Assembly: GCF_013403955.1 (NCBI RefSeq)
Contig: NZ_JABFDG010000001.1
Location: 1,488,001 to 1,552,000, forward strand
DNA: 64,000 nt
From: Winogradskyella vidalii
Lineage (GTDB): Bacteria; Bacteroidota; Bacteroidia; Flavobacteriales; Flavobacteriaceae
Direction: 5' to 3'
Program-made: the position numbers and the translations under genes
Notes under the pieces: generated by a model
What the model was told of the DNA's origin: nothing
Database searches by the model: none
The model's input: the letters and a program-made list of their open reading frames with translations, nothing else
In this document: one piece after another, positions 1 to 64,000 of the stretch
Layout of the letters: each line of letters starts with the position of its first letter
Numbering within the stretch: the stretch's first letter is position 1

Positions 1-2
1 TT

Positions 3-119
3 GGAGTCGGTATAAAATTAAATAAATTGCGATTTAGTTATACACACGCGCGCTACACAAGTGCTTCAAATACAAGTTTTTTCGGACTTCAAATAGATTT
101 AGACGGTCGAAGACGTTAG
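3..119 (+). CDS. porQ: C-terminal end of type IX secretion protein PorQ (partial)
   Basis: An open frame runs from the window edge to a TAG stop and encodes the last 38 residues of a protein. They alternate polar and hydrophobic residues (RFSYTHARYTSASNTSFFGL), as in the closing strands of an outer-membrane beta-barrel. PorQ is a barrel of the PorV/PorQ family needed for T9SS function, and in Bacteroidota its gene commonly lies directly before cmk, as it does here (84 bp gap). The call rests on this synteny and the barrel-like tail. Most of the gene is outside the window, so another barrel protein cannot be excluded. Confidence 0.6.
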   Translation, partial: GVGIKLNKLRFSYTHARYTSASNTSFFGLQIDLDGRRR

Positions 120-182
120 GTTATAAGTATTTAAGCTTGAAGTCAATTAACAAAAATATTTTCGTTTTCACGGAAAAAGTTA

Positions 183-197
183 CTGAATTAAATTCAG
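183..197. repeat. 15-bp palindrome before cmk
   Basis: CTGAATT-A-AATTCAG is a perfect palindrome around one central base, ending 6 bp before the cmk start codon. As RNA it could form a 6-bp stem with a TAA loop next to the start; as DNA it could be an operator. Its right half is part of AATTCAGCA, which also occurs directly before rpsA. No function is proven. Confidence 0.4.
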
Positions 198-203
198 CAT
201 AAA

Positions 204-893
204 ATGAATAAAATAATTATTGCCATAGATGGCTTTTCATCCACAGGAAAAAGTACCATAGCTAAACAGTTAGCTAAAAAACTGAACTATATCTATGTAG
301 ATACGGGTGCAATGTATAGAGCAGTGACTTATTTTGCTCTTGAAAATAACTTAATAGGTGACGATTTTTTTAAGGAAGATGCTTTAGTCAATAAACTAGA
401 GGAAATTAGTATCAATTTTAAGTTTAATAAAGACGCAGGTTTTGCTGAAGTTTATTTAAATGGAGAAAATATTGAAGCTGCTATAAGAACACTTCGGGTT
501 TCAAAATTTGTGAGCCCTGTAGCTACCTTATCTGCAGTACGACGAAAGTTGGTAGAGCAGCAACAACTCATGGGGAAAGATAAAGGTATTGTTATGGATG
601 GACGCGATATTGGAACGGTTGTTTTTCCTGATGCTGAATTAAAAATCTTTATGACAGCTTCGGCAGAAACAAGAGCAAAACGCCGTTATAAAGAATTATT
701 AGATCGTGGTCATAAGCTCAGTTATGATGATGTCTTAGAAAATGTGACAACTAGAGATCATATTGATTCAACAAGAGAAGATTCCCCTTTAATAAAAGCC
801 GATGATGCTATTGAGATTGATAATTCTGATTTAAGTATTGAAGAGCAGTTAAACCGATTGGTTGCTTTCGCTGAGGAATTGATTTCTAGATAG
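204..893 (+). CDS. cmk: (d)CMP kinase (cytidylate kinase)
   Basis: Phosphorylates CMP and dCMP with ATP in the cytosol, recycling nucleotides from RNA turnover. The 229-residue length is normal for bacterial Cmk. The P-loop GFSSTGKST is at residues 10-18, DTGAMYRAVT at about 33-42 forms part of the CMP site, GRDIGTVVFPDA lies near 133-144, and the arginine-rich lid RAKRRYKEL follows. The ATG start fits because the P-loop is at the usual distance from the N-terminus. It follows the probable porQ tail in the same direction. cmk is next to rpsA in many bacteria; here two small genes lie between them. Confidence 0.96.
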   Translation: MNKIIIAIDGFSSTGKSTIAKQLAKKLNYIYVDTGAMYRAVTYFALENNLIGDDFFKEDALVNKLEEISINFKFNKDAGFAEVYLNGENIEAAIRTLRVSKFVSPVATLSAVRRKLVEQQQLMGKDKGIVMDGRDIGTVVFPDAELKIFMTASAETRAKRRYKELLDRGHKLSYDDVLENVTTRDHIDSTREDSPLIKADDAIEIDNSDLSIEEQLNRLVAFAEELISR

Positions 894-936
894 TATTATT
901 ATTATTCCTTGTATATTGATTGCAAAACATTTAAAT

Positions 937-1338
937 ATGAAAAATAAACTTATTTTAATTTTAATGTTTGTCACTTTATATAGTTGTTCAGCTGATGACT
1001 ACTCGTCAGCTAGGAATATTGTTGATGAATGGCAATTGATAGAAATCCGTTATTCTGGTATCGAGGGAAATACGACAGTCAATTATTCAACGTCTAATAT
1101 TATTTATGATTTTCGTGAAGATGGCACATTAATAGTATATGGAGCACAATATGGAGTGCATGCTAACGGCACCTATACCTACCTTATTGAAGAGGGTTCA
1201 TTAGAAGGCCAATCTGATTTAGAAATTTTAACGGTAAAAATAGATCAAACCTATTGGTCTTATGATTTAACCAATGGCATTATGAAATTAGGACAATCTC
1301 ATGTCGATGGTCCTGATCTGGTCTTTGAGAGAAATTAA
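937..1338 (+). CDS. Small lipocalin-like lipoprotein
   Basis: Encodes 133 residues from the ATG at 937; an upstream TTG at 916 would add seven residues before the signal peptide and is less likely. MKNKLILILMFVTLYSC is an SPII signal with lipobox LYSC, followed by SADD, an acidic tether of the sort seen on surface lipoproteins of this phylum. The rest looks like small lipocalin-like lipoproteins: an early DEWQLIEI strand, then YDFREDGTLIVYG and GTYTYLIE. The ligand is unknown. It lies 43 bp after cmk and is followed by a terminator shared with the converging LysM gene. Confidence 0.75.
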   Translation: MKNKLILILMFVTLYSCSADDYSSARNIVDEWQLIEIRYSGIEGNTTVNYSTSNIIYDFREDGTLIVYGAQYGVHANGTYTYLIEEGSLEGQSDLEILTVKIDQTYWSYDLTNGIMKLGQSHVDGPDLVFERN

Positions 1339-1342
1339 AAAA

Positions 1343-1390
1343 CGACTTTATCGATTACTTTAGGTAGCCGAAATAAAGTCGCTTTTTCTA
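1343..1390. terminator. Bidirectional intrinsic terminator
   Basis: CGACTTTAT (1343-1351) pairs with ATAAAGTCG (1373-1381). An A-run lies on the left and a T-run on the right, so it can end both the lipoprotein gene and the converging BON-LysM gene. Confidence 0.75.
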
Positions 1391-1414
1391 ATTCTAATTT
1401 TTTTAATGACCCTA

Positions 1415-1792
1415 TTATAGATTAGGAATCACTAATTCTTGACCTGGGTGAATCACATCAGGATTCTTTAATATAGCCGTATTTGCTTCAAATATTTGTT
1501 GGTATTTACCAGGCTCACCATAATATTGTTTGGCGATTTTACCTAAAGTTTCACCAGATGCTACCGTGTGTCTAGCATAAACAGATTCATCGGCAACTTT
1601 AATATCGGCCATGATGTCTGAAGGATTTTCACCACCAACTTCTTTAATCTTATCCCAGATTAAGTTTTTTTCATATTGCGTAGCTGCAGTACCTTTAACT
1701 TGAAGGACACCTTCTTTTTCGCTAACATCACCATTTTGGATGTTTAATTTTTCGCCTAAGTCTAGAACGTCTTGATATTTTGCTTTTACCAT
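1415..1792 (-). CDS. BON-LysM domain protein, Kbp (YgaU)-like
   Basis: A 125-residue protein with an N-terminal BON-like domain (about 1-70, including VLQVKGTAATQYEKNLIWDK) and a C-terminal LysM domain (about 75-125: HTVASGETLGKIAKQYYG ending HPGQELVIPNL). This order and size match Escherichia coli Kbp/YgaU, a soluble potassium-binding protein. There is no signal peptide, so despite the LysM domain it is probably cytosolic. I chose the ATG at 1792, giving MVKAKYQDV; the longer frame adds 15 residues that resemble translated leader. Potassium binding is inferred from the family only. Confidence 0.85.
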   Translation of the reverse strand: MVKAKYQDVLDLGEKLNIQNGDVSEKEGVLQVKGTAATQYEKNLIWDKIKEVGGENPSDIMADIKVADESVYARHTVASGETLGKIAKQYYGEPGKYQQIFEANTAILKNPDVIHPGQELVIPNL

Positions 1793-1927
1793 AATATTGT
1801 GTTTTTTAAGGTTATTTGTGTATTGTAAAGATATCAAATTATGTAATAAAGTATAAACCCTCAGACATCAAATTGTATCTCATATCATTAGACACCAATT
1901 AAAAAAGAAAGTCACTTAATTTATGTG

Positions 1928-1959
1928 TTTGGTTTTTAGAATAATAAATAGTACTTTTG
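1928..1959 (+). promoter_or_regulatory. rpsA promoter, Bacteroidota type
   Basis: TTTG at 1928-1931 and TACTTTTG at 1952-1959 match the TTTG / TAnnTTTG pattern of the Bacteroidota primary sigma factor, with a 20-bp spacer. Transcription should start near 1963, leaving a leader of roughly 120 nt. Confidence 0.75.
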
Positions 1960-1962
1960 CAC

Positions 1963-2080
1963 TCCTTTTTAGCGGATGATAAGAAAGTAAGAAAAGGGAC
2001 AAAAACAAAACTAATAATAACTTCTGTAAATTTTTCGCAAATCTTTCAAAAGATACAGAATACAAATTTTAATTCAGCAC
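1963..2080 (+). promoter_or_regulatory. Structured 5' leader of rpsA
   Basis: Two helices can be drawn. TCCTTTT (1963-1969) pairs with AAAAGGG (1992-1998), including one G-U pair. TTCTGTA (2022-2028) pairs with TACAGAA (2054-2060) and encloses a small TCTT/AAGA hairpin (2042-2053). The second helix ends 20 nt before the start codon. Ribosomal protein genes often control their own translation through such leaders, and S1 does so in E. coli; extending that to this leader is inference. Confidence 0.45.
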
Positions 2081-3913
2081 ATGTCTGAAAAAGAAACAAA
2101 TCAAGCTGAGGTTGAAGCAACTGAAGCAGTAGCAAAAGAGGCTCCTGTAGTATCTGAAGCTCAAGCAAACCCAGAAAAATTCTTAAAAGAGTTCGATTGG
2201 CACAATTACGAAGAAGGAATTGAGCAAGTAGCGGATACTAAATTAGAAGAATTTGAAAAATTAGTATCAGAAAATTTCGTTGACACTTTAGATGACGAAG
2301 TCGTAGAAGGTACTGTTATCACAATCACAGATCGTGATGCTATTATTGACATTAACGCAAAGTCTGAAGGTGTAATTTCTCTTAATGAGTTCCGTTACAA
2401 TCCAAACTTAGCTGTTGGTGACAAAGTTGAAGTATTAATTGATGTTCGTGAAGATGCAACGGGACAATTAGTATTATCTCACAGAAAAGCGAGAGTAATC
2501 AAAGCATGGGATCGTGTAAACAACGCACATGATACTGGCGAAATCGTAAACGGTTTTGTAAAATGTAGAACTAAAGGTGGTATGATCGTTGACGTATTTG
2601 GTATAGAAGCTTTCTTACCAGGTTCTCAAATCGATGTGAAGCCTATTAGAGATTACGATCAGTATGTAAATAAAACTATGGAATTTAAAGTGGTTAAAAT
2701 CAACCACGAATTCAAAAACATAGTTGTTTCTCATAAAGCTTTAATTGAAGCAGATATTGAAGAACAAAAGAAAGAAATCATTGGCCAGTTAGAAAAAGGA
2801 CAAGTCTTAGAAGGTATTGTGAAAAACATTACGTCTTATGGTGTGTTTATCGATCTTGGTGGTGTAGATGGTTTAGTTCATATTACAGATTTATCTTGGT
2901 CTCGTATCAACCATCCAAATGAGATTGTTGAATTAGATCAAAAATTAAATGTTGTAATCCTTGATTTTGATGAAAACAAATCAAGAATCCAATTAGGTCT
3001 TAAACAATTATCTAAGCACCCTTGGGAAGCTTTAGGTGAAACTGTAAAAGTTGGAGATAAAGTAAAAGGTAAAGTTGTAGTCATCGCTGATTACGGTGCT
3101 TTTGTTGAAGTAGAAGAAGGTGTAGAAGGCTTAGTTCACGTAAGTGAAATGTCATGGTCAACACATTTACGTTCAGCTCAAGATTTCGTATCTGTAGGAG
3201 ATGAAATCGATGCTGTTATCTTAACTTTAGATAGAGAAGACAGAAAAATGTCTCTTGGTATTAAGCAATTAACGCCAGATCCATGGACAGATATTACAAC
3301 GAAGTATCCTGTAGGTTCTAAGCACACAGGTATTGTACGTAACTTTACAAACTTTGGTGTTTTTGTTGAATTAGAAGAAGGTATCGATGGATTAATTTAC
3401 ATCTCTGATTTATCTTGGACTAAGAAAATTAAGCACCCATCTGAGTTCTGTAACGTAGGTGATAACTTAGACGTTGTTGTTTTAGAGTTAGATGTTGACG
3501 GACGTAAATTATCTTTAGGTCATAAACAAACAACTGATAACCCTTGGGACAAGTACGAAACTGAGTTCGCTTTAGGTACAGTTCATAAAGCTGCTATTAC
3601 TGAAATGGTAGATAAAGGAGCAACAATTGATTTTAACGAAGATATCGTTGCCTTTGTACCAGCCCGTCATTTAGAAAAAGAAGACGGTTCTAAAGTTGCT
3701 AAAGGTGAAGAAGCAGAATTCAAAATCATTGAATTTAATAAAGAATTCAAACGTGTTGTAGCATCTCATACAGCTGTATTTAGAGAAGAAGAAGCTAAAA
3801 TCGTTAAGCAAGCTGTTAAAAAACAGGAAGCTCAAGCGGCAGAAGCTAAACCAACTCTTGGTGATGCAAATGATGCTTTACAAGCACTTAAAGATAAAAT
3901 GGACGGAAAATAA
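2081..3913 (+). CDS. rpsA: 30S ribosomal protein S1
   Basis: S1 binds mRNA at the ribosome and helps unfold and position it for initiation. The 610-residue protein has an acidic, Ala/Glu-rich N-terminal extension (1-50) followed by six S1 (OB-fold) domains starting near residues 59, 145, 235, 321, 406 and 495. Domains 3-5 carry the typical YGVFIDLGGVDGLVHITDLSW type motif. Domains 1, 2 and 6 are more divergent, as usual. The tail is charged (KKQEAQAAEAK). It has its own promoter and terminator, so it is monocistronic, and it ends close to a GCGAAAGC hairpin element. Confidence 0.97.
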   Translation: MSEKETNQAEVEATEAVAKEAPVVSEAQANPEKFLKEFDWHNYEEGIEQVADTKLEEFEKLVSENFVDTLDDEVVEGTVITITDRDAIIDINAKSEGVISLNEFRYNPNLAVGDKVEVLIDVREDATGQLVLSHRKARVIKAWDRVNNAHDTGEIVNGFVKCRTKGGMIVDVFGIEAFLPGSQIDVKPIRDYDQYVNKTMEFKVVKINHEFKNIVVSHKALIEADIEEQKKEIIGQLEKGQVLEGIVKNITSYGVFIDLGGVDGLVHITDLSWSRINHPNEIVELDQKLNVVILDFDENKSRIQLGLKQLSKHPWEALGETVKVGDKVKGKVVVIADYGAFVEVEEGVEGLVHVSEMSWSTHLRSAQDFVSVGDEIDAVILTLDREDRKMSLGIKQLTPDPWTDITTKYPVGSKHTGIVRNFTNFGVFVELEEGIDGLIYISDLSWTKKIKHPSEFCNVGDNLDVVVLELDVDGRKLSLGHKQTTDNPWDKYETEFALGTVHKAAITEMVDKGATIDFNEDIVAFVPARHLEKEDGSKVAKGEEAEFKIIEFNKEFKRVVASHTAVFREEEAKIVKQAVKKQEAQAAEAKPTLGDANDALQALKDKMDGK

Positions 3914-3920
3914 AATTTCC

Positions 3921-3943
3921 AATTTCTAGCGAAAGCAGAAATT
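3921..3943. repeat. GCGAAAGC hairpin element, copy 1
   Basis: AATTTCT (3921-3927) pairs with AGAAATT (3937-3943) around a GC-GAAA-GC core, with one bulged A. This gives a stem capped by a GAAA tetraloop just after rpsA. A related element with the same core lies just after guaB at 43815-43834. Confidence 0.5.
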
Positions 3944-3964
3944 CATTAATCTATATTATAAAAG

Positions 3965-3990
3965 CCTCTCGATATTCGGGAGGTTTTTTT
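3965..3990 (+). terminator. rpsA intrinsic terminator
   Basis: CCTCTCGA (3965-3972) pairs with TCGGGAGG (3976-3983), with one T-G pair and a TAT loop, followed by seven T residues. Confidence 0.9.
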
Positions 3991-4168
3991 ATGCTTTAAT
4001 TTTGAGCTATTTCTACCAACTTTATACAATCTATTTAAATCTGCATAGGCCAAGTTTTTTACATAATTCGCTGAATATCTTTATCGGTCTCAGTGAAACT
4101 CTGCGCAACTACTGAATATAAGTGTTTGTTACAATCGAATTCTACAGCTAAACACATTAAAATATATA

Positions 4169-4198
4169 TTGTAAACAAAAATTTTTATCCTAACTTTG
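4169..4198 (+). promoter_or_regulatory. pyrR promoter
   Basis: TTG at 4169-4171 and TAACTTTG at 4191-4198, spaced by 19 bp. The -7 element ends 24 bp before the chosen ATG at 4223. That leaves too little leader for a PyrR-type attenuator, and the element covers a TTG that could be mistaken for a start codon. The rest of 3991-4168 shows nothing I can assign. Confidence 0.75.
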
Positions 4199-4222
4199 TA
4201 TACAATAACGCTTGGAAACAAT

Positions 4223-4762
4223 ATGAGTCAGAAAGTACTACTTAACTCAAAAGAAGTCAATATTACCCTTCATAGATTGGCTTGCCAACTCATTGAAAAC
4301 CACGATGATTTTTCAGAAACGGTATTAATAGGTATTCAATCTAAAGGAAAGTTTTTAGCGGATCGTTTAGCGCAAATTCTCACCGAAGATTATAAGATTA
4401 AGAATATTGAATTAGGCTATCTAGATATCACTTTTTTTAGAGACGATTTTAGAAGAGGCGATAAACCACTAGAAGCTAACACTACTGTTATAGATTTTAT
4501 AATTGAAGATAAAAATGTGGTATTTATTGATGATGTTTTATATACAGGCCGAAGCATACGATCAGCACTAACAGCTATTCAATCTTTTGGAAGACCCAAA
4601 GATATTGAACTCTTAACTTTAATAGATAGACGTTTTAGTAGACATTTACCAATACAACCCAATTATAAAGGCCAACAAGTAGATGCTATTGATAATCAAA
4701 AAGTAAAAGTCAATTGGATGGAAAATGAAGGTGAAGATGCTGTTTATTTAGTCGATAAATAA
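4223..4762 (+). CDS. pyrR: PyrR-family uracil phosphoribosyltransferase / pyr regulator
   Basis: A 179-residue phosphoribosyltransferase. VVFIDDVLYTGRS (about 100-112) is the PRPP-binding loop, and IGIQSKGKFLADRL and LIDRRFSRHLPIQP match PyrR signatures. In Gram-positive bacteria PyrR binds pyr mRNA and also converts uracil to UMP. Here it heads pyrR-pyrB, but I found no PyrR-binding loop or attenuator before pyrR or pyrB, so enzymatic salvage may be its main role. The start at 4223 is chosen because a TTG at 4196 lies inside the promoter. Confidence 0.93.
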   Translation: MSQKVLLNSKEVNITLHRLACQLIENHDDFSETVLIGIQSKGKFLADRLAQILTEDYKIKNIELGYLDITFFRDDFRRGDKPLEANTTVIDFIIEDKNVVFIDDVLYTGRSIRSALTAIQSFGRPKDIELLTLIDRRFSRHLPIQPNYKGQQVDAIDNQKVKVNWMENEGEDAVYLVDK

Positions 4763-4771
4763 AAAAACTTA

Positions 4772-4799
4772 AGTTAAACTTGAAATCGTAGTTAAACTT
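4772..4799 (+). repeat. Direct repeat AGTTAAACTT in the pyrR-pyrB gap
   Basis: Two identical copies of AGTTAAACTT lie at 4772-4781 and 4790-4799, 18 bp apart, in the 102-bp gap before pyrB. The rest of the gap is AT-rich. They could be a binding site or simple low-complexity sequence. Confidence 0.35.
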
Positions 4800-4864
4800 A
4801 ACAAAATAAAGTTTAAAGTGAATTTGCTAAAGGCGATAAGCTGATAGCCAAAAGCCATAAAAAA

Positions 4865-5794
4865 ATGAGCGAATTAAGTGTCAATCACTTATTAGGAATT
4901 AAATATCTGACTAAAAAAGATATAGACCTTATTTTTGAAACTGCTGATCAGTTTAAGGAGGTTATTAATAGACCCATTAAAAAAGTGCCTTCTTTAAGGG
5001 ATATTACGATAGCAAATCTGTTTTTCGAAAATTCTACACGTACAAAATTATCGTTCGAATTAGCTGAAAAACGCCTTTCTGCAGACGTTATTAATTTTTC
5101 AGCTTCACAATCATCGGTAAAAAAAGGGGAGACTTTAATAGATACGGTGAATAATATCCTTTCTATGAAAGTAGATATGGTGGTTATGCGTCACCCTAAT
5201 CCAGGAGCAGGTGTATTTTTATCCAAACATGTTAACGCAAGTATTGTCAATGCTGGCGATGGTGCCCATGAGCATCCTACTCAAGCGCTTTTAGATTCGT
5301 ATTCAATTAGAGAAAAATTAGGTAGCGTTAAAGGTAAAAATGTAGTTATAGTAGGCGATATATTGCACAGTCGTGTGGCGCTTTCAAACATTTATGCCTT
5401 ACAATTACAAGGCGCAAATGTAATGGTTTGTGGTCCTAAAACATTGCTTCCAAAATATATTAAAGATTTAGGCGTTAAAGTAGAAACCAATCTAAAGAAA
5501 GCTTTAGAATGGTGCGATGTAGCCAACATGCTTCGTGTACAAAACGAACGTATGGATATTAACTATTTCCCTTCAACCAGAGAATATACACAACAATTTG
5601 GCGTTGATAAACAACTTTTAGATAGTTTAGACAAAGAAATTGTAATAATGCATCCAGGCCCAATAAATAGAGGCGTGGAAATTACAAGTGATGTTGCTGA
5701 CTCTAAACAAGCCATTATTTTAAATCAAGTAGAAAATGGTGTTGCTGTAAGAATGGCAGTGATTTATTTATTGGCGTCCAAAATAAAACAATAA
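4865..5794 (+). CDS. pyrB: Aspartate carbamoyltransferase catalytic subunit
   Basis: Condenses carbamoyl phosphate with aspartate, the first committed step of pyrimidine synthesis. The 309-residue length is typical. The carbamoyl-phosphate loop FFENSTRTKLSFELAEKRL is near residues 52-70, HEHPTQALLD near 135-144, and HPGPINRGVEI near 263-273. No pyrI regulatory-subunit gene is seen nearby. Its stop lies 3 bp before the next gene, so translation of the pair is probably coupled. pyrD lies in the same window at 29769 but separately. Confidence 0.97.
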   Translation: MSELSVNHLLGIKYLTKKDIDLIFETADQFKEVINRPIKKVPSLRDITIANLFFENSTRTKLSFELAEKRLSADVINFSASQSSVKKGETLIDTVNNILSMKVDMVVMRHPNPGAGVFLSKHVNASIVNAGDGAHEHPTQALLDSYSIREKLGSVKGKNVVIVGDILHSRVALSNIYALQLQGANVMVCGPKTLLPKYIKDLGVKVETNLKKALEWCDVANMLRVQNERMDINYFPSTREYTQQFGVDKQLLDSLDKEIVIMHPGPINRGVEITSDVADSKQAIILNQVENGVAVRMAVIYLLASKIKQ

Positions 5795-5797
5795 TTT

Positions 5798-6133
5798 ATG
5801 ATTATAGATAGAGACGGTAAAACAACCCTAATAACTCAAGAAAATGCTTCAGTAAAAACTTTAGTCCACAATATTGAACAAGCTTACGATAGTACATATA
5901 AAAACTACCACCTTATTGTAAGACTTTCTAGCTTAGAAACGATTGCTCTAGAGGATATTATTGAATTTCTACGTTTAAGTAACAACCATAGAGCTGATAA
6001 AAAAAGTTTTGTTGTTGTTTCTGAAAAAGTGAATCTAGACCAAATGCCAGATGAAATTGTTGTCGTACCTACCATTCAGGAAGCTTATGATATTATAGAA
6101 ATGGAAGATATGGAGCGTGATTTAGGATTCTAA
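5798..6133 (+). CDS. STAS-like small protein upstream of rnz
   Basis: A 111-residue protein without signal or membrane segments. The order of predicted strands and helices (LIVRLSSLETIALEDIIEFL, then KSFVVVSE, then IQEAYDIIEME) resembles the STAS fold of anti-sigma-factor antagonists, but the usual phosphorylatable Ser in a DSSG-type motif is not evident. It is squeezed between pyrB (3 bp) and rnz (1 bp), so the three are one transcript. The tail is acidic (MEDMERDLGF). A partner or regulatory role for rnz is possible but unproven. The STAS call is by pattern only. Confidence 0.6.
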   Translation: MIIDRDGKTTLITQENASVKTLVHNIEQAYDSTYKNYHLIVRLSSLETIALEDIIEFLRLSNNHRADKKSFVVVSEKVNLDQMPDEIVVVPTIQEAYDIIEMEDMERDLGF

Positions 6134-6134
6134 A

Positions 6135-7043
6135 ATGAAATTAACCATACTCGGCTGCCACAGTGCAACACCACGAATTAATACGAATCCAACATCACAA
6201 GTTTTGGAGATTAAAAACCACATGTTTTTAATTGATTGTGGCGAAGGAACTCAGGTAGAGTTACGGCGGAATAAGGTTAAATTTTCAAGAATTAAGCATG
6301 TTTTTATATCGCACCTTCACGGAGATCATTACTTCGGTTTAATAGGTTTGGTAAATACCTTTAGTTTATTAACTAGAGAAACTGAACTTCATATTTATGC
6401 ACCAAAAGGTTTAAAGGAAGTTATTTTACTTCAAATGAAATTATCATCGAGTTGGACTAAATATCCTCTTATTTTTCATGAACTAAACGCTTCTGAATCC
6501 GAATTAATTTATGAAGACGAGAAAGTAGAAGTCTACACGATTCCGTTAATACATCGAATTTATACGAATGGCTTTTTGTTCAAAGAGAAGGAAAATGAAC
6601 GCAAATTAGACATTAACTTAGTAAATGAGGCTAATATTGATGTCGCGTATTTCAGAAAATTAAAACAAGGGTTTGATGTTGTAAATGAAGATGGTGTTTT
6701 AATTAGTAATGAAAAAGTAACTAAAGAACCAATACCAGCTAAAAGCTATGCGTATTGTAGCGATACAGCATATAATGAAGCCATGCTTCCGATTATTAAA
6801 GACAGTACAGTTTTGTATCACGAATCTACTTTTTTAGATAAAAATGAATCGCTTTGCCTGCCAACCAAGCATAGTACAGCAAAACAAGCGGCTACAATCG
6901 CTAAAAAAGCAAACGTGGAAACTTTAATACTGGGACATTACTCAACCCGTTATAATGATTATAATGCCTTTAAAGCTGAAGCACAAACTGTTTTTGAAAA
7001 TGTGTTTTTATCTAAAGACGGTAAAACATTTAATTTTGAATAA
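6135..7043 (+). CDS. rnz: Ribonuclease Z
   Basis: Metallo-beta-lactamase-fold endonuclease that removes 3' trailers from tRNA precursors. The 302-residue length fits the short RNase Z (ELAC1) type. The zinc motif HLHGDH is near residues 60-65, with further ligand segments CSDTAYNEAM (about 208-217) and LGHYSTRY (about 268-275). The N-terminal LGCHSATPRINTNPTS is typical. Mature tRNAs without an encoded CCA, such as the tRNA-Ser in this window, are the usual RNase Z substrates. It converges on the next gene with only 2 bp between stop codons and no terminator. Confidence 0.95.
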   Translation: MKLTILGCHSATPRINTNPTSQVLEIKNHMFLIDCGEGTQVELRRNKVKFSRIKHVFISHLHGDHYFGLIGLVNTFSLLTRETELHIYAPKGLKEVILLQMKLSSSWTKYPLIFHELNASESELIYEDEKVEVYTIPLIHRIYTNGFLFKEKENERKLDINLVNEANIDVAYFRKLKQGFDVVNEDGVLISNEKVTKEPIPAKSYAYCSDTAYNEAMLPIIKDSTVLYHESTFLDKNESLCLPTKHSTAKQAATIAKKANVETLILGHYSTRYNDYNAFKAEAQTVFENVFLSKDGKTFNFE

Positions 7044-7045
7044 AA

Positions 7046-7462
7046 TTATTTTTTAAACTCATCTAAATTGATCATCCATTCAATAGCTTCATCTAAATTG
7101 GTACAACGTTTTAGGCTTTTTTTGAAGAATTTTTTTTCTAGAGAAGCATTGAGATAGCTAAAATCTGAGTATGTGACTATAGCAGAGGCGATAAAAGCAT
7201 CATACTCACTGTTAAAATCAACCCAAGTATGGGGGTCAAATGAGTAGGAGTTATACCGATTAGCGATGTAGCCAATTTTAATACCTTTGATGAGTTCGTC
7301 ACTAAAATGTGAAATTAAATCACTCGCAATATTATAGTCGACATGAACCCCTTCTTTAAATTCGGAAATAATAAATAATTCTGTGATGTAAAAAGATCCA
7401 AAAGAAAATTCTACTTTTTTAAATGGAATAAGCTTAGAATATTTACTGTTTTCAAACTTCAT
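7046..7462 (-). CDS. STAS/SpoIIAA-like protein, paralogue A
   Basis: A 138-residue soluble protein. It shares with the gene at 57610-57999 an EGVxV segment, the motif YIANRYNSYSFDP (YITNRVNSYSVDP in the other), and a C-terminal EKxFF...DAIEWM helix. The fold order resembles the SpoIIAA/STAS-like family common in Flavobacteriaceae, whose function is not established. It faces rnz with a 2-bp gap and is separated from pdxH by 82 bp of divergent spacer. I assign no biochemical role. Confidence 0.65.
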   Translation of the reverse strand: MKFENSKYSKLIPFKKVEFSFGSFYITELFIISEFKEGVHVDYNIASDLISHFSDELIKGIKIGYIANRYNSYSFDPHTWVDFNSEYDAFIASAIVTYSDFSYLNASLEKKFFKKSLKRCTNLDEAIEWMINLDEFKK

Positions 7463-7544
7463 TTATAGGTTTTAATCCTTAAATTTATGTTGAAAATTAC
7501 TACCGAAAAAATAAAATAAGAAAAAAAAATAAAATTTATACGTA

Positions 7545-8192
7545 ATGAATGCAGACTTAGGTGATTATAGAAAATCCTACGAAAAGGGAGAATTATTATT
7601 AGATAATGTTCCAGAAAATCCATTAGAATTGTTTAGAGATTGGTTTGTAGAAGTCGATACTCATTTTAATGTTGGTGAGGCCAATGCCATGACAATTTCA
7701 ACTTTTGGCTTAGATGGTTATCCTAAAAATAGGGTAGTGTTGCTAAAAAAATATACACATGAAGGGTTTATTTTCTATACTAATTACGACAGTGAAAAAG
7801 GAAAAGCGATTCTAGAAAACCCTAATGTTTGTTTATCTTTTTTTTGGCCTGCTGCCGAACGGCAAATTATTATCAAAGGTAAGGCTGAAAAAATTTCTGA
7901 GAATCTCAGTGATGGTTATTTTGAATCACGACCAAGAGGCAGTCAATTAGGAGCATTAGTTTCTAATCAAAGCGAGGTTGTAAAGGATAGAGCTGAACTA
8001 GAATCTAAATTAAAAGCTTTAGAAGTAGAATTTGAAGGTAAAGCTATCGAACGGCCTAAATATTGGGGCGGTTTTATAATTAAACCCATAGAATTAGAAT
8101 TCTGGCAAGGTCGGCCTAATCGCCTTCATGATAGAATACGCTTTAAATTACAAGCCGATTACAATTGGAAAATTGAACGTTTGGCACCTTGA
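7545..8192 (+). CDS. pdxH: Pyridoxamine 5'-phosphate oxidase
   Basis: FMN-dependent oxidation of pyridoxine or pyridoxamine phosphate to pyridoxal phosphate, the last step of B6 salvage. At 215 residues it has family length. RVVLLKKYTHEGFIFYTNYD holds the FMN/substrate site, followed by SRPRGSQLGALVSNQS and the C-terminal EFWQGRPNRLHDRI signature. The product supplies PLP enzymes such as ThrC, also encoded here. There is no obvious promoter match in the AT-rich 82-bp upstream gap. Confidence 0.96.
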   Translation: MNADLGDYRKSYEKGELLLDNVPENPLELFRDWFVEVDTHFNVGEANAMTISTFGLDGYPKNRVVLLKKYTHEGFIFYTNYDSEKGKAILENPNVCLSFFWPAAERQIIIKGKAEKISENLSDGYFESRPRGSQLGALVSNQSEVVKDRAELESKLKALEVEFEGKAIERPKYWGGFIIKPIELEFWQGRPNRLHDRIRFKLQADYNWKIERLAP

Positions 8193-8506
8193 TCTGTAGT
8201 AGATTATTTCGCTACGTATTATGAAGTATAAAACTTTTTTTTTGGACTTCAATTTACTTCTTAGATTATAATACAGCATTCTTATTTTACAATTATTATA
8301 TCTTTAAAAAGTAGTTAATGTGTTATTCGACGAAACGTATTTATTAACGCTTAAAAGCATGGTTTTTGATTTTGAAAGTGTATTTCATCGATGATTTGCA
8401 TTAAAAATCGATTAAGTGCGTGTATTTTATCGATTTTAACATTTTTTTAACAGTTTGATTCAAATATGAAGTTAATTTAGTAGTCCCAAACCTAATTAAC
8501 CTACAT
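8193..8506. other. Intergenic region pdxH to CAP gene, with inverted repeat
   Basis: This 314-bp stretch is AT-rich and holds no convincing gene. AAAATCGAT (8404-8412) and ATCGATTTT (8429-8437) form a perfect inverted repeat with 16 bp between arms, and another ATCGAT lies near 8389. It lies about 70 bp before the CAP lipoprotein start, a reasonable place for an operator. No clear TAnnTTTG element was found. Confidence 0.4.
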
Positions 8507-9007
8507 ATGAATGCCTCTAAACTCTTGCCATTATTGGCTATTGTTGCCATTTTTAGTTTTACATCTTGTTCAACTGATACTATGGATGATGATACATTAA
8601 AAGCTATTGAAGTCTCTAATGTACCCCAAGCAAAACAGATTGAAATAGAAATTATGGAAATCATCAATGACTACAGAATCAATGAAGGGTTAAACCCTTT
8701 GCAATACCATAGTGTAGTGAAAGCTGTAGCTTATACCCATACTGACTATATGATTGAAGCTAATAACGTGTCGCACGATAATTTCTATTTAAGAAAGCAA
8801 AGTCTTCAGGCTAACGCAAGTGCCGATTTAGTATCTGAAAATGTAGCCTACGGCTTTAATTCTGCAGAATCAGTTGTAAATGCTTGGCTAAATAGTCCAA
8901 GCCATAAGGCTAACATAGAAGGTGATTTTACTGATTTTGATGTTTCAGCAGAAATGAATACACAAGGGAAGTGGTATTTTACTAATATTTTTATTAAGCG
9001 TGGTTAA
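8507..9007 (+). CDS. CAP (SCP/PR-1) domain lipoprotein
   Basis: A 166-residue lipoprotein: signal peptide 1-20 ending FTSC, then an acidic tether (STDTMDDDT). The CAP domain spans about 48-165: INDYRINEGLNPLQYH, the His in VSHDNF, SENVAYGF, WLNSPSHKANI and WYFTNIFIK. These are the four usual CAP signatures, including both putative metal-site histidines. Bacterial CAP proteins are envelope proteins of mostly unknown function. It is monocistronic as far as visible, facing the next gene tail to tail. Confidence 0.88.
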   Translation: MNASKLLPLLAIVAIFSFTSCSTDTMDDDTLKAIEVSNVPQAKQIEIEIMEIINDYRINEGLNPLQYHSVVKAVAYTHTDYMIEANNVSHDNFYLRKQSLQANASADLVSENVAYGFNSAESVVNAWLNSPSHKANIEGDFTDFDVSAEMNTQGKWYFTNIFIKRG

Positions 9008-9077
9008 ACAAATAGCTACACACTCAATTCTATTTTTTTTAAGTAGATAACAGTATTTATAGAGGGCTGTGTATACT

Positions 9078-9983
9078 TTAATCTTCTTTTTCATAGAGCA
9101 CCTTCACCTTTATAAAAGGTGCCGTATAAAACTTCTTTTTAAATACAGATTTTCGTTTGTTTTTATGCCATTCATTAGAGCGGAATCTAGAATATTCTAG
9201 ATTCTTTTTTGTATGTGTATAAAGCACATTTGGCGTTGTTAAGTACATAGAACTTTCTATGGTTACGTCGTCTGGCTTGATGGTTTCTATACCTATAAAA
9301 ATTCCATTCTTAAAAAAAGGGATGGCTTTATCTTCTAAATCAATTTTATAGTTCTTTGTGTCTATTTTAGGCTTGATGATGATATTTTCAAAATGTAAAA
9401 GAGCTCCTGGGAATCCTAAATGATTAACATCATAAAAAGCTAATCTATAATACGTTTTATAGGTTTTATAGTCGTTATTTATTCTGCTTTTAAATTTTAA
9501 ATGCAGTTCTGTGAGTTTTCCTTTTTTATGTTTTGGGTTTTCAATAAAGCTGGCTGTTTCAGAACCATAGGGTAAAGAAGAGGGATAAGTTTGTTTTCTA
9601 CTTCCTGTAGAAAGTTGAATTTTGTTATGGCTATATCTTTTTTTCTTGTCTAATATTAAAACCTCTTTTAAGTGTTCAGTTTTTGGAATTAATTGAAAAT
9701 TGAGCTGATACGTTTTCTCTTCTTTAAATTGAGACATAGGTATAGCTTTGTTTTTATATCCAATTAATGAGATGATTAAGGTGTCTTTAACTGTTGTTTT
9801 AGATAAATTTAAATCATAGCAGCCATTCTCATTGCTATAAGCTCCTATAGGTTTTCCTTTAATCACCAAATTAGCATAAGATAGTTTTTCATTGCTCATA
9901 CTATCTATGATAACTCCTTTTAATGATTGAGAATAGGTTATTAGTTGATAAAGAAGTAAGCTTGTAAATATGAGATATTTCAC
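9078..9983 (-). CDS. Envelope protein with carboxypeptidase-regulatory-like domain
   Basis: 301 residues: signal peptide (about 1-18, ending TYSQS), then a CarboxypepD_reg-like beta-sandwich (about 20-105: LKGVIIDSMSNEKLSYANLV, YSNENGCYDLNL, DTLIISLIGYK). This domain is typical of the N-termini of Bacteroidota outer-membrane proteins. No TonB plug or barrel follows; the remaining 190 residues are basic, with strand-rich segments such as GIFIGIETIKPDD, and match no family I know. It is probably periplasmic or outer-membrane associated. It has no tight neighbours. Confidence 0.7.
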   Translation of the reverse strand: MKYLIFTSLLLYQLITYSQSLKGVIIDSMSNEKLSYANLVIKGKPIGAYSNENGCYDLNLSKTTVKDTLIISLIGYKNKAIPMSQFKEEKTYQLNFQLIPKTEHLKEVLILDKKKRYSHNKIQLSTGSRKQTYPSSLPYGSETASFIENPKHKKGKLTELHLKFKSRINNDYKTYKTYYRLAFYDVNHLGFPGALLHFENIIIKPKIDTKNYKIDLEDKAIPFFKNGIFIGIETIKPDDVTIESSMYLTTPNVLYTHTKKNLEYSRFRSNEWHKNKRKSVFKKKFYTAPFIKVKVLYEKED

Positions 9984-10072
9984 GGTCTAAAAATAGTTAA
10001 GCAATATTTTGCAAAATAACCTTCTTAAGTCACTTATCCTTTATAAGCTATAGTTGAATTTTATATAAAAAT

Positions 10073-10105
10073 AAAAGAGCAAGCTTATCATAAGCTTGCT
10101 CTTTT
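10073..10105 (-). terminator. Terminator of the T9SS cassette
   Basis: A perfect 15-bp stem: AAAAGAGCAAGCTTA (10073-10087), loop TCA, and the complementary arm 10091-10105. T-runs are present on both strands, and it lies 29 bp beyond the OmpA-family stop. It closes the minus-strand operon that starts near 18720. Confidence 0.9.
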
Positions 10106-10134
10106 CCTTAGTATTAATTTAGTTTGGGATACGT

Positions 10135-12075
10135 TTACTCTTCGGTTTTATTTTTTAAATCGGAATGTAAGATGTAGAAATAAGAACGTCTATTGAGTTG
10201 GTGTTCATCTTCTGTACATTTCACACCATTAGAACATTCATTTAATAAGCGTGTTTCTCCATATCCAATGGCACTTTCAATTCTACTAACATCAATTCCT
10301 CTTGAAATGATATAATCTTTAGTTGATTTTGCACGCCTATCTGATAATTTTAAGTTGTAATTATCACGACCTCTACTATCGGTGTGCGATTCAATTTTAA
10401 TTATCATTTCAGGATGTTTTCGCATGACATCTACAATATTTTCTAATTCATATTCTGCATCGGTTCTAATGTTTGATTTATCAAAATCGAAAAAGATAGG
10501 ATTTATGACAATCTGGTTATTCAGAATTAACGATGTCAGTGTTAAGTCAACCGTATTTTCTTTCTCATTTTCATCTGATGTGGTCAGCTTATGCTGATCA
10601 TCTTTATAGTCTGGTTTTGTTCCTAGAATAGTATAAGTAGAATTACAGTCGGCGTCAAAAGTATAACTACCATCTTCTTCAGTTACAACTTCTTCAATAA
10701 TTTTACCTGTTTCATCAATAAGCTGTACGGTTACACCACTTAATATAATATCGGTTCGAGCTTCTCTAGCAATACCTGTGATAGTTTGGCTACATTCAGT
10801 AATATTGAAGCTATAAATATCATCGCTTCCTTTTCCTTCGGGTCTGTTTGAAGAAAAATAGCCTTTATTAGTTTCACTATCTACATAATATGCAAAATCA
10901 TCATAGCCACTATTAAATGGCGCTCCAATATTTACAGGGTCAGCGATTAATTCGTCTTTTAGAATATTAGATTTAAAGATATCCAATAACCCTAAATTCA
11001 AATGACCGTCTGAAGAAAAATAGAAGTTACCATCTTGCGCTATAAAAGGAAACATTTCACGACCTTCAGTATTAATTTTATCGCCTAAATTTTCAGGGTC
11101 TCCATAAGTACCATCGTCATTGATCGCCACTGAATAAATATCAGTTTGTCCAATACCGCCTTCACGATCAGAGACAAAATATAAAGTTTTATTATCCGGA
11201 CTTAATACAGGATGACCTGTGGAGTAAACATCATCATTAAATGGTAATTCTACCACATTAGTCCATGCGTCACCTTCTAGTGTTGCTTTGTATATTTTAA
11301 GATATGTAGTTCCTTCTTTATCGTATTTTAAGCGATTACGTTTGTTGATGTTATCTCTAGTAAAGTACATCGTTTTGCCATCATTTGTTAAGGCAATTGA
11401 TGCTTCATGATAGTCTGTGTTAACGTCTTCGGCATTAATCTGAACAGGTTCGCCGTAAGTTTGTGTGTCGTCTTCTTCATTATCGGTGATTTCAACTTGA
11501 AAGATGTCTAGAAAAGGTTCTTTATTCCAGCTATATACTTTACTGTCATCACCTCTTGATGTTGCAAAGTAGAATGTGTTTTCATGTATATAAGACCCAA
11601 AGTCAGAATTTTCAGAATTGAAAGGTAAGTTTTCAATAGTGACAACCAGGTTTTCATTTTTAGACGTTAGTTTATCAAAAATATCAACTTCATCGGGATT
11701 ATAACCTTTAAGTCTGCTATCTCCTTCTTGTGCTTCCTTTAGTTTTTTAAACCATACATCAGCTTCTTTATAGTTGCCTACACTTCTTAATGATTGTATA
11801 TATTTATAAATATATTCAGCTTCAATATCATTGTGTTCTGTAAGCGCTTTGTTGTACCAATAAACCGCTTTTTCAGAATTAGAGTTGTTGTAGTTAGCAT
11901 CTCCCAAACGCGTTAATACGTGTGCGTCTGCTTTTCCTTTTTCAACGACTTTTTCATAGAGTTCTATGGCTTTAACATAACCGTAGTTTTCAAAGAATTT
12001 GTCTGCCAATTTAGTTTGGGCAAAAGAGCATGAACTGCTTAAAATTATAACGAGCGCTAGTATTTTAATTTTCAT
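10135..12075 (-). CDS. OmpA-family protein with TPR and PD40 repeats (PorE-like)
   Basis: 646 residues from the ATG at 12075. A longer frame begins inside the sprF coding region and would put 20 extra residues before the signal peptide. Order: signal peptide (ending SCSFAQ), TPR repeats (about 25-120), PD40/WD40-like blades (about 160-430, e.g. DGKTMYFTRDN, DNKTLYFVSDREGG), a carboxypeptidase-like domain (about 440-520), and a C-terminal OmpA domain (FDFDKSNIRTDAEYELENI, SHTDSRGRDNYNLKLSDRRA) that should bind peptidoglycan. The architecture is that of the T9SS protein PorE. It lies 13 bp behind sprF. Whether it serves the whole T9SS or only this cargo is unknown. Confidence 0.88.
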   Translation of the reverse strand: MKIKILALVIILSSSCSFAQTKLADKFFENYGYVKAIELYEKVVEKGKADAHVLTRLGDANYNNSNSEKAVYWYNKALTEHNDIEAEYIYKYIQSLRSVGNYKEADVWFKKLKEAQEGDSRLKGYNPDEVDIFDKLTSKNENLVVTIENLPFNSENSDFGSYIHENTFYFATSRGDDSKVYSWNKEPFLDIFQVEITDNEEDDTQTYGEPVQINAEDVNTDYHEASIALTNDGKTMYFTRDNINKRNRLKYDKEGTTYLKIYKATLEGDAWTNVVELPFNDDVYSTGHPVLSPDNKTLYFVSDREGGIGQTDIYSVAINDDGTYGDPENLGDKINTEGREMFPFIAQDGNFYFSSDGHLNLGLLDIFKSNILKDELIADPVNIGAPFNSGYDDFAYYVDSETNKGYFSSNRPEGKGSDDIYSFNITECSQTITGIAREARTDIILSGVTVQLIDETGKIIEEVVTEEDGSYTFDADCNSTYTILGTKPDYKDDQHKLTTSDENEKENTVDLTLTSLILNNQIVINPIFFDFDKSNIRTDAEYELENIVDVMRKHPEMIIKIESHTDSRGRDNYNLKLSDRRAKSTKDYIISRGIDVSRIESAIGYGETRLLNECSNGVKCTEDEHQLNRRSYFYILHSDLKNKTEE

Positions 12076-12088
12076 AATTGGGGTCTTT

Positions 12089-13024
12089 TTAGAAATATCT
12101 TGGCGATTTAATTCGTTTACTTTTAAAGACTTCAAACATCAGTAATACTTCGTGAGTACCACTAGTGTAAGGTCTAATATCTGAAATTGGATATTCATAG
12201 GCATAACCAATTCTAAGCTGTTTAGAGATTTGGAAATCTGCTATTCCACCTATGGCTTCGGCATATTGATTAATACGGTAAGCGCCTCCTAACCATAACT
12301 TTTCATTAAATAAAAAGTTAGCAGAGAGATCAAAAGATAAAGGTGCTCCATTTGTAGCTTTTAATAAAGCAGAAGGTTTTAGTTTTGTGTTTTCACTAAG
12401 GTTAAAGACATAACCACCAGTAAAATAATAACTAATACGTTCTAAGGCAACGTAATCTACTGAGCCGCTTCCACCATTGTTATAATCTGTGTTTAGTATT
12501 CTTGGTGCTGATAAGCCTAAATACCACTTATTAGAGTGTAAGTATACACCAGCTCCAAAGTTAGGACTCCAGCGATTAGATACATCGTCAAAGAATAAAT
12601 CATTTACAACAGAAGGATCGTTAAGAAGCTCTTGATCTAAGCTGTAATGGGTAAACCCACCTTTTAATCCAAAAGCTAATTTTACGGTTTCACTGGCTTT
12701 AATAGTGTACGAATAATCTGCGTATAGGTATGAAAAATTTTCATAACCCAATTTGTCATTGATAAAGGAAACTCCTAGACCCATGTTTTCATTTCGCAAA
12801 GGCGCGTGTACAGATAATGTCTGTGTTTCTGGGCCACCTTCTAGGCCAACCCATTGACTTCTATGTAACCCAACAACACTTAGTGTTTCTCTACTTCCGG
12901 CATAAGCGGGATTAATAGAAATGGTGTTAAACATGTACTGCGTAAACTGAGGTAGCTGCTGAGCAAAGACAGTAGAAACACTCAAAAAAAGTACAGCAAT
13001 ACTTATAATTTTTGATAACTTCAT
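12089..13024 (-). CDS. PorP/SprF family type IX secretion membrane protein
   Basis: 311 residues: signal peptide ending VFAQ, then the family hallmark QYMFNTISINPAYAGS near 29-44 and a strand-rich barrel to the end. In Flavobacterium johnsoniae SprF is needed to secrete the adhesin SprB, and relatives are encoded beside cargo proteins with type B sorting domains, acting as cargo-specific partners. Here it lies 14 bp downstream of just such a cargo and 13 bp before an OmpA/PD40 protein, in one operon. That makes it very likely the dedicated partner of the 1733-residue protein. Confidence 0.93.
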   Translation of the reverse strand: MKLSKIISIAVLFLSVSTVFAQQLPQFTQYMFNTISINPAYAGSRETLSVVGLHRSQWVGLEGGPETQTLSVHAPLRNENMGLGVSFINDKLGYENFSYLYADYSYTIKASETVKLAFGLKGGFTHYSLDQELLNDPSVVNDLFFDDVSNRWSPNFGAGVYLHSNKWYLGLSAPRILNTDYNNGGSGSVDYVALERISYYFTGGYVFNLSENTKLKPSALLKATNGAPLSFDLSANFLFNEKLWLGGAYRINQYAEAIGGIADFQISKQLRIGYAYEYPISDIRPYTSGTHEVLLMFEVFKSKRIKSPRYF

Positions 13025-13038
13025 TGGTTAAGTTTTAT

Positions 13039-16000
13039 TTAGTTTGTGGCTACGTAGATAGGACCTGCCATAGGTGCTAATCCACTATTTCTTAAGTTAA
13101 TAATGTAATAATATGTACCTGTTGGGACTTTCCCAGAATTTCCAATAGAAGAACTATGTGCTTCTCCATTCCAATCATTTAGGTAATTATTTGATTTATA
13201 TATTTCAGCGCCCCAACGGTTGAATATCTGTAACTCTATTACAAATCCACAATCTTCAATACCCGTAATGGTAAAGAATTCATTATGAGCATCGCCGTTA
13301 GCAGTTACCGTTTTTGATATGACAACATCATCTTCTCCACAAGCTAAAACCACACAGTCATCATCTAACGTTACTGTAACTTCTACTTCTGTTGGACAAG
13401 CATCTTCAGTAATAGCATACATAAATGTATATTCACCAACTTCAGCAGTAGTAGGATCAAAGAAGCTTCCATTATTAATAGTTGCATCTCCAGATACAAC
13501 ACTCCATGTTCCATTGGTATTAAAATCACCTGATAATAGTTCGAACAAATCAAATTCAATATCTAGTATACATCGGTTGGCATCATTAGCATAAATAACA
13601 TTTGTCATTTCTACGTTGATAGTTTGTGTGTACAAGGCTTGGTTTTCGCAATCATCAGTAACTGTCCAAGTTCTTGTAATTATGTAGTCGCCGTTTTCAT
13701 TAGGTTCACTTGACGTTTCATCAAAAGATACGCTAATATCATTTGAACAAGAATCTTCAAATACTGGGCTTGGAACTTCTGGAATAGCATCACATAAAAC
13801 CGTTATGTTTTCTTCAAAATCATTTATAGACGTTGGAGGTGTATTATCTTGAACATTAATGATTTGTGTATGCATTGTTTCATTACCACAGCTATCTGTT
13901 GCAATCCATGTACGTTCAATGATATAATCTCCCATACAAGACCCGTTAGTGATTTCTTCTTCAAATACAACATCAGCAGTTCCACAGTTATCTGAAGCAG
14001 TTAATGTTTCTGCTGTTGGTACAGCATCACACTCGGCATCTAAATCTTCTGGTAAGGTTTCGTTAAATGCTGGCGCTGTTGTATCTTGAATTGTAATGGT
14101 TTGTGTGAATGTTGTGGTGTTATCACAATCATCAGTTAAAGTCCATACTCTAGCAATTGTAGATGAAATAGGACAAGTGCCATCCGTAACAGTATCGGTA
14201 AATATAGCTTCAAGTTCTGTTGCACAGTTGTCTGCCTCATCGGTAACGTCTCCGGTAATACTTAAATCATTAATATCGACATCACATTCTACCGTAATAT
14301 CAGTAGGAACAGTAAATGTAGGCACTGTTGTATCTTGAACCGTTATAGTTTGGGTAAAAGTTGTTGTATTATCACAATCATCAGTTAATGTCCATATTCT
14401 AGATATAATTGAAGAATTGGTACAAGAACCATCTGTAATAGTGTCTGTAAATGTAGCTTCAAGATCTGTTGCACAGTTATCTGCTTCATCGGTTACGTCT
14501 CCTGTAATAGTTAAGTCCGTTACATCTTCATCACATTCTAAAGTTATATTAGCAGGTACTGAGAATGTTGGAACAGTAGTATCGTGTACAATAATTGATT
14601 GTGTACATTCAGCACTATTTAAAACCGTGGTTTCATCATCATCACGAACACCATTGCCATTTGTATCTTCATAAGAAGTTACTGTGTAAGTCCGTGTAAT
14701 AGTTTGTTCGCAAGTGTCTTGGTCACTACTGTTTTGAGCCGTAATTTCAATAATTCCACAAGCATTGTCTCCAATAACACCATCGGCATTACCTAAGGCT
14801 TCAAATGCTTCAATTGAATACGAAGTTTCTGAAGGTAAGTCGCTATAGCAATCTACAGTGGTTTCTTCAAAAGTAGGACAAGTCACTTCAAACGCGCAAC
14901 AAATTGCTGCTTCACCAGATAGCGTAATTGTATTACAACCATTTTCATCTGTGATTTCAACATTATATGCTTGATCACCAGCAATAGCAGTTGAAGTCCA
15001 TGTAAAAGTATCATCATCATTAGTGACCCATGTACCAGTTTCTCCTGAGCCTGTTGCAGTGAATGGTGCTGAACCTGTAAAGGTAGCAACAATAGTATAG
15101 GTTAATCCATCTTCTGAACATACCAATTCTTCTGTTGATACTAATGTAATATCATCTGTAAAATTAACAGTAACTTCTAAACGTGTTTGACTTTCACAGC
15201 TATCTGAAGTCGTTTGAGTTGCAAAATAAACATCGCCATCAATTAAAGCTTCAGAAGTATCTAGAGGTGTTGTACTCGTTTCACTTGAGTACCATTGAAT
15301 ATCTTCTCCAGTAGCCATTAAGTCAGCTACAGTTGGCTCACTAGAACTACAAAATTCTTGTGTAGTAGCTCCTGATGGTGCTGATGTTGTATTTGAACTT
15401 ACTGTTATAATAGCAGGTGTAGACGGCGTCCCTATAATATCTGTAATAATATATTCTACTGACGCACCTGAAAAACTTGGTAAAGCTTCAAATGTTACAA
15501 TACCGTTAGCACCAACTGTAAATGTTCCTTCACTCGAAATAGTAACCGTGTTAGTTGGTAATGAAGTTACAGGGTCTAAAAGTTGTACTGAAGTAACATC
15601 AATGTCATAAGTGCCTTCCGAATCATTTTCTAAAGTATTTATCTCAATTTCTGTTTCATCAGTGATACAAGTAAAATCATCTTGTGCCATAGGAGGAATT
15701 ATCTGTGCAGGACAACGTGCACCATCACCAGGGTGTACATCTATTAAATTGCTATAATAGGTAGCATTTATATTTCCTGTGTGTGGCGTTTCTATCCTGT
15801 AAATATTTCCAGATTGATTATTAGCAACATACATATTACCTAGAGCATCTGTAAAGGCTGTTCCAAAGGCATTGTCGGATTCTGAATCTAAGCCGGTCAC
15901 AGCACCTAAGTCATCAATAGTGTTATCCGCAACATTTAAACGTAATAATTTTTTAGTGGCTGTACTCGTTAGCATATATAAATTACCATCAATAGGACTG

Positions 16001-18240
16001 AAAGTTACATCATGTATGCTTACACCGTAATTTACTAAGTTTGTAGCTGTTAAATAATTTGGACTACTTGGATTAAGGTCAATAGAAACAAACTTATTGA
16101 CACCATGTAAATACAAAATACCATTGTCATCAATATCTCCAGCACTGTAATTACCAACAGTAAAAGGGCCTACAATAGGCAGCTGTTCTACATTACCTGA
16201 AGCATCAATTTTTACAATTTTATTAGTGAATTGTTGCATTCCATAAATACTGTTATCTAAACTATTGTAGCCAATACCATTGATGAATTGCGATTGAGTA
16301 GTGTCTTCAATTAGAGGGTATTTAATTAGAGTTTGTGTATTGGTTACTAAATCATAAGAGTATAAACCAGATATAAAATTATGAATACCACCTCCTGTAT
16401 TTACAATAACATAAGCTAAACCGTCTTCACAAGCAAAAGGCGTGGTTAAACATTCTGCTGGTGAATCTCCTGTTAGGGATAACGAACCACAATTATCTTC
16501 TATAGTTACGTTATAAGTTTCAACAGAACTTTCAATTGGGCTAGACACCCAAGTTGTAGTGCCATCTGTATTTTCTGTAAAGGTTCCAGATTGTCCATCG
16601 CCAGAAGCTGTAAATGGTGCCGTACCTGTAAATGTTGCTTCAATGGTGTAAAGTGTACCATTTTCAGTAACACAGCTTGTTTCTTCTGGTTCAGTTAATG
16701 CGATTTCAGGGCTGAAAGCTACTGTAACAGCTGTTCTTTCTACACTTTCGCATCCTGAATTACTAGTTTGAGAGGCGTAATACGTGTTACCGTCACTAAT
16801 TGCGTCTGTAAAATCTAAAGGACTTTCGTCAGTTGCACTAGCATACCATTGAATTGTATTCCCAAAAGCATTTAAGTCTGCTAAGGTTGGGGTATCACTT
16901 TCACAAAACTCTTGAGTTGAAGGTGCTGTTGGGGCTTCTGTTTCATTTAAATTAATAGTGATAAAGCCAGGGCTGGATAAATATCCTATTACATCTGAAA
17001 TGGTATATTCAATGGTTGTTCCTGTAAAAGTTGGTAGTGCTTCAAATGTAACGTCTCCGTCAGTTCCTACGGTAAATGTACCTTGGTCTGAAATTGTTAC
17101 TGTATTTGATGGTAATGAAGTCTCTGGGTCAATAAGTTGAACAGAGGAAGTATTTATAGCATAAGTTCCTTCAGAGTCGTTATCCGTTACGTTTAAGGTA
17201 ACCTCAGTCATATTGGCAGTAATACAAACACTATCTGCAATGGCCATTGGTTTGGTAGGTTGGCTAGGACAACGTGCGCCGTCTCCAGGACTAACACCTG
17301 GTAAATTACTATAAAAAGTTGCTGTTAAACCACCTAGATGGGGTGTTGCTATTTTATAGGTATTACCAGAGACATTATTTGCAACATACATATTTCCTAA
17401 GCTATCCATATAAGCCGTACCAAAAGAATTGGTGCTTTCTGACTCTAATCCAGATACCTGTCCTAAATTGCTAATAGTATTCGTAGCCGAATCAAATCTC
17501 AACAGCGACCTAGAGCTTGTACTCGTCAGCATATAGATATTGTTATCAATAGGGCTAAAAGCCATGTCATTGATACTTGTTGAGTGTTGTAGTACGATGT
17601 TTGCGACTAAATAGTTAGGACTTGATGGGTTTAAATCAATAGTTACAAAACGTCCTGACCCGTATAAATACAAAATACCATTTTCATCTATATCTCCTGA
17701 AGGGTAAGTATTTCCAACTAAACCTGTTACTGTTAGTAATTCAAGATCCCCATTTTGATCAATTTTTACCACTTTATCACTTCCAAGTAGCAATCCATAT
17801 AAGTAATTATCAACTGTATTGTAACCAATCGCATTTACAAACTGAGATGTTGATGTATCAGAAATTAAAGGATTTTTTATTAATGTGAGCGAGTTTGTAG
17901 ATAAATCAAAAGCGTATAAACCTGTGACATTTCCATTAGGACTACCTACGTTGGTGAGTATATAGCTTAACCCATCACTACAATCGAACGTCATATTAGC
18001 TCTGCCGCTTAACGTATTTTGAAGGTCATTATACTTCGATTCTGGAATGTTACGAGAATAACCGTTTGTTAGTCTAAAATCCTCAGAAGGCGTTTGATTG
18101 ATTTTAGAATTGTTTTGGCTTTTTACAGGCGAAACCTGACCAAAAGAGCTAAAACTAACCATAACTAAAGTTACGATAAACACCAATGACATTAGCGGAT
18201 TGAGAGGTGTTTTTGATTTGGGATTGTATAAGTGTTTCAT
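13039..18240 (-). CDS. Giant secreted protein with T9SS type B sorting domain
   Basis: 1733 residues. A signal peptide (about 1-35, ending SSFGQ) precedes two tandem copies of a ~515-residue module (about 85-598 and 601-1115). Each copy holds a propeller-like region (FxCxDGLxY start, QFxNxIGYN, GDIDxNGILYL), an Ig-like VTDNDSEGTY type region, and a TFTGxAPFTA region. Next come four HYR/Ig-like repeats (about 1210-1545) containing DDCDNTTTFTQTIT and ECD motifs. The C-terminal ~90 residues (SKTVTANGDAHNEFF, LQIFNRWGAEIYK, GTYYYIINL) are the gliding-motility-associated type B sorting domain. It is secreted by T9SS and probably displayed on or released from the surface. Adhesion is inferred; no enzyme domain is seen. 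Confidence 0.92.
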   Translation of the reverse strand: MKHLYNPKSKTPLNPLMSLVFIVTLVMVSFSSFGQVSPVKSQNNSKINQTPSEDFRLTNGYSRNIPESKYNDLQNTLSGRANMTFDCSDGLSYILTNVGSPNGNVTGLYAFDLSTNSLTLIKNPLISDTSTSQFVNAIGYNTVDNYLYGLLLGSDKVVKIDQNGDLELLTVTGLVGNTYPSGDIDENGILYLYGSGRFVTIDLNPSSPNYLVANIVLQHSTSINDMAFSPIDNNIYMLTSTSSRSLLRFDSATNTISNLGQVSGLESESTNSFGTAYMDSLGNMYVANNVSGNTYKIATPHLGGLTATFYSNLPGVSPGDGARCPSQPTKPMAIADSVCITANMTEVTLNVTDNDSEGTYAINTSSVQLIDPETSLPSNTVTISDQGTFTVGTDGDVTFEALPTFTGTTIEYTISDVIGYLSSPGFITINLNETEAPTAPSTQEFCESDTPTLADLNAFGNTIQWYASATDESPLDFTDAISDGNTYYASQTSNSGCESVERTAVTVAFSPEIALTEPEETSCVTENGTLYTIEATFTGTAPFTASGDGQSGTFTENTDGTTTWVSSPIESSVETYNVTIEDNCGSLSLTGDSPAECLTTPFACEDGLAYVIVNTGGGIHNFISGLYSYDLVTNTQTLIKYPLIEDTTQSQFINGIGYNSLDNSIYGMQQFTNKIVKIDASGNVEQLPIVGPFTVGNYSAGDIDDNGILYLHGVNKFVSIDLNPSSPNYLTATNLVNYGVSIHDVTFSPIDGNLYMLTSTATKKLLRLNVADNTIDDLGAVTGLDSESDNAFGTAFTDALGNMYVANNQSGNIYRIETPHTGNINATYYSNLIDVHPGDGARCPAQIIPPMAQDDFTCITDETEIEINTLENDSEGTYDIDVTSVQLLDPVTSLPTNTVTISSEGTFTVGANGIVTFEALPSFSGASVEYIITDIIGTPSTPAIITVSSNTTSAPSGATTQEFCSSSEPTVADLMATGEDIQWYSSETSTTPLDTSEALIDGDVYFATQTTSDSCESQTRLEVTVNFTDDITLVSTEELVCSEDGLTYTIVATFTGSAPFTATGSGETGTWVTNDDDTFTWTSTAIAGDQAYNVEITDENGCNTITLSGEAAICCAFEVTCPTFEETTVDCYSDLPSETSYSIEAFEALGNADGVIGDNACGIIEITAQNSSDQDTCEQTITRTYTVTSYEDTNGNGVRDDDETTVLNSAECTQSIIVHDTTVPTFSVPANITLECDEDVTDLTITGDVTDEADNCATDLEATFTDTITDGSCTNSSIISRIWTLTDDCDNTTTFTQTITVQDTTVPTFTVPTDITVECDVDINDLSITGDVTDEADNCATELEAIFTDTVTDGTCPISSTIARVWTLTDDCDNTTTFTQTITIQDTTAPAFNETLPEDLDAECDAVPTAETLTASDNCGTADVVFEEEITNGSCMGDYIIERTWIATDSCGNETMHTQIINVQDNTPPTSINDFEENITVLCDAIPEVPSPVFEDSCSNDISVSFDETSSEPNENGDYIITRTWTVTDDCENQALYTQTINVEMTNVIYANDANRCILDIEFDLFELLSGDFNTNGTWSVVSGDATINNGSFFDPTTAEVGEYTFMYAITEDACPTEVEVTVTLDDDCVVLACGEDDVVISKTVTANGDAHNEFFTITGIEDCGFVIELQIFNRWGAEIYKSNNYLNDWNGEAHSSSIGNSGKVPTGTYYYIINLRNSGLAPMAGPIYVATN
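14890..17990 (-). repeat. Internal tandem duplication of a ~515-residue module
   Basis: The protein segment beginning FDCSDGLSYI (nt about 17988) recurs as FACEDGLAYV (nt about 16438), 516 residues later. Matching landmarks follow in the same order through the end of each copy: IKNPLISDT/IKYPLIEDT, GDGARCPSQ/GDGARCPAQ, and TFTGTAPFTA/TFTGSAPFTA. The copies have diverged clearly, so the duplication is old. Confidence 0.85.
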
Positions 18241-18727
18241 TTTAAACTTTTTTAAGTTAATCAGGTTATGATTGCTTTAAAATTTGATTTTGTATATTTA
18301 ATAGTGGAAATATGTTATATAAACATCTATATAAATAGGTGTAAAATAAGTAGATGAATTCTTTAAAATTTGTAGTGAACTTAGAAGTGATTGTAGGCTT
18401 GTTAGTTATTGAATAAGAAGAACTGTGATTATTCTTTTTCAAAGTGTCATTTAACACATGAGCTTTTCGATTTTGAATAACGTTAAGCAAGTTGATGTAA
18501 ATACCAATGCTTTTTCCATTCAGTCCTATTTTTTTTTCTAATTCCATGACACTTAATTTTAAATGTTGATGTCGTAAACTTCTAGATATAAATATTTATT
18601 AAACATATCCTTTGTTTAATTGCTTAATTGAAATATTTTAGAGGGAGGGAATTTGGTAACTCTGTACCAAAAAAATGGATTCTTTAATAGTTTTTATTTG
18701 GGGGCTTTTTACATTAATTTTACATAA
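18241..18727 (-). promoter_or_regulatory. Long 5' leader of the T9SS cassette
   Basis: If the promoter at 18728-18760 is used, the transcript carries about 480 nt before the giant gene. That is long for this compact genome. It contains the doubtful 93-codon frame and AT-rich sequence, and no strong hairpin was recognised by eye. It may hold regulation of the surface protein. Confidence 0.35.
18266..18547 (-). CDS. Possible small ORF in the T9SS operon leader
   Basis: A 93-codon ATG frame lies between the predicted promoter and the giant secreted protein, ending 25 bp before its start. The product would be basic and Asn/Lys/Ile-rich (LNGKSIGIYINLLNVI, later KEFIYLFYTYLYRCLY), with no signal or domain I recognise. 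There is no Shine-Dalgarno site, but these are rare here anyway. It may be a small protein, a translated leader, or chance in AT-rich DNA. Confidence 0.25.
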   Translation of the reverse strand: MELEKKIGLNGKSIGIYINLLNVIQNRKAHVLNDTLKKNNHSSSYSITNKPTITSKFTTNFKEFIYLFYTYLYRCLYNIFPLLNIQNQILKQS

Positions 18728-18760
18728 CAAAAGTAACTTATATTAATATTTATTTACAAA
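18728..18760 (-). promoter_or_regulatory. Promoter of the T9SS cassette
   Basis: Read on the minus strand: TTTG (18757-18760), a 21-bp spacer, then TACTTTTG (18728-18735). This matches TTTG / TAnnTTTG and is the only full match upstream of the giant gene that I found. Confidence 0.6.
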
Positions 18761-18805
18761 TATTAATGTTGAAGCGGCAATATACTCGTCAAAACGGACA
18801 TACGC

Positions 18806-18847
18806 AACCTTTTGTCGATAAAAAATAACCTTTAATCGATAAAAAAT
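18806..18847 (+). repeat. 21-bp tandem duplication before sixA
   Basis: AACCTTTTGTCGATAAAAAA plus T (18806-18826) is followed directly by AACCTTTAATCGATAAAAAA plus T (18827-18847), identical at 19 of 21 positions. The second copy ends within the sixA ATG (18846-18848). The unit is two helical turns long. Confidence 0.8.
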
Positions 18848-19331
18848 GAAAGAAATTATACTTGCTAGGCATGGTAAGTCATCTTGGGAGTTGGATATTA
18901 CTGATAGAGATAGGCCTTTAAAACCAAGAGGTGTAAACGATTCTTTACTGGTTTCTAAGGAGTTAGGTCTTAGGTGTGATGTTTCTCATGCTATTTATTC
19001 AAGTCCAGCTAACAGAGCGTTGAGTACTTGTAAGATTTTTACAGAAACATTAAAGATTTCTGAGTCTAAAATTAAAATTATTGAAGATTTATATGATTTT
19101 GAAGGGAAAAATGTCATTAAGTTTATTAAAAGTTTACCAAATGATTTAGATGAGGTTATGATTTTCGGTCATAACCATGCTTTCACATCTATTTCTAATA
19201 TCTTTGGTGATACCTATATTGATAATCTTCCTACAAGTGGTGTAGTTAAACTCCGTTTTGAGATAAACGATTGGGAAGATTTAAAACAAGGGACAACCGA
19301 ATTTATAATTATTCCAAAGGAATTAAAGTAA
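18846..19331 (+). CDS. sixA: SixA-type histidine phosphatase
   Basis: A 161-residue member of the histidine phosphatase superfamily. The catalytic RHG motif is at residues 8-10 (LARHGKSSWEL), YSSPANRALSTC holds a second conserved Arg, and the distal catalytic His is in IFGHNHAF. Size and sequence match SixA, which removes phosphate from phosphohistidine on His-phosphotransfer domains in E. coli. Its stop overlaps the ppk start (TAATG), so translation is coupled to polyphosphate kinase, an enzyme that works through a phosphohistidine intermediate. Whether SixA acts on Ppk is speculation. Confidence 0.9.
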   Translation: MKEIILARHGKSSWELDITDRDRPLKPRGVNDSLLVSKELGLRCDVSHAIYSSPANRALSTCKIFTETLKISESKIKIIEDLYDFEGKNVIKFIKSLPNDLDEVMIFGHNHAFTSISNIFGDTYIDNLPTSGVVKLRFEINDWEDLKQGTTEFIIIPKELK

Positions 19332-21385
19332 TGACAAAAGAAAAAAATATTTATATAAACCGAGAATTGAGTTGGTTAAAATTTAATGAGCGCGTTTTAC
19401 AGGAGGCAGCAGATAAAGAGGTTCCTCTTATAGAACGGTTACGCTTTTTAGGGATTTTTTCAAATAATTTAGATGAGTTTTTTAAAGTAAGATATGCTAC
19501 TGTAAAGCGAATTTACGAAGCAGGTAAAGGTGGTAAAAGTGAATTAGGAGGGATTAAAGCAGGAGACCTTTTAGAAGAAATAACACAGATTGTAATTGAT
19601 CATCAAAGTTATAGTTTAGAAATTTTAGATGAAATTGATAAAGAGTTAGAGAAAGAGAATATCTACGTTATTAATGAAACAGAAATAGATGAAGAACATC
19701 ATGAGTTTATAAAAAATTATTTTTATCAAGAAATCAGTCCAGCTTTAGTCGTTATTATGCTAAATGAAGAAGTTGCCTTACCAGAACTGATGGATATTTC
19801 GGCTTATTTAACCGTAAAGATGTCTAGTTCTGAAGAGAAAGACCAATTTGCTTTGATAGAGATATCGTCAACTATGGACCGTTTTGTAGTGCTTCCAAGT
19901 AAAGGTGAGAATAATTATATAATAATGGTGGACGATATTTTAAGATATTGTTTAGATGATATTTTCAACATCTTTAATTATGATGATATCAGTGCTCATA
20001 TGATTAAAATTACTAGGGATGGCGAATTAGATTTTGATAGTGACCTAAGTAAAAGTTTTATAGAGAAATTAACCGAAAGTGTTAAAGACCGACAAAGTGG
20101 TGTTCCTGTGCGATTTGTTTATGATAAAAATATAGAACAAGATACATTAGAGTTTTTACTTAAATACATGTCAATAGATGAAAAAGAGAGTATTATTCCA
20201 GGGGGGCGTTATCATAACCGAAGGGATTATATGGGATTCCCAAGTTTGGGTAGAACAGATTTACTATATGATAAAATCAAACCGCTTCCGGTTAAAGGGC
20301 TTAATCTAGAGGAGAGTATATTTAAAACCATTGCTAAAAAAGACTATTTGGTTTATACGCCTTACCATACCTTTTCTTATATTGTAAGGTTTCTAAGAGA
20401 AGCGGCATTAGATCCTATGGTTAAATCTATAAAAATTACAATTTATAGACTGGCTCAGGTTTCCCATGTGGCTAGTTCATTGATAAATGCAGCAAAAAAC
20501 GGTAAAAAAGTAACCGTTTCTATAGAGCTAAGAGCACGTTTTGATGAGGCTGCAAATATCAATTATGCAGAGCAGATGCAAAATGAAGGCATAAAGATGT
20601 TGTTTGGGGTTACAGGCCTAAAAGTCCATAGTAAAATGTGCGTTATCGAGCGTATAGAAAAAGACAAACTGGTAAGATATGGATTTATAAGTACAGGTAA
20701 TTTTAATGAGTCCACAGCTAAGATTTATACAGATTTTACATTAATGACGTCAAATTCAAAAATATTAAAGGACATTAATAAAGTATTCGACTTTTTTGAA
20801 GTCAATTATAAAGTCAATCGATATAAACATATAATTACTTCACCGCACTATACAAAGTCAAAATTTTTCGCTTTAATAGATAATGAAATCGAAAATGCTA
20901 TCCAGGGAAAACCAGCTTATATAAAACTTAAAATGAATAGCATTAGTAGCTATAAAATGATAGATAAGTTGTACGAGGCAAGTAGAGCAGGAGTAAAAAT
21001 ACAAATGATTGTTAGAGGACTTTGCTGTTTGGTGCCAGGTATTAAGGGAATGAGTGAGAATATTGAAATTATTAGTATTATAGATAAATTCTTAGAGCAT
21101 ACAAGAATGTATATATTTTCTAATCAAAATAATCCAAAAATCTATATATCTTCTGCAGATTGGATGACGCGTAACATCGATAATAGAGTTGAGGTGAGCT
21201 GCCCTATATATGATGAAGATATAAAGCAAGAGTTACAACATTTGTATGATATTTGTTGGAATGATAATGTTAAAGCTCGAATTATTAATGAAAAACAAGA
21301 TAATACCTATAAAAGAAACGATGCCCCTAAAATTAGAGCTCAGTTTGAAACTTATTCGTATTATTTAAATAAATTGGAAGGATAA
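19331..21385 (+). CDS. ppk1: Polyphosphate kinase 1
   Basis: Makes inorganic polyphosphate from ATP by way of a phosphohistidine. 684 residues from the ATG at 19331, overlapping the sixA stop by 1 nt; an in-frame TTG 60 bp upstream lies inside sixA and is rejected. INRELSWLKFNERVLQEA (about 9-26) is the Ppk N-terminal signature. The two phospholipase-D-like halves carry TGLKVHSKMCVIER (about 427-440), with the likely phosphorylated His, and EHTRMYIFSNQN further on. Cytosolic or membrane-associated. It forms an operon with sixA and ppx. Confidence 0.97.
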   Translation: MTKEKNIYINRELSWLKFNERVLQEAADKEVPLIERLRFLGIFSNNLDEFFKVRYATVKRIYEAGKGGKSELGGIKAGDLLEEITQIVIDHQSYSLEILDEIDKELEKENIYVINETEIDEEHHEFIKNYFYQEISPALVVIMLNEEVALPELMDISAYLTVKMSSSEEKDQFALIEISSTMDRFVVLPSKGENNYIIMVDDILRYCLDDIFNIFNYDDISAHMIKITRDGELDFDSDLSKSFIEKLTESVKDRQSGVPVRFVYDKNIEQDTLEFLLKYMSIDEKESIIPGGRYHNRRDYMGFPSLGRTDLLYDKIKPLPVKGLNLEESIFKTIAKKDYLVYTPYHTFSYIVRFLREAALDPMVKSIKITIYRLAQVSHVASSLINAAKNGKKVTVSIELRARFDEAANINYAEQMQNEGIKMLFGVTGLKVHSKMCVIERIEKDKLVRYGFISTGNFNESTAKIYTDFTLMTSNSKILKDINKVFDFFEVNYKVNRYKHIITSPHYTKSKFFALIDNEIENAIQGKPAYIKLKMNSISSYKMIDKLYEASRAGVKIQMIVRGLCCLVPGIKGMSENIEIISIIDKFLEHTRMYIFSNQNNPKIYISSADWMTRNIDNRVEVSCPIYDEDIKQELQHLYDICWNDNVKARIINEKQDNTYKRNDAPKIRAQFETYSYYLNKLEG

Positions 21386-21387
21386 TT

Positions 21388-22293
21388 ATGCTGAAAATAC
21401 AGAAATTCGCAGCTATAGATATTGGATCTAATGCTGTACGATTATTAATATCAAATATTATTGAGCAAGATGGCGAAAAGGTAGTGTTTAAAAAAAACTC
21501 TCTCGTCCGTGTACCAATTAGATTAGGTGCAGATGTATTTCTTAAAGGTGAAATATCAGATTATAACCAAGAGCGAATGATTGATACTATGCTGGCGTTT
21601 AGTTTAATAATTAAGTCTCATGGTGTGGTAAAATATAAAGCCTGTGCAACTTCTGCCATGCGAGAAGCTAAGAACCGTATTCCTTTATCTGAAAAGATTT
21701 TAGAAACTAGTGGAATTAATATTGAAACTATTGACGGGGAAGATGAAGCAGCCATTATTGCCGCAACCGATTTGCACACGTTTATTAATCCTAATAAAAC
21801 CTATTTATATGTTGATGTTGGTGGTGGAAGTACCGAATTTTCAATCATTCATAACGGCGAGAAAAAACTATCTAAATCCTTTAAAATTGGAACGGTAAGA
21901 TTGCTGAATGATATTGTTAAAAATGAGACATGGTTAGAAGTTGAAAACTGGGTAAAAACACATACCAAGCCATACGATAAAATAGAACTCATCGGTTCTG
22001 GTGGTAACATTAATAAAATATTTAAACTATCGGGTAAAAGTATGGGAAAACCCCTAACGTATTTTTACTTAACTAGCTATTATAAGATGCTTCAAAATTA
22101 TTCATATGAAGAACGTATCACGGAGCTAAACTTAAATCAAGATAGAGCAGATGTTATTATTCCGGCAACACGTATTTATTTATCAGCAATGAAATGGAGT
22201 GGTGCTAAAGATATCTATGTGCCAAAAATTGGACTTTCAGATGGTATTATAAAAAGTATGTATTATGAAACGGTTTCTAGTGTTAGTATATAG
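21388..22293 (+). CDS. ppx: Exopolyphosphatase, Ppx/GppA family
   Basis: Actin-like ATPase-fold phosphatase that degrades polyphosphate or pppGpp. KFAAIDIGSNAVRLLISN (about 6-23) is the first phosphate loop and YVDVGGGSTEFSII (about 141-154) the second. At 301 residues it has the two N-terminal domains but lacks the C-terminal HD-like region of long E. coli Ppx/GppA, as in other short forms. It starts 2 bp after ppk1, so polymerase and degrader share a transcript. Polyphosphate versus pppGpp preference cannot be read from the sequence. Confidence 0.94.
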   Translation: MLKIQKFAAIDIGSNAVRLLISNIIEQDGEKVVFKKNSLVRVPIRLGADVFLKGEISDYNQERMIDTMLAFSLIIKSHGVVKYKACATSAMREAKNRIPLSEKILETSGINIETIDGEDEAAIIAATDLHTFINPNKTYLYVDVGGGSTEFSIIHNGEKKLSKSFKIGTVRLLNDIVKNETWLEVENWVKTHTKPYDKIELIGSGGNINKIFKLSGKSMGKPLTYFYLTSYYKMLQNYSYEERITELNLNQDRADVIIPATRIYLSAMKWSGAKDIYVPKIGLSDGIIKSMYYETVSSVSI

Positions 22294-22397
22294 TTAAGTC
22301 TTATAAAATACCATTGGGCTGATTTTTCGCTATTAAATCTATTAATTTATTTGAATTTTATAAATTCTTCTATATTAGCATTCTCAAATTGAAAATT

Positions 22398-22928
22398 ATG
22401 AAGAACTATTTATTTGCTCTATTCTTGGTGACATTTACAACAGTTGGTATGGCTCAAGATATTAAATATGGTGTAAGAGGTGGCATTAATATCTCTAACC
22501 TAGATTTTGAACCTGATGCTGATTTTGAAAACAAACATCGCAATGGTTTTGCTTTTGGAGGTTTTGCCGATTTAGCACTTAGCGAAAACGTATCATTGCA
22601 AGTCGAATTAGAATGGTCAGCAGAAGGTGGTAAAGATGAAGAACTTAGAGCAGATTACATTCATTTACCTTTATTTTTAAAATTTTCATTTTCGGATCGC
22701 TTATCGGTTTTATTAGGTCCTAAAGTTGGACTTAAAACTTGGGGTTACGAAGATGGATTTTCAACATTTATATTTTCTGGAACAGCAGGACTAGAATATA
22801 TGTTTACAGATGAGTTATTTTTTGATGTAAGATTAACTAATGGTTTTACAGATATTTTAGATGATGATTCTGGTAGGTTAGAAGCTAAAAATCATGTGAT
22901 TCAGTTTGGTTTCGGAATTAAGATTTAA
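22398..22928 (+). CDS. Outer-membrane beta-barrel protein (porin-like family)
   Basis: 176 residues from ATG 22398; a TTG three codons upstream is less likely. Signal peptide ending VGMAQ, then the typical small-barrel opening KYGVRGGINISNLDF. Strands alternate with charged turns (VSLQVELEWSAEGGK, LPLFLKFSFSDRL, LLGPKVGLK) and the protein ends HVIQFGFGIKI with a barrel-like terminal strand. It matches the outer-membrane beta-barrel domain family common in Bacteroidota. The function, whether porin or structural, is unknown. Monocistronic, with its own terminator. Confidence 0.85.
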   Translation: MKNYLFALFLVTFTTVGMAQDIKYGVRGGINISNLDFEPDADFENKHRNGFAFGGFADLALSENVSLQVELEWSAEGGKDEELRADYIHLPLFLKFSFSDRLSVLLGPKVGLKTWGYEDGFSTFIFSGTAGLEYMFTDELFFDVRLTNGFTDILDDDSGRLEAKNHVIQFGFGIKI

Positions 22929-22974
22929 ACAATTTTTTTAAACTTAAGTTGAAAAACAACGGTTTATAAATAAC

Positions 22975-23007
22975 AATGGCGGAAAAGTAATTTTCCGCCA
23001 TTTTTTT
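22975..23007 (+). terminator. Terminator after the barrel gene
   Basis: AATGGCGGAAAA (22975-22986), loop GTAA, and TTTTCCGCCATT (22991-23002), running into T residues to 23007. A strong 12-bp stem between two converging genes. Confidence 0.9.
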
Positions 23008-23038
23008 ATAGGGTAATAATTAATTTATAAAGCCGTCG

Positions 23039-24619
23039 TTACTCTGTTGCTTTATCAACAACAAGTCTTTTGTCTCTATTGGCAACTTCCCAAGCTGTGT
23101 AGAAAACCAAACGTGTTCTGTTTTCTAGTAAATCATATTCTATTTTGTCAGCAGTATCTGTTGGTTTATGGTAATCATCGTGAGTACCATTAAAATAAAA
23201 AATCACCGGGATATTGTTTTTTGCAAAATTGTAATGATCAGATCTGTAATAGAATCGATTAGGGTCATTATCAGCGTTAAATGTATAATCTAATTCAATA
23301 TTGGTGTAAGTTGAATTGACGTCTTCAGATAAATTATGTAAATCGGTACTTAGTTTGTCACTACCAATTAAATAAATGTAATTTCTAGAACCCGTAGTGC
23401 GTTTTGGGTCAATTCTTCCAATCATATCAATATTTAGGTTTGTGACGGTGTTTTCTAGAGGAAAAATAGGGTCGTTATCGGTGTAATGTTTAGAACCTAA
23501 AAGACCTTTTTCTTCGCCAGTAACATGTAAGAATAGGATGCTACGTTTAGGACCATGACCAGCTTTTTCTGCAGCTTTAAAAGCTTGCGCTATTTCTAAT
23601 AGCGCTACGGTTCCAGAACCATCATCGTCAGCACCATTATATATTTCGCCATCTTTTATGCCTTCGTGATCTAAATGCGCTGATATTACTACAATTTCTT
23701 CAGGTTTCTCTGAACCTTCAATATACGCCACTACATTTTCAGACATGATGCTTTCAGATTTATTTCCAATTTCTAAATCAAGATTTGTTTCAATAACTTT
23801 TGGTGTAGTATCTTCTTCTATAGTAGCATATAATGCTTCACCTAAGTTTTTACTTATTAGCATCATTGTAATACCATTGGTGTTGCTTTTTAATGATAAG
23901 CGACCTGAGACTCCAGATTCTGCCTGGCGTTGTAAAAAAGTTGCGTATCTCGAAAATATAGCGTCATCTAAATATAAAAACCCATTAGCGCCATTGTCTT
24001 CAGCAGCATTTCTTTTACTAGTTAAAGATTGACGGCTGTTTGTCCATTGAGTATCTTTAGTAGTTCCTGAGGTTATGTAATTACCTTCGGCATCTTTTGG
24101 CTCTCCTGCTTTTGCCAAAACAAATTTACCTTTAACATCAATTCCGTTGTAGTCCGAGTAATTGTCATCATCAATACCATAACCTACATAAACTATATTA
24201 TTAATAGAAATATTAATGTCATTTGAAATCGCCAAAACAACATGGTCTTCAAAACTTTTAAAAGATTGATTATTTAAAGTCAATTGTGCTTCAGAAACTT
24301 TTTGCTTTTCTAAAGGCACGTTTTGAAAATAATTGTCACCACCCAAAGGCGATGGAATATCCATAGCTTTATATTTTTCTTTTAAATATTCAACAGCCAA
24401 TTTTTGTCCTTTTTCACCTGTATCTCTACCTTCAAATTCATCTGAAGCATAGGTGTATAACATGGTTTTTAGTTCTTCGGAAGTAATTGTGGAAGCATAT
24501 AGCTTAGGGTCAATATTTTCAGCAGTTTGAGGCTGTGAATCTTTAACGTTACTTTTTGAAGTCGTTCCACAGCTTAGCATTATAGAAAATGCAAAACCTA
24601 ATAATAGCAATTTTTTCAT
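23039..24619 (-). CDS. M28 family aminopeptidase lipoprotein with PA domain
   Basis: 526 residues. An SPII signal ends IMLSC. A PA (protease-associated) insert spans about 140-275 (DDNYSDYNGIDVKGKFVLAKAG region). The M28 catalytic domain spans about 295-520, with the zinc ligands visible in order: SAHLDHEG, GADDDGSGT, HVTGEEKG (catalytic Glu), NIDMIGRID and YRSDHYNF. It should cleave N-terminal residues from peptides at the cell envelope. The gene lies next to a clearly paralogous M28 gene without the PA insert. No promoter match was found by eye. Confidence 0.93.
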   Translation of the reverse strand: MKKLLLLGFAFSIMLSCGTTSKSNVKDSQPQTAENIDPKLYASTITSEELKTMLYTYASDEFEGRDTGEKGQKLAVEYLKEKYKAMDIPSPLGGDNYFQNVPLEKQKVSEAQLTLNNQSFKSFEDHVVLAISNDINISINNIVYVGYGIDDDNYSDYNGIDVKGKFVLAKAGEPKDAEGNYITSGTTKDTQWTNSRQSLTSKRNAAEDNGANGFLYLDDAIFSRYATFLQRQAESGVSGRLSLKSNTNGITMMLISKNLGEALYATIEEDTTPKVIETNLDLEIGNKSESIMSENVVAYIEGSEKPEEIVVISAHLDHEGIKDGEIYNGADDDGSGTVALLEIAQAFKAAEKAGHGPKRSILFLHVTGEEKGLLGSKHYTDNDPIFPLENTVTNLNIDMIGRIDPKRTTGSRNYIYLIGSDKLSTDLHNLSEDVNSTYTNIELDYTFNADNDPNRFYYRSDHYNFAKNNIPVIFYFNGTHDDYHKPTDTADKIEYDLLENRTRLVFYTAWEVANRDKRLVVDKATE

Positions 24620-24744
24620 TTAAGGAAATAAGTTAGGAAATTGGATTATGAAAAAAACTCATATCCAAAAGGGTTAATGGATAAAATTACAAAAATTGAT
24701 CAGGTTTGGTATTTTTAGAAATCTCTTTTTAACAAAGTTTAACA

Positions 24745-25776
24745 TTAGATGATTTCGGCTTTCAAACGTGTTTCAGCATTTGCAATATACCAGGCTGTAG
24801 CAAAAATAAGCTTAGTGCGTTTTTCTAGTAGTGGATAGTTAATTTTATCGGCTGTATCTGTAGGTTTAGTATAATCTTCGTGTTCGCCGTTAAAAAAGAA
24901 AATTACAGGCACTCCTTTTAAGGCAAAATTGTAATGATCAGAGCGGTAGTAATAACGGTTAGAATCATTGTCGTCATTATATTTATAGTCAAGATTGAGG
25001 TTGACAAAGGTTTTATTTGCACTTTGAGCAATATAGTGTAATTCGGTACTGATTTTGTCAGCACCAATTAAATAAATGTAATTTTCGTTATCTATATGCC
25101 TGTCGTCAACACGGCCAATCATATCTATATTAAGCGTGGCTATGGTGTTTTCTAGTGGAAAAACAGGATTCTCAGTGTAATATCTAGAGCCATGAAGTCC
25201 AACTTCTTCAGCAGTTACATGTAGAAATACAATGCTTCTTTTAGGTCTGTAACCCTCTTTAACAGCTAAACTAAAAGCTTCAGCCATTTCTAATACGGCT
25301 GCTGTACCAGAGCCATTATCGTCAGCGCCATTGTAAATTTGTCCGTCAATAACTCCTTCATGATCAGAATGTGCTGAGATAAAAACATATTCATCAGGAA
25401 ACTCTGAACCTTCAATATAGGCGATGATATTTTGCGAATCGTTTAAACCGTCTGGTAATGCTGATTTTGGAACTTTTTGATAGTAATTAGAATACGACTC
25501 AGGAGCAATAATCTGATTGTTTTTATAGTAATCTCTAATGTAATCGCAAACCTGATTATGACCTTCTTCTCCTGTTTTTCTACCATTGTATTTATCTGAA
25601 GAAACTTCTTCTAAATGAATCTTTAGGTCAGCAGAATTAATGGTGTTTAAATAATTTTCAACAACCGCTTTATTATCATAAGTAATACTGCTTTTAAGGT
25701 TATCAATTTTTTCGCTGTGTCTTATTGTTGCACAAGAACCGACAAATAGGAGTGCAGTTGCAATTAAAGCTTTCAT
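24745..25776 (-). CDS. M28 family peptidase lipoprotein, short paralogue without PA domain
   Basis: 343 residues, with an SPII signal ending VGSC. The M28 core keeps all expected zinc and catalytic residues (SAHSDHEG, GADDNGSGT, HVTAEEVG, NIDMIGRVD, YRSDHYNF) and is closely similar to the C-terminal half of the neighbour at 23039. It lacks the ~150-170 residue PA region: KSALPDGLNDSQNIIAYIEG joins the N-terminal part directly to the catalytic domain. The two probably arose by tandem duplication and then loss or gain of the PA domain. A TATTTTTG element (minus strand, 25875-25882) may be its promoter. Confidence 0.92.
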   Translation of the reverse strand: MKALIATALLFVGSCATIRHSEKIDNLKSSITYDNKAVVENYLNTINSADLKIHLEEVSSDKYNGRKTGEEGHNQVCDYIRDYYKNNQIIAPESYSNYYQKVPKSALPDGLNDSQNIIAYIEGSEFPDEYVFISAHSDHEGVIDGQIYNGADDNGSGTAAVLEMAEAFSLAVKEGYRPKRSIVFLHVTAEEVGLHGSRYYTENPVFPLENTIATLNIDMIGRVDDRHIDNENYIYLIGADKISTELHYIAQSANKTFVNLNLDYKYNDDNDSNRYYYRSDHYNFALKGVPVIFFFNGEHEDYTKPTDTADKINYPLLEKRTKLIFATAWYIANAETRLKAEII

Positions 25777-25874
25777 TTGTTGTTATCTATTATTTTAATA
25801 GGGTTACCTATCGTTTTACCATTGATTATTTATTCAATTTTAAACTATATTTTGGTGTAACGGTTTGATTTTGT

Positions 25875-25882
25875 CAAAAATA
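25875..25882 (-). promoter_or_regulatory. Possible -7 element for the short M28 gene
   Basis: Minus-strand TATTTTTG matches TAnnTTTG, about 100 bp before the start at 25776. No good TTTG partner lies at the expected distance, so support is partial. Confidence 0.35.
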
Positions 25883-25933
25883 AGATAAATAGATTGAAAA
25901 TTTTCTTACAACTTAGGAGAAGTTTTAAAATCG

Positions 25934-26257
25934 TTAATACTTTTCAACGGTATTATTAATAGTATCCGAATCATCAGAATCTTTAATGTTTTGTTCTTGT
26001 TGATCAGTAGCCTCAATTTCGGGAGTTTTTAGAACCCCTTTGTAAATGGTTAAACTCAATGAAATAATTACTAATAAAAAGATATATTGAATAGGTTTTG
26101 GTTTTGTTTCCGCTTTATTGGAGAGGAATAAGATGGCTAAACCACTTGTAAAAGCAATAATTATAGGGATTACTGCTTGATTTGAAAATTTAGTTACAGA
26201 AAGTATCGTTGCTATGATTGCTGATGCTAATCCTATAATAACGGCTGCTTTTTTCAT
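25934..26257 (-). CDS. Small membrane protein of unknown function
   Basis: 107 residues with three predicted membrane helices (about 5-23, 28-46 and 57-75: VIIGLASAIIATILSV, VIPIIIAFTSGLAILFL, IQYIFLLVIISLSLTIY). A hydrophilic acidic tail (DQQEQNIKDSDDSD) follows. No family is recognised. A TACATTTG element on the minus strand at 26313-26320 is a plausible -7 box 56 bp before the start. Confidence 0.6.
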   Translation of the reverse strand: MKKAAVIIGLASAIIATILSVTKFSNQAVIPIIIAFTSGLAILFLSNKAETKPKPIQYIFLLVIISLSLTIYKGVLKTPEIEATDQQEQNIKDSDDSDTINNTVEKY

Positions 26258-26312
26258 GCTGATTTAATGTTTTAAGCTGAATGATTATTTAATTATTGAA
26301 ATAAAGCTTTTA

Positions 26313-26320
26313 CAAATGTA
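26313..26320 (-). promoter_or_regulatory. Possible -7 element for the small membrane protein
   Basis: Minus-strand TACATTTG matches TAnnTTTG. The rest of the 305-bp gap to the tRNA (26258-26562) holds only the tRNA promoter and AT-rich DNA. Confidence 0.4.
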
Positions 26321-26493
26321 AAATTACATATTAATCTAAATTGAATACGTATGCAAGTTTTAAAATATTGATTTGAATACAATATTATAGTTAACATTAA
26401 CTGTGCCGAAAAATTTATAATTTTCTAAAAGCTTTATAAATCAGTGATATAAATTATAATATAAATTTTTTTTAAAAAAACTATAGAAAAACC

Positions 26494-26524
26494 TTTGGCT
26501 AGATGAAAAAGGGTTTTATATTTG
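26494..26524 (+). promoter_or_regulatory. tRNA-Ser promoter
   Basis: TTTG at 26494-26497, a 19-bp spacer, and TATATTTG at 26517-26524: a full match to the Bacteroidota promoter, about 38 bp before the mature tRNA. Confidence 0.8.
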
Positions 26525-26562
26525 CACCCGCAATCAAGCAAATCGCTTGGTGGAACACTCAA

Positions 26563-26647
26563 GGAGAATTGGCAGAGTGGTCGAATGCGGCAGTCTTGAA
26601 AACTGTTGAGGGTCACACCTCCGGGGGTTCGAATCCCTCATTCTCCG
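26563..26647 (+). tRNA. tRNA-Ser (UGA anticodon)
   Basis: An 85-nt class II tRNA. The acceptor arms GGAGAAT (26563-26569) and ATTCTCC (26640-26646) pair perfectly, G26647 is the discriminator, the anticodon loop is CTTGAAA with anticodon TGA, a long variable arm is present, and the T loop is GGTTCGAATCC. The 3' CCA is not encoded (GCAA follows), so it must be added after trimming, fitting the presence of RNase Z in this window. It reads UCA codons and, by wobble, other UCN codons. Confidence 0.97.
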
Positions 26648-26649
26648 CA

Positions 26650-26677
26650 AAAGCCTTGCAATTAGCAAGGCTTTTTT
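26650..26677 (+). terminator. tRNA-Ser terminator
   Basis: GCCTTGC (26653-26659), loop AATTA, GCAAGGC (26665-26671), flanked by A residues on the left and six T residues on the right. Confidence 0.9.
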
Positions 26678-26817
26678 ATTTTATGCTTTATCGTATTCGT
26701 TAGAGTCTACCACGAATTCTGAAAATTCAATACTTTCTCGTGGAATTATATAAATCCTGTAGTTTAGTTCTTCAACTAATTAATCTAAAGTCTTTTTTGA
26801 ACTATTGTTAGTCAAAT

Positions 26818-27273
26818 TTACTTTTTTAACACCAACTCTGCTTTGTTGATTTTTAATGTGGGATTGTCTGACGATTTTAAAATAGCTTTAAAAGTATAGT
26901 TTCCATCTTCTTTAATACTAAAGTGTTTCATTTTGCCCGAATAACGCCAAGTCGTTGTGTTACCTAATACTTTTTTTACTTCCATTAGTCTCGGGTTGGT
27001 GTTTAAAGCATCTAATTCTGTTCTGCCTATTTGTGTAGAATCTTTCCAGATTTCAAGAATATAAACCAGTGCTAAATCATTTTTATAGACAATGTCTGTA
27101 TCGGTCCAAAAGGCTATTTTTTCGCCTTTTTTTAGGCTAAGTGATGTTTCTTCAGTGTGTAGCTCAGAATTGCTTGCCTCATTAATCACTAACCTTCCAA
27201 TTTCTTCTCCTAGTAGCGTTTCACAACCGACTAAAAGAAACGTTATAACAAGAACACCAATTATTTTTTTCAT
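26818..27273 (-). CDS. Small lipoprotein of unknown function
   Basis: 151 residues with an SPII signal ending LLVGC (Cys near 16). The mature part is strand-rich (LSLKKGEKIAFWTDTDIVYK, LALVYILEIWKD, GNYTFKAILKSS) and suggests a small beta-sandwich. No family is recognised. It lies downstream of pepT in the same direction, but a terminator separates them. Confidence 0.65.
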   Translation of the reverse strand: MKKIIGVLVITFLLVGCETLLGEEIGRLVINEASNSELHTEETSLSLKKGEKIAFWTDTDIVYKNDLALVYILEIWKDSTQIGRTELDALNTNPRLMEVKKVLGNTTTWRYSGKMKHFSIKEDGNYTFKAILKSSDNPTLKINKAELVLKK

Positions 27274-27292
27274 AAGCGAATTTATTGTGAAG

Positions 27293-27344
27293 TAAAAAAA
27301 AGTTAGCAGTAAACTTAATTAAAAATCAAGTGAATACTGCTAAC
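27293..27344 (-). terminator. pepT terminator
   Basis: Minus-strand stem between 27335-27344 and 27302-27311 (GTTAGCAGTA and its complement), extended by an inner ACTT/AAGT pairing. It runs into a T-run that appears as A27293-A27301 on the plus strand. Confidence 0.75.
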
Positions 27345-27370
27345 TAATTTATAAGATAAAAAAAATAAGC

Positions 27371-28600
27371 TTATTTTTTCTGTGCTGTTAATTCTACGAT
27401 TTTAACAATAACGTCTACGGCTTTTTGCATGCTTTCTACAGGAACATACTCGTAACGTCCATGAAAATTATGACCACCTGCAAAAATATTAGGACAAGGT
27501 AAGCCCATATAAGAGAGTTGAGAACCATCAGTACCACCTCTAATGGCTTTAATTAATGGAGCAACTCCAACGGCTTTCATAGCTTCTTCTGCAATATCTA
27601 CAATGTGCATTACAGGCTCCACTTTTTCTTTCATGTTAAAGTATTGATCTTGTAATTCAATTTTAAAAATATCACTTTGGTATTTCGTGTTTAAATCGAG
27701 AACAATTTTTTCTAATAAGGCTTTTCTTGCTTCAAATTTGTCTTTATCATGATCACGAATAATGTACTGAAGTGTCGTTTCTTCAACATCACCTTCTATA
27801 TTATGTAAATGAAAAAAACCTTCGTAGCCTTCTGTGTGCTCTGGCGTTTCTAAGCGTGGTAAGACATTAATAAATTCCGAAGCGTAATACATGGAATTAA
27901 TCAGTTTTCCTTTTGCATAACCAGGATGCACAATTTTTCCTTTTACCGTGATTTTAGCACCAGCCGCATTGAAATTTTCATATTCTAACTCGCCAACTTG
28001 ACTACCATCCATGGTGTATGCCCAATCAGCACCAAACTTTTCTACATCAAACTTATGGGCGCCTCTACCGATTTCTTCATCTGGTGTGAAACCTATTTTA
28101 ATGTCGCCATGTTTTATTTCTGGATGATTAATTAAGTATTCCATTGCAGTTACAATTTCTGTAATACCTGCTTTATCATCAGCACCTAAAAGGGTTGTAC
28201 CGTCAGTAGTAATTAGGGTCTGACCTTTGTAGAGCAGTAAATCTTCAAAATAATCTGGAGATAAAATGATATCTAGTTCTTTATTAAGAATGATATCTTT
28301 ACCATCATAATCTTCAATAATTTGTGGCTTTACATTTGCTCCGGTAAAATCTGGAGAGGTATCAAAATGCGAAATAAATCCAATAGTCGGTACCTTGTGG
28401 TCTACGTTACTTGGTAAAGTTGCCATAATGTAGGCATTCTCGTCTATGGTAACATCACTTAGTCCTATTTGCTTTAATTCTTCTACCAGTTTGTTCGCCA
28501 GATCCCATTGTTTGGTGGTGCTTGGCGTGGTATTAGAATTTGGGTCAGATTCTGTGTCTATAGTTATATAGCCTATAAAACGATCTATAATATGTTGCAT
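27371..28600 (-). CDS. pepT: Peptidase T (tripeptide aminopeptidase)
   Basis: Cytosolic M20B dizinc enzyme that removes the N-terminal residue of tripeptides. The 409-residue length is normal. Zinc-site motifs are visible: [14 protein letters not shown] (about 77-90), [15 protein letters not shown] (about 139-153), [14 protein letters not shown] with the catalytic Glu (about 172-185), [19 protein letters not shown], and near the end [13 protein letters not shown] and [13 protein letters not shown]. No operon partners. It is followed by its own terminator. Confidence 0.96.
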
Positions 28601-28684
28601 ATAAAAGGATTTTATTATTAAAATTATTCGAGAAGAATCTGAAACAGATTGCTTTTATATTTGTATTGTTTTCTTCTTAGAAAG

Positions 28685-28712
28685 TACAATCCCGAAAGGT
28701 ATCGGGATTGTA
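28685..28712. repeat. Perfect 11-bp inverted repeat between pepT and usp genes
   Basis: TACAATCCCGA (28685-28695), spacer AAGGTA, TCGGGATTGTA (28702-28712). No clear T-run follows on either strand, so it is a weak terminator at best. It could end the usp transcript or be a dispersed palindromic element. Confidence 0.5.
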
Positions 28713-28801
28713 TATCTTAAAATTTGATGCTATTATAATTAAGCCTGTTTGTATTTTTACTGACAAATTGAGTTAATAAAATAGCAGTAATGATTTTAAT
28801 A

Positions 28802-29632
28802 TTAGAGTTTAAACGTAATTACAGGAAGTGTTGTATGGTTAACGACATCTTCTGAAATACTGCCTCCAAAGAAATGGCTTAATCCTGTTCTACCGTGTGT
28901 AATCATGGCTACAGAATCACCATTATGTCTATGTGCATAACTCACCACGCCATCTTCAACATTATGATCAGAAATACGAGCAATGTTCACTTCAGCTTCA
29001 CTTAGTTTAGATTTTTCTAAAAACTCAGCAATTCGCTCATCAACTTCGTCGGTACTTAAGAATGATAAGTTAGGGAGGTTAATATGCAGTAATGTTATTT
29101 TTTTACTTAATTTGGTTAGTAATTGTAACGCTTTTTTAACTGCAGGAATACTCTTTTCTGTAAAATCAGTGGCAAGAACACTGTGGTTAAAATTAACTGA
29201 TTCTGGCTTAGATTTTACCACTAAAACTGGAGTATCACTATAACGTACTACTTTTTCAGTATTAGAACCTGTAAACACACCATCATAGTCATTGTGACCA
29301 CGAGAGCCCATTACAATTAAATCAGCTTTAATCTCAACAGCGACTTCTGCTACCTCTTTTAAAACTTTGTGGTATTTAATTAATGGTGTTACTTCTACAT
29401 CTTCAAGATATGCTTTATCTAAAAAAGATTCAAACTTTTTATTAGCAATCATCATCATGTAAGCATTTTCTTCATTACGCTGTGCGCTAGTGGTAGAAAA
29501 AATAGATTCAGATAACTCAAGCATGTGCATTACGACCAATTCAGATTGGTGTTGTTTAGCTAGTGCAGCTCCAGTTTCTAACGCATATTCAGAATGTTTT
29601 GAAAAATCGACAGGAACTATAATTTTTTTCAT
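28802..29632 (-). CDS. Universal stress protein, tandem UspA domains
   Basis: 276 residues with two UspA domains (about 1-145 and 150-276). The first ends in VMGSRGHNDYDGVFTGSNTE and the second in THGRTGLSHFFGGSISED. Both keep the Gly-rich G-x2-G-x8/9-G-S/T loop that binds ATP in the ATP-binding Usp subgroup. Probable cytosolic stress protein. Divergent from pyrD; a TAACTTTG element on the minus strand (29658-29665) is a likely -7 box 26 bp before the start. Confidence 0.92.
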   Translation of the reverse strand: MKKIIVPVDFSKHSEYALETGAALAKQHQSELVVMHMLELSESIFSTTSAQRNEENAYMMMIANKKFESFLDKAYLEDVEVTPLIKYHKVLKEVAEVAVEIKADLIVMGSRGHNDYDGVFTGSNTEKVVRYSDTPVLVVKSKPESVNFNHSVLATDFTEKSIPAVKKALQLLTKLSKKITLLHINLPNLSFLSTDEVDERIAEFLEKSKLSEAEVNIARISDHNVEDGVVSYAHRHNGDSVAMITHGRTGLSHFFGGSISEDVVNHTTLPVITFKL

Positions 29633-29657
29633 GGTTAATGGTTTTTAGTTGTGAACC

Positions 29658-29665
29658 CAAAGTTA
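29658..29665 (-). promoter_or_regulatory. -7 element of the usp gene
   Basis: Minus-strand TAACTTTG matches TAnnTTTG, 26 bp before the start codon. The upstream TTTG is not well conserved. Confidence 0.5.
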
Positions 29666-29742
29666 GTCATTTATCTACGTATAAAGAATGATAATTGACA
29701 GTTTTTGATAAAATTAATCTGTAGTTTTAGGGATTAGATGCT

Positions 29743-29750
29743 TATTTTTG
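29743..29750 (+). promoter_or_regulatory. -7 element of pyrD
   Basis: TATTTTTG matches TAnnTTTG and ends 18 bp before the pyrD ATG, implying a very short leader. The -33 TTTG is weak. Confidence 0.5.
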
Positions 29751-29768
29751 CAACGCTAAATCCTTGCC

Positions 29769-30797
29769 ATGTACAAAACTATAATCAAACCCATTTTATT
29801 TAGTTTCGATCCAGAGAAAGTACATTATTTTACTTTTTCTTTAATTAGAAATATATCTAAAATACCAGGAATTAAAAGTCTTTTTAAAGCGTTATATGTA
29901 ATTGAAGATAAACAGTTAGAGCGTCAATTATTTGGTTTTACCTTTAAAAACCCAGTAGGTTTAGCAGCAGGTTTCGATAAAAATGCCGTTTTGTATAATG
30001 AATTGGCAAACTTTGGATTCGGTTTTATTGAAATAGGAACCGTTACCCCAAAAGCTCAGGCAGGAAACCCTAAAAAACGTTTATTCAGGCTTAAAGAAGA
30101 CCACGGTATCATTAACCGTATGGGCTTTAATAATGAAGGTTTAGAAGCGGCCATTTCCCAACTCAAAAAAAATAAAGGCCAACTTATTATTGGGGGGAAT
30201 ATTGGTAAAAATACCCAAACGCTTCCTGAAGATTACACTAAAGATTATTTGGAATGTTTTAATGCTTTACATCCTTATGTCGATTATTTTGTACTCAATG
30301 TGAGTTGCCCAAATGTAGGAAGTCACGCCAAATTAAACGATAAAGATTATTTGTTAGAGCTTATTTCTAGTGTTCAAAAGGCAAATTCAAGCTTTGAAAA
30401 ACAAAAGCCAATTTTACTTAAAATTGCACCAGATTTAAATGAGGTTCAGTTAGATGAAATTATTGAGCTTATAGCAGAGACCAATTTAGATGGTGTTATT
30501 GCCAGTAATACTTCTGTAGATCGAACGGGATTAAAAACTAGTGATGCACGACTTACAGAAATAGGTAATGGCGGTTTAAGTGGGCAACCCATTAAAGAAA
30601 AATCGACTAAAGTTATTCAATATTTAGCCGATAAAAGTAATAAGGCTTTTCCTATTATTGGTGTTGGCGGTGTGCATTCTGCAGATGATGCCCTAGAGAA
30701 AATTGAAGCCGGAGCAGATTTGGTTCAGGTATATACAGGCTTTATTTACGAAGGCCCTGCTTTAATAAAACGAATTAATAAGGCTTTGTTAAAATAA
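29769..30797 (+). CDS. pyrD: Dihydroorotate dehydrogenase (quinone), class 2
   Basis: Membrane-associated FMN enzyme that oxidises dihydroorotate to orotate with quinone, the fourth step of UMP synthesis. The 342-residue length and N-terminal helix ([20 protein letters not shown]) are those of class 2. [19 protein letters not shown] (about 61-79), [19 protein letters not shown] (about 91-109), NVSCPNVGS with the catalytic Ser, and the FMN-phosphate segment [16 protein letters not shown] are all present. Not linked to pyrRB, which lies 24 kb away. Confidence 0.97.
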
Positions 30798-30920
30798 AGT
30801 GGGGAGATAGATTAGAAACTCTATAGCTTCTTAATAAGTGTCTTATTGTGCAGAGTCGCAATAATTAGATTGTTGGTTATTAGATTTTATAATGTATTCA
30901 AACTATAATAGAAATCATAT

Positions 30921-31538
30921 TTGAATTACGACATCCTTATATCATTCGCATTGGCAACATCAGTTTTAGCCATGTCTCCAGGACCAGATAATATCTATGT
31001 ATTAGTTCAAAGTATTGCTAATGGTAAATCTTACGGAATGGCCACCGTTTGTGGCTTAATTACAGGTTGTATTATCCACACGACTTTATTAGCTTTTGGG
31101 GTCTCTGCAATTATTGCTGCTAACGACTATTTATTTTTTGGTATTAAACTTTTGGGCGCTTGTTATCTTTTATTTCTCGCTTATAAAGTTTTTAAATCTG
31201 ATGCTGAACTCAGTTTTAACTCTGATAATGTGCCACATAAAAACCTAAAACAACTTTTTGTTCAAGGTTTTTTTATGAATGTGCTTAACCCCAAAGTCGC
31301 TATCTTCTTTCTAGCATTTTTTCCAGGGTTTTTGTTTAGTGAATCCATGAGCACAGTGGTTCAATTTTATATGTTAGGTGGTGTTTTTATGTTAGTATCG
31401 TTTGTTATTTTTTCAGCAATTGCATTACTAGCAGGACAGATAAAAAGCTATATTTTAAAACATAAAAATTCGGGTGTTTTTTTTAAATGGCTTCAAATTA
31501 TCGTATTTATAGGAATTGCGATTTTTATCTTACTTTAG
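30921..31538 (+). CDS. LysE/RhtB family amino-acid exporter
   Basis: 205 residues with about six membrane helices. The family N-terminus SPGPDNIYVLVQSIANGK is at about 19-36, and a GFFMNVLNPKVAIFFLAFFP block lies in the middle. The start is a TTG at 30921: the first in-frame ATG falls in the middle of helix 1, just before the SPGPD motif, so the TTG is needed for an intact first helix. The substrate cannot be predicted. The next gene starts 4 bp after its stop, so they are cotranscribed. Confidence 0.88.
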   Translation: MNYDILISFALATSVLAMSPGPDNIYVLVQSIANGKSYGMATVCGLITGCIIHTTLLAFGVSAIIAANDYLFFGIKLLGACYLLFLAYKVFKSDAELSFNSDNVPHKNLKQLFVQGFFMNVLNPKVAIFFLAFFPGFLFSESMSTVVQFYMLGGVFMLVSFVIFSAIALLAGQIKSYILKHKNSGVFFKWLQIIVFIGIAIFILL

Positions 31539-31542
31539 TTAA

Positions 31543-32289
31543 ATGCTAAGATTTAATTTTCTACCTAAGTTTTCCATAATTATAGGTTTAACATTCATTC
31601 TATTTACGGTTATAGGAACACTTTCTCATGAGTATGGACATATTGTAGTCGCTAAGTATTTTGGTTATGATACCACGTTAAGTTATGGAAGTATGAATTA
31701 TTTTCCTGAAGGCTATCTTAATGATGTTGAAGTAGAGGAGATTAATACACTTATTCAAGATTATAAGCCTGAGAATTATGAGAATTGGCCTAATGATTTA
31801 AAACAAAAAGCTGAAGCTAAAAGCAACAAATTAAGGCACAAATACCCACAAAATGAGACACATAGTTTTTGGATTGGAGTAGGAGGTCCTGCTCAGACCA
31901 TGCTTACCAGTTTTATAGGATTACTAATCTTATTTTTTAGGCGAAAAAAAAGAAAACACCAATTTAAAATTATAGATTGGTTCGCTGTTTTTATGAGTCT
32001 ATTTGCGCTACGAGAAGTCTTCAATTTTATCGATGCACTTTTTGTTTTAATAAGCAATCCCGAAGCCAATTTCAATAGTGATGAATTTGGAATTTCTACA
32101 GGTTTAGGTTGTAATGAATGGGTAATCCCCATATTAAGTTTTATTTTAGGAATGCTAATTTCATGCTATGTGATTTTTAAAATCATTCCTTTAAAATATC
32201 GCTTTTCATTTATAATAGCGGGTTTTGTTGGTGGCATCGTAGGCTTCGCAACTTGGTTTGGTTTTTTGGGACCAGCATTATTCAATTGA
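31543..32289 (+). CDS. Membrane protein with HEYGH metalloprotease-like motif
   Basis: 248 residues with about five membrane helices. The first (about 10-28) runs into TLSHEYGHIVVAKYFGYD, an HExxH zinc motif at the membrane face as in site-2 protease-like (M50) enzymes. A hydrophilic segment (about 55-105, GSMNYFPEGYLNDVEVEEI onwards) interrupts before the next helix. The C-terminal half has three or more helices. I did not see a clear third zinc ligand (NxxPxxxxDG), so activity is uncertain. It overlaps no gene but follows the LysE exporter by 4 bp. Confidence 0.65.
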   Translation: MLRFNFLPKFSIIIGLTFILFTVIGTLSHEYGHIVVAKYFGYDTTLSYGSMNYFPEGYLNDVEVEEINTLIQDYKPENYENWPNDLKQKAEAKSNKLRHKYPQNETHSFWIGVGGPAQTMLTSFIGLLILFFRRKKRKHQFKIIDWFAVFMSLFALREVFNFIDALFVLISNPEANFNSDEFGISTGLGCNEWVIPILSFILGMLISCYVIFKIIPLKYRFSFIIAGFVGGIVGFATWFGFLGPALFN

Positions 32290-32420
32290 AATAAGATATT
32301 AATGCTATGTATTATTAGTAATCATAGGTGCTGTATATATCACATGAAAGGTCCAAAATTTTAAACTTCAAATTTAATTTCGAGTTCAATTTCAATTTCA
32401 ATTAATGTATATTTGAGCCA
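32290..32420 (+). promoter_or_regulatory. Spacer and -7 element before the HMG-CoA lyase gene
   Basis: The 131-bp gap is low-complexity (repeated CAATTT). TATATTTG at 32408-32415 matches TAnnTTTG and ends only 5 bp before the ATG at 32421. Transcription would then begin at or next to the start codon, giving a leaderless or nearly leaderless mRNA. Confidence 0.45.
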
Positions 32421-33284
32421 ATGAATAAGCCTGTTAAAATAATAGAATGTCCAAGAGATGCTATGCAAGGCATTAAGGATTTTATACCTACAGAAAAGAA
32501 AGTACAGTATATTCAATCCTTACTCCGTGTTGGTTTCGACACCATTGATTTTGGAAGTTTTGTATCACCAAAAGCAATTCCGCAAATGGTAGATACCGCC
32601 GAAGTTTTAGCACAGCTCGATTTAAGTAAAACTGAAAGTAAACTTTTAGCTATTATAGCTAATACACGTGGGGCAAACGATGCTTCGGTACATTCTGAAA
32701 TTGATTATTTAGGCTTTCCGTTTTCGATATCAGAAAACTTTCAGATGCGTAATACACATAAAACCATTGCACAATCTGTTGTTACATTGTCTGAAATATT
32801 AGAAATTGCTGATAAAAACAATAAAGAAGTGGTGGTCTATATTTCTATGGGCTTTGGTAATCCCTATGGTGATCCTTGGAATGTAGATATCGTAGGGGAG
32901 TGGACAGAGCGTTTATCTAAAATGGGCGTAAGAATTTTATCGTTAAGCGACACAGTTGGAAGTTCTGACCCAGAAACTATTGATTATTTGTTTTCAAATT
33001 TAATTCCTGCGTACGCCAATATCGAATTTGGTGCCCATCTCCATACCACACCAACCACTTGGTTTGAAAAAGTTGACGCTGCTTATAGGGCAGGCTGCTG
33101 TCGTTTTGATGGAGCTATTCAAGGTTTTGGTGGCTGCCCAATGGCTAAAGACGATTTAACCGGTAATATGCCTACCGAAAAAATGCTGTCTTATTTTACA
33201 CAAAAAAAAGCCCATGACTTAAATGCCATGAGCTTTGAAAGTGCCCACAATGAAGCAACTAAGATATTTTCAGTTTATCATTAA
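32421..33284 (+). CDS. Hydroxymethylglutaryl-CoA lyase family protein
   Basis: A 287-residue TIM-barrel of the HMGL-like family. PVKIIECPRDAMQGIKDFIP (about 4-23) holds the metal-binding start of the barrel, HLHTTP carries the metal-binding His pair, and GFGGCPMAKDDLTGNMPTE (about 233-251) is the HMG-CoA lyase signature with the catalytic Cys. These features favour HMG-CoA lyase (leucine/ketone-body catabolism, product acetoacetate and acetyl-CoA) over isopropylmalate synthase. The stop codon abuts that of the converging HmuY gene with no spacer. Confidence 0.88.
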   Translation: MNKPVKIIECPRDAMQGIKDFIPTEKKVQYIQSLLRVGFDTIDFGSFVSPKAIPQMVDTAEVLAQLDLSKTESKLLAIIANTRGANDASVHSEIDYLGFPFSISENFQMRNTHKTIAQSVVTLSEILEIADKNNKEVVVYISMGFGNPYGDPWNVDIVGEWTERLSKMGVRILSLSDTVGSSDPETIDYLFSNLIPAYANIEFGAHLHTTPTTWFEKVDAAYRAGCCRFDGAIQGFGGCPMAKDDLTGNMPTEKMLSYFTQKKAHDLNAMSFESAHNEATKIFSVYH

Positions 33285-34466
33285 TTAATCGACTAATAAC
33301 TCGTATTGAAATTGCGGATAACCGCGTTCTCCTGTTTCGCTTTCAACAGCCGTAAATCGTAACTTATAATAATTATTATCGGTGTCTTTAACGACATAAT
33401 AGGTGTCTTCTCTTACCGAAGTTTCTCCTGTCATATAGTCTACACTTCTCCAACCGCTACCAATTACAGCACGGTTATTATATTCAAAATTAGCTTCGTT
33501 AATATCGGCAGATGTAAAATCAGTATAACTTGGAGTAGATTCATCTTCTACAGTTACTTGGTATAAAACGACACCACCAAGTGTGTTATGTAAGGTGAAA
33601 TCAGAATAGGTTAAGCCTGCAGCTATTGTGCCTTGTAAACCATAATACGAAAATACACCTCCAAAATCAATATCCCAATTAGAAGATTCTGGTTCTACAC
33701 TAACCACTTGTCCATCGGTTAAACTCACAGCTGTAAGGTTGTAACTATTGTTTTTTGATACTGTAATTTCAGAAAAATCTGAAGTATTAGTTAGTGACGC
33801 ATATTGAATAGTATAACTATTACCGTCTGTTAATACTCTTACTTTCATAAACCCTCTTGGGTCTCCAGTGGTATTTATTGTGCCATTATTGGCTGTAGGG
33901 ATTTCGTTACCTAGATTTACAATGTATACATTATTGTCACTGTCTGTAGTAGAGATTTCTTCAAAAGCAGTCCCCGTTAATTCACCTTCTTTACTATCTG
34001 TAAAAGAAATACCAGCATCTAAGTTGCCATATTGGTAATAACCAACAGGTAAACCTTCCATTAATTCTGCAACGGTGTTAACTGTTACAGTAGTTGGAGT
34101 AAAACTTTGGTCTAGTGCATTTAAAGTTAAAGGTGAGGTTAAACTTGTTGCTTCTGTAACAGAAGTGATATCATTAATACCTTCTAGCTCTGCAGCAGAA
34201 ACTAGTAGCGCGTTATTAAGGTAAATTCTATTTTCAGAACCGTTATATACCGCAATTTCCCAAGAATCTCTTCGAGAAGATAATTGTTCTCCGGTACTTA
34301 AATCTACATAGACACGATTAGCCTGGTTAAACCCACCCACATCAGGGTCTATAATTCCACCTGAAGTTGGAGGTGTAATCGTAATGGAAGGACTGTCATC
34401 GCTGCTACAACTTGTAACAAGTGCGGCACTTATAAATAAGATTAGTGTAAAAAATTTGTTTATCAT
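33285..34466 (-). CDS. HmuY-family lipoprotein, probable haem-binding partner
   Basis: 393 residues: SPII signal ending LVTSC, followed by SSDDS, an acidic stretch fitting export of surface lipoproteins in Flavobacteriaceae. The mature part has the features of HmuY-like proteins: DSWEIAVYNGSENRIYLNN, NWDIDFGGVFSYYG and a terminal YYKLRFTAVESETGERGY. In Porphyromonas HmuY binds haem and hands it to the TonB receptor HmuR. Here it lies 5 bp downstream of a TonB receptor. The specific haem ligands cannot be assigned by eye, so another small ligand is possible. Confidence 0.82.
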   Translation of the reverse strand: MINKFFTLILFISAALVTSCSSDDSPSITITPPTSGGIIDPDVGGFNQANRVYVDLSTGEQLSSRRDSWEIAVYNGSENRIYLNNALLVSAAELEGINDITSVTEATSLTSPLTLNALDQSFTPTTVTVNTVAELMEGLPVGYYQYGNLDAGISFTDSKEGELTGTAFEEISTTDSDNNVYIVNLGNEIPTANNGTINTTGDPRGFMKVRVLTDGNSYTIQYASLTNTSDFSEITVSKNNSYNLTAVSLTDGQVVSVEPESSNWDIDFGGVFSYYGLQGTIAAGLTYSDFTLHNTLGGVVLYQVTVEDESTPSYTDFTSADINEANFEYNNRAVIGSGWRSVDYMTGETSVREDTYYVVKDTDNNYYKLRFTAVESETGERGYPQFQYELLVD

Positions 34467-34471
34467 AATTG

Positions 34472-36628
34472 TTAGTGTTTAAAATTTAAATTATATGAAA
34501 GTTTTAAAAAATAAGATCGGCCATTACCGATAAGTCTTGATGTAGATGTTGTGCTCGTATGGCTTCCGGCAGAAGCTACAGAGTTAATATTTACAACATC
34601 TAAAATATTTCGTACGCCAAGTGTGGCATTAAGTTTAGAAGTAAGCTTTGTTCGGATTGAGGCATTTAACCAGGTGAATGCTTCTGTTAAACCAATGAAT
34701 GTTTCGCCATCATCGTTACTAAATATACCTTCGGTTTCCCCTGTGTATTTTAGTTGGCTAGAAACTGTAGTATTCCATTTTGGGATTTTATAAGCCAATG
34801 AAGATTGTAAATTTAAACTCCATAAATAAGCATCATTGTTAGTGTTAGATTCTGAGATGTCATTTTTAACACCGAGATATGTTGCTCCTAAACCAATATT
34901 CCAGTTCTTGTATATAAAGCTATTGTCTAAGGTAAACCCTAGCCTGGCACTATAATCTATGTTGTCTTGTGTAAAAAGTGTTCTTCCATCATCGTCTTCT
35001 GTTGTAATACTCGTAATGGCATCTTTTAAATAGATATGAAAAAAGTTGAAGCTAGTATTTAGATAACCTTCTTTGGCTATTTTAAAGTTATCTTTCAGAT
35101 TTACAAAAAGAGAAATACCGTCTTCTGGTTGTAAGTCTGGATTGCCTTGTACATTATGATTAGCATCTACAAAATAATAGAAAAGTTCTTCAAAATTAGG
35201 CGCTCTATACGCTGAGCCAATCACAGCTTTTAGTTTAAGCTTTTCTGAAAAATTATAATTAGAAGATAAAGACCATATTAAATGATTATCAAATTGCGTG
35301 CTATGCGTAAATCTTGCGCCTGGATTTATGGATAGCTTTTTTGTCGGTTGAAACTCAGTAATACCAAATAATTCATAATTGGTGATTGTGTTGGTTACGA
35401 CCTCGTTAGAATAAGCTCCAGTAGCATTGGCGTCAAAACCAGATTGATTTGTAAACTCATAACCTAATTGCAAATCAAATAAACGAGATTTTGGTAGAAT
35501 ACTGTTTACAAAAGCTTTAGAATACCAAACGTCACTCGATTGGCTTAATGCATCAATTTCTACAGATTGCGTTTGCTGCTCTATAATATTGTATATAAAT
35601 TCTTTATAGTTACGTTTTTGATTTTGATACGATAATGAAAAATTATACTGTGTTGCACCTTTTAGTGGACCTGAAACATTGATGTTGTTAACCCATCTAT
35701 CCGTTTTGTAATTTTCATCTAATGCTGTCGGGTTTAAGCTTCCGTTTTGATATCTACCATTTACAGTGTGATTATAGATATCTAAATCTTCATTAAAATA
35801 TTGTAACTTATAAAAGATATTGTGTTTGCCTAAATCTAAATTAACATTAGCAGAGGCTGTAATTTGTTCTTTAGGGTTCCATTCAGTACCACGCAAACTA
35901 TCATTAACGACTATATTATCTTGAACATTGACATAGTTTTTACCTTTATAATCGTTATAATAGCCAGCAAAATCATTTCGAGAGACCCCAAAAGCATAGG
36001 ATAATTTTTCATTGACTTGATTTGTCGCTCTAAAATTTTGAATGTGTCTTCCTTTATCAAAAAATTCAAATTCATTCCCCACAGTTTCTTCCTGAAGTGA
36101 TAACTGAAGCTCCCATCCTTCATTTTTTAGACCTCTTTTTGTAATTATATTAATGACTCCTGCTACAGCATTATCACCATATAATACGCCCATTGAACCT
36201 TCAACAATTTCAACACGTTCTACATCATCAATATTAATTTGAGAGATATCTATATTGTTTCCTACACCATTATCACTAATTACAGGAATTCCATCGACTA
36301 AAATTTTTACATATTGCCCATCCAAACCAAATAGGCTAACAGTTGAGCGTCCTGTAGAAGCATCCGGATTCACACTTATATTTAAGTTGTTGTATAATAT
36401 GTCTGCTAAGTTGTTTCCTCCTAAATTGTCTATGTCTTTCCTGTTAATTGTACCTACAGTAAATAACTTTTTGCTCAAAGACATCACATTACTTTCGCCT
36501 TTAACAACAACTTCATCTAATGGATTTACTTCTGTTGTGTCACTTACTGTTCGCTTTTGTTGAGCAAATGACCATGAAAAGAAAATAATTGAAAAATAAA
36601 TCGAGATTTTATTTTTATTTAGACTCAT
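34472..36628 (-). CDS. TonB-dependent outer-membrane receptor
   Basis: 718 residues: signal peptide (about 1-22), a plug domain (about 45-165, with LGGNNLADILYNNLNISVNP, VKILVDGIPVI, ERVEIVEGSMGVLYGDNAVA and GVINIITKRG) and a 22-strand-type barrel ending SYFLKLSYNLNF with a terminal aromatic. There is no carboxypeptidase-like N-terminal domain and no SusD neighbour, so it is not a SusC-type glycan receptor. Pairing with HmuY and the divergent reductase operon suggests haem or another iron compound. The promoter overlaps a candidate operator at 36662-36678. Confidence 0.93.
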   Translation of the reverse strand: MSLNKNKISIYFSIIFFSWSFAQQKRTVSDTTEVNPLDEVVVKGESNVMSLSKKLFTVGTINRKDIDNLGGNNLADILYNNLNISVNPDASTGRSTVSLFGLDGQYVKILVDGIPVISDNGVGNNIDISQINIDDVERVEIVEGSMGVLYGDNAVAGVINIITKRGLKNEGWELQLSLQEETVGNEFEFFDKGRHIQNFRATNQVNEKLSYAFGVSRNDFAGYYNDYKGKNYVNVQDNIVVNDSLRGTEWNPKEQITASANVNLDLGKHNIFYKLQYFNEDLDIYNHTVNGRYQNGSLNPTALDENYKTDRWVNNINVSGPLKGATQYNFSLSYQNQKRNYKEFIYNIIEQQTQSVEIDALSQSSDVWYSKAFVNSILPKSRLFDLQLGYEFTNQSGFDANATGAYSNEVVTNTITNYELFGITEFQPTKKLSINPGARFTHSTQFDNHLIWSLSSNYNFSEKLKLKAVIGSAYRAPNFEELFYYFVDANHNVQGNPDLQPEDGISLFVNLKDNFKIAKEGYLNTSFNFFHIYLKDAITSITTEDDDGRTLFTQDNIDYSARLGFTLDNSFIYKNWNIGLGATYLGVKNDISESNTNNDAYLWSLNLQSSLAYKIPKWNTTVSSQLKYTGETEGIFSNDDGETFIGLTEAFTWLNASIRTKLTSKLNATLGVRNILDVVNINSVASAGSHTSTTSTSRLIGNGRSYFLKLSYNLNFKH

Positions 36629-36645
36629 TCTTGATAGATTTGTGG

Positions 36646-36681
36646 CAAATATAGAATCTTATTTTAATTCATTCTAAATAA
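36646..36681 (-). promoter_or_regulatory. Receptor promoter overlapped by candidate iron operator
   Basis: On the minus strand TATATTTG (36646-36653) is a full -7 match, with TTTA at about the -33 position. The 17-bp element 36662-36678 (plus strand TTTTAATTCATTCTAAA) lies in the promoter spacer. It is an imperfect palindrome with good outer arms (TTATTT/AAATAA when extended to 36659-36681) and four mismatched pairs inside. The half-site ATTCTAAAT resembles sites of iron-responsive repressors. Its place between two divergent iron-type operons suits a shared operator. Confidence 0.45.
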
Positions 36682-36729
36682 GGAGCCTTTTTTTAATATT
36701 TTTTTTAAACACATTTATAAAAATTATCA

Positions 36730-37632
36730 ATGAGAAATACAGTACAGGTTTTAGTAATTATGTTGTTCTTTAGTTTTTCTGCTCATGCGCAAAAAAAGAA
36801 GACACAAGACCAAGAATCTATTAAAGATATGTGTGGTTGCTTTGAAGTCACTTTTAATTTTACTGAAACTTTTAATTATAGTAACGATTCCCTTTACAGA
36901 CCTTCTGAAACAAAGGTTGATAGAGGTTTAGAATGGGCACAATTAGTAGAAGACGAGGATGATAAAATTTCTATTCAGCATTTATTGCAAGTAGGTCGTC
37001 CAGATGCCCCTATGATTATTAAACATTGGCGACAAGATTGGTTGTTTGAAAATCAAGATTTTTATATGTACAATGGTGATAATAATTGGACCTTTACAAA
37101 AAAATCTAAAGACGAAGTAGAGGGACAGTGGACACAAAAAGTATTTCAAGTAGATGATAGCCCACGTTATGAAGGTTCTGGCTCATGGGTTCATGTCGAT
37201 GGAAAGAATTACTGGGAGAATACAACAACAGCACCGTTACCAAGACGAGAATATACCAAACGAAACGATTACAATATTACATTAAGAGGTAACCGTCAAG
37301 AAATTACAGATTTTGGTTGGGTTCATAATCAAGATAATGCCAAAGTTATTCGTGAAGCTGGAGAACCAGATGTAATTTTAGCTAAAGAAAAAGGTTACAA
37401 TACCTATAAAAGAGTAGACGATAGTAGATGTCAATCTGCACAAGATTGGTGGAAAGAACATGAAGACAAGTGGCGTTTAGTTAGAGCTAAATGGGATAAT
37501 GTTTATAAGAGTGACCAAGATTTAACGCTTAAAAATAAAGTAGATAATAAACTCTTGTATAAGTATTTATTTGATGATGCTATTAATTCTGAAGAACAAA
37601 TAGAACGTATTATAACATCTTTTGTAAAATAA
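36730..37632 (+). CDS. DUF6607-like periplasmic protein
   Basis: 300 residues with a signal peptide ending SAHAQ. The mature protein opens with KDMCGCFEVTFNFTETFNY and is rich in Trp and Tyr (DWLFENQDFYMYNGDNNWTF, GSWVHVDGKNYWENT). It seems to match the family annotated DUF6607, of unknown function; that name is from memory and less certain than the description. It is the first gene of the rightward operon opposite the TonB receptor, and its CGC pair and aromatic face could suit a cofactor-binding role. Confidence 0.65.
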   Translation: MRNTVQVLVIMLFFSFSAHAQKKKTQDQESIKDMCGCFEVTFNFTETFNYSNDSLYRPSETKVDRGLEWAQLVEDEDDKISIQHLLQVGRPDAPMIIKHWRQDWLFENQDFYMYNGDNNWTFTKKSKDEVEGQWTQKVFQVDDSPRYEGSGSWVHVDGKNYWENTTTAPLPRREYTKRNDYNITLRGNRQEITDFGWVHNQDNAKVIREAGEPDVILAKEKGYNTYKRVDDSRCQSAQDWWKEHEDKWRLVRAKWDNVYKSDQDLTLKNKVDNKLLYKYLFDDAINSEEQIERIITSFVK

Positions 37633-37654
37633 GTTTAAAACTAAACCAATATAT

Positions 37655-39136
37655 ATGAAATTAATAAAGTCAATTACAGTATTTCTTTTGGTAACTTTCA
37701 CTTTACCATTTTTTGCCCAAAGCGAAAATATTTTTCTAAATCGTGATTATTGGGGTAATAAGCCAACCGTAGCAGAGGTTAAATCAAAAATAGAAGAAGG
37801 CAATGACCCTGCAGAGGCAAATGGTTCTAATTTTGATGGTGTTACTTATTCTATTATACAAAATGCGCCTCTAGAAACCATAACATTTCTTATATCTCAA
37901 GAAGGAAATGATGTAAATAAACTAACGCATGATGGTAGAACATACATTTTTTGGGCTGCCTATAGAGGTAATGTTGAATTAATGAAATACCTTATTAAAA
38001 ACGGTGCAAAAACGGACGTAAAAGACGACAAGGGTAGTTCTATAATTAATTTTGCTGCTGCTGCAGGAGAAGATAATACCAAAGTTTATGATCTTATTAT
38101 GGCTCAAGGTATCGATTTAAAAACGGACCTAACACCAAAAGGTGCAAACGCATTATTGGTAGCTGCACCATCTGATAAAGACTTTAAACTAATAAAGTAT
38201 TTTATATCGAAAGGTTTAGATATAAATTCTGTTGATAAAGATGGTAATGGAATTTATAATTATATCGCTAAATCTGGTAATACAGTCGCTTTAGATAAAA
38301 TTTCAGAAATGGGTGTTAAAGGTACTGATCAAGCTTTCATTTTTGCTGCAAATGGTATGAGAAGACAACCAACAGACCTTAAAGTATACCAATACCTAAA
38401 AGACCAAGGGTTTAATCCAAATATCACGAATAACCAAGGAGAAACCCCTTTACATATTCTAGCTGGCAGAGGTAAAAACAGAGCTGTATTTAATTTTTTA
38501 TTAGAAAATGGACTCGATGTGAACCAAAAAGATAAACATGGAAATACAGCATTTATGAATGCTGCTTCTAGTAACGATTTAAAGCTTGTAGAATTTTTAT
38601 CTAAAAAATTAAAAGATATAAATACGATTAACAAAAAAGGACAATCGGCTTTAATGCTAGCTACAGCAAATAACAAAGTTGGGGTTGTAGAATTTTTATT
38701 GGATCATAAAGCAAACACAACGCTTAGCGATGCTGATGGCAATAACTTGGTTTATTATTTAGTGGATTCGTATTCAAAACGTAACGAATCTAATTTTAAA
38801 CAAAAAATGGCATTACTTCAAAATCACGGTATAAAGTTAGAAGAACTTAAAAATGATGGTAACACTTGGTTTCATTTGGCCGTTGAAAAAAACAGTTTAG
38901 ATTTATTAACCTACAGTACTAAGTTTAAACAAGATATCAACGCTAAAAATAATGAAGGTAATACCGCTTTACATATCGCGGCAATGACATCTAAAGATGA
39001 TGCATTATTAAAATATCTTATTAAAAATGGTGCTGAAAAGGACGCTAAAACTGATTTTGAAGAAACGGCTTACGATTTAGCAAAAGAAAATGAATTGCTA
39101 AAAGCGAATAACATTTCAGTAGAATTTTTAAAGTAA
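37655..39136 (+). CDS. Exported ankyrin-repeat protein
   Basis: 493 residues: signal peptide (about 1-21, ending PFFAQ), then some eleven ankyrin repeats from about 60 to 480, including DGRTYIFWAAYRGNVELMKY, NQGETPLHILAGRGKNRAVF, HGNTAFMNAASSNDLKLVEF and EGNTALHIAAMTSKDDALLK. Ankyrin arrays bind partner proteins; an exported one would act in the periplasm or at the outer membrane. It lies 22 bp after the DUF6607-like gene and 8 bp before the DUF2271-like gene, so it is within the operon. Its partner may be another product of the locus. Confidence 0.85.
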   Translation: MKLIKSITVFLLVTFTLPFFAQSENIFLNRDYWGNKPTVAEVKSKIEEGNDPAEANGSNFDGVTYSIIQNAPLETITFLISQEGNDVNKLTHDGRTYIFWAAYRGNVELMKYLIKNGAKTDVKDDKGSSIINFAAAAGEDNTKVYDLIMAQGIDLKTDLTPKGANALLVAAPSDKDFKLIKYFISKGLDINSVDKDGNGIYNYIAKSGNTVALDKISEMGVKGTDQAFIFAANGMRRQPTDLKVYQYLKDQGFNPNITNNQGETPLHILAGRGKNRAVFNFLLENGLDVNQKDKHGNTAFMNAASSNDLKLVEFLSKKLKDINTINKKGQSALMLATANNKVGVVEFLLDHKANTTLSDADGNNLVYYLVDSYSKRNESNFKQKMALLQNHGIKLEELKNDGNTWFHLAVEKNSLDLLTYSTKFKQDINAKNNEGNTALHIAAMTSKDDALLKYLIKNGAEKDAKTDFEETAYDLAKENELLKANNISVEFLK

Positions 39137-39144
39137 AATTACCG

Positions 39145-39633
39145 ATGAAAACTATTAAATTATTAAGTATTGCAAGCCTTATGTTTTTAGGGTTAATGTC
39201 TTTTACTACAGTAGCAGAAAGTTCAAAATATAAGTGTATGATTCAGATGACGAATTATACAGGTGAAGGCGCTTATATCGTCATTTCATTAATGAATCCT
39301 GAAGGGGAGTATGAAGAAACCTTAAACGTTATTGGCGATGATGAAGAATGGTATAACACCATTGAATCTTGGTGGGACTTTTACGGTAAAAGACGTCCAG
39401 ATATCGATGCTATAACAGGTGCAACCGTTAGTGGAGGCGAACGTACAATTAATGTCATTGAAATTGATGACGATAAACTAGATAAAGGGTATAAGCTTCG
39501 TTTTGAATCGGCTGTTGAAGATCAAGAGTATTACGAAAAAGATGTAGAAATAGAGTTAACTTCTGCCAACGTAAAGTCTAAAGTAGAAGGTAACGGTTTT
39601 ATTCGTTACATCCGAATGATGCCTCAAAAATAA
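39145..39633 (+). CDS. DUF2271-like exported protein
   Basis: 162 residues. The signal peptide (about 1-24, MSFTTVAES cleavage area) is followed by a compact beta-rich domain: KYKCMIQMTNYTGEGAYIVI, DDEEWYNTIESWWDFYGK, DIDAITGATVSGGERTINVI. This pattern resembles DUF2271, which is often found next to PepSY membrane proteins and iron-uptake genes. GATVSGG looks like the motif in FMN-binding domains, but no FMN link is established. Located 9 bp before the PepSY fusion gene. Confidence 0.75.
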   Translation: MKTIKLLSIASLMFLGLMSFTTVAESSKYKCMIQMTNYTGEGAYIVISLMNPEGEYEETLNVIGDDEEWYNTIESWWDFYGKRRPDIDAITGATVSGGERTINVIEIDDDKLDKGYKLRFESAVEDQEYYEKDVEIELTSANVKSKVEGNGFIRYIRMMPQK

Positions 39634-39642
39634 AGTGTTAAT

Positions 39643-41841
39643 ATGACCATTTCTATCTGGAGGTATAGCCATTTAATACTCGCAATATTAACATCTCTAT
39701 TTGTTTTAATAGCATCAGTAACTGGTGCTATTTTGGCATTTGAACCTATTTCAAATCAATTGCAACCTTATGCCATTTCTGGAGCCCATGAGCGTTCCCT
39801 TGCGGAAACTTTAAGTGTGTTGCAACAAGAGTATGATGAGGTATTTACCCTAGAGGTCGATAAAAATGGTTTTGTTAGTGCCTCAGTAATTACAAAAGAA
39901 GGGGATAGTGATACGTTTTATATCAATCCTGTCACAGGAGAGAAATTAGGTGACCTCATTAAAAAAGCACCACTTTTTGAATTTGCGACCAACTTACATC
40001 GCTCACTGTTTTTAAAAACCACAGGTCGAATTTTAATTGGTGTTGTGTCCTTTTTATTGATTTTAATTACTATAACTGGAATTAAATTAATCTTGAAGCG
40101 TCAAGGTGGTTTTAAACGCTTTTTCTCAAAAGTAGTTAAGGAAAATTTTAATCAATATTACCATGTGGTCATTGGTAGATACGCGCTAATTCCTATTCTT
40201 ATAATTACCATAACAGGAGTGTTTTTATCTTTAGAACGCTTTGAGTTATTACCAATTACTAAAACGTCACACCAATATCTAGAACAAGTTGAACCGGAAA
40301 ATAAATTAGCATTAAAAGATCTAAAAATATTTCAAGATTTAAAACTTGAAACAGTAAAACAGGTTGAATTTCCTTTTTCAGATGATATTGAAGATTATTT
40401 CATTGTTCAATTAAATGACAAAGAGTTATTAGTTAATCAGTTTACGGGTGACGTTGTTAGCCAACAGAATTCGTCGTTAGTAACTATACTCACAGATTGG
40501 AGTATTATTTTACACACAGGTGAAGGCACCATAATCTGGTCGGTTGTTTTGTTGTTAGCAAGTTTAGCGATTTTGTTTTTTATGTATTCGGGCTTCGCCA
40601 TGACTATAAAACGACGAAAAGACACTTCAAAAATTAAAAATAAATTTAAAAAAGATACTGCTGAATATATCATATTAGTTGGATCGGAAACAGGAAACAC
40701 CTTCAATACCGCTAAGTTATTTTATGATGCATTATTAGCAGCAGGACATTCTGCTTATGCAGCTTCTTTAAACGAGTATTCAACCTATAACAAAGCAAAA
40801 CATATCATTGTTTTCGCGGCAACATATGGTGAAGGTGAAGCGCCTATTAGTGCTTCAAACTTTAATAAGTTATTTGCGGAAGTTAATCAAAAGCAAACCA
40901 TTTCATATGCGGTTATAGGCTTTGGTTCGCTGATGTATCCTGATTACTGTAAATATGCAATTGAAGTAGACCAAATGTTTCAAAAGCAGCCTAATTTCGA
41001 AGTGCATTTACCGCTTTTTAAAATCAATAATCAGTCTTTTGAAGCTTTCAAAACATGGATTCAACAATGGAATAAAAGCAGTAATCAAGATTTAAAAATT
41101 CAATTTAAAAAACCTCAAATTAAAACCAAAAGCTTAAAGGAATTTAAAGTGGTGCAAAAAACAGCTTTGAATATTGACCATACGTTTTTAGTGCAACTAC
41201 GACCTCAAAAAAAGACCAAATTTACATCTGGGGATTTACTGTCGTTATTTCCGGATCAAGATTTTATAGAACGTCAATATTCTATAGGAAAAATAGAAAA
41301 TGACATTCTTTTAAGTATTAAAAAGCATGAATTAGGAGTTTGTTCAAATTACTTTAACCAACTAAAATTAAACGATGTGGTTAAAGCGAAAGTAAAACGA
41401 AATTATGAATTTCATTTTCCTACGGATGCAAAAGCGGTAATAATGATTGCCAATGGTACAGGAATAGCACCTTTTTTAGGCATGATTAACGACAACCAAA
41501 ATCAAACAAAAACACATCTATTTTGGGGCGGAAGAACACAGGCCTCATTAGATATTTATAAAAATAGTATTGATACAGCGTTTTCTAAAGATACCCTATC
41601 AAGTTTTCATGTCGCGTATTCACAAGAACAAGAAGAAAAATTCTATGTTCAAGATTTACTCTTAAAACATCAAGATTTATTATCACAAGTATTAAATACT
41701 AATGGTGTTGTGATGATTTGTGGATCTATAGCGATGCAAAATCGTGTTTTAGAAGTCTTAAATAGTGTCACAACAGCAAAACTCAACAAACCATTGAGCA
41801 CGTTTGAAAGTAACGCGCAAATAAGGATGGATTGTTATTAA
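39643..41841 (+). CDS. Membrane PepSY-flavodoxin-NADPH reductase fusion
   Basis: 732 residues combining three modules. Residues about 1-325 are a PepSY-associated membrane domain with four helices (near 9-33, 124-145, 174-195 and 295-322) and a histidine-containing loop between. Residues about 340-475 are flavodoxin-like, with FMN loop VGSETGNTFNTAK and FAATYGEGEAPISA. Residues about 490-732 are a ferredoxin-NADP reductase/CysJ-like module, with RQYSIGKI for FAD and ANGTGIAPFLGM for NADPH. Electrons would flow from cytosolic NADPH through FAD and FMN across the membrane. In this setting a ferric-iron or haem reductase is the natural guess. Confidence 0.88.
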   Translation: MTISIWRYSHLILAILTSLFVLIASVTGAILAFEPISNQLQPYAISGAHERSLAETLSVLQQEYDEVFTLEVDKNGFVSASVITKEGDSDTFYINPVTGEKLGDLIKKAPLFEFATNLHRSLFLKTTGRILIGVVSFLLILITITGIKLILKRQGGFKRFFSKVVKENFNQYYHVVIGRYALIPILIITITGVFLSLERFELLPITKTSHQYLEQVEPENKLALKDLKIFQDLKLETVKQVEFPFSDDIEDYFIVQLNDKELLVNQFTGDVVSQQNSSLVTILTDWSIILHTGEGTIIWSVVLLLASLAILFFMYSGFAMTIKRRKDTSKIKNKFKKDTAEYIILVGSETGNTFNTAKLFYDALLAAGHSAYAASLNEYSTYNKAKHIIVFAATYGEGEAPISASNFNKLFAEVNQKQTISYAVIGFGSLMYPDYCKYAIEVDQMFQKQPNFEVHLPLFKINNQSFEAFKTWIQQWNKSSNQDLKIQFKKPQIKTKSLKEFKVVQKTALNIDHTFLVQLRPQKKTKFTSGDLLSLFPDQDFIERQYSIGKIENDILLSIKKHELGVCSNYFNQLKLNDVVKAKVKRNYEFHFPTDAKAVIMIANGTGIAPFLGMINDNQNQTKTHLFWGGRTQASLDIYKNSIDTAFSKDTLSSFHVAYSQEQEEKFYVQDLLLKHQDLLSQVLNTNGVVMICGSIAMQNRVLEVLNSVTTAKLNKPLSTFESNAQIRMDCY

Positions 41842-41853
41842 AAACAAAAGCCC

Positions 41854-42207
41854 ATGTGCAAACGAATAAAAATTTTATCAAAAGTTAGTAATGGCGAATT
41901 ATCTGTATGCGAATGTTGCGGAATTTATCATTTAGAGTTTAATAACATTTATTTTGAATTCACCCACGAACAATACCATCATTTTAAAAACTATTTAATG
42001 ACAATAGAAGAAGACTATTGGGAAGACTTGTATGCTAATGCTAGCGTAAAACGTAAAATTCCAATTCCGTCTGTTCAAGAAAATTTAGTGTTGATGTTTA
42101 ATCGTGAAGAAATTTTACAATTAAGATTATTATTCTGTAAGAGAGGCTGTGTTTATCAAAACTATATTTCACTCAAGGATATAGATTATAAGATATTTCT
42201 CAACTAA
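41854..42207 (+). CDS. Small Cys-containing protein (DUF6686-like)
   Basis: 117 residues without signal or membrane segments. It has CECCGIYHLEFNNIYFEF near 19-36, and a second Cys pair CKRGC near 96-100, so a metal- or cluster-binding site from about four to five Cys is possible. A family annotated DUF6686 fits from memory. It is the last gene of the haem/iron-type operon, 12 bp after the reductase, and lies just before guaB, which has its own -7 element. Confidence 0.65.
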   Translation: MCKRIKILSKVSNGELSVCECCGIYHLEFNNIYFEFTHEQYHHFKNYLMTIEEDYWEDLYANASVKRKIPIPSVQENLVLMFNREEILQLRLLFCKRGCVYQNYISLKDIDYKIFLN

Positions 42208-42305
42208 ATAGTGGTATAAAAAACCAATTTCTAAGCAAATTATTGAGGAAATAAAAAATAATATTTAAAACCTCATATTAGGCTTCCAAGTTGATATATA
42301 ATGTT

Positions 42306-42313
42306 TAACTTTG
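42306..42313 (+). promoter_or_regulatory. -7 element of guaB
   Basis: TAACTTTG matches TAnnTTTG, 24 bp before the chosen ATG at 42338. It covers the TTG at 42311 that would otherwise give a longer protein, supporting the shorter start. A consensus TTTG at the right distance is not evident. Confidence 0.55.
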
Positions 42314-42337
42314 TGCGCAATTAAATCATTAATTGCA

Positions 42338-43810
42338 ATGAAAGCACACGAAAGCAAAATAGTTGGAGAAGGTCTCACTTATGACGACGTACTTTTAGTT
42401 CCAGCATTTTCAGAAGTTCTTCCTCGCGAAGTCAGTATTCAAACAAAATTTACACGAAATATTTCCATTAACATTCCTGTTATTTCTGCAGCAATGGATA
42501 CGGTTACGGAAAGCAAAATGGCAATTGCCATGGCGCAAGAAGGTGGTATTGGTGTATTGCACAAAAATATGACCATTGCACAGCAAGCGGATAAGGTTCG
42601 TCGTGTAAAACGTGCCGAAAGTGGTATGATAATAGACCCTGTAACTTTGCCCCTAGATGCTACAGTTTTTGATGCCAACTCAAATATGGCAGAACATAGT
42701 ATTGGTGGTATTCCAATTGTAGATGATAGCGGTACCTTAAAAGGTATTGTAACCAATAGAGATTTGCGTTTTGAGCACGAAAGTGATAAACCGATAGTAG
42801 AAGTAATGACCAAAGAAAATTTGGTAACTGCTGCTGTTGGAACTTCTTTAAAAGATGCTGAACAAATTCTACAACAACATAAAATTGAAAAATTACTTAT
42901 CGTTGATGAGGACTTTAAACTAAAGGGCCTTATTACCTTTAGAGATATTACTAAAGTCACTCAAAAGCCAAATGCCAATAAAGACTCTTATGGAAGATTA
43001 CGTGTAGCGGCTGCAATAGGTGTTACAGGAGATGCGGTTGAACGCGCTGAAGCCTTAGTGAACGCAGGTGTTGATGCCGTAATTATTGATACAGCTCATG
43101 GCCATACTAAAGGTGTGGTTGCCGTTTTAAAAGAAATTAAAAGTAAGTTTCCTAAACTTGAAGTGATTGTCGGAAACATTGCGACAGGTGCTGCAGCAAA
43201 GTATTTAGTTGAAGCTGGAGCCGATGCTGTAAAAGTAGGAATCGGTCCGGGTTCAATCTGTACAACTAGAGTCGTAGCAGGTGTTGGCTTTCCTCAGTTC
43301 TCTGCAGTATTAGAAGTTTCTGCAGCAATTAAAGGAACAGGAGTGCCGGTGATTGCAGATGGTGGTATTCGCTATACAGGCGATATTCCTAAGGCGATTG
43401 CAGCAGGTGCAGATACCGTGATGTTAGGCTCACTTTTAGCCGGAACAAAAGAAAGTCCAGGAGAAACCATTATCTACGAAGGAAGAAAATTTAAATCTTA
43501 CCGTGGCATGGGCTCAGTAGAGGCTATGAAGCAAGGAAGTAAAGATCGTTATTTTCAAGATGTTGAAGATGATATTAAAAAATTAGTTCCTGAAGGTATT
43601 GTAGGCCGTGTACCTTACAAAGGTGAATTGGTAGAAAGTATTCATCAGTTTATCGGCGGACTTAGAGCCGGAATGGGCTATTGTGGCGCAAAAGACATTG
43701 AAACTTTAAAAGAAAATGGTCGTTTTGTAAAAATTACAAGTTCTGGTATCAATGAAAGTCACCCTCATGATGTGACGATTACTAAGGAAGCGCCTAATTA
43801 TTCGAGATAA
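42338..43810 (+). CDS. guaB: IMP dehydrogenase
   Basis: Oxidises IMP to XMP with NAD, the committed step of GMP synthesis. 490 residues from ATG 42338, the standard length. The TIM barrel is interrupted by two CBS domains (about 93-205). The catalytic Cys sits in [20 protein letters not shown], followed by [20 protein letters not shown] and the flap residues [19 protein letters not shown]. An upstream TTG at 42311 lies within the -7 promoter element and is rejected. It is followed by a GCGAAAGC hairpin element and a strong terminator. Confidence 0.97.
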
Positions 43811-43814
43811 TGAA

Positions 43815-43834
43815 ATTCCTGCGAAAGCAAGAAT
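43815..43834. repeat. GCGAAAGC hairpin element, copy 2
   Basis: ATTCCT (43815-43820), GCGAAAGC (43821-43828), then AAGAAT (43829-43834). The arms pair except for one C-A mismatch. Same core and placement (just after a stop codon) as the element after rpsA at 3921-3943. Confidence 0.5.
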
Positions 43835-43850
43835 CTTAATATAAAATTTA

Positions 43851-43881
43851 AAACAGCAGCTTGAAAAAGCTGCTGTTTTTT
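43851..43881. terminator. guaB terminator
   Basis: AAACAGCAGCTT (43851-43862), loop GAAA, AAGCTGCTGTTT (43867-43878), then T residues. A 12-bp stem lying between converging genes; it may also serve the opposite strand. Confidence 0.9.
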
Positions 43882-43912
43882 GTTGTTAATAATTATTTAG
43901 CGGGAATTGAGA

Positions 43913-44773
43913 TTAGTTTTGAAGGTGATTTTGATGGTATTGTTCTATCATTTGCAAGGCCGGCTTATGTGCTCTACCTGCTGCTTTTTCATAATCAGAA
44001 GGCACATCATTGGCCCCATTTTTTATGCCTTCGTAAATTCCGGCGATGATAGTACCTAGAAACTCACCAAGTTCAGCAATTCTGTCTTTTTTATAAGCTT
44101 CTACAGAAAACGTATTATAAACTAATTTTGTGCCGAAAACCTGATTAATAAAATTAGCGAGTTCCTTTTGCGAGATTGCTTCACCTACTAAATTATAGGT
44201 GTTACCATTGTGTTTGTCTTCTAATAGCATTTTAACGTAGGCATAACTCAATTCTTCACGACTTGTATATGTGCACTTTCCTTGGTCTGCAGAATTTCTT
44301 ATCTCACCGTCTTTTATATAGGTATCTAAATAGTCTAAATCGGGTTCAATATAAATACCGTTTCTACCAATAACCCAATTTAAACCGGAATTACGAATGT
44401 CTTCTTCCGTCTGGCGATTGCTTTGCACAACTGGACTAAAAGCATTGTTTTCTTCAGCGCCAACAATACTCGTATAGACTATTTTTTTGACTCCATTTTG
44501 TTTAGCGGCTTCAATAACATTGCGATGTTGTTTTATTCTTTTTTGTGGATCGTCCATACCAGACACTAACAGCACAGTGTCAATGCCTTTTAAAGCGGCA
44601 ATGAAATCTTCACGACTATTGTAATCTCCCTTTCTGACTTCAACACCTAAATGTGTCGCGTTTTCAGGAGTTCTTGCGATAGCAATGACATTTCCTTGTT
44701 CAGTAGCTTTTAAAAGTGCTTTTACAATGGCGGTTCCTAAATGTCCGCTTGCTGATGTTACTGCAATTTTCAT
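43913..44773 (-). CDS. NmrA-like / QorB-type SDR oxidoreductase
   Basis: 286-residue Rossmann protein. VTSASGHLGTAIVKALLKA (about 4-22) is the NAD(P)-binding loop with a GxxxGxx(G/A) type spacing, followed by GIDTVLLVSGMD and VKKIVYTSIVGA. It looks like atypical SDR family a5 (NmrA/QorB), whose members are NADPH sensors or quinone reductases; the SDR YxxxK catalytic pair is not in the classical place. It lies 13 bp downstream of the zinc-ribbon microprotein and in the same direction as the AraC gene, which suggests a stress-response unit. Confidence 0.82.
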   Translation of the reverse strand: MKIAVTSASGHLGTAIVKALLKATEQGNVIAIARTPENATHLGVEVRKGDYNSREDFIAALKGIDTVLLVSGMDDPQKRIKQHRNVIEAAKQNGVKKIVYTSIVGAEENNAFSPVVQSNRQTEEDIRNSGLNWVIGRNGIYIEPDLDYLDTYIKDGEIRNSADQGKCTYTSREELSYAYVKMLLEDKHNGNTYNLVGEAISQKELANFINQVFGTKLVYNTFSVEAYKKDRIAELGEFLGTIIAGIYEGIKNGANDVPSDYEKAAGRAHKPALQMIEQYHQNHLQN

Positions 44774-44786
44774 AATATATAATAGT

Positions 44787-44987
44787 TTATGAATGTTTAG
44801 ATTTTAAAGCCTCTAACTCTTTTTCAAGTTGTTCTGCTTTTGTTTTAAACTTTTCAAGCGCTTTCTTCATTTGGCCAACTTTTTTTAAAGCCTCTTCATC
44901 TTGTACTGCTTGATAGGTGGTTTCTCCTTCTTTTTCTTTTATTTTAGAATAACTGCCACAAGTAGGGCATTTTGCAATGTCGCTCAT
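44787..44987 (-). CDS. Zinc-ribbon/coiled-coil microprotein
   Basis: 66 residues. CPTCGS near 8-13 gives one CxxC knuckle; no second pair is present, so zinc binding would need dimerisation or another partner. Residues about 33-64 form a Lys/Glu-rich coiled coil (LKKVGQMKKALEKFKTKAEQ with heptad spacing), fitting an oligomer. It lies between the NmrA-like gene (13 bp) and the AraC gene (87 bp). No known family. Confidence 0.6.
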   Translation of the reverse strand: MSDIAKCPTCGSYSKIKEKEGETTYQAVQDEEALKKVGQMKKALEKFKTKAEQLEKELEALKSKHS

Positions 44988-45074
44988 AATATTTATTTAT
45001 TACAAAGTTCTGAATAGGACTAAAGTTGCAAAAGGTAAATTATCTGTTAAAAATGGTAAATGTGAAACCTAAAT

Positions 45075-45938
45075 CTAAAGTGTAGATTTAAATGCCTTGG
45101 GAGAGAGACCTGTATGTTTTTTAAAAAACTTGGTAAAATTAGTAACTTCATCGAATCCATTTTCATAAGCGACTTCTTTAAGACTTAAAGTGCTACTAAA
45201 GATGTCACGCTTAATTTCTAAGATGACGTAGTTATCAATAAAATGCTTCGCTGTATTTAATGTGGTTGCTCTAACTATGGTGTTAAGATGCTTCGTAGAA
45301 ATGTTTAATAGCTTCGCGTAATCTTTGACATTCCGCGTGTTTGTATAATTTTTCTCTACTAAATTTTTAAAATTAATAAAAAGACTTTGGTATTTTTTAT
45401 TGAACGTTTCAAGTGGTGTTTTATAAGCTTCACGTTCCAATTTTAATAAAAATAGTTCTAATATTTTTGCTATAATTTCATGCTGTACATAGGTATTTGT
45501 ACTTTGAATCTCTTCTGTTATTCGTTCTAAAAAAAAAGCGTTTAACGCGCTGTTTTCAACTAAAGGATCTGAAATATGATAGTTGTACAAATGCGATATA
45601 TACTCGATAGAAGATTTCGAGAAATATTTTAAAACAAAATCCTCTGTAAATAACACGAGATAACCCTTGTATTGCGGATGATTTTGAAAAGCGTGAACCT
45701 GACCTTTTGCAATTTTAAGTATAGAGTCTTTCTGAATTTTATAAGTCTTTAAATCAACTTGATGTTCACCGTGTCCTTCAGTTACAATTAATAAGGCAAA
45801 AAATGAAATGCGGTGAGGCAAATGTGGATTGTGATTTGGATCGTTTTCAATTCGTGTGAATAATTCCGATAATTGAATGCATTCAATGTCATTAAATCCA
45901 TCGCTACTTTTAAAAGATATGTTAGGGATATGATTCAA
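45075..45938 (-). CDS. AraC-family transcriptional regulator
   Basis: 287 residues: an N-terminal cupin-like sensor domain (about 15-135) and a C-terminal double helix-turn-helix (about 190-287). The latter includes VKDYAKLLNISTKHLNTIVR and the family signature LSLKEVAYENGFDEVTNFTK followed by FFKKHTGLSPKAF. It probably controls the neighbouring microprotein and NmrA-like gene, which follow in the same direction. The inducer is unknown. The bidirectional-looking terminator at 46062-46090 lies upstream and belongs to the next operon. Confidence 0.9.
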   Translation of the reverse strand: MNHIPNISFKSSDGFNDIECIQLSELFTRIENDPNHNPHLPHRISFFALLIVTEGHGEHQVDLKTYKIQKDSILKIAKGQVHAFQNHPQYKGYLVLFTEDFVLKYFSKSSIEYISHLYNYHISDPLVENSALNAFFLERITEEIQSTNTYVQHEIIAKILELFLLKLEREAYKTPLETFNKKYQSLFINFKNLVEKNYTNTRNVKDYAKLLNISTKHLNTIVRATTLNTAKHFIDNYVILEIKRDIFSSTLSLKEVAYENGFDEVTNFTKFFKKHTGLSPKAFKSTL

Positions 45939-46061
45939 TGATGAATTAATTTTAGGTTTTGAATAAAAATAACAATTACTATTGAAAGCATTGAGAATTG
46001 AAATGAGTTAATTTTCTTTTTAGTCTTAATCTAAGGATACATTTAAAACTAGTAGAAAAAC

Positions 46062-46090
46062 AAAAACAGCATCAATATGATGCTGTTTTT
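46062..46090 (-). terminator. Terminator of the thioredoxin-fold lipoprotein pair
   Basis: AAAAACAGCATCA (46062-46074), loop ATA, TGATGCTGTTTTT (46078-46090). A perfect 13-bp stem with A- and T-runs on both sides, 23 bp beyond the stop of the minus-strand redoxin gene. Confidence 0.85.
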
Positions 46091-46112
46091 TTGTAACTGT
46101 TATTATAGAACT

Positions 46113-46877
46113 TTATGCCTTACTCGCTTTTACAGGACAGCCTATCGCTTTTGTGAAATTAGGGCTTGGTTTCTCACCTTTTTCTAAAGCCTCAATAGCG
46201 TCTTTAACGTAGTTTACTTTGACATCCTCTGGTGATTTTGAATTATCATCAATAGTACCAATGTACTGTACTTTACGCTCAGCATCCAATAAAAAGACAT
46301 GTGGTGTTCTTACGGCACCATATTGTGGATATATTTTTTGTCCTTCATCAACTAAATACGGAAATGTAAATCCTTTGTCTTCTGAACGTTTTTGCATGGC
46401 TTCATAGCCTTCTTTTTCATTCGCTGGACTGTTCGGATTAATGGCGATAACAGGATAGCCTTTTGGTGCATATTCATTATTTAATGCAATTAAACGGTCT
46501 TCATACAATACTGAAAACGGACACTCATTACACGTGAACGTTACGATATAACCCTTTGCATTTTCAAAACTGTCTAGAGAAACCATAGAACCATCAACAT
46601 TTTTTAAATTAAAATCAGTTGCAACATCACCAATCGCGTAACCACCGATTTCTTCCAATGTTTTGGTTTGTTCTGGTAGACCTCCTCTTGGTGGCCCTTT
46701 GCGTTCACCTCCATGTGGTGGTGGTCCTTTTCTATCTCCATCATGAGGAGGACGCTCTCCTTTATGCTCTTGGTTTTCAGCAGTAGGTTCTCCTGAAGTT
46801 TTAGATTCGTTTTTACAAGAGACTAGCACACTTGCAGATAAGCCAATAATGGCTAATAGGACACTGATTTTTTTCAT
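46113..46877 (-). CDS. Redoxin-family lipoprotein with His/Gly/Pro-rich linker
   Basis: 254 residues. SPII signal ending VLVSC, then a charged linker (about 36-70) with repeating units such as HDGDRKGPPPHGGERKGPP. The redoxin domain (about 82-245) has FTCNECPFSVLYEDR with a CxxC pair and AVRTPHVFLLDAERKVQYIG, which fits the peroxiredoxin/thioredoxin-like group annotated as AhpC/TSA family. The linker could bind metal through His. It lies 6 bp behind a TlpA-type lipoprotein, so the two redox proteins probably work as a pair at the envelope. The substrate is unknown. Confidence 0.82.
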   Translation of the reverse strand: MKKISVLLAIIGLSASVLVSCKNESKTSGEPTAENQEHKGERPPHDGDRKGPPPHGGERKGPPRGGLPEQTKTLEEIGGYAIGDVATDFNLKNVDGSMVSLDSFENAKGYIVTFTCNECPFSVLYEDRLIALNNEYAPKGYPVIAINPNSPANEKEGYEAMQKRSEDKGFTFPYLVDEGQKIYPQYGAVRTPHVFLLDAERKVQYIGTIDDNSKSPEDVKVNYVKDAIEALEKGEKPSPNFTKAIGCPVKASKA

Positions 46878-46883
46878 GGTTTT

Positions 46884-47438
46884 TTAATTTAGTCTTTTTA
46901 TTTGGTTTTCTAAGTCTTCCAAGCTTTCAAAAGAACGCTCGTAAAATAAACGATTGTTTTTGTTAAACATAATGGTAAAAGGAATGGCACCAGACCAGTT
47001 AGGATCTATTTTATCTATCCATGTATTAGCATCCGGATCATCCAATAGTACAACTTTTTGTGTTATGTTTTTTTTCTTTAAGAAAGGTTTAAGTTTTGTG
47101 TCAATATCTTTTGGGAAATCTAAGCTCACCAATATGACTTCTACATCTGGGTGTTTCGCCGAAAATGCTTCAATGTATGGCAATTCTTTAACACAAGGCG
47201 CACACCACATCGCCCAAAAATTAACGATATAGGTTTTATCGGATTCAGTGTAAATTAGTGGTTCAAATTCACTGAAATCGTAAACAGGGATGTCTTGATT
47301 AAGGTCAACGTTTTTTTTAGTAGTTGTGTCTTTAGCTGAGTTTGTGTTGTTACAACTAATGCAAAAGCAGAAGATAAGAAGTGAAAATAATATTGATTTG
47401 TTAGCTTGAATACGATGCTTTCTTGTAAATAAATTCAA
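46884..47438 (-). CDS. TlpA-like thioredoxin lipoprotein
   Basis: 184 residues with a lipoprotein signal (about 10-30, lipobox near FCISC). The thioredoxin motif NFWAMWCAPCVKELPYIEAF (CAPC near 75-78) is followed by a cis-Pro segment, SGAIPFTIMF. TlpA-like proteins reduce disulfides in the periplasm. Located 6 bp before the redoxin gene in one transcript. A Met at residue 1 is used; a shorter start is not better supported. Confidence 0.86.
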   Translation of the reverse strand: MNLFTRKHRIQANKSILFSLLIFCFCISCNNTNSAKDTTTKKNVDLNQDIPVYDFSEFEPLIYTESDKTYIVNFWAMWCAPCVKELPYIEAFSAKHPDVEVILVSLDFPKDIDTKLKPFLKKKNITQKVVLLDDPDANTWIDKIDPNWSGAIPFTIMFNKNNRLFYERSFESLEDLENQIKRLN

Positions 47439-47508
47439 AATTTGGATTTTAATTATTTTTGTTAGACGCTATGTGAAACAAAAGGTTTAATCTAAAATGA
47501 TTTTTTTT

Positions 47509-47859
47509 TTAATTAAACCAAACAGCATAACCTTCTCGCCGTAATTCTAGGGCTATTTGCTCTTCCGCTTTCAAAGCTTCTGCGCGTGTAAAAAACGGAT
47601 CGATGTGGTTGAATAAACTCGGTCGTAAATAGGTGCCATATTTTTCAACAATATTTGCTGAGATTTTATAGCCTTTCTTGTTACGATGTCCTGTTTTATG
47701 CTGAAGAAAACGTTCTTTTGGTGTTTTAGAGGTCATACCGACGTATAAACATTCTAAAACACCGTTGAACTGTGGGTTGGCTTTTCTAAACTTTGTGTTT
47801 TCCGTGAACACACGTTTAGATAACTCTATGACATAAATTGTATAAAGCGTTTTTACCAT
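47509..47859 (-). CDS. GIY-YIG-type nuclease domain protein
   Basis: 116 residues forming a single domain. YTIYVIELS and LYVGMTSKTPKERFLQHKTG match the GIY and YIG strands plus the conserved Arg and His of GIY-YIG endonucleases. A Glu-rich helix near 92-106 (KAEEQIALELRREGYAVW) supplies the likely metal-binding Glu. Single-domain proteins of this sort are widespread but of unknown role. It sits alone, 39 bp from thrC, and is not obviously cotranscribed with it. Confidence 0.75.
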   Translation of the reverse strand: MVKTLYTIYVIELSKRVFTENTKFRKANPQFNGVLECLYVGMTSKTPKERFLQHKTGHRNKKGYKISANIVEKYGTYLRPSLFNHIDPFFTRAEALKAEEQIALELRREGYAVWFN

Positions 47860-47898
47860 GATTATATTATAATTTCATAATGAAACTTTAAACAAGAA

Positions 47899-49188
47899 TT
47901 AGCCTAATAAAAATTGTTTTAATTCGTCATAAGTACTAATTTTTGTAGACTTTTTTTTCTTGTGCATTACAGACTCAATCTGAGGTGGTAAGCTTATATT
48001 TTGTCTAATAATATCGGTAACAATATCTAAAAATTTGGTAGGATGCGCTGTTTCTAAAAATACGACATGTGCGTCATTATTTTTTAAATAATCTTTAGCA
48101 CCTAAATAACCAACAGCACCATGAGGATCAGCAACGTAAGTATAATCATTATATAATTCTAAAAGTGCTTCTTTTGTCTCTTCGTCAGTATAACTATACG
48201 AAGACAAATTAGCTTTTAAAGCTTCAAAATCATTGTTGTGTAATTCTTGAATTCTTATAAAATTACTAGGATTACCAACATCCATAGCATTACTAATGGT
48301 TTGAACGGATGGTTTAGGAGTATAGGTTTGTGAAATCATATAATTCACAACGGTATCATTGGCGTTATTTGCAGCGATAAAATGTTTGATAGGTAAACCT
48401 AATTTTTGAGCGACCATACCCGCACAAATATTGCCAAAGTTTCCACTTGGTACAGAGAATGCAATGTCTTTGTGTTTCGATTTTAGTTTTTTATAAGTAA
48501 ACATAAAATAGAAGAGCTGTGGTAACCAACGTGCAATATTTATAGAGTTTGCAGAGGTTAACTGCATTTTGTCAGTTAATTCTCTATCTGTAAAGGCTTT
48601 TTTAACCATGTCTTGGCAATCGTCAAAAACACCATCAACTTCCAAAGCTTTAATGTTTTTTTTGAGTGTCGTTAACTGCTTTTCTTGAATATCACTCACT
48701 TTACCACTCGGATAAAGGATAACAACATTTACGCCTTTTACGCCTAAAAATCCATTAGCAACGGCACCTCCTGTATCTCCAGAAGTCGCCACTAATACTG
48801 TAACATCTTTAGTATTGGTTTTGTTGAAATAACCCAGACATCTCGCCATAAAACGAGCGCCAACATCTTTAAATGCCATCGTAGGACCATGAAATAACTC
48901 TAAAGATGAAATGTTTTCGTTGATTTCTACAACCGGAAAATCGAAACTCAACGTGTCTTCAATAATAGATTTTAAAACATCTTCAGGAATCTCTGGTACA
49001 ATGAATTGCTTAATCGCTTCAAAAGCTATTTCGGTATTCGATTTGTCCTCAATCGTTTCAAAAAAAGAAGGGTCTAACGGTGTAATTGATTCTGGGAAAT
49101 ATAAGCCCTTGTCTGGTGCTAAACCTCTTACTACAGCATCTTCGAATGTTGTATGAGGTGCTTTTTTATTTAAAGAATAATAGTTCAT
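47899..49188 (-). CDS. thrC: Threonine synthase
   Basis: PLP enzyme converting O-phosphohomoserine to threonine. 429 residues, with an N-terminus typical of this family (MNYYSLNKKAPHTTFEDAVV), the PLP-binding Lys in HGPTMAFKDVGARF (about 105-118), and VATSGDTGGAVANGF with the phosphate-binding region. It forms the third step of thrA-thrB-thrC, all on this strand in pathway order. A 208-bp gap to thrB leaves room for a separate promoter, but I see none with a full match. Confidence 0.96.
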   Translation of the reverse strand: MNYYSLNKKAPHTTFEDAVVRGLAPDKGLYFPESITPLDPSFFETIEDKSNTEIAFEAIKQFIVPEIPEDVLKSIIEDTLSFDFPVVEINENISSLELFHGPTMAFKDVGARFMARCLGYFNKTNTKDVTVLVATSGDTGGAVANGFLGVKGVNVVILYPSGKVSDIQEKQLTTLKKNIKALEVDGVFDDCQDMVKKAFTDRELTDKMQLTSANSINIARWLPQLFYFMFTYKKLKSKHKDIAFSVPSGNFGNICAGMVAQKLGLPIKHFIAANNANDTVVNYMISQTYTPKPSVQTISNAMDVGNPSNFIRIQELHNNDFEALKANLSSYSYTDEETKEALLELYNDYTYVADPHGAVGYLGAKDYLKNNDAHVVFLETAHPTKFLDIVTDIIRQNISLPPQIESVMHKKKKSTKISTYDELKQFLLG

Positions 49189-49396
49189 AATGTAGAGACA
49201 GAATACGGAAGACTAATGATAGACTGCCGAATTCATTTTTTTAGTTAATATTTCTTTTAAACGCTGCCATTTTGTTTCTTAAGTGAAATGCAGAGTTGTA
49301 TAATTTAATAAAATTTCTTCAGAAATATAATTTCTGTTTATTTTAGATTTTTCATTTAAAGCGCCCTTCTTTTGTTATTAGACATCAGTCATTTTA
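49189..49396 (-). other. thrB-thrC intergenic region with a hairpin
   Basis: 208 bp, AT-rich. CAGAAAT (49320-49326), loop ATA, ATTTCTG (49330-49336) is a perfect 7-bp stem, not followed by a strong T-run. No full promoter match is visible, so thrC may depend on read-through. Confidence 0.4.
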
Positions 49397-50326
49397 TTAT
49401 AAAACCTGAATCCCTTCAGTATTAATCTTAGAAACATAGGTTTCAAATGCAATAGCTGTTTCCGAATATACATTTTTAATTGCTTCTTCTACAGCTTCAG
49501 CGACTGCTTTCCCCTTACTCAACATAAAAATTGAAGGTCCAGAACCTGAAATTGCGCAACCTAAAGCGCCTGCTTTTAAAGCAGCGTTTTTTACAGCATC
49601 AAAGTGCGGAATTAACTGCTTACGATAAGGTTCTATTACCACATCATTTAAAGCATCCTTTATTAAATCATAATCTGAAGTATGCAATGCATGCACCAAA
49701 CTTCCAACATTGGCCCATTGTGCAATAGCGTTACTTAGCGGAATCTCTTTGGGTAAAATAGCCCTAGATTCGGAAGTCTTAATTTCAATTTGAGGATGAA
49801 TTAAGGTTGCATATAAATCTGAAGGTGTTGGTAATTCTAATATTTGTAAAGGATTAGCACTTTTAACGAGTGTGAATCCACCAAAAATAGCTGGTGCTAA
49901 ATTATCGGCATGTTCGCATTGGCTGGCTAAAGCTTCACCTTTCATGGCAAAATAAGTCAGTTTTGTTTTGTCTAACGGATAGCCTAATAAAGCATTCATT
50001 CCAAAAACACTTCCTGCAGCACTTGCCGAACTGCTACCAATACCACTTCCGGGTTTTATCTTTTTATAGATTTCAATTTCGAATCCACAATCTGGCTTTA
50101 AATCTTTATACATCGCTAAAGCAGAAACTCCAGCAACATTTTTTTCGGCTTCAAAGGGTAAATCATAGCCTTCAATCTTTGTGATTCTGATGCCTTTTTC
50201 TTCCGTTTTTCTAATGACCATCTCATCACCAATGGTGTCTAAACAAAAACCGAGTACATCAAAGCCACAAGCCACGTTAGCTACGGTTGCAGGCGAAAAT
50301 ATTTTAATTTCGTTTTCCATATTCAT
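49397..50326 (-). CDS. thrB: Homoserine kinase
   Basis: GHMP-family kinase phosphorylating homoserine for threonine synthesis. 309 residues, with the ATP-binding glycine/serine loop KPGSGIGSSSASAAG (about 89-103), the opening KIFSPATVANVACGFDVLG, and GALGCAISGSGPSIF near 254-268. Two ATG codons six bases apart are possible (MNMEN or MEN); I kept the first. The start is 20 bp after the thrA stop, so thrA-thrB are one transcript. Confidence 0.95.
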   Translation of the reverse strand: MNMENEIKIFSPATVANVACGFDVLGFCLDTIGDEMVIRKTEEKGIRITKIEGYDLPFEAEKNVAGVSALAMYKDLKPDCGFEIEIYKKIKPGSGIGSSSASAAGSVFGMNALLGYPLDKTKLTYFAMKGEALASQCEHADNLAPAIFGGFTLVKSANPLQILELPTPSDLYATLIHPQIEIKTSESRAILPKEIPLSNAIAQWANVGSLVHALHTSDYDLIKDALNDVVIEPYRKQLIPHFDAVKNAALKAGALGCAISGSGPSIFMLSKGKAVAEAVEEAIKNVYSETAIAFETYVSKINTEGIQVL

Positions 50327-50346
50327 TTGCCGCTAAAAGCGGTCGT

Positions 50347-52821
50347 CTAGTTATTAGCGATTCTTATAATATCTGCAAACAATCCTGAAGCTGTAACATC
50401 TGCTCCAGCACCTGCACCTTTAATAATCATAGGTTGCTCAGGGTAACGTTGTGTGTAAAACATTACGATATTGTCTTTTCCTTTTAGATTGTAAAATGGA
50501 TGTCCTTCAGGAATTTCTTGAAGTCCAACTTTTGCAACACCATCATTAAACTCAGCAACAAACTTTAACTGACAGTTATGGTCTTGAGCCGATTTAAATA
50601 AGCTTTGGTAATAGGATTCTTCTTCCTTTAAAGTTTCAAAAAAATCATCCACAGAATCTGAATTTGATGCTTTTTCAGTGAGGAAACTTTCACTTTTTAG
50701 ATCCGCTAACTCAATAGCATGACCACTTTCTCTAGCTAAAATTAAAACTTTTCGAGCGACGTCAATCCCGCTTAAATCAATTCTAGGGTCGGGTTCTGTA
50801 AAACCTTCTTCTTGTGCTTGTTTAACAACATCATAAAATGTAGTTTCAGCATTAAAATTGTTGAATATAAAGTTAAGACTTCCAGATAAAACAGCTTGAA
50901 TAGTATTGACTTTATCTCCAGACGTGATTAAATGTCCTAATGTATCTAAGACAGGTAAACCAGCACCAACATTGGTTTCAAATAAGAATGCTGCGTTGTA
51001 TTGTCTGGATAAGGCTTTTAATTCGTTGTAATATTCAATATCACCCGAGCAAGCAATTTTGTTACAAGCCACCACAGATATACTTTCCTTAAGATAACGA
51101 CTGTAAATATTAGAAACAGCTTGGTTGGCTGTAATGTCTACAAAAACAGAATTTCTTAAATTTAATTCTTTGGCATGTTCAAAGAAACCATCTAAACTAG
51201 CTTTCTCGCCGTTTTCAAGTGCTTCTTTCCAGTTTTTTAAATTGATGCCATCATCATTAACCACCATAGTTCTTGAGTTAGACAAACCGGCTATTCTCAA
51301 GTTGATTTTAAAGTTTTCTTTAACATAAGCTTTTTGTTGTTTAATTTGTTCAATTAAACGTTCGCCAACATTACCAACACCTGTGATAAAAAGGTTGATT
51401 TGTTTGGTCTTAATTTCAAAATATTGCTCGTGTAAACTGTTGAGTGCTTTTTTAACATCGTTTTTATGAATTACGGCTGAAATATTACGTTCAGAAGCGC
51501 CTTGAGCAATGGCTCTAATATTCACGTTGTTTTTACCTAAAGTGCTAAACATTTTTCCACTAATCCCTTGGTGATTCTTCATCTTGTCACCAACTACGGC
51601 TATAATAGATAAATCTGACTCAACAATAATAGGGTCAATTTTTAAGAGTTGAATTTCATATTCAAAAACCAAATCAATTAGTGCTTTAGCGCGTTGCGCA
51701 TCGCTATCAGCTATACCAAAACAAATAGAATGTTCTGAAGAAGATTGTGTAATTAAAATAATATTAATTTTTTCTTGGGCGAGCGCTTCAAATAAGCGTT
51801 TACTAAATCCTGGAATACCAACCATACCATTACCTTGCAAGGTTAGAAGCGCCACATTATCAATATTGCTAATCCCCTTAACAGGTGAATTATCATCAGG
51901 TTTAATTTTTTTTGTAATTGTAGTTCCGGCGGCTTCAGGATCTAATGTGTTTTTAATTACAATCGGAATTTCCTTTTTAAGTACCGGCATTACCGTAGGT
52001 GGATATAAAACTTTAGCACCAAAATGCGATAACTCTATGGCTTCTTGGTACGATAATTCTACAATAGGAGCGGCTTGTTTTACTAATTTAGGATTGGTAG
52101 TGTACATACCACTTACGTCTGTCCATATTTGTAACTCATCAGTTTCCATAGCAGCGGCTATAATGGCAGCTGTATAATCGGATCCACCTCGTCCTAGTGT
52201 TGTAATTTCTCCAAAAACCGACTTAGATACAAAGCCTGGTAATAATACAATGGCATTAGAATTGGCACTAAAAAAGTTCTGTATGTTGCTATTTGTGGTT
52301 TTAAAATTGACAATTGCATTATTAAAACTAGAATCGGTAATAATCAATTCTTGAGAGTTTTTTAAAACAGCATCTAATTGTCTCGATTTTAAAGTGTGAA
52401 AAATTATAGTTGATGATAACGCTTCTCCAAAACTCAATAATTTATCTTTAGTTTTTGGCGATAATTCATTGATAAGGTAGATGCCATTTAAAAGATTTTT
52501 GAGCTCATTTAATTTTTCTGAAATAAGCTCATGAAGACTTTCTTGCTGCTTTTTAAGGGGTTCATCGTTTTCTGGGTTCAAAAACAAACCCTCAATAATA
52601 GTATTATGAATAGACCAAATGGTATTGTATTTCTGTTTGTAGTCTAGATTTTTATCACAAGCTAAATGAGCAGCTTCTAATAACTTATCTGTTATACCAC
52701 CAACGGCAGAAACAACCACTGCGATATTAGTATTTTTAGAACTTTGATCTAAAATTGAGATGACTTTATTTATATTTTCGGCTGAACCTACTGAGGTGCC
52801 ACCAAATTTGAGTACTTTCAT
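50347..52821 (-). CDS. thrA: Bifunctional aspartokinase / homoserine dehydrogenase
   Basis: 824 residues. The aspartokinase half (about 1-300) has KFGGTSVGS at 4-12 and LGRGGSDYTAAIIAAAME near 210-227. Two ACT-like regulatory domains follow (about 310-455), suggesting feedback control by threonine. The homoserine dehydrogenase half (about 465-824) has the NAD(P) loop ITGVGNVGERLIEQI and ends with AGAGADVTASGLFADIIRIA. It catalyses the first and third steps of the pathway to threonine and methionine. First gene of thrABC. A possible leader peptide and promoter lie upstream. Confidence 0.96.
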   Translation of the reverse strand: MKVLKFGGTSVGSAENINKVISILDQSSKNTNIAVVVSAVGGITDKLLEAAHLACDKNLDYKQKYNTIWSIHNTIIEGLFLNPENDEPLKKQQESLHELISEKLNELKNLLNGIYLINELSPKTKDKLLSFGEALSSTIIFHTLKSRQLDAVLKNSQELIITDSSFNNAIVNFKTTNSNIQNFFSANSNAIVLLPGFVSKSVFGEITTLGRGGSDYTAAIIAAAMETDELQIWTDVSGMYTTNPKLVKQAAPIVELSYQEAIELSHFGAKVLYPPTVMPVLKKEIPIVIKNTLDPEAAGTTITKKIKPDDNSPVKGISNIDNVALLTLQGNGMVGIPGFSKRLFEALAQEKINIILITQSSSEHSICFGIADSDAQRAKALIDLVFEYEIQLLKIDPIIVESDLSIIAVVGDKMKNHQGISGKMFSTLGKNNVNIRAIAQGASERNISAVIHKNDVKKALNSLHEQYFEIKTKQINLFITGVGNVGERLIEQIKQQKAYVKENFKINLRIAGLSNSRTMVVNDDGINLKNWKEALENGEKASLDGFFEHAKELNLRNSVFVDITANQAVSNIYSRYLKESISVVACNKIACSGDIEYYNELKALSRQYNAAFLFETNVGAGLPVLDTLGHLITSGDKVNTIQAVLSGSLNFIFNNFNAETTFYDVVKQAQEEGFTEPDPRIDLSGIDVARKVLILARESGHAIELADLKSESFLTEKASNSDSVDDFFETLKEEESYYQSLFKSAQDHNCQLKFVAEFNDGVAKVGLQEIPEGHPFYNLKGKDNIVMFYTQRYPEQPMIIKGAGAGADVTASGLFADIIRIANN

Positions 52822-53007
52822 GTGTTTATATGTTTTAAAGAGAAATGTATTTGTCTGTTAGTGTAGACAATAAAGTGGATGGATTATATGTATTATAAAT
52901 TACCCCAAAGGGTAATAATCGTTGAAATGATAAACATAGAAATCGTTAGGCAATTAGCCATTTCTGATGTATTTGTTGATAGGTGTATATTTTTCGTCAT
53001 TACAACT
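52822..53007 (-). promoter_or_regulatory. thrA leader region with hairpins
   Basis: Between the promoter and thrA, minus-strand ATTACCC/GGGTAAT forms a 7-bp stem around TTTG, within the end of the leader peptide frame. A second stem, TTGTCT/AGACAA, follows closer to thrA. Neither is followed by a strong U-run, so a classical attenuator is not shown. The remainder of the 443-bp gap, 53016-53264, is AT-rich with nothing assignable. Confidence 0.4.
52893..53000 (-). CDS. Candidate thr operon leader peptide
   Basis: A short frame on the minus strand ends 72 bp before thrA. From its ATG at 53000 it encodes 35 residues with six Thr and six Ile; a second ATG at 52961 gives 22 residues including MFIISTIITLWGNL. 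Threonine and isoleucine are the amino acids sensed by the E. coli thr leader peptide. The promoter element at 53008-53015 sits so close to the first ATG that the shorter form is likelier. Base composition alone favours Ile, so chance is possible. Confidence 0.35.
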   Translation of the reverse strand: MTKNIHLSTNTSEMANCLTISMFIISTIITLWGNL

Positions 53008-53015
53008 CAAATGTA
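53008..53015 (-). promoter_or_regulatory. -7 element of thrA
   Basis: Minus-strand TACATTTG matches TAnnTTTG, about 187 bp before thrA. The -33 TTTG is poorly conserved. It would start transcription near 53001. Confidence 0.45.
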
Positions 53016-53264
53016 TTATTTTTACGACAATAAAAAAACTTATTATTTCTTTTTGAAGAATTATTAGAAAAAGCGATATCTTTTTATTAAAAACTAAACA
53101 AATTAGCCAAATACGAAAAATAACTCATTATTGTTAAATTTAATATTGAGCTTGTACATCTATAAATAAATTCACGTTTAAAATGTGTCTGATAAAGCTG
53201 TATTATTCTTAATAATAAATACTCGTAAGTCACAAGTGAGAAAAATATAAAATAATATAATTAA

Positions 53265-54836
53265 ATGAAATTATTTTCTAAAGCCCAAATTTATGAAGGG
53301 GATAAGTTAACCACAGAACACCAAAATATTTCTTCTACAGATTTAATGGAGCGTGCCGGTATTCAGATATTTAATTGGATTCATGCGCGTATGCAAGGCG
53401 CTCAAGTTCCTATTCATGTTTTTTGTGGGATAGGTAATAACGGCGGTGATGGTTTAGTATTAGCAAGACACCTAATTACACATGGATACAATGTGTTTAC
53501 TTATATTGTTAACTGTAGTGATAAGCGATCAAAAGATTTTTTAATCAATTATGACCGTGTTAAAAACGTAACTAAAGATTGGCCAATAATGTTAAGTTGT
53601 AAGAACGATTTTTCAGAATTTACTATTGGTACCGATGATATTATTGTAGATGCTATTTTTGGTATCGGTTTAAACCGACCTCCCAATGATTGGGTACAAG
53701 CACTATTTCAAAAATTTAGTGCCTCAAAAGCATTTACGTTAGCTGTAGATGTTCCTTCTGGTCTATACACAGATAAAGCTGTTGAAGATGAAAAAGCTGT
53801 TGTGCATGCCAATTATACGTTGAGTTTTCAATCACCAAAATTGGTGTTCTTTCTACCAGAAACGGCAAAGTTTACCACACAATGGGAAGTTTTAGATATA
53901 GGGATTGACCGTGATTATCTAATGAAAACAGACACTGAAGCAGAACTGATTACAAAGCTTGAAGTATTACCAATTTATAAACCAAGAGAAAAATTCTCAC
54001 ACAAAGGTAACTTTGGCCATGTGATGATTTTAGGCGGGAGTTATGGTAAGATTGGTGCCGTAAATTTAGCAAGTAGAGCAGCTTTAAGTTCTGGTGCAGG
54101 TTTGGTTACGGCCTATACACCTAAATGTGGTTATCACAGTTTGCAAACCGCTATCCCTGAAGTCATGGTAATTACGGATAGTGATGACACACAGATCACG
54201 ACTATTAATTACGATATAGAACCTACGGTTATTGGACTTGGCGTAGGGCTGGGAACCTCAGATAAAACAGCGAAAGCATTAGATACTTTTTTAAAAGGTA
54301 ATAAAGTACCGCTTGTAATTGATGCTGATGGTTTAAATCTTTTGTCAAAAAATAAAACCTTATTAAAATACTTACCAACTAAAACAATTATTACGCCCCA
54401 TCCTAAAGAGTTAGAGCGTTTAATAGGTAAATGGACTGATGATTTTGATAAGCTGAAAAAAGTAAAGGGTTTTTCTAAAAAATATAATCTTATTGTGCTT
54501 GTTAAAGGCGCAAATTCTATAACGGTTTATAATGATAAGCTTTATATTAATTCAACCGGAAATCCAGGAATGGCGACAGGAGGAACAGGTGATGTTTTAA
54601 CAGGAATGATATCTGGACTTGTAGCGCAAGGTTACGAGCCATTGGCAGCGACAATTTTTGGCGTTTACCTGCATGGGAAATCGGCTGATATTTCTGTGGA
54701 AGATTATGGTTATCAAAGTTTAATAGCGAGTCATATAGTAGAGACGATAGGCGAGGCTTATATCGATTTGTTTAAGCAACCCGAACAACCTAAGCAAGCA
54801 GAAGCGACTGATGAGCCCTCGCAAAAACAGCGTTGA
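53265..54836 (+). CDS. nnr: Bifunctional NAD(P)H-hydrate epimerase / dehydratase
   Basis: Repairs damaged NADH and NADPH hydrates. 523 residues with an N-terminal epimerase domain (about 1-215, VFCGIGNNGGDGLVLARHL with the conserved NNGGDG) and a C-terminal ADP-dependent dehydratase domain (about 230-505, with KGNFGHVMILGGSYGKIGA and NPGMATGGTGDVLTGMISGL). The tail is Glu/Gln/Pro-rich (QPEQPKQAEATDEPSQ). It is followed by a bidirectional terminator. Confidence 0.96.
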   Translation: MKLFSKAQIYEGDKLTTEHQNISSTDLMERAGIQIFNWIHARMQGAQVPIHVFCGIGNNGGDGLVLARHLITHGYNVFTYIVNCSDKRSKDFLINYDRVKNVTKDWPIMLSCKNDFSEFTIGTDDIIVDAIFGIGLNRPPNDWVQALFQKFSASKAFTLAVDVPSGLYTDKAVEDEKAVVHANYTLSFQSPKLVFFLPETAKFTTQWEVLDIGIDRDYLMKTDTEAELITKLEVLPIYKPREKFSHKGNFGHVMILGGSYGKIGAVNLASRAALSSGAGLVTAYTPKCGYHSLQTAIPEVMVITDSDDTQITTINYDIEPTVIGLGVGLGTSDKTAKALDTFLKGNKVPLVIDADGLNLLSKNKTLLKYLPTKTIITPHPKELERLIGKWTDDFDKLKKVKGFSKKYNLIVLVKGANSITVYNDKLYINSTGNPGMATGGTGDVLTGMISGLVAQGYEPLAATIFGVYLHGKSADISVEDYGYQSLIASHIVETIGEAYIDLFKQPEQPKQAEATDEPSQKQR

Positions 54837-54843
54837 TAAGAAC

Positions 54844-54885
54844 AAAAAAAGCCTGATTACTTAGACGTGTAATCAGGCTTTTTTT
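54844..54885. terminator. Bidirectional terminator between nnr and the TlpA-like gene
   Basis: GCCTGATTAC (54851-54860) pairs with GTAATCAGGC (54869-54878), with seven A on the left and seven T on the right. It ends both converging genes. Confidence 0.95.
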
Positions 54886-54900
54886 AGTTTCATTTTTATT

Positions 54901-55941
54901 TTAAATTCCTAATTCGTCAAATAAAGAAACTAATGCTTTGCTTGATGGACGTGGTGCATCAGCATTTACAATGTTGCCATCAGGGTCTATAAGTAGAAAT
55001 CTAGGAATACTATTTATTTTATAGTCTCTGATAAAAGTAGAGGTAAAGCCATTATCAGCCATGAGTTGAATGCCTCCTAAATCTTTATCGGCTACCATTT
55101 TTTTCCAACCTTCATAAGCGGCATCCTTATCGCCTTTATAACCTCTGCCTTCATCAACAGAAATACTTACAAATTCAATGTTTTTATCTTTATATTGTTC
55201 TTCTACTTTTTTAAGTGAAGGAATTTCTTTTATACAAGGCCCACACCAAGTTGCCCAAATATCGAAATACACATATTTTCCTTTTAAATCAGAAAGTGAC
55301 ATAGTACCACCTGCAAAATTCTCGTAGTTTTCAAAAGAAGGTGAAGGTGAGCCTTTAGGAAATGCATTTCGAGTGGCTAATTTCATTGACATAAATCTCT
55401 GTAATTGCATGGAAGCATTCTTTATGTTTTGATCCATTTTGGCAACGCGTGTAGAATCAATTTCAGAATATTTATTTTTAATTGCCTCGTAATCATCCTG
55501 GTAAGCCTTAAGCGCATTTTTAAGGTCTTCTTCTGTACCATTAGCGATTAAGTCTTCTGTAAAATGCGTTTTAGAAATTAAGAAAGATTTTAAAGAAAAG
55601 TTGTTGATGTCAGAACCATCACCTGAAAATTCCATAGAATCTATAAAGGATTCATTATCGGTATTAAAAGATGAGACATTGTCATTTTTTAGATAGATTT
55701 GACCATATTCATTACCATACTGAAAAGTATAATCGCCTTCGGCTACTTTTAACGTATCTTCAAAAGTACCGTCCTCATTAAGTGTAATGATTTTTTCGAA
55801 CACATTTCCTTGAAAAACCCTCAAAGTATCGTTGTTGTTTGCGTTTTCAATTTTTCCAGAAATTGTAGCGTAATCTTTGGGTTCTTCTTCTTTGCAAGTA
55901 AATAAACTTATTGCTGTAAAAAATATTAATAATCGTTTCAT
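54901..55941 (-). CDS. TlpA-like thioredoxin lipoprotein with DUF4369-type N-terminus
   Basis: 346 residues from the ATG at 55941; a frame starting at 55986 would put 15 residues before the signal peptide. SPII signal ending SLFTC, then KEEEPKD, an acidic tether. Residues about 22-125 form a beta-rich N-terminal domain typical of Bacteroidota thiol proteins (KIENANNNDTLRVFQGN). The thioredoxin domain (about 210-346) carries FDIWATWCGPCIKEIPSLKK, with CGPC, and KINSIPRFLLIDPDG with the cis-Pro. A probable envelope disulfide reductase. Confidence 0.9.
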   Translation of the reverse strand: MKRLLIFFTAISLFTCKEEEPKDYATISGKIENANNNDTLRVFQGNVFEKIITLNEDGTFEDTLKVAEGDYTFQYGNEYGQIYLKNDNVSSFNTDNESFIDSMEFSGDGSDINNFSLKSFLISKTHFTEDLIANGTEEDLKNALKAYQDDYEAIKNKYSEIDSTRVAKMDQNIKNASMQLQRFMSMKLATRNAFPKGSPSPSFENYENFAGGTMSLSDLKGKYVYFDIWATWCGPCIKEIPSLKKVEEQYKDKNIEFVSISVDEGRGYKGDKDAAYEGWKKMVADKDLGGIQLMADNGFTSTFIRDYKINSIPRFLLIDPDGNIVNADAPRPSSKALVSLFDELGI

Positions 55942-56067
55942 AAAAAGTAATTTGTTTATACCGTAAAAATAAACATTATAAAGCAAAATGAAACTACTAA
56001 TGAATTATTAACAAAACCTTGTAGAATCCGAAATTATTCACAATTTTTGAGGTATAAAATTACGCCA

Positions 56068-57597
56068 ATGGATAATTATCATATCATCTCATCTGAAGCT
56101 TTAGATATTGTAACAATTTATAATATTTTCTATCAAAATAAGAAATTAAAACTTTCTGAAGCGTCTGCAAATAGTATAACGAAATGTAAATCTTATTTAG
56201 ATGAAAAATTAGCGCGTGAAAAAAAACCTATGTATGGTATCAATACCGGTTTTGGGTCTCTTTATAATGTGAAAATTTCTGATACAGACTTAAGTCAACT
56301 TCAAGAAAATTTAGTAATGTCTCATGCTTGTGGTACAGGTGATCGTGTTCCAGAGGCGATTGTTAAAGTGATGCTACTCTTAAAGATTCAATCCTTGAGT
56401 TATGGCCATAGTGGTGTGCAGTTAGCTACTGTAAACAGATTGATTGATTTTTTTAATAATGATATTTTTCCATTTGTTTTTACGCAAGGTTCCTTAGGAG
56501 CATCCGGAGATTTGGCCCCTTTAGCGCATTTAGCCTTACCGTTATTAGGGAAAGGAAAGGTGGTTCATAATGGGAAGGATTATGATGCCGCAACACTTTT
56601 AAAAGAATACGATTGGGAACCTATTACGCTTGAAGCTAAAGAAGGTTTAGCCTTATTAAACGGCACACAGTTTATGAGTGCCTATGGTGTTCATTTATTG
56701 TTAATGTCTCATAAAACATCTTTTTTGGCAGATATGATTGCTAGTGTTTCATTAGATGCTTTTGATGGTAGATTAGATCCGTTTCACGATTTAGTACATG
56801 CCGTTAGGCCACATCCAGGACAACGCAAAGTGGCTAGACGTTTTAATGAGTTTTTAAAAGGAAGTGAGCTAATTATGCGTGAAAAAGAACATGTACAAGA
56901 TCCATATTCTTTTCGATGTATTCCTCAGGTTCATGGCGCCACAAAAGACACTTTAGATTTTGTTGAAAAAGTGATTTTAACGGAGATTAATTCCGTTACG
57001 GATAATCCTAATATTTTTCACGAAGAAGATTTAATTATTTCTGGTGGAAACTTTCATGGGCAACCTTTGGCCTTAGCTTTAGATTACCTAAAGATTGCAA
57101 TGGCAGAAATTGGAAATATATCAGAACGACGTGTTTTTCAATTAGTTTCTGGCTTAAGAGGTTTGCCGGCGTTTTTAGTGGACAATCCAGGATTAAATTC
57201 TGGGTTTATGATTCCACAATATACAGCGGCAAGTATTGTAAGTGCTAATAAGCAAATGGCATCTCCTGCAAGTATTGATAGTATTGTGTCTAGTAATGGC
57301 CAAGAAGATCATGTTAGTATGGGAGCTAATGCTGCTACGCAGGCTTATACTTTAGTTAAAAATGTAGATCGTATTATTGCTATTGAATTAATGAATGCCT
57401 CTCAGGCCTTAGAGTTTAGAAGCCCTTTGAAAACTTCACCTTTATTAGAGGCTTTTTTAGAACAATACCGAAAAGCAGTGCCGTTTATAAAAGCAGATGA
57501 AGTATTGCACGATTCTATAGAAGCATCAATTCAATTTTTAAAAGATTTTGACATTGAAATTGATGAATTATTCTTAAATCATTATGATTTAAAGTAA
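56068..57597 (+). CDS. hutH: Histidine ammonia-lyase
   Basis: Deaminates histidine to urocanate using the self-made MIO group. 509 residues from ATG 56068; the TTG at 56047 would add seven residues. GSLGASGDLAPLAHLALPLL (about 142-161) holds the Ala-Ser-Gly triad that cyclises to MIO. MYGINTGFGSL lies upstream, and FHGQPLALALDYLKIAMAE and SNGQEDHVSMGANAA follow. The other hut genes are not in the window. A terminator-free 12-bp gap separates it from the converging STAS-like gene. Confidence 0.95.
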   Translation: MDNYHIISSEALDIVTIYNIFYQNKKLKLSEASANSITKCKSYLDEKLAREKKPMYGINTGFGSLYNVKISDTDLSQLQENLVMSHACGTGDRVPEAIVKVMLLLKIQSLSYGHSGVQLATVNRLIDFFNNDIFPFVFTQGSLGASGDLAPLAHLALPLLGKGKVVHNGKDYDAATLLKEYDWEPITLEAKEGLALLNGTQFMSAYGVHLLLMSHKTSFLADMIASVSLDAFDGRLDPFHDLVHAVRPHPGQRKVARRFNEFLKGSELIMREKEHVQDPYSFRCIPQVHGATKDTLDFVEKVILTEINSVTDNPNIFHEEDLIISGGNFHGQPLALALDYLKIAMAEIGNISERRVFQLVSGLRGLPAFLVDNPGLNSGFMIPQYTAASIVSANKQMASPASIDSIVSSNGQEDHVSMGANAATQAYTLVKNVDRIIAIELMNASQALEFRSPLKTSPLLEAFLEQYRKAVPFIKADEVLHDSIEASIQFLKDFDIEIDELFLNHYDLK

Positions 57598-57609
57598 AAT
57601 TAAATGAGT

Positions 57610-57999
57610 TTATTTAATTTTAATTAATTCATCAGCCCATTTAACAGCGTCTTCTAGCTCAGTAAAGATTTCAAAAGGTTTATTGAAAAATATTTTTTCT
57701 ATCTGCGCGTTTATTTTAGCATGGTATTTTTTAGATACTACTGTGATACCTTTTAAGGTTTCTATCTGAGCTGTATCGTGATAAATTTTTGGGTCTACAG
57801 AATAGGAGTTAACTCTGTTAGTGATGTACACAAAGGGCTGGTTAGAAAAGTATTTTTCGTTGATTTTTATTAGTGCTCTATTGTATTTAGGGGTTACATT
57901 TACACCTTCGTTTATTTCAACGATAACATAATGGTTATAAATTTCAACTTTACAAAAGTCTAATATAAGTGTGTCTTTCGAAATTAGAGAATCTTTCAT
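57610..57999 (-). CDS. STAS/SpoIIAA-like protein, paralogue B
   Basis: 129-residue soluble protein related to the gene at 7046-7462: EINEGVNVTPKY, YITNRVNSYSVDPKIYH, and a terminal EKIFFNKPFEIFTELEDAVKW region line up with that paralogue. Function unknown. It converges with hutH and lies downstream of clpC on the same strand, but a terminator separates it from clpC. Confidence 0.65.
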   Translation of the reverse strand: MKDSLISKDTLILDFCKVEIYNHYVIVEINEGVNVTPKYNRALIKINEKYFSNQPFVYITNRVNSYSVDPKIYHDTAQIETLKGITVVSKKYHAKINAQIEKIFFNKPFEIFTELEDAVKWADELIKIK

Positions 58000-58024
58000 A
58001 ATTAAAAAATATTTTATAAGGTAT

Positions 58025-58057
58025 AAAAAAACTCCTTCAAAATGAAGGAGTTTTTTT
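58025..58057 (-). terminator. clpC terminator
   Basis: ACTCCTTCA (58031-58039), loop AAA, TGAAGGAGT (58043-58051), with A-run and T-run on either side. It lies 18 bp beyond the clpC stop. Confidence 0.9.
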
Positions 58058-58074
58058 AGAAATGTATAATCGGT

Positions 58075-60624
58075 TTATGATTCCGTAGTCTTAGTTGACG
58101 ATTTAATTTCAACATTTAACGTCTTATTCTCTTCATCTAAGTCCATTAAAATAGTATCACCTTCATGGATTTTAGAGTTAATAATTTCTTCGGCTAACGC
58201 ATCTTCTACATACTTCTGAATTGCTCTATTTAGTGGTCTTGCACCATATTGCTTGTCAAATCCTTTTTCAGCAATATAGTTTTTTGCTTTTTCAGTTAAT
58301 TCAAGTCCATAACCTAAATCTTTAATTCTATCAATAAGCTTCACAAGTTCAATATCAATGATTTTACTAATATCAGCTTGTTCTAGTGCGTTGAATACAA
58401 CAACATCGTCAATTCTGTTTAAAAACTCAGGAGCAAATGCTTTTTTAAGTGCATTTTCAATAACTCCTTTTGCGTAATCGGATTCTTGAGCTGTTTTAGC
58501 AGACGTGCCAAAACCAACACCAGTTCCAAAGTCTTTTAATTTTCGGGCGCCAATATTAGAGGTCATTATAATGATTGCATTTCTAAAATCAATTTTTCTA
58601 CCTAAGCTATCTGTTAGGTAACCGTCGTCTAAAACTTGCAATAACATATTAAAGACATCAGGATGGGCTTTTTCAATTTCATCTAAAAGCACTACAGCAT
58701 AAGGCTTGCGTCTAATTTTTTCGGTAAGCTGACCGCCTTCTTCATAACCAACATATCCTGGAGGTGCTCCAACTAAACGTGAAATTGCGAATTTTTCCAT
58801 GTATTCGCTCATATCAATTCTAACTAAAGCATCATCACTGTCAAAGAGCTCGCGAGCTAAAACTTTAGCGAGTTGTGTTTTACCAACACCTGTTTGGCCT
58901 AAAAATATAAATGAACCTATAGGTTTGTTTGGATCTTTAAGTCCGGCTCTATTTCTCTGAATTGCTTTTACAACCTTAGCAACAGCTTGATCTTGACCAA
59001 TAACTTTACCTTTAATTAATTCCGGTAATTTTGATAATTTGTTGATTTCTGTTTGTGCTATTTTATTAACAGGAATTCCTGTCATCATAGACACTACGTC
59101 AGCAACGTTATCTTCGGTAACAATTTCTTTGTGTAGTTTCGTTTCTTCTTCCCATTTTTCTTGAGCTGTAGAAAGTTCTTTTTCTAATCGTTTTTCATCA
59201 TCTCTGAGCTTTGCCGCTTCTTCATATTTCTGCTTTTTAACGACGCTGTTTTTGGTTTCTTTGACCTCTTCTAGTTTCTTTTCTAATTCTAGAATTTGTT
59301 TTGGGACATCAATGTTTGTAATATGAACACGAGAGCCAGCTTCATCTAAAGCATCAATAGCTTTGTCTGGTAAAAAACGCTCTGTCATATAGCGATTGGT
59401 TAGCTTAACGCAAGCTTCAATGGCTTCAGGTGTATAGTTAACATTGTGGTGTTCTTCATATTTACTTTTAATATTATTGAGTATTTCAATCGTTTCATCA
59501 ACAGAAGTTGGCTCAACAATAACTTTCTGAAAACGACGCTCTAAGGCACCATCCTTCTCAATATACTGTCTATATTCATCTAAGGTAGTCGCACCAATAC
59601 ATTGTATTTCGCCTCTTGCTAAAGCAGGTTTAAACATGTTTGAGGCATCTAAGCTTCCGGTGGCACCGCCAGCACCAACGATAGTGTGAATTTCATCTAT
59701 AAATAGAATAATATCGTCATTCTTTTCAAGCTCATTCATAACAGCTTTCATACGCTCTTCAAACTGACCTCTATATTTAGTACCAGCGACTAAACTTGCT
59801 AAATCTAAAGTAACGACACGCTTATTAAATAAGGTACGAGAAACCTTTCGTTTAACGATACGTAAGGCAAGTCCTTCGGCTATGGCAGATTTACCAACAC
59901 CAGGTTCTCCAATTAATAAAGGGTTGTTTTTCTTTCTTCGACTCAAAATTTGAGACACACGTTCTATTTCTTTTTCTCGTCCTACAACAGGGTCTAATTT
60001 GTTTTCTTCTGCTAATACAGTTAAGTCTCTTCCAAAATTATCTAAAACAGGCGTTTTAGATTTTTTGTTTGTTTTACTCGCTTGTCCACCAAATGGGTTT
60101 TGCTTAGCATCGCCATCTTCAGCCATATCATCTTCAGAAAATGATTCTGCTTTTGGGGTTTCTAAATAATCATCTTCGCTAGTTGCCATAGATTTAAATT
60201 CTTCTTTTACGTTATCATAATCTACTTTTAGCTTGTTTAAGAGCTTTGTGGTAGGGTCATTTTCATTTCTTAAGATGCACAATAATAAATGTGCTGTGTT
60301 TATTGAGGTGCTTTGAAACAATTTTGCTTCTAAAAATGTTGTTTTTAATGCACGTTCTGCTTGCCTCGTTAAATGCAAATTCTTTTTTTCGTTAGAGGTC
60401 GTTGTGATATTTGGATTTGCCGGACTTAAAATCTCAACCTTACGTCTTAGGTGGTTAAGATCAATGTCTAGTGCACTTAAAATATCAATCGCTTTACCGT
60501 TGCCATCTCTTAATAGACCAAGCATTAAATGCTCAGTACCTATAAAATCATGACCTAAACGCAAAGCTTCTTCTTTGCTATAAGCAATAACATCTTTAAC
60601 TCTTGGGGAAAAATTATCATCCAT
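58075..60624 (-). CDS. clpC: ClpC-type AAA+ ATPase of the Clp protease
   Basis: 849 residues: two N-terminal ClpN repeats (about 1-145), a variable acidic linker, AAA+ domain 1 with Walker [14 protein letters not shown] (about 232-244), a UVR-like coiled-coil middle domain (about 415-490), and AAA+ domain 2 with [15 protein letters not shown] (about 577-591). [19 protein letters not shown] follows in the second domain. ClpC unfolds substrates and feeds them to ClpP. The tail is acidic. Divergent from gyrA with a 425-bp gap. Confidence 0.96.
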
Positions 60625-61049
60625 ATTATATTCCTTTCTGCTTTAAAAATAATAAAAACATATTGACTATAGGTCAAAAACTGTACCTAAACCCAATGAA
60701 TTTTAAAATAGGCCTTAAAAAAATGAATTATTTGTAACTTGTATGCTGTAGAAAGTATAATCAAAACTTGAGTGTTACCGATTTGTTTTCTAGTGAAATA
60801 CGCGTGCAATAAAAACGAATTTTAAAGCTTGTTATAAGGTTTCTTAGACCTCTAGTATAAGTTGTAAACGAAGAGAGTGAAAAAGCATTTTATATCAAAG
60901 CAAATATGCAGATACTTATTAACGAAAAAGATATCACATATTGTTAATAAAAAATCCCAAAAATGATAAGGTCTTTGGCTATAAACAGTCGTATTTTGGT
61001 TATATTAGCATGTTATGAAAACTTACAAAAACACTAATTAATTTTATAT
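60625..61049. other. clpC-gyrA divergent intergenic region
   Basis: 425 bp, AT-rich. No full TTTG / TAnnTTTG match was found for either gene. A near match lies before gyrA: TATATTAG at 61001-61008, with TTTG at 60974-60977 at a loose 23-bp spacing. No RNA gene or small frame could be supported. Confidence 0.35.
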
Positions 61050-63587
61050 ATGGCAGAAGGAGAAAAACTCATTCCAATTAACATTGAAGATGAAATGAAA
61101 TCGGCTTACATTGACTATTCAATGTCAGTCATTGTGTCACGTGCGTTACCAGATGTAAGAGATGGTTTAAAACCAGTACATAGACGTGTACTTTATGGTA
61201 TGCATGAGCTAGGTATTAGGGCAAATTCGGCACATAAAAAATCAGCAAGAATAGTCGGTGAAGTTTTAGGTAAATATCACCCACACGGTGATACATCTGT
61301 ATATGATGCTATGGTACGTATGGCTCAAGAATGGAGTCTGCGCTATATGCTCGTTGATGGCCAAGGTAACTTTGGGTCAGTAGATGGTGATAGTCCTGCT
61401 GCAATGCGTTATACAGAAGCAAGAATGCGAAAGATATCTGAAGATATGTTGGCAGATATTGATAAAGAAACTGTGGATCATAAATTAAACTTTGATGACA
61501 CGCTCGAAGAACCTACTGTATTACCAACACGTATTCCAGGTCTTTTAGTAAATGGTGCATCGGGTATTGCTGTAGGTATGGCAACGAATATGCCTCCTCA
61601 CAACTTAACAGAGGTTGTTAATGGTACTATTGCTTACATTGATAATAACGATATTGAAATAGACGAATTAATTCAACATGTTAAAGCGCCAGATTTTCCA
61701 ACTGGAGGAACAATTTATGGGTATGACGGTGTTAAGGAAGCTTTTCATACCGGTCGTGGACGTATTGTAATGCGTGGAAAAGCGGTCATAGAAGAAGTTC
61801 AAGGTAGAGAATGTATTATTGTGACTGAAATTCCTTACCAAGTTAACAAAGCAGATATGATTAAAAAGACTGCTGATCTTGTTAATGACAAGAAAATGGA
61901 AGGTATTGCTTCTATTCGTGATGAATCGGATAGAAAGGGGATGCGTATTGTTTATGTTTTAAAACGTGATGCTATTCCTAATATCGTACTTAATAAATTA
62001 TACAAATACACTGCTTTACAAACGTCTTTTAGTGTTAATAATATTGCATTAGTTGATGGGCGTCCACAATTATTAAATCTTAAAGACTTAATTCATTATT
62101 TCGTTGAGCATAGACATGAAGTTGTTGTAAGACGTACCACATACGAATTACGTAAAGCCGAAGAACGCGCTCATATTTTAGAAGGTTTAATTATAGCTTC
62201 TGATAATATTGATGAAGTGATTAAAATTATTCGTGCTTCAAATAATGCAGAAGAAGCTCGTAATAACTTAATTGAGCGTTTTGAACTTTCAGAAATTCAG
62301 GCTAAGGCTATTGTTGAGATGCGTTTACGTCAATTAACAGGCTTAGAGCAAGATAAATTGCGTGCGGAGTATGAAGACATCATGAAAACAATTATTGACC
62401 TTAAAGACATTCTTGATAAAAAAGAGCGTCGAATGACTATTATTAAGGAAGAGTTAGAAGTTGTTAAAGATAAATATGGTGATGAGCGTCGTTCTGTAAT
62501 CGAATATGCTGGAGGTGACTTAAGTATTGAAGATATGATTCCGGATGCGCAAGTTGTGATTACAATTTCTCATGCAGGTTACATTAAAAGAACCTTACTT
62601 TCAGAATACAAAACACAACATAGAGGTGGTGTTGGCCAAAAAGCATCAACAACACGTAATGAAGATTTCTTAGAAGATTTATTTGTGGGTACCAACCACC
62701 AATACATGTTGTTCTTTACGCAAAAAGGAAAATGTTTCTGGATGCGTGTTTACGAAATTCCAGAAGGTAGTAAGACCTCTAAAGGTAGAGCCATTCAGAA
62801 TTTAATAAACATTGAGCAAGATGATAAGGTTATGGCCTTTATCTGTACGCAAGATTTAAAGGATGAAGCTTACATAAACAGTCATTATGTCATTATGGCA
62901 ACTAAAAAAGGTCAGGTTAAGAAAACGGCTTTAGAGCAATATTCTAGACCACGATCTAACGGTATTAATGCGATAACGATTAAAGAAGACGATGTTTTAT
63001 TAGAAGCAAAATTAACGACTGGCGAAAGTCAAGTTATGTTAGCTTTAAAATCTGGTAAAGCGATTCGTTTTGAAGAAGCTAAAACACGACCTATGGGTAG
63101 AAATGCTTCAGGTGTTCGTGGTATTCGTCTTCAAGATGAAAAAACAGACGAAGTTATTGGTATGGTTGCTGTAAATGATATGGAAAGTAATATCTTAGTA
63201 GTCTCTGAAAATGGTTACGGTAAGCGTTCTAGTTTAGAGGATTACAGAATTACTAACAGAGGTGGTAAAGGTGTTAAAACGATTTCAATTACTGAGAAAA
63301 CAGGTAATTTAGTATCTATAAAGAATGTTACTGATGATGACGATTTAATGATTATTAATAAATCAGGAATTGCCATTCGTATGGGCGTCGCTGATTTACG
63401 TGTTATGGGAAGAGCAACCCAAGGGGTTAAATTAATTAATCTTAAAGGTAACGATTCTATTGCAGCTGTAGCGAAAGTGATGAAAGACGAAGAGGAAGTA
63501 ATTGAAGATATTGATGCCGAAATTTTAGATGCAGATCAAGCTCCAGAGGATGGCACGGCTATTGATAATACAGATAATGAAAACTAA
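61050..63587 (+). CDS. gyrA: DNA gyrase subunit A
   Basis: Breaks and rejoins DNA in the gyrase A2B2 complex. 845 residues. The active Tyr is Y121 in [10 protein letters not shown]. The quinolone-determining region reads [12 protein letters not shown] at 78-89, so Thr82 takes the place of E. coli Ser83. The C-terminal pinwheel begins with a GyrA box variant (QHRGGVGQ near 528), and the protein ends in an acidic tail ([18 protein letters not shown]), as in many gyrases. It heads a probable transcript with the TPR gene 37 bp downstream. Confidence 0.97.
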
Positions 63588-63624
63588 AATAAACTATATT
63601 AACAAATAAACTATTTATTACAAG

Positions 63625-64000
63625 ATGAAAAAATTACTGACATTAGTGCTAATCATGGCAATTTCGTCAATGACCTTTGCTCAAAAAAGTGAGGTAAGAG
63701 ATATTGAAAAAGCACTTAAAGATTCAAATTTCGGAGATGCTAAATCTGCTGTAACAACTGCAGAAGCTTTAATTGGAAGTATGGATGATAAAACAAAAAC
63801 TAAGTTTTATTATTTAAAAGCTCAAGCTTTATATGCTGAAGGTCAGGGTTCTGATGCTGATATTGATGAGGCTATTGCTAGTTTAGATCAATTAAAAACA
63901 TTGGAATCGGAAATAGGTAAAATGAGATATACTCAAGATGCCAATGAAATGACCTCTAAAATGGTAAATACATTTTTAACTAAAGCTAATGATGCATTTA
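63625..64000 (+). CDS. Exported TPR-domain protein (start only, cut by window end)
   Basis: 125 residues are visible, continuing past the window edge. A signal peptide (MKKLLTLVLIMAISSMTFAQ) precedes helical repeats, e.g. KFYYLKAQALYAEGQ and the ADIDEAIASLDQLKTLE helix pair, fitting tetratricopeptide repeats. In Bacteroidota such a gene often follows gyrA, but its function is unknown. Starts 37 bp after the gyrA stop, so probably cotranscribed. Confidence 0.8.
   Translation, partial: MKKLLTLVLIMAISSMTFAQKSEVRDIEKALKDSNFGDAKSAVTTAEALIGSMDDKTKTKFYYLKAQALYAEGQGSDADIDEAIASLDQLKTLESEIGKMRYTQDANEMTSKMVNTFLTKANDAF

Follow-up and report, generated by a model that had tools for sequence, protein, structure and literature searches.

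The 64,000-nucleotide stretch of Winogradskyella vidalii DNA analysed here (the window) holds, between positions 33,285 and 42,207, seven open reading frames that raise the question of whether haem capture and electron transfer are combined in one iron-acquisition system, and what that system would reduce. The first-pass annotation had listed all seven genes, and open reading frames and Pfam matches agree with it on each. Two genes lie on the minus strand and diverge from a plus-strand run of five, from DUF6607 to DUF6686, whose intergenic gaps (22, 8, 9 and 12 bp) are so short that the run is presumably one operon. Its last gene (41,854–42,207, plus strand; PF20391, E = 3.8e-43) encodes DUF6686, a small, cysteine-rich protein without a signal peptide. 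DUF6686 is an occasional member: it follows the ankyrin–DUF2271–fusion block in 17 of 57 loci where DUF6607 and the block are joined, and it occurs near DUF6607 where the block is absent (L032, L033, L037, L046 and L047; Pfam check in L032).

The haem-capture half

The DUF6607 protein (36,730–37,632, plus strand; Pfam DUF6607, E = 2.2e-96) is a member of the RhuH haemophore family. It matches RhuH (PDB 8xjc) with a phmmer E value of 5e-85, and its AF2 model (pLDDT 89.5) superposes on the same entry (E = 1.4e-30, TM 0.82/0.88). The haem ligand of RhuH, His96, aligns with H99 of the window protein, which is invariant in 20/20 aligned sequences. By analogy with these relatives the protein would be expected to bind haem, in keeping with the haem capture that had been suggested for the locus. 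Since DUF6607 belongs to this family, the left half of the locus resembles the rhuA-rhuR/rhuH haem locus.

The lipoprotein gene (33,285–34,466, minus strand; PF14064, E = 2.3e-17) encodes a lipoprotein signal (ending in VTSC, before SSDDS) and a protein with a weak match to PDB 6eu8, a putative haem-binding protein (E = 0.0083); an NCBIfam search with it gave no match. This HmuY-family protein is probably the RhuA/HfpY-type haem-binding partner of the receptor. The TonB-dependent receptor (34,472–36,628, minus strand; Plug, E = 1.7e-19; barrel, E = 3.9e-25) is partly similar to NCBIfam models of B12, haem and siderophore receptors, all below cut-off. Of 23 other loci, 22 have a receptor from its BLAST cluster no more than 8 kb from DUF6607, and by its position the window protein would be a RhuR-type haem receptor.

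Elsewhere in the window genome there is FeoB, in favour of the reading proposed below, a single BtuC-like FecCD ABC permease, which could import haem, B12 or siderophores and speaks against that reading, and two weaker FecCD matches. CobN-type HmuS (PF02514) is absent from the genome, on which ground the HmuS route of the P. gingivalis type is rejected, and a search for PF01126 haem oxygenase (HugZ and IsdG types lay outside its scope) found none.

The ankyrin–DUF2271–fusion block

The DUF2271 protein (39,145–39,633, plus strand; PF10029, E = 1.6e-40), a putative periplasmic flavin carrier, contains the ApbE motif TGAT within DAITGATVSGG. A [ST]GA[ST] motif is found at residues 87–104 in 91 of 98 DUF2271 proteins from such blocks; in the other seven the motif reads TGET or SGET, and these proteins may escape flavinylation. 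A member of this family, which is found in PepSY clusters, is a demonstrated substrate of ApbE flavinylation at this motif (PMC8238504), and the window protein is likely to be modified as its relatives are. No ApbE gene lies within any of the 57 joined loci, and one is present elsewhere in the window genome. ApbE was counted in 59 genomes of the genus, after nine less than 90% complete had been left out, and in 16 genomes of named loci; all 75 were positive, so its presence is useless as a discriminating test.

The fusion (39,643–41,841, plus strand) joins a PepSY_TM membrane domain (PF03929, E = 4.2e-40) to cytoplasmic flavodoxin (PF00258, Flavodoxin_1, E = 1.3e-14) and FAD/NAD(P)H domains (PF00175, NAD_binding_1, E = 6.8e-12) resembling CysJ and cytochrome P450 reductase. 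Its best NCBIfam model is cysJ (E = 1.4e-39, below the cut-off of that model), and its membrane half matches PDB 7abw (E = 5e-5). Four histidines (H10, H119, H174 and H291) are present in 96/96 rows of at least 600 aa and are candidate haem ligands. The reductase role of PepSY proteins is known from relatives, and by extension the fusion would carry cofactors of the same kind and is likely to be the membrane electron donor of DUF2271. The family thus supports the first-pass view that electrons are delivered across the inner membrane.

The same annotation had left the ankyrin and the DUF proteins of the locus without a known role. This no longer holds for DUF6607, of the RhuH haemophore family, or for DUF2271, of the flavinylated kind; it does hold for the exported ankyrin solenoid (37,655–39,136, plus strand; Ank_2, E = 3.6e-44), for which literature searches returned no published role. 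The AF2 model of this protein (pLDDT 90.7) finds DARPins and ankyrins as its best PDB matches, and W33, H92, Y97, W100, Y182, Y203 and H407 are conserved in at least 97% of 99 rows. The ankyrin is the constant partner of DUF2271 and the fusion, and the new component of the block. A plasmid search with the ankyrin gave 24 records, the best on a Spirosoma plasmid (45.7%) and the other four listed at 22–26%.

Joining of the modules and iron control

Ankyrin, DUF2271 and fusion occur together in 18 of 21 examined loci of the phylum sample and in 79 of the 80 nearest relatives. DUF6607 directly precedes the block in 57 of those 80, which belong to a Flavobacteriaceae clade, with a gap of at most 28 bp in 49 of the 57; all joined rows fall in one clade, pointing to a common ancestry of the joining. 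Within the genus, all 36 genomes that bear DUF2271 have DUF6607 on the same contig and strand, about 1.6–1.7 kb away from it. The block stands without an adjoining DUF6607 in 23 of the 80 relatives and in 18/18 loci of one examined set. DUF6607 is present in 16 of 22 genomes with DUF2271 versus 25 of all 296 (p = 1e-15 by genome and 3e-6 by genus, kinship uncorrected); the two mostly occupy different places. Conservation as a block, proposed earlier as a check across Bacteroidota, is therefore found within a Flavobacteriaceae clade and not across the phylum, where the haem genes are mostly found away from the reductase block. A link between XusB/DUF4374 and the lipoprotein of about 440 aa before some unjoined blocks (L084, L093 and L103) gained no support from Pfam, NCBIfam or PDB searches.

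The promoter between receptor and DUF6607 holds two Fur-like boxes, each agreeing at 15 of 18 positions with the Fur box of R. anatipestifer in symmetrised form. Box 1, ATTTAGACTCATTCTTGAT (36,617–36,635), overlaps the predicted start of the receptor, and box 2, ATTTTAATTCATTCTAAAT (36,661–36,679), lies about 50 bp upstream of DUF6607. Positions 36,635–36,653 hold divergent candidate −7 elements, TAGATTTG (36,635–36,642, plus strand) and TATATTTG (36,653–36,646, minus strand), assigned by their likeness to the Bacteroidota −7 consensus TAnnTTTG. A sigma-70 promoter scan showed no excess (39 found, 45.1 expected). Boxes of at least 14/18 stand upstream of DUF6607 in 57/57 genes of the joined set, the window included, versus upstream of 22 of 513 control genes (kinship uncorrected). 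The motif in the form kept gave z = 9.8 upstream of DUF6607 and 8.6 upstream of the ankyrin. Four other forms were rejected: the short core TTAGANTNNNTCTAA (9.4 and 5.0, respectively), spacing one base longer (1.4 and 3.6), spacing one base shorter (3.1 and 3.2) and a loose form (−0.8 and 0.1). Six of 24 DUF6607 promoters in the phylum sample, and five of the 19 regions upstream of ankyrin genes, do not outscore shuffled sequences. Judged from these motifs, the locus is probably under iron (Fur) control, in line with the iron response that the first-pass annotation expected.

What the locus would do, and its relation to known systems

We propose, with a probability of roughly 0.7, that this is a haem-iron acquisition locus, probably Fur-controlled, in which a capture module is combined with a reduction module, its own NADPH-driven periplasmic reductase. 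The RhuH-family haemophore would take haem, which the HmuY-family lipoprotein would keep at the cell surface; import into the periplasm would fall to the TonB receptor. NADPH electrons would enter the cytoplasmic FAD and FMN domains of the fusion and then pass through a pair of b-type haems in the membrane domain. From there they would reach the FMN bound covalently to DUF2271, which would reduce imported ferric iron, whether still in haem, freed from haem or in another ferric complex. The ankyrin may dock or hand over the DUF2271 carrier or its substrate, and Fe(II) would then enter through FeoB. The final electron acceptor could be haem, ferric iron or a ferri-siderophore. RhuH of R. anatipestifer is secreted in vesicles, and RhuH is thus an unlikely acceptor.

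A tentative alternative, which we consider less probable, is that the block is a general reductase of Fe(III) or ferri-siderophores, of the XusC/HiuB/FoxB sort, sharing an operon with haem genes through a common Fur response and having no contact with haem. Unjoined ankyrin genes bear Fur-like boxes of their own (at least 14/18 in 16 of 25, kinship uncorrected), TonB receptors lie within 3.5 kb of the unjoined block in 15 of 41 cases, hiuABC and XusABC couple such receptors with PepSY reductases for siderophores, and PMC8238504 ties clusters of this kind to iron assimilation. Three of the joined loci have a siderophore receptor of the TonB type (TIGR01783, above cut-off) inserted between DUF6607 and the ankyrin; the substrate therefore need not be haem, which speaks against a role in haem alone, and this lowered our probability for the proposed reading from 0.72 to 0.70 and slightly raised that of the general reductase. 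However, many genera keep the block joined to the haemophore gene, 5 of 23 loci have other electron-transfer genes next to DUF6607, and another PepSY protein is already encoded separately in the window genome, adjoining a TonB receptor (best model TIGR01783, below cut-off).

Reduction of haem iron alone does not release iron from porphyrin. It is conceivable, if unlikely, that iron leaves haem outside the cytoplasm, electrons passing from the diflavin/dihaem fusion through the DUF2271 FMN to haem held on the ankyrin or another periplasmic carrier. In a reductive or oxygen-coupled step the ring would open, or the iron be released, within the periplasm, and Fe(II) would be taken up through FeoB. 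If so, a periplasmic route would stand in for HmuS and the haem oxygenase of the cytoplasm, and the ankyrin would be a periplasmic haem-handling redox partner.

Electron supply to a non-iron periplasmic redox enzyme or metal pathway, such as copper handling or haemoprotein maturation, appears improbable. Precedents are CrpH, a PepSY_TM protein that by the title of PMC13038864 supports haem-copper oxidoreductase function, and the ankyrin protein Cj1386, which brings haem to catalase, but the locus has Fur-like boxes and haem and iron neighbours, and Pfam finds no copper or catalase family among its seven proteins. That the genes are chance neighbours is contradicted by the conservation of their joining and is highly improbable: the modules do lie apart in most sampled genomes of neighbouring genera, but the joined arrangement is kept throughout the genus and in most of the nearest relatives, with gaps mostly of a few bases and one clade holding every joined row.

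On the proposed reading, the cluster suggests how iron may be set free from imported compounds in marine bacteria of this kind. A haemophore and its own membrane reductase in one operon make a periplasmic reductive route directly testable, and the DUF2271 systems of Bacteroidota gain a constant ankyrin component. The locus had been put forward as an undescribed system; with the roles of DUF6607 and DUF2271 published, most of it is two described kinds joined, while the constant ankyrin and the joining in one operon were not found described in literature searches.

The capture half is closest to RhuH-RhuR-RhuA of R. anatipestifer (PMC11967795, PMC10986502), where the haemophore diverges from genes for receptor and outer-membrane haem-binding protein. 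PMC11967795 reports this layout, a Fur box and a haemoglobin/haemin growth phenotype; the sections consulted name no reductase, and the word 'PepSY' is absent from the paper. The likeness extends to the haemophore, a homologue in which the haem ligand is shared, and, by sequence, to a Fur box in the shared promoter; for RhuA it is one of gene layout. In contrast, the window haemophore gene runs on into ankyrin, DUF2271 and reductase.

The reduction half resembles the PepSY-like DUF2271/DUF4198/ApbE flavinylation clusters (PMC8238504; Caulobacter CCNA_03155-03159, PMC12004947), with a PepSY_TM protein and a DUF2271 bearing [ST]GA[ST]; a subset of these has a NAD-binding domain, and they are implicated in iron reduction (PMC8238504). 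The window locus differs in its exported ankyrin, in an ApbE encoded elsewhere and in having no DUF4198 among its seven proteins by Pfam. DUF4198 occurs in 1500 of 3220 clusters and is thus optional, and ApbE, said to be in the cluster 'frequently', is not strictly defining (PMC8238504). The word 'ankyrin' is absent from the main text of both papers.

HmuYRSTUV of Porphyromonas gingivalis and HfpR/HfpY of Flavobacterium psychrophilum (PMC9331221) share the HmuY-family lipoprotein and TonB haem receptor, and PMC9331221 mentions genes for iron-responsive transmembrane electron transfer close to the haem genes of F. psychrophilum; here CobN-type HmuS is lacking and the reductase is part of the haemophore run. 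XusABC and HiuABC (PMC13142918, PMC13001220) likewise combine a TonB receptor with an inner-membrane PepSY reductase, and the likeness to the FoxB/XusC/HiuB reductases lies in the sequence match between 7abw and the membrane half of the fusion. Their substrates are siderophores, whereas the window PepSY protein has NADPH-diflavin domains of its own and a periplasmic flavin partner.

Gene content and probable haem capture

All seven genes placed at 33285-42207 by the first-pass annotation were confirmed at their coordinates and strands, and each name is backed by Pfam. An HmuY-family lipoprotein and a TonB receptor on the reverse strand face a forward run of five genes (DUF6607, ankyrin, DUF2271, a PepSY_TM-flavodoxin-NAD-binding fusion and DUF6686) separated by 22, 8, 9 and 12 bp. 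Read by eye, the sequences carry signal peptides on DUF6607, the ankyrin and DUF2271, and a lipoprotein signal on the HmuY protein. The genome measures 4.33 Mb and the window lies on contig C11. We propose that the locus is two known kinds of system joined in one operon, probably iron-controlled, together with an undescribed constant ankyrin component. Strong family resemblance supports the predicted haem-capture and reductase roles, and conservation in one clade gives good support to the link between these halves.

DUF6607 (PF20311) belongs to the RhuH haemophore family, so that the earlier statement that the DUF proteins have no known role does not hold for it. Sequence comparison matches it to PDB 8xjc, a 'haemophore', at E 5e-85. 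An AlphaFold2 model (pLDDT 89.5, from 20 sequences) matches the same entry by Foldseek (E 1.4e-30, TM 0.82/0.88), and H99, invariant in 20/20 sequences, aligns with His96 of 8xjc. The protein in 8xjc is RhuH, reported to bind haem with a Kd of 3.44e-11 M through the iron ligand His96 and to take haem from haemoglobin; deletion of rhuH impairs growth on haemoglobin and haemin, and rhuH shares a bidirectional promoter bearing a Fur box with rhuR-rhuA (PMC11967795). Literature search found no mention of the name DUF6607, and 'duf' occurs nowhere in the RhuH paper (PMC11967795).

The sample of 296 Bacteroidota genomes gave 25 DUF6607 matches; setting aside the window's own and a contig-end fragment (L025), 23 loci were examined (L029-L051). 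Within 8 kb of DUF6607, 22 of these have a TonB receptor from the same BLAST cluster as the window's; the remaining locus (L029) has a different TonB receptor. HmuY-type proteins are nearby in 21 of the 23 (cluster c2 in 12, c3 in 9), Pfam membership being verified for the window's protein and for a single representative per cluster. As a raw count, five of the 23, from other lineages, have electron-transfer genes of other kinds beside DUF6607: PepSY_TM (L029, L032), flavodoxin (L032, L034), an FMN_bind protein with TGAT (L033) and DUF2271 without the ApbE motif (L050).

At L033:7974-10570, DUF6607 is followed directly by this FMN_bind protein and by a membrane protein of 164 aa that has several histidines and no Pfam name; a ferritin gene lies beside these genes on the opposite strand. 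This is a different flavin carrier next to the haemophore. The cysteine-rich DUF6686 (41854-42207), which lacks a signal peptide, has similar genes near DUF6607 in L032, L033, L037, L046 and L047, and recurs both with and without the reductase block.

Elsewhere in the window, a 1733-aa protein with a CHU_C type IX secretion signal domain adjoins PorP/SprF and an OmpA-family gene (10135-18240, reverse strand), a group that is ordinary in Bacteroidota with type IX secretion. The sole tRNA gene found, tRNA-Ser(TGA) at 26563-26648 on the forward strand, is also the sole Rfam match at gathering threshold.

The reductase half and its exported ankyrin

DUF2271 likewise has a published role, as an ApbE substrate: a DUF2271 protein is flavinylated, and the modification is lost when the motif threonine is replaced (PMC8238504). 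The same report finds DUF2271 in 2833 of 3220 PepSY-like flavinylation clusters, which its authors tie to iron reduction. The window's DUF2271 motif reads TGAT. The fusion combines PepSY_TM, flavodoxin and NAD-binding domains by Pfam; among NCBIfam models cysJ scores best, under that model's cut-off. Its membrane half matches 7abw at E 5e-5, a Pseudomonas PepSY-like protein described with two haem sites (PMC11334425). H10, H119, H174 and H291, which we infer to be haem ligands, are present in 96/96 relatives whose fusion ORF is 600 aa or longer (three of 99 blocks, L156, L170 and L197, have no such ORF).

Order within this half is nearly constant. DUF2271 gave 23 matches above cut-off in 22 genomes of the phylum sample: the window's, one at a contig start (G254, left out) and 21 examined. 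Ankyrin, DUF2271 and fusion follow one another in 18 of the 21; one of the 18, L086, has a 228-aa ORF between DUF2271 and fusion. The three exceptions are two DUF2271-ApbE fusion proteins (L096, L098) and a DUF2271 paralogue beside DUF6607 with no ankyrin (L050). Using the ankyrin alignment to scan a named genome collection gave at least 563 stretches encoding relatives; among the best 80 loci from these the order holds in 79, unlabelled ORFs not being counted as interruptions, and the one that departs from it, L197, is a 6.8-kb contig. The ankyrin therefore belongs to the reductase half. Literature search found neither a paper pairing 'DUF2271' with 'ankyrin' nor a published role for this exported protein.

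The ankyrin is predicted to form one solenoid (pLDDT 90.7), with DARPins and ankyrins as best PDB matches (TM, normalised by query length, reaches about 0.5). When H, C, W, Y and M positions are compared over 99 rows, W33, H92, Y97, W100, Y182, Y203 and H407 are each conserved in at least 97%. Cj1386, a cytoplasmic Campylobacter ankyrin protein, is reported to carry haem via tyrosine (PMC11442138), a parallel that may serve as a lead, not as evidence, for the exported protein.

An ApbE-cluster gene adjoins the block in 14 of the 18 phylum-sample loci (Pfam verified for two). Among the best 80 loci, ApbE is near none of 57 joined loci (DUF6607 directly before the block) versus 12 of 23 unjoined ones, and the window's genome has a single ApbE far from the locus. 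Flavinylation may persist even where the neighbouring gene has gone, since ApbE is present in 75/75 genomes searched.

The ApbE motif [ST]GA[ST] reads TGET or SGET in 7 of 98 block rows (L158, L159, L161, L164, L183, L212, L214), where glutamate replaces alanine, threonine is kept and the genomes have ApbE. In L050:8585-9076 the position reads VGET. At L096:7281-8792 and L098:8174-9691 an ApbE domain precedes a DUF2271 domain in the same polypeptide; no ankyrin-block genes were found near either.

Joining of the two halves and probable iron control

Among the 296 genomes, DUF6607 occurs in 25, DUF2271 above cut-off in 22 and both in 16. Fisher's test gives p 1e-15 when genomes are counted and 3e-6 when genera are (139 in all, 11 and 13 of them positive, 7 for both genes); neither figure allows for relatedness. 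Within the 16, the genes lie apart save in the window and for one of the two DUF2271 genes of genome G182 (L050), and no ankyrin block was seen in the 23 other DUF6607 neighbourhoods. Genomes with one module thus tend to have the other as well, but usually at a separate place.

In the window's genus, DUF2271 occurs in 36 and DUF6607 in 40 of 68 genomes, and all 36 with DUF2271 also have DUF6607 on the same contig and strand, the matches about 1.6-1.7 kb apart; judged from spacing, one ankyrin gene would fit between them. By labelled genes, DUF6607 lies directly upstream of the ankyrin in 57 of the best 80 loci, which favour the window's arrangement because they are nearest to it; the gap is at most 28 bp in 49 of the 57. 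Joined genera include Winogradskyella, Tamlana, Bizionia, Lacinutrix, Olleya, Tenacibaculum, Aquimarina and Xanthomarina. In a tree of 96 blocks (quick method, SH-aLRT only; L156, with a split fusion gene, left out) the joined rows, 57 with the window counted, all fall inside one clade of 66, with 8 label changes; the window's closest rows are Winogradskyella. Under a root placed by midpoint only, the pattern is consistent with the halves having been joined once, in an ancestor within Flavobacteriaceae, and separated again several times. Conservation as a block, raised by the first-pass annotation for Bacteroidota at large, is thus seen in one clade, with DUF6607 and DUF2271 linked throughout the DUF2271-bearing members of the genus, but not in the phylum sample, where the halves are mostly separate. 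Iron-responsive transmembrane electron-transfer genes are mentioned near the F. psychrophilum haem genes hfpR/hfpY (PMC9331221).

Upstream regions (160 bp) were scored against a symmetrised form of the R. anatipestifer Fur box, ATTTAGAATTATCCTAAAT (PMC10986502), with a threshold of 14/18. Two sites in the window's shared promoter score 15/18. Boxes at threshold precede 57/57 DUF6607 genes (window included; L162, lacking upstream DNA, out), 16/25 ankyrin genes not directly behind DUF6607 and 22/513 other genes of the same loci. The counts treat related genomes as if independent, and other iron genes may be among the controls. In the phylum sample, over 16 scored positions, both sets exceed shuffles (z 9.8 upstream of DUF6607, 8.6 upstream of ankyrin), with 6/24 DUF6607 promoters and 5/19 ankyrin upstream regions, including the window's 22-bp gap, at shuffle level (score 11 or below). 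As a separate promoter would hardly fit into this gap, the window's ankyrin should follow the haemophore promoter.

Possible electron acceptors

The window's genome encodes FeoB and one BtuC-like ABC permease with its binding protein; neither a PF01126 haem oxygenase nor a CobN-type HmuS was found in it. In three joined loci a gene for a TonB siderophore receptor, above the cut-off of TIGR01783, separates DUF6607 from the ankyrin (L207:5840-8287, L220:6511-8937, L187:6537-8990), and a TonB receptor of the modelled types lies within 3.5 kb of 15 of 41 unjoined blocks. These receptors count against a haem-only role.

Elsewhere on C11 of the window's genome (about 832-836 kb; L053:9461-13061), a second PepSY_TM protein adjoins a TonB receptor whose best model is TIGR01783, below cut-off. 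A lipoprotein family of about 440 aa, unnamed by Pfam, NCBIfam or PDB searches, mostly adjoins TonB receptors near unjoined blocks (L084:5636-6910, L093:10517-11899, L103:5232-6542, L095:15605-16942).

Precedents for a receptor with a PepSY reductase are reported in HiuABC and XusABC (PMC13001220, PMC13142918). The locus resembles them in this pairing; the substrates of both are described as siderophores.
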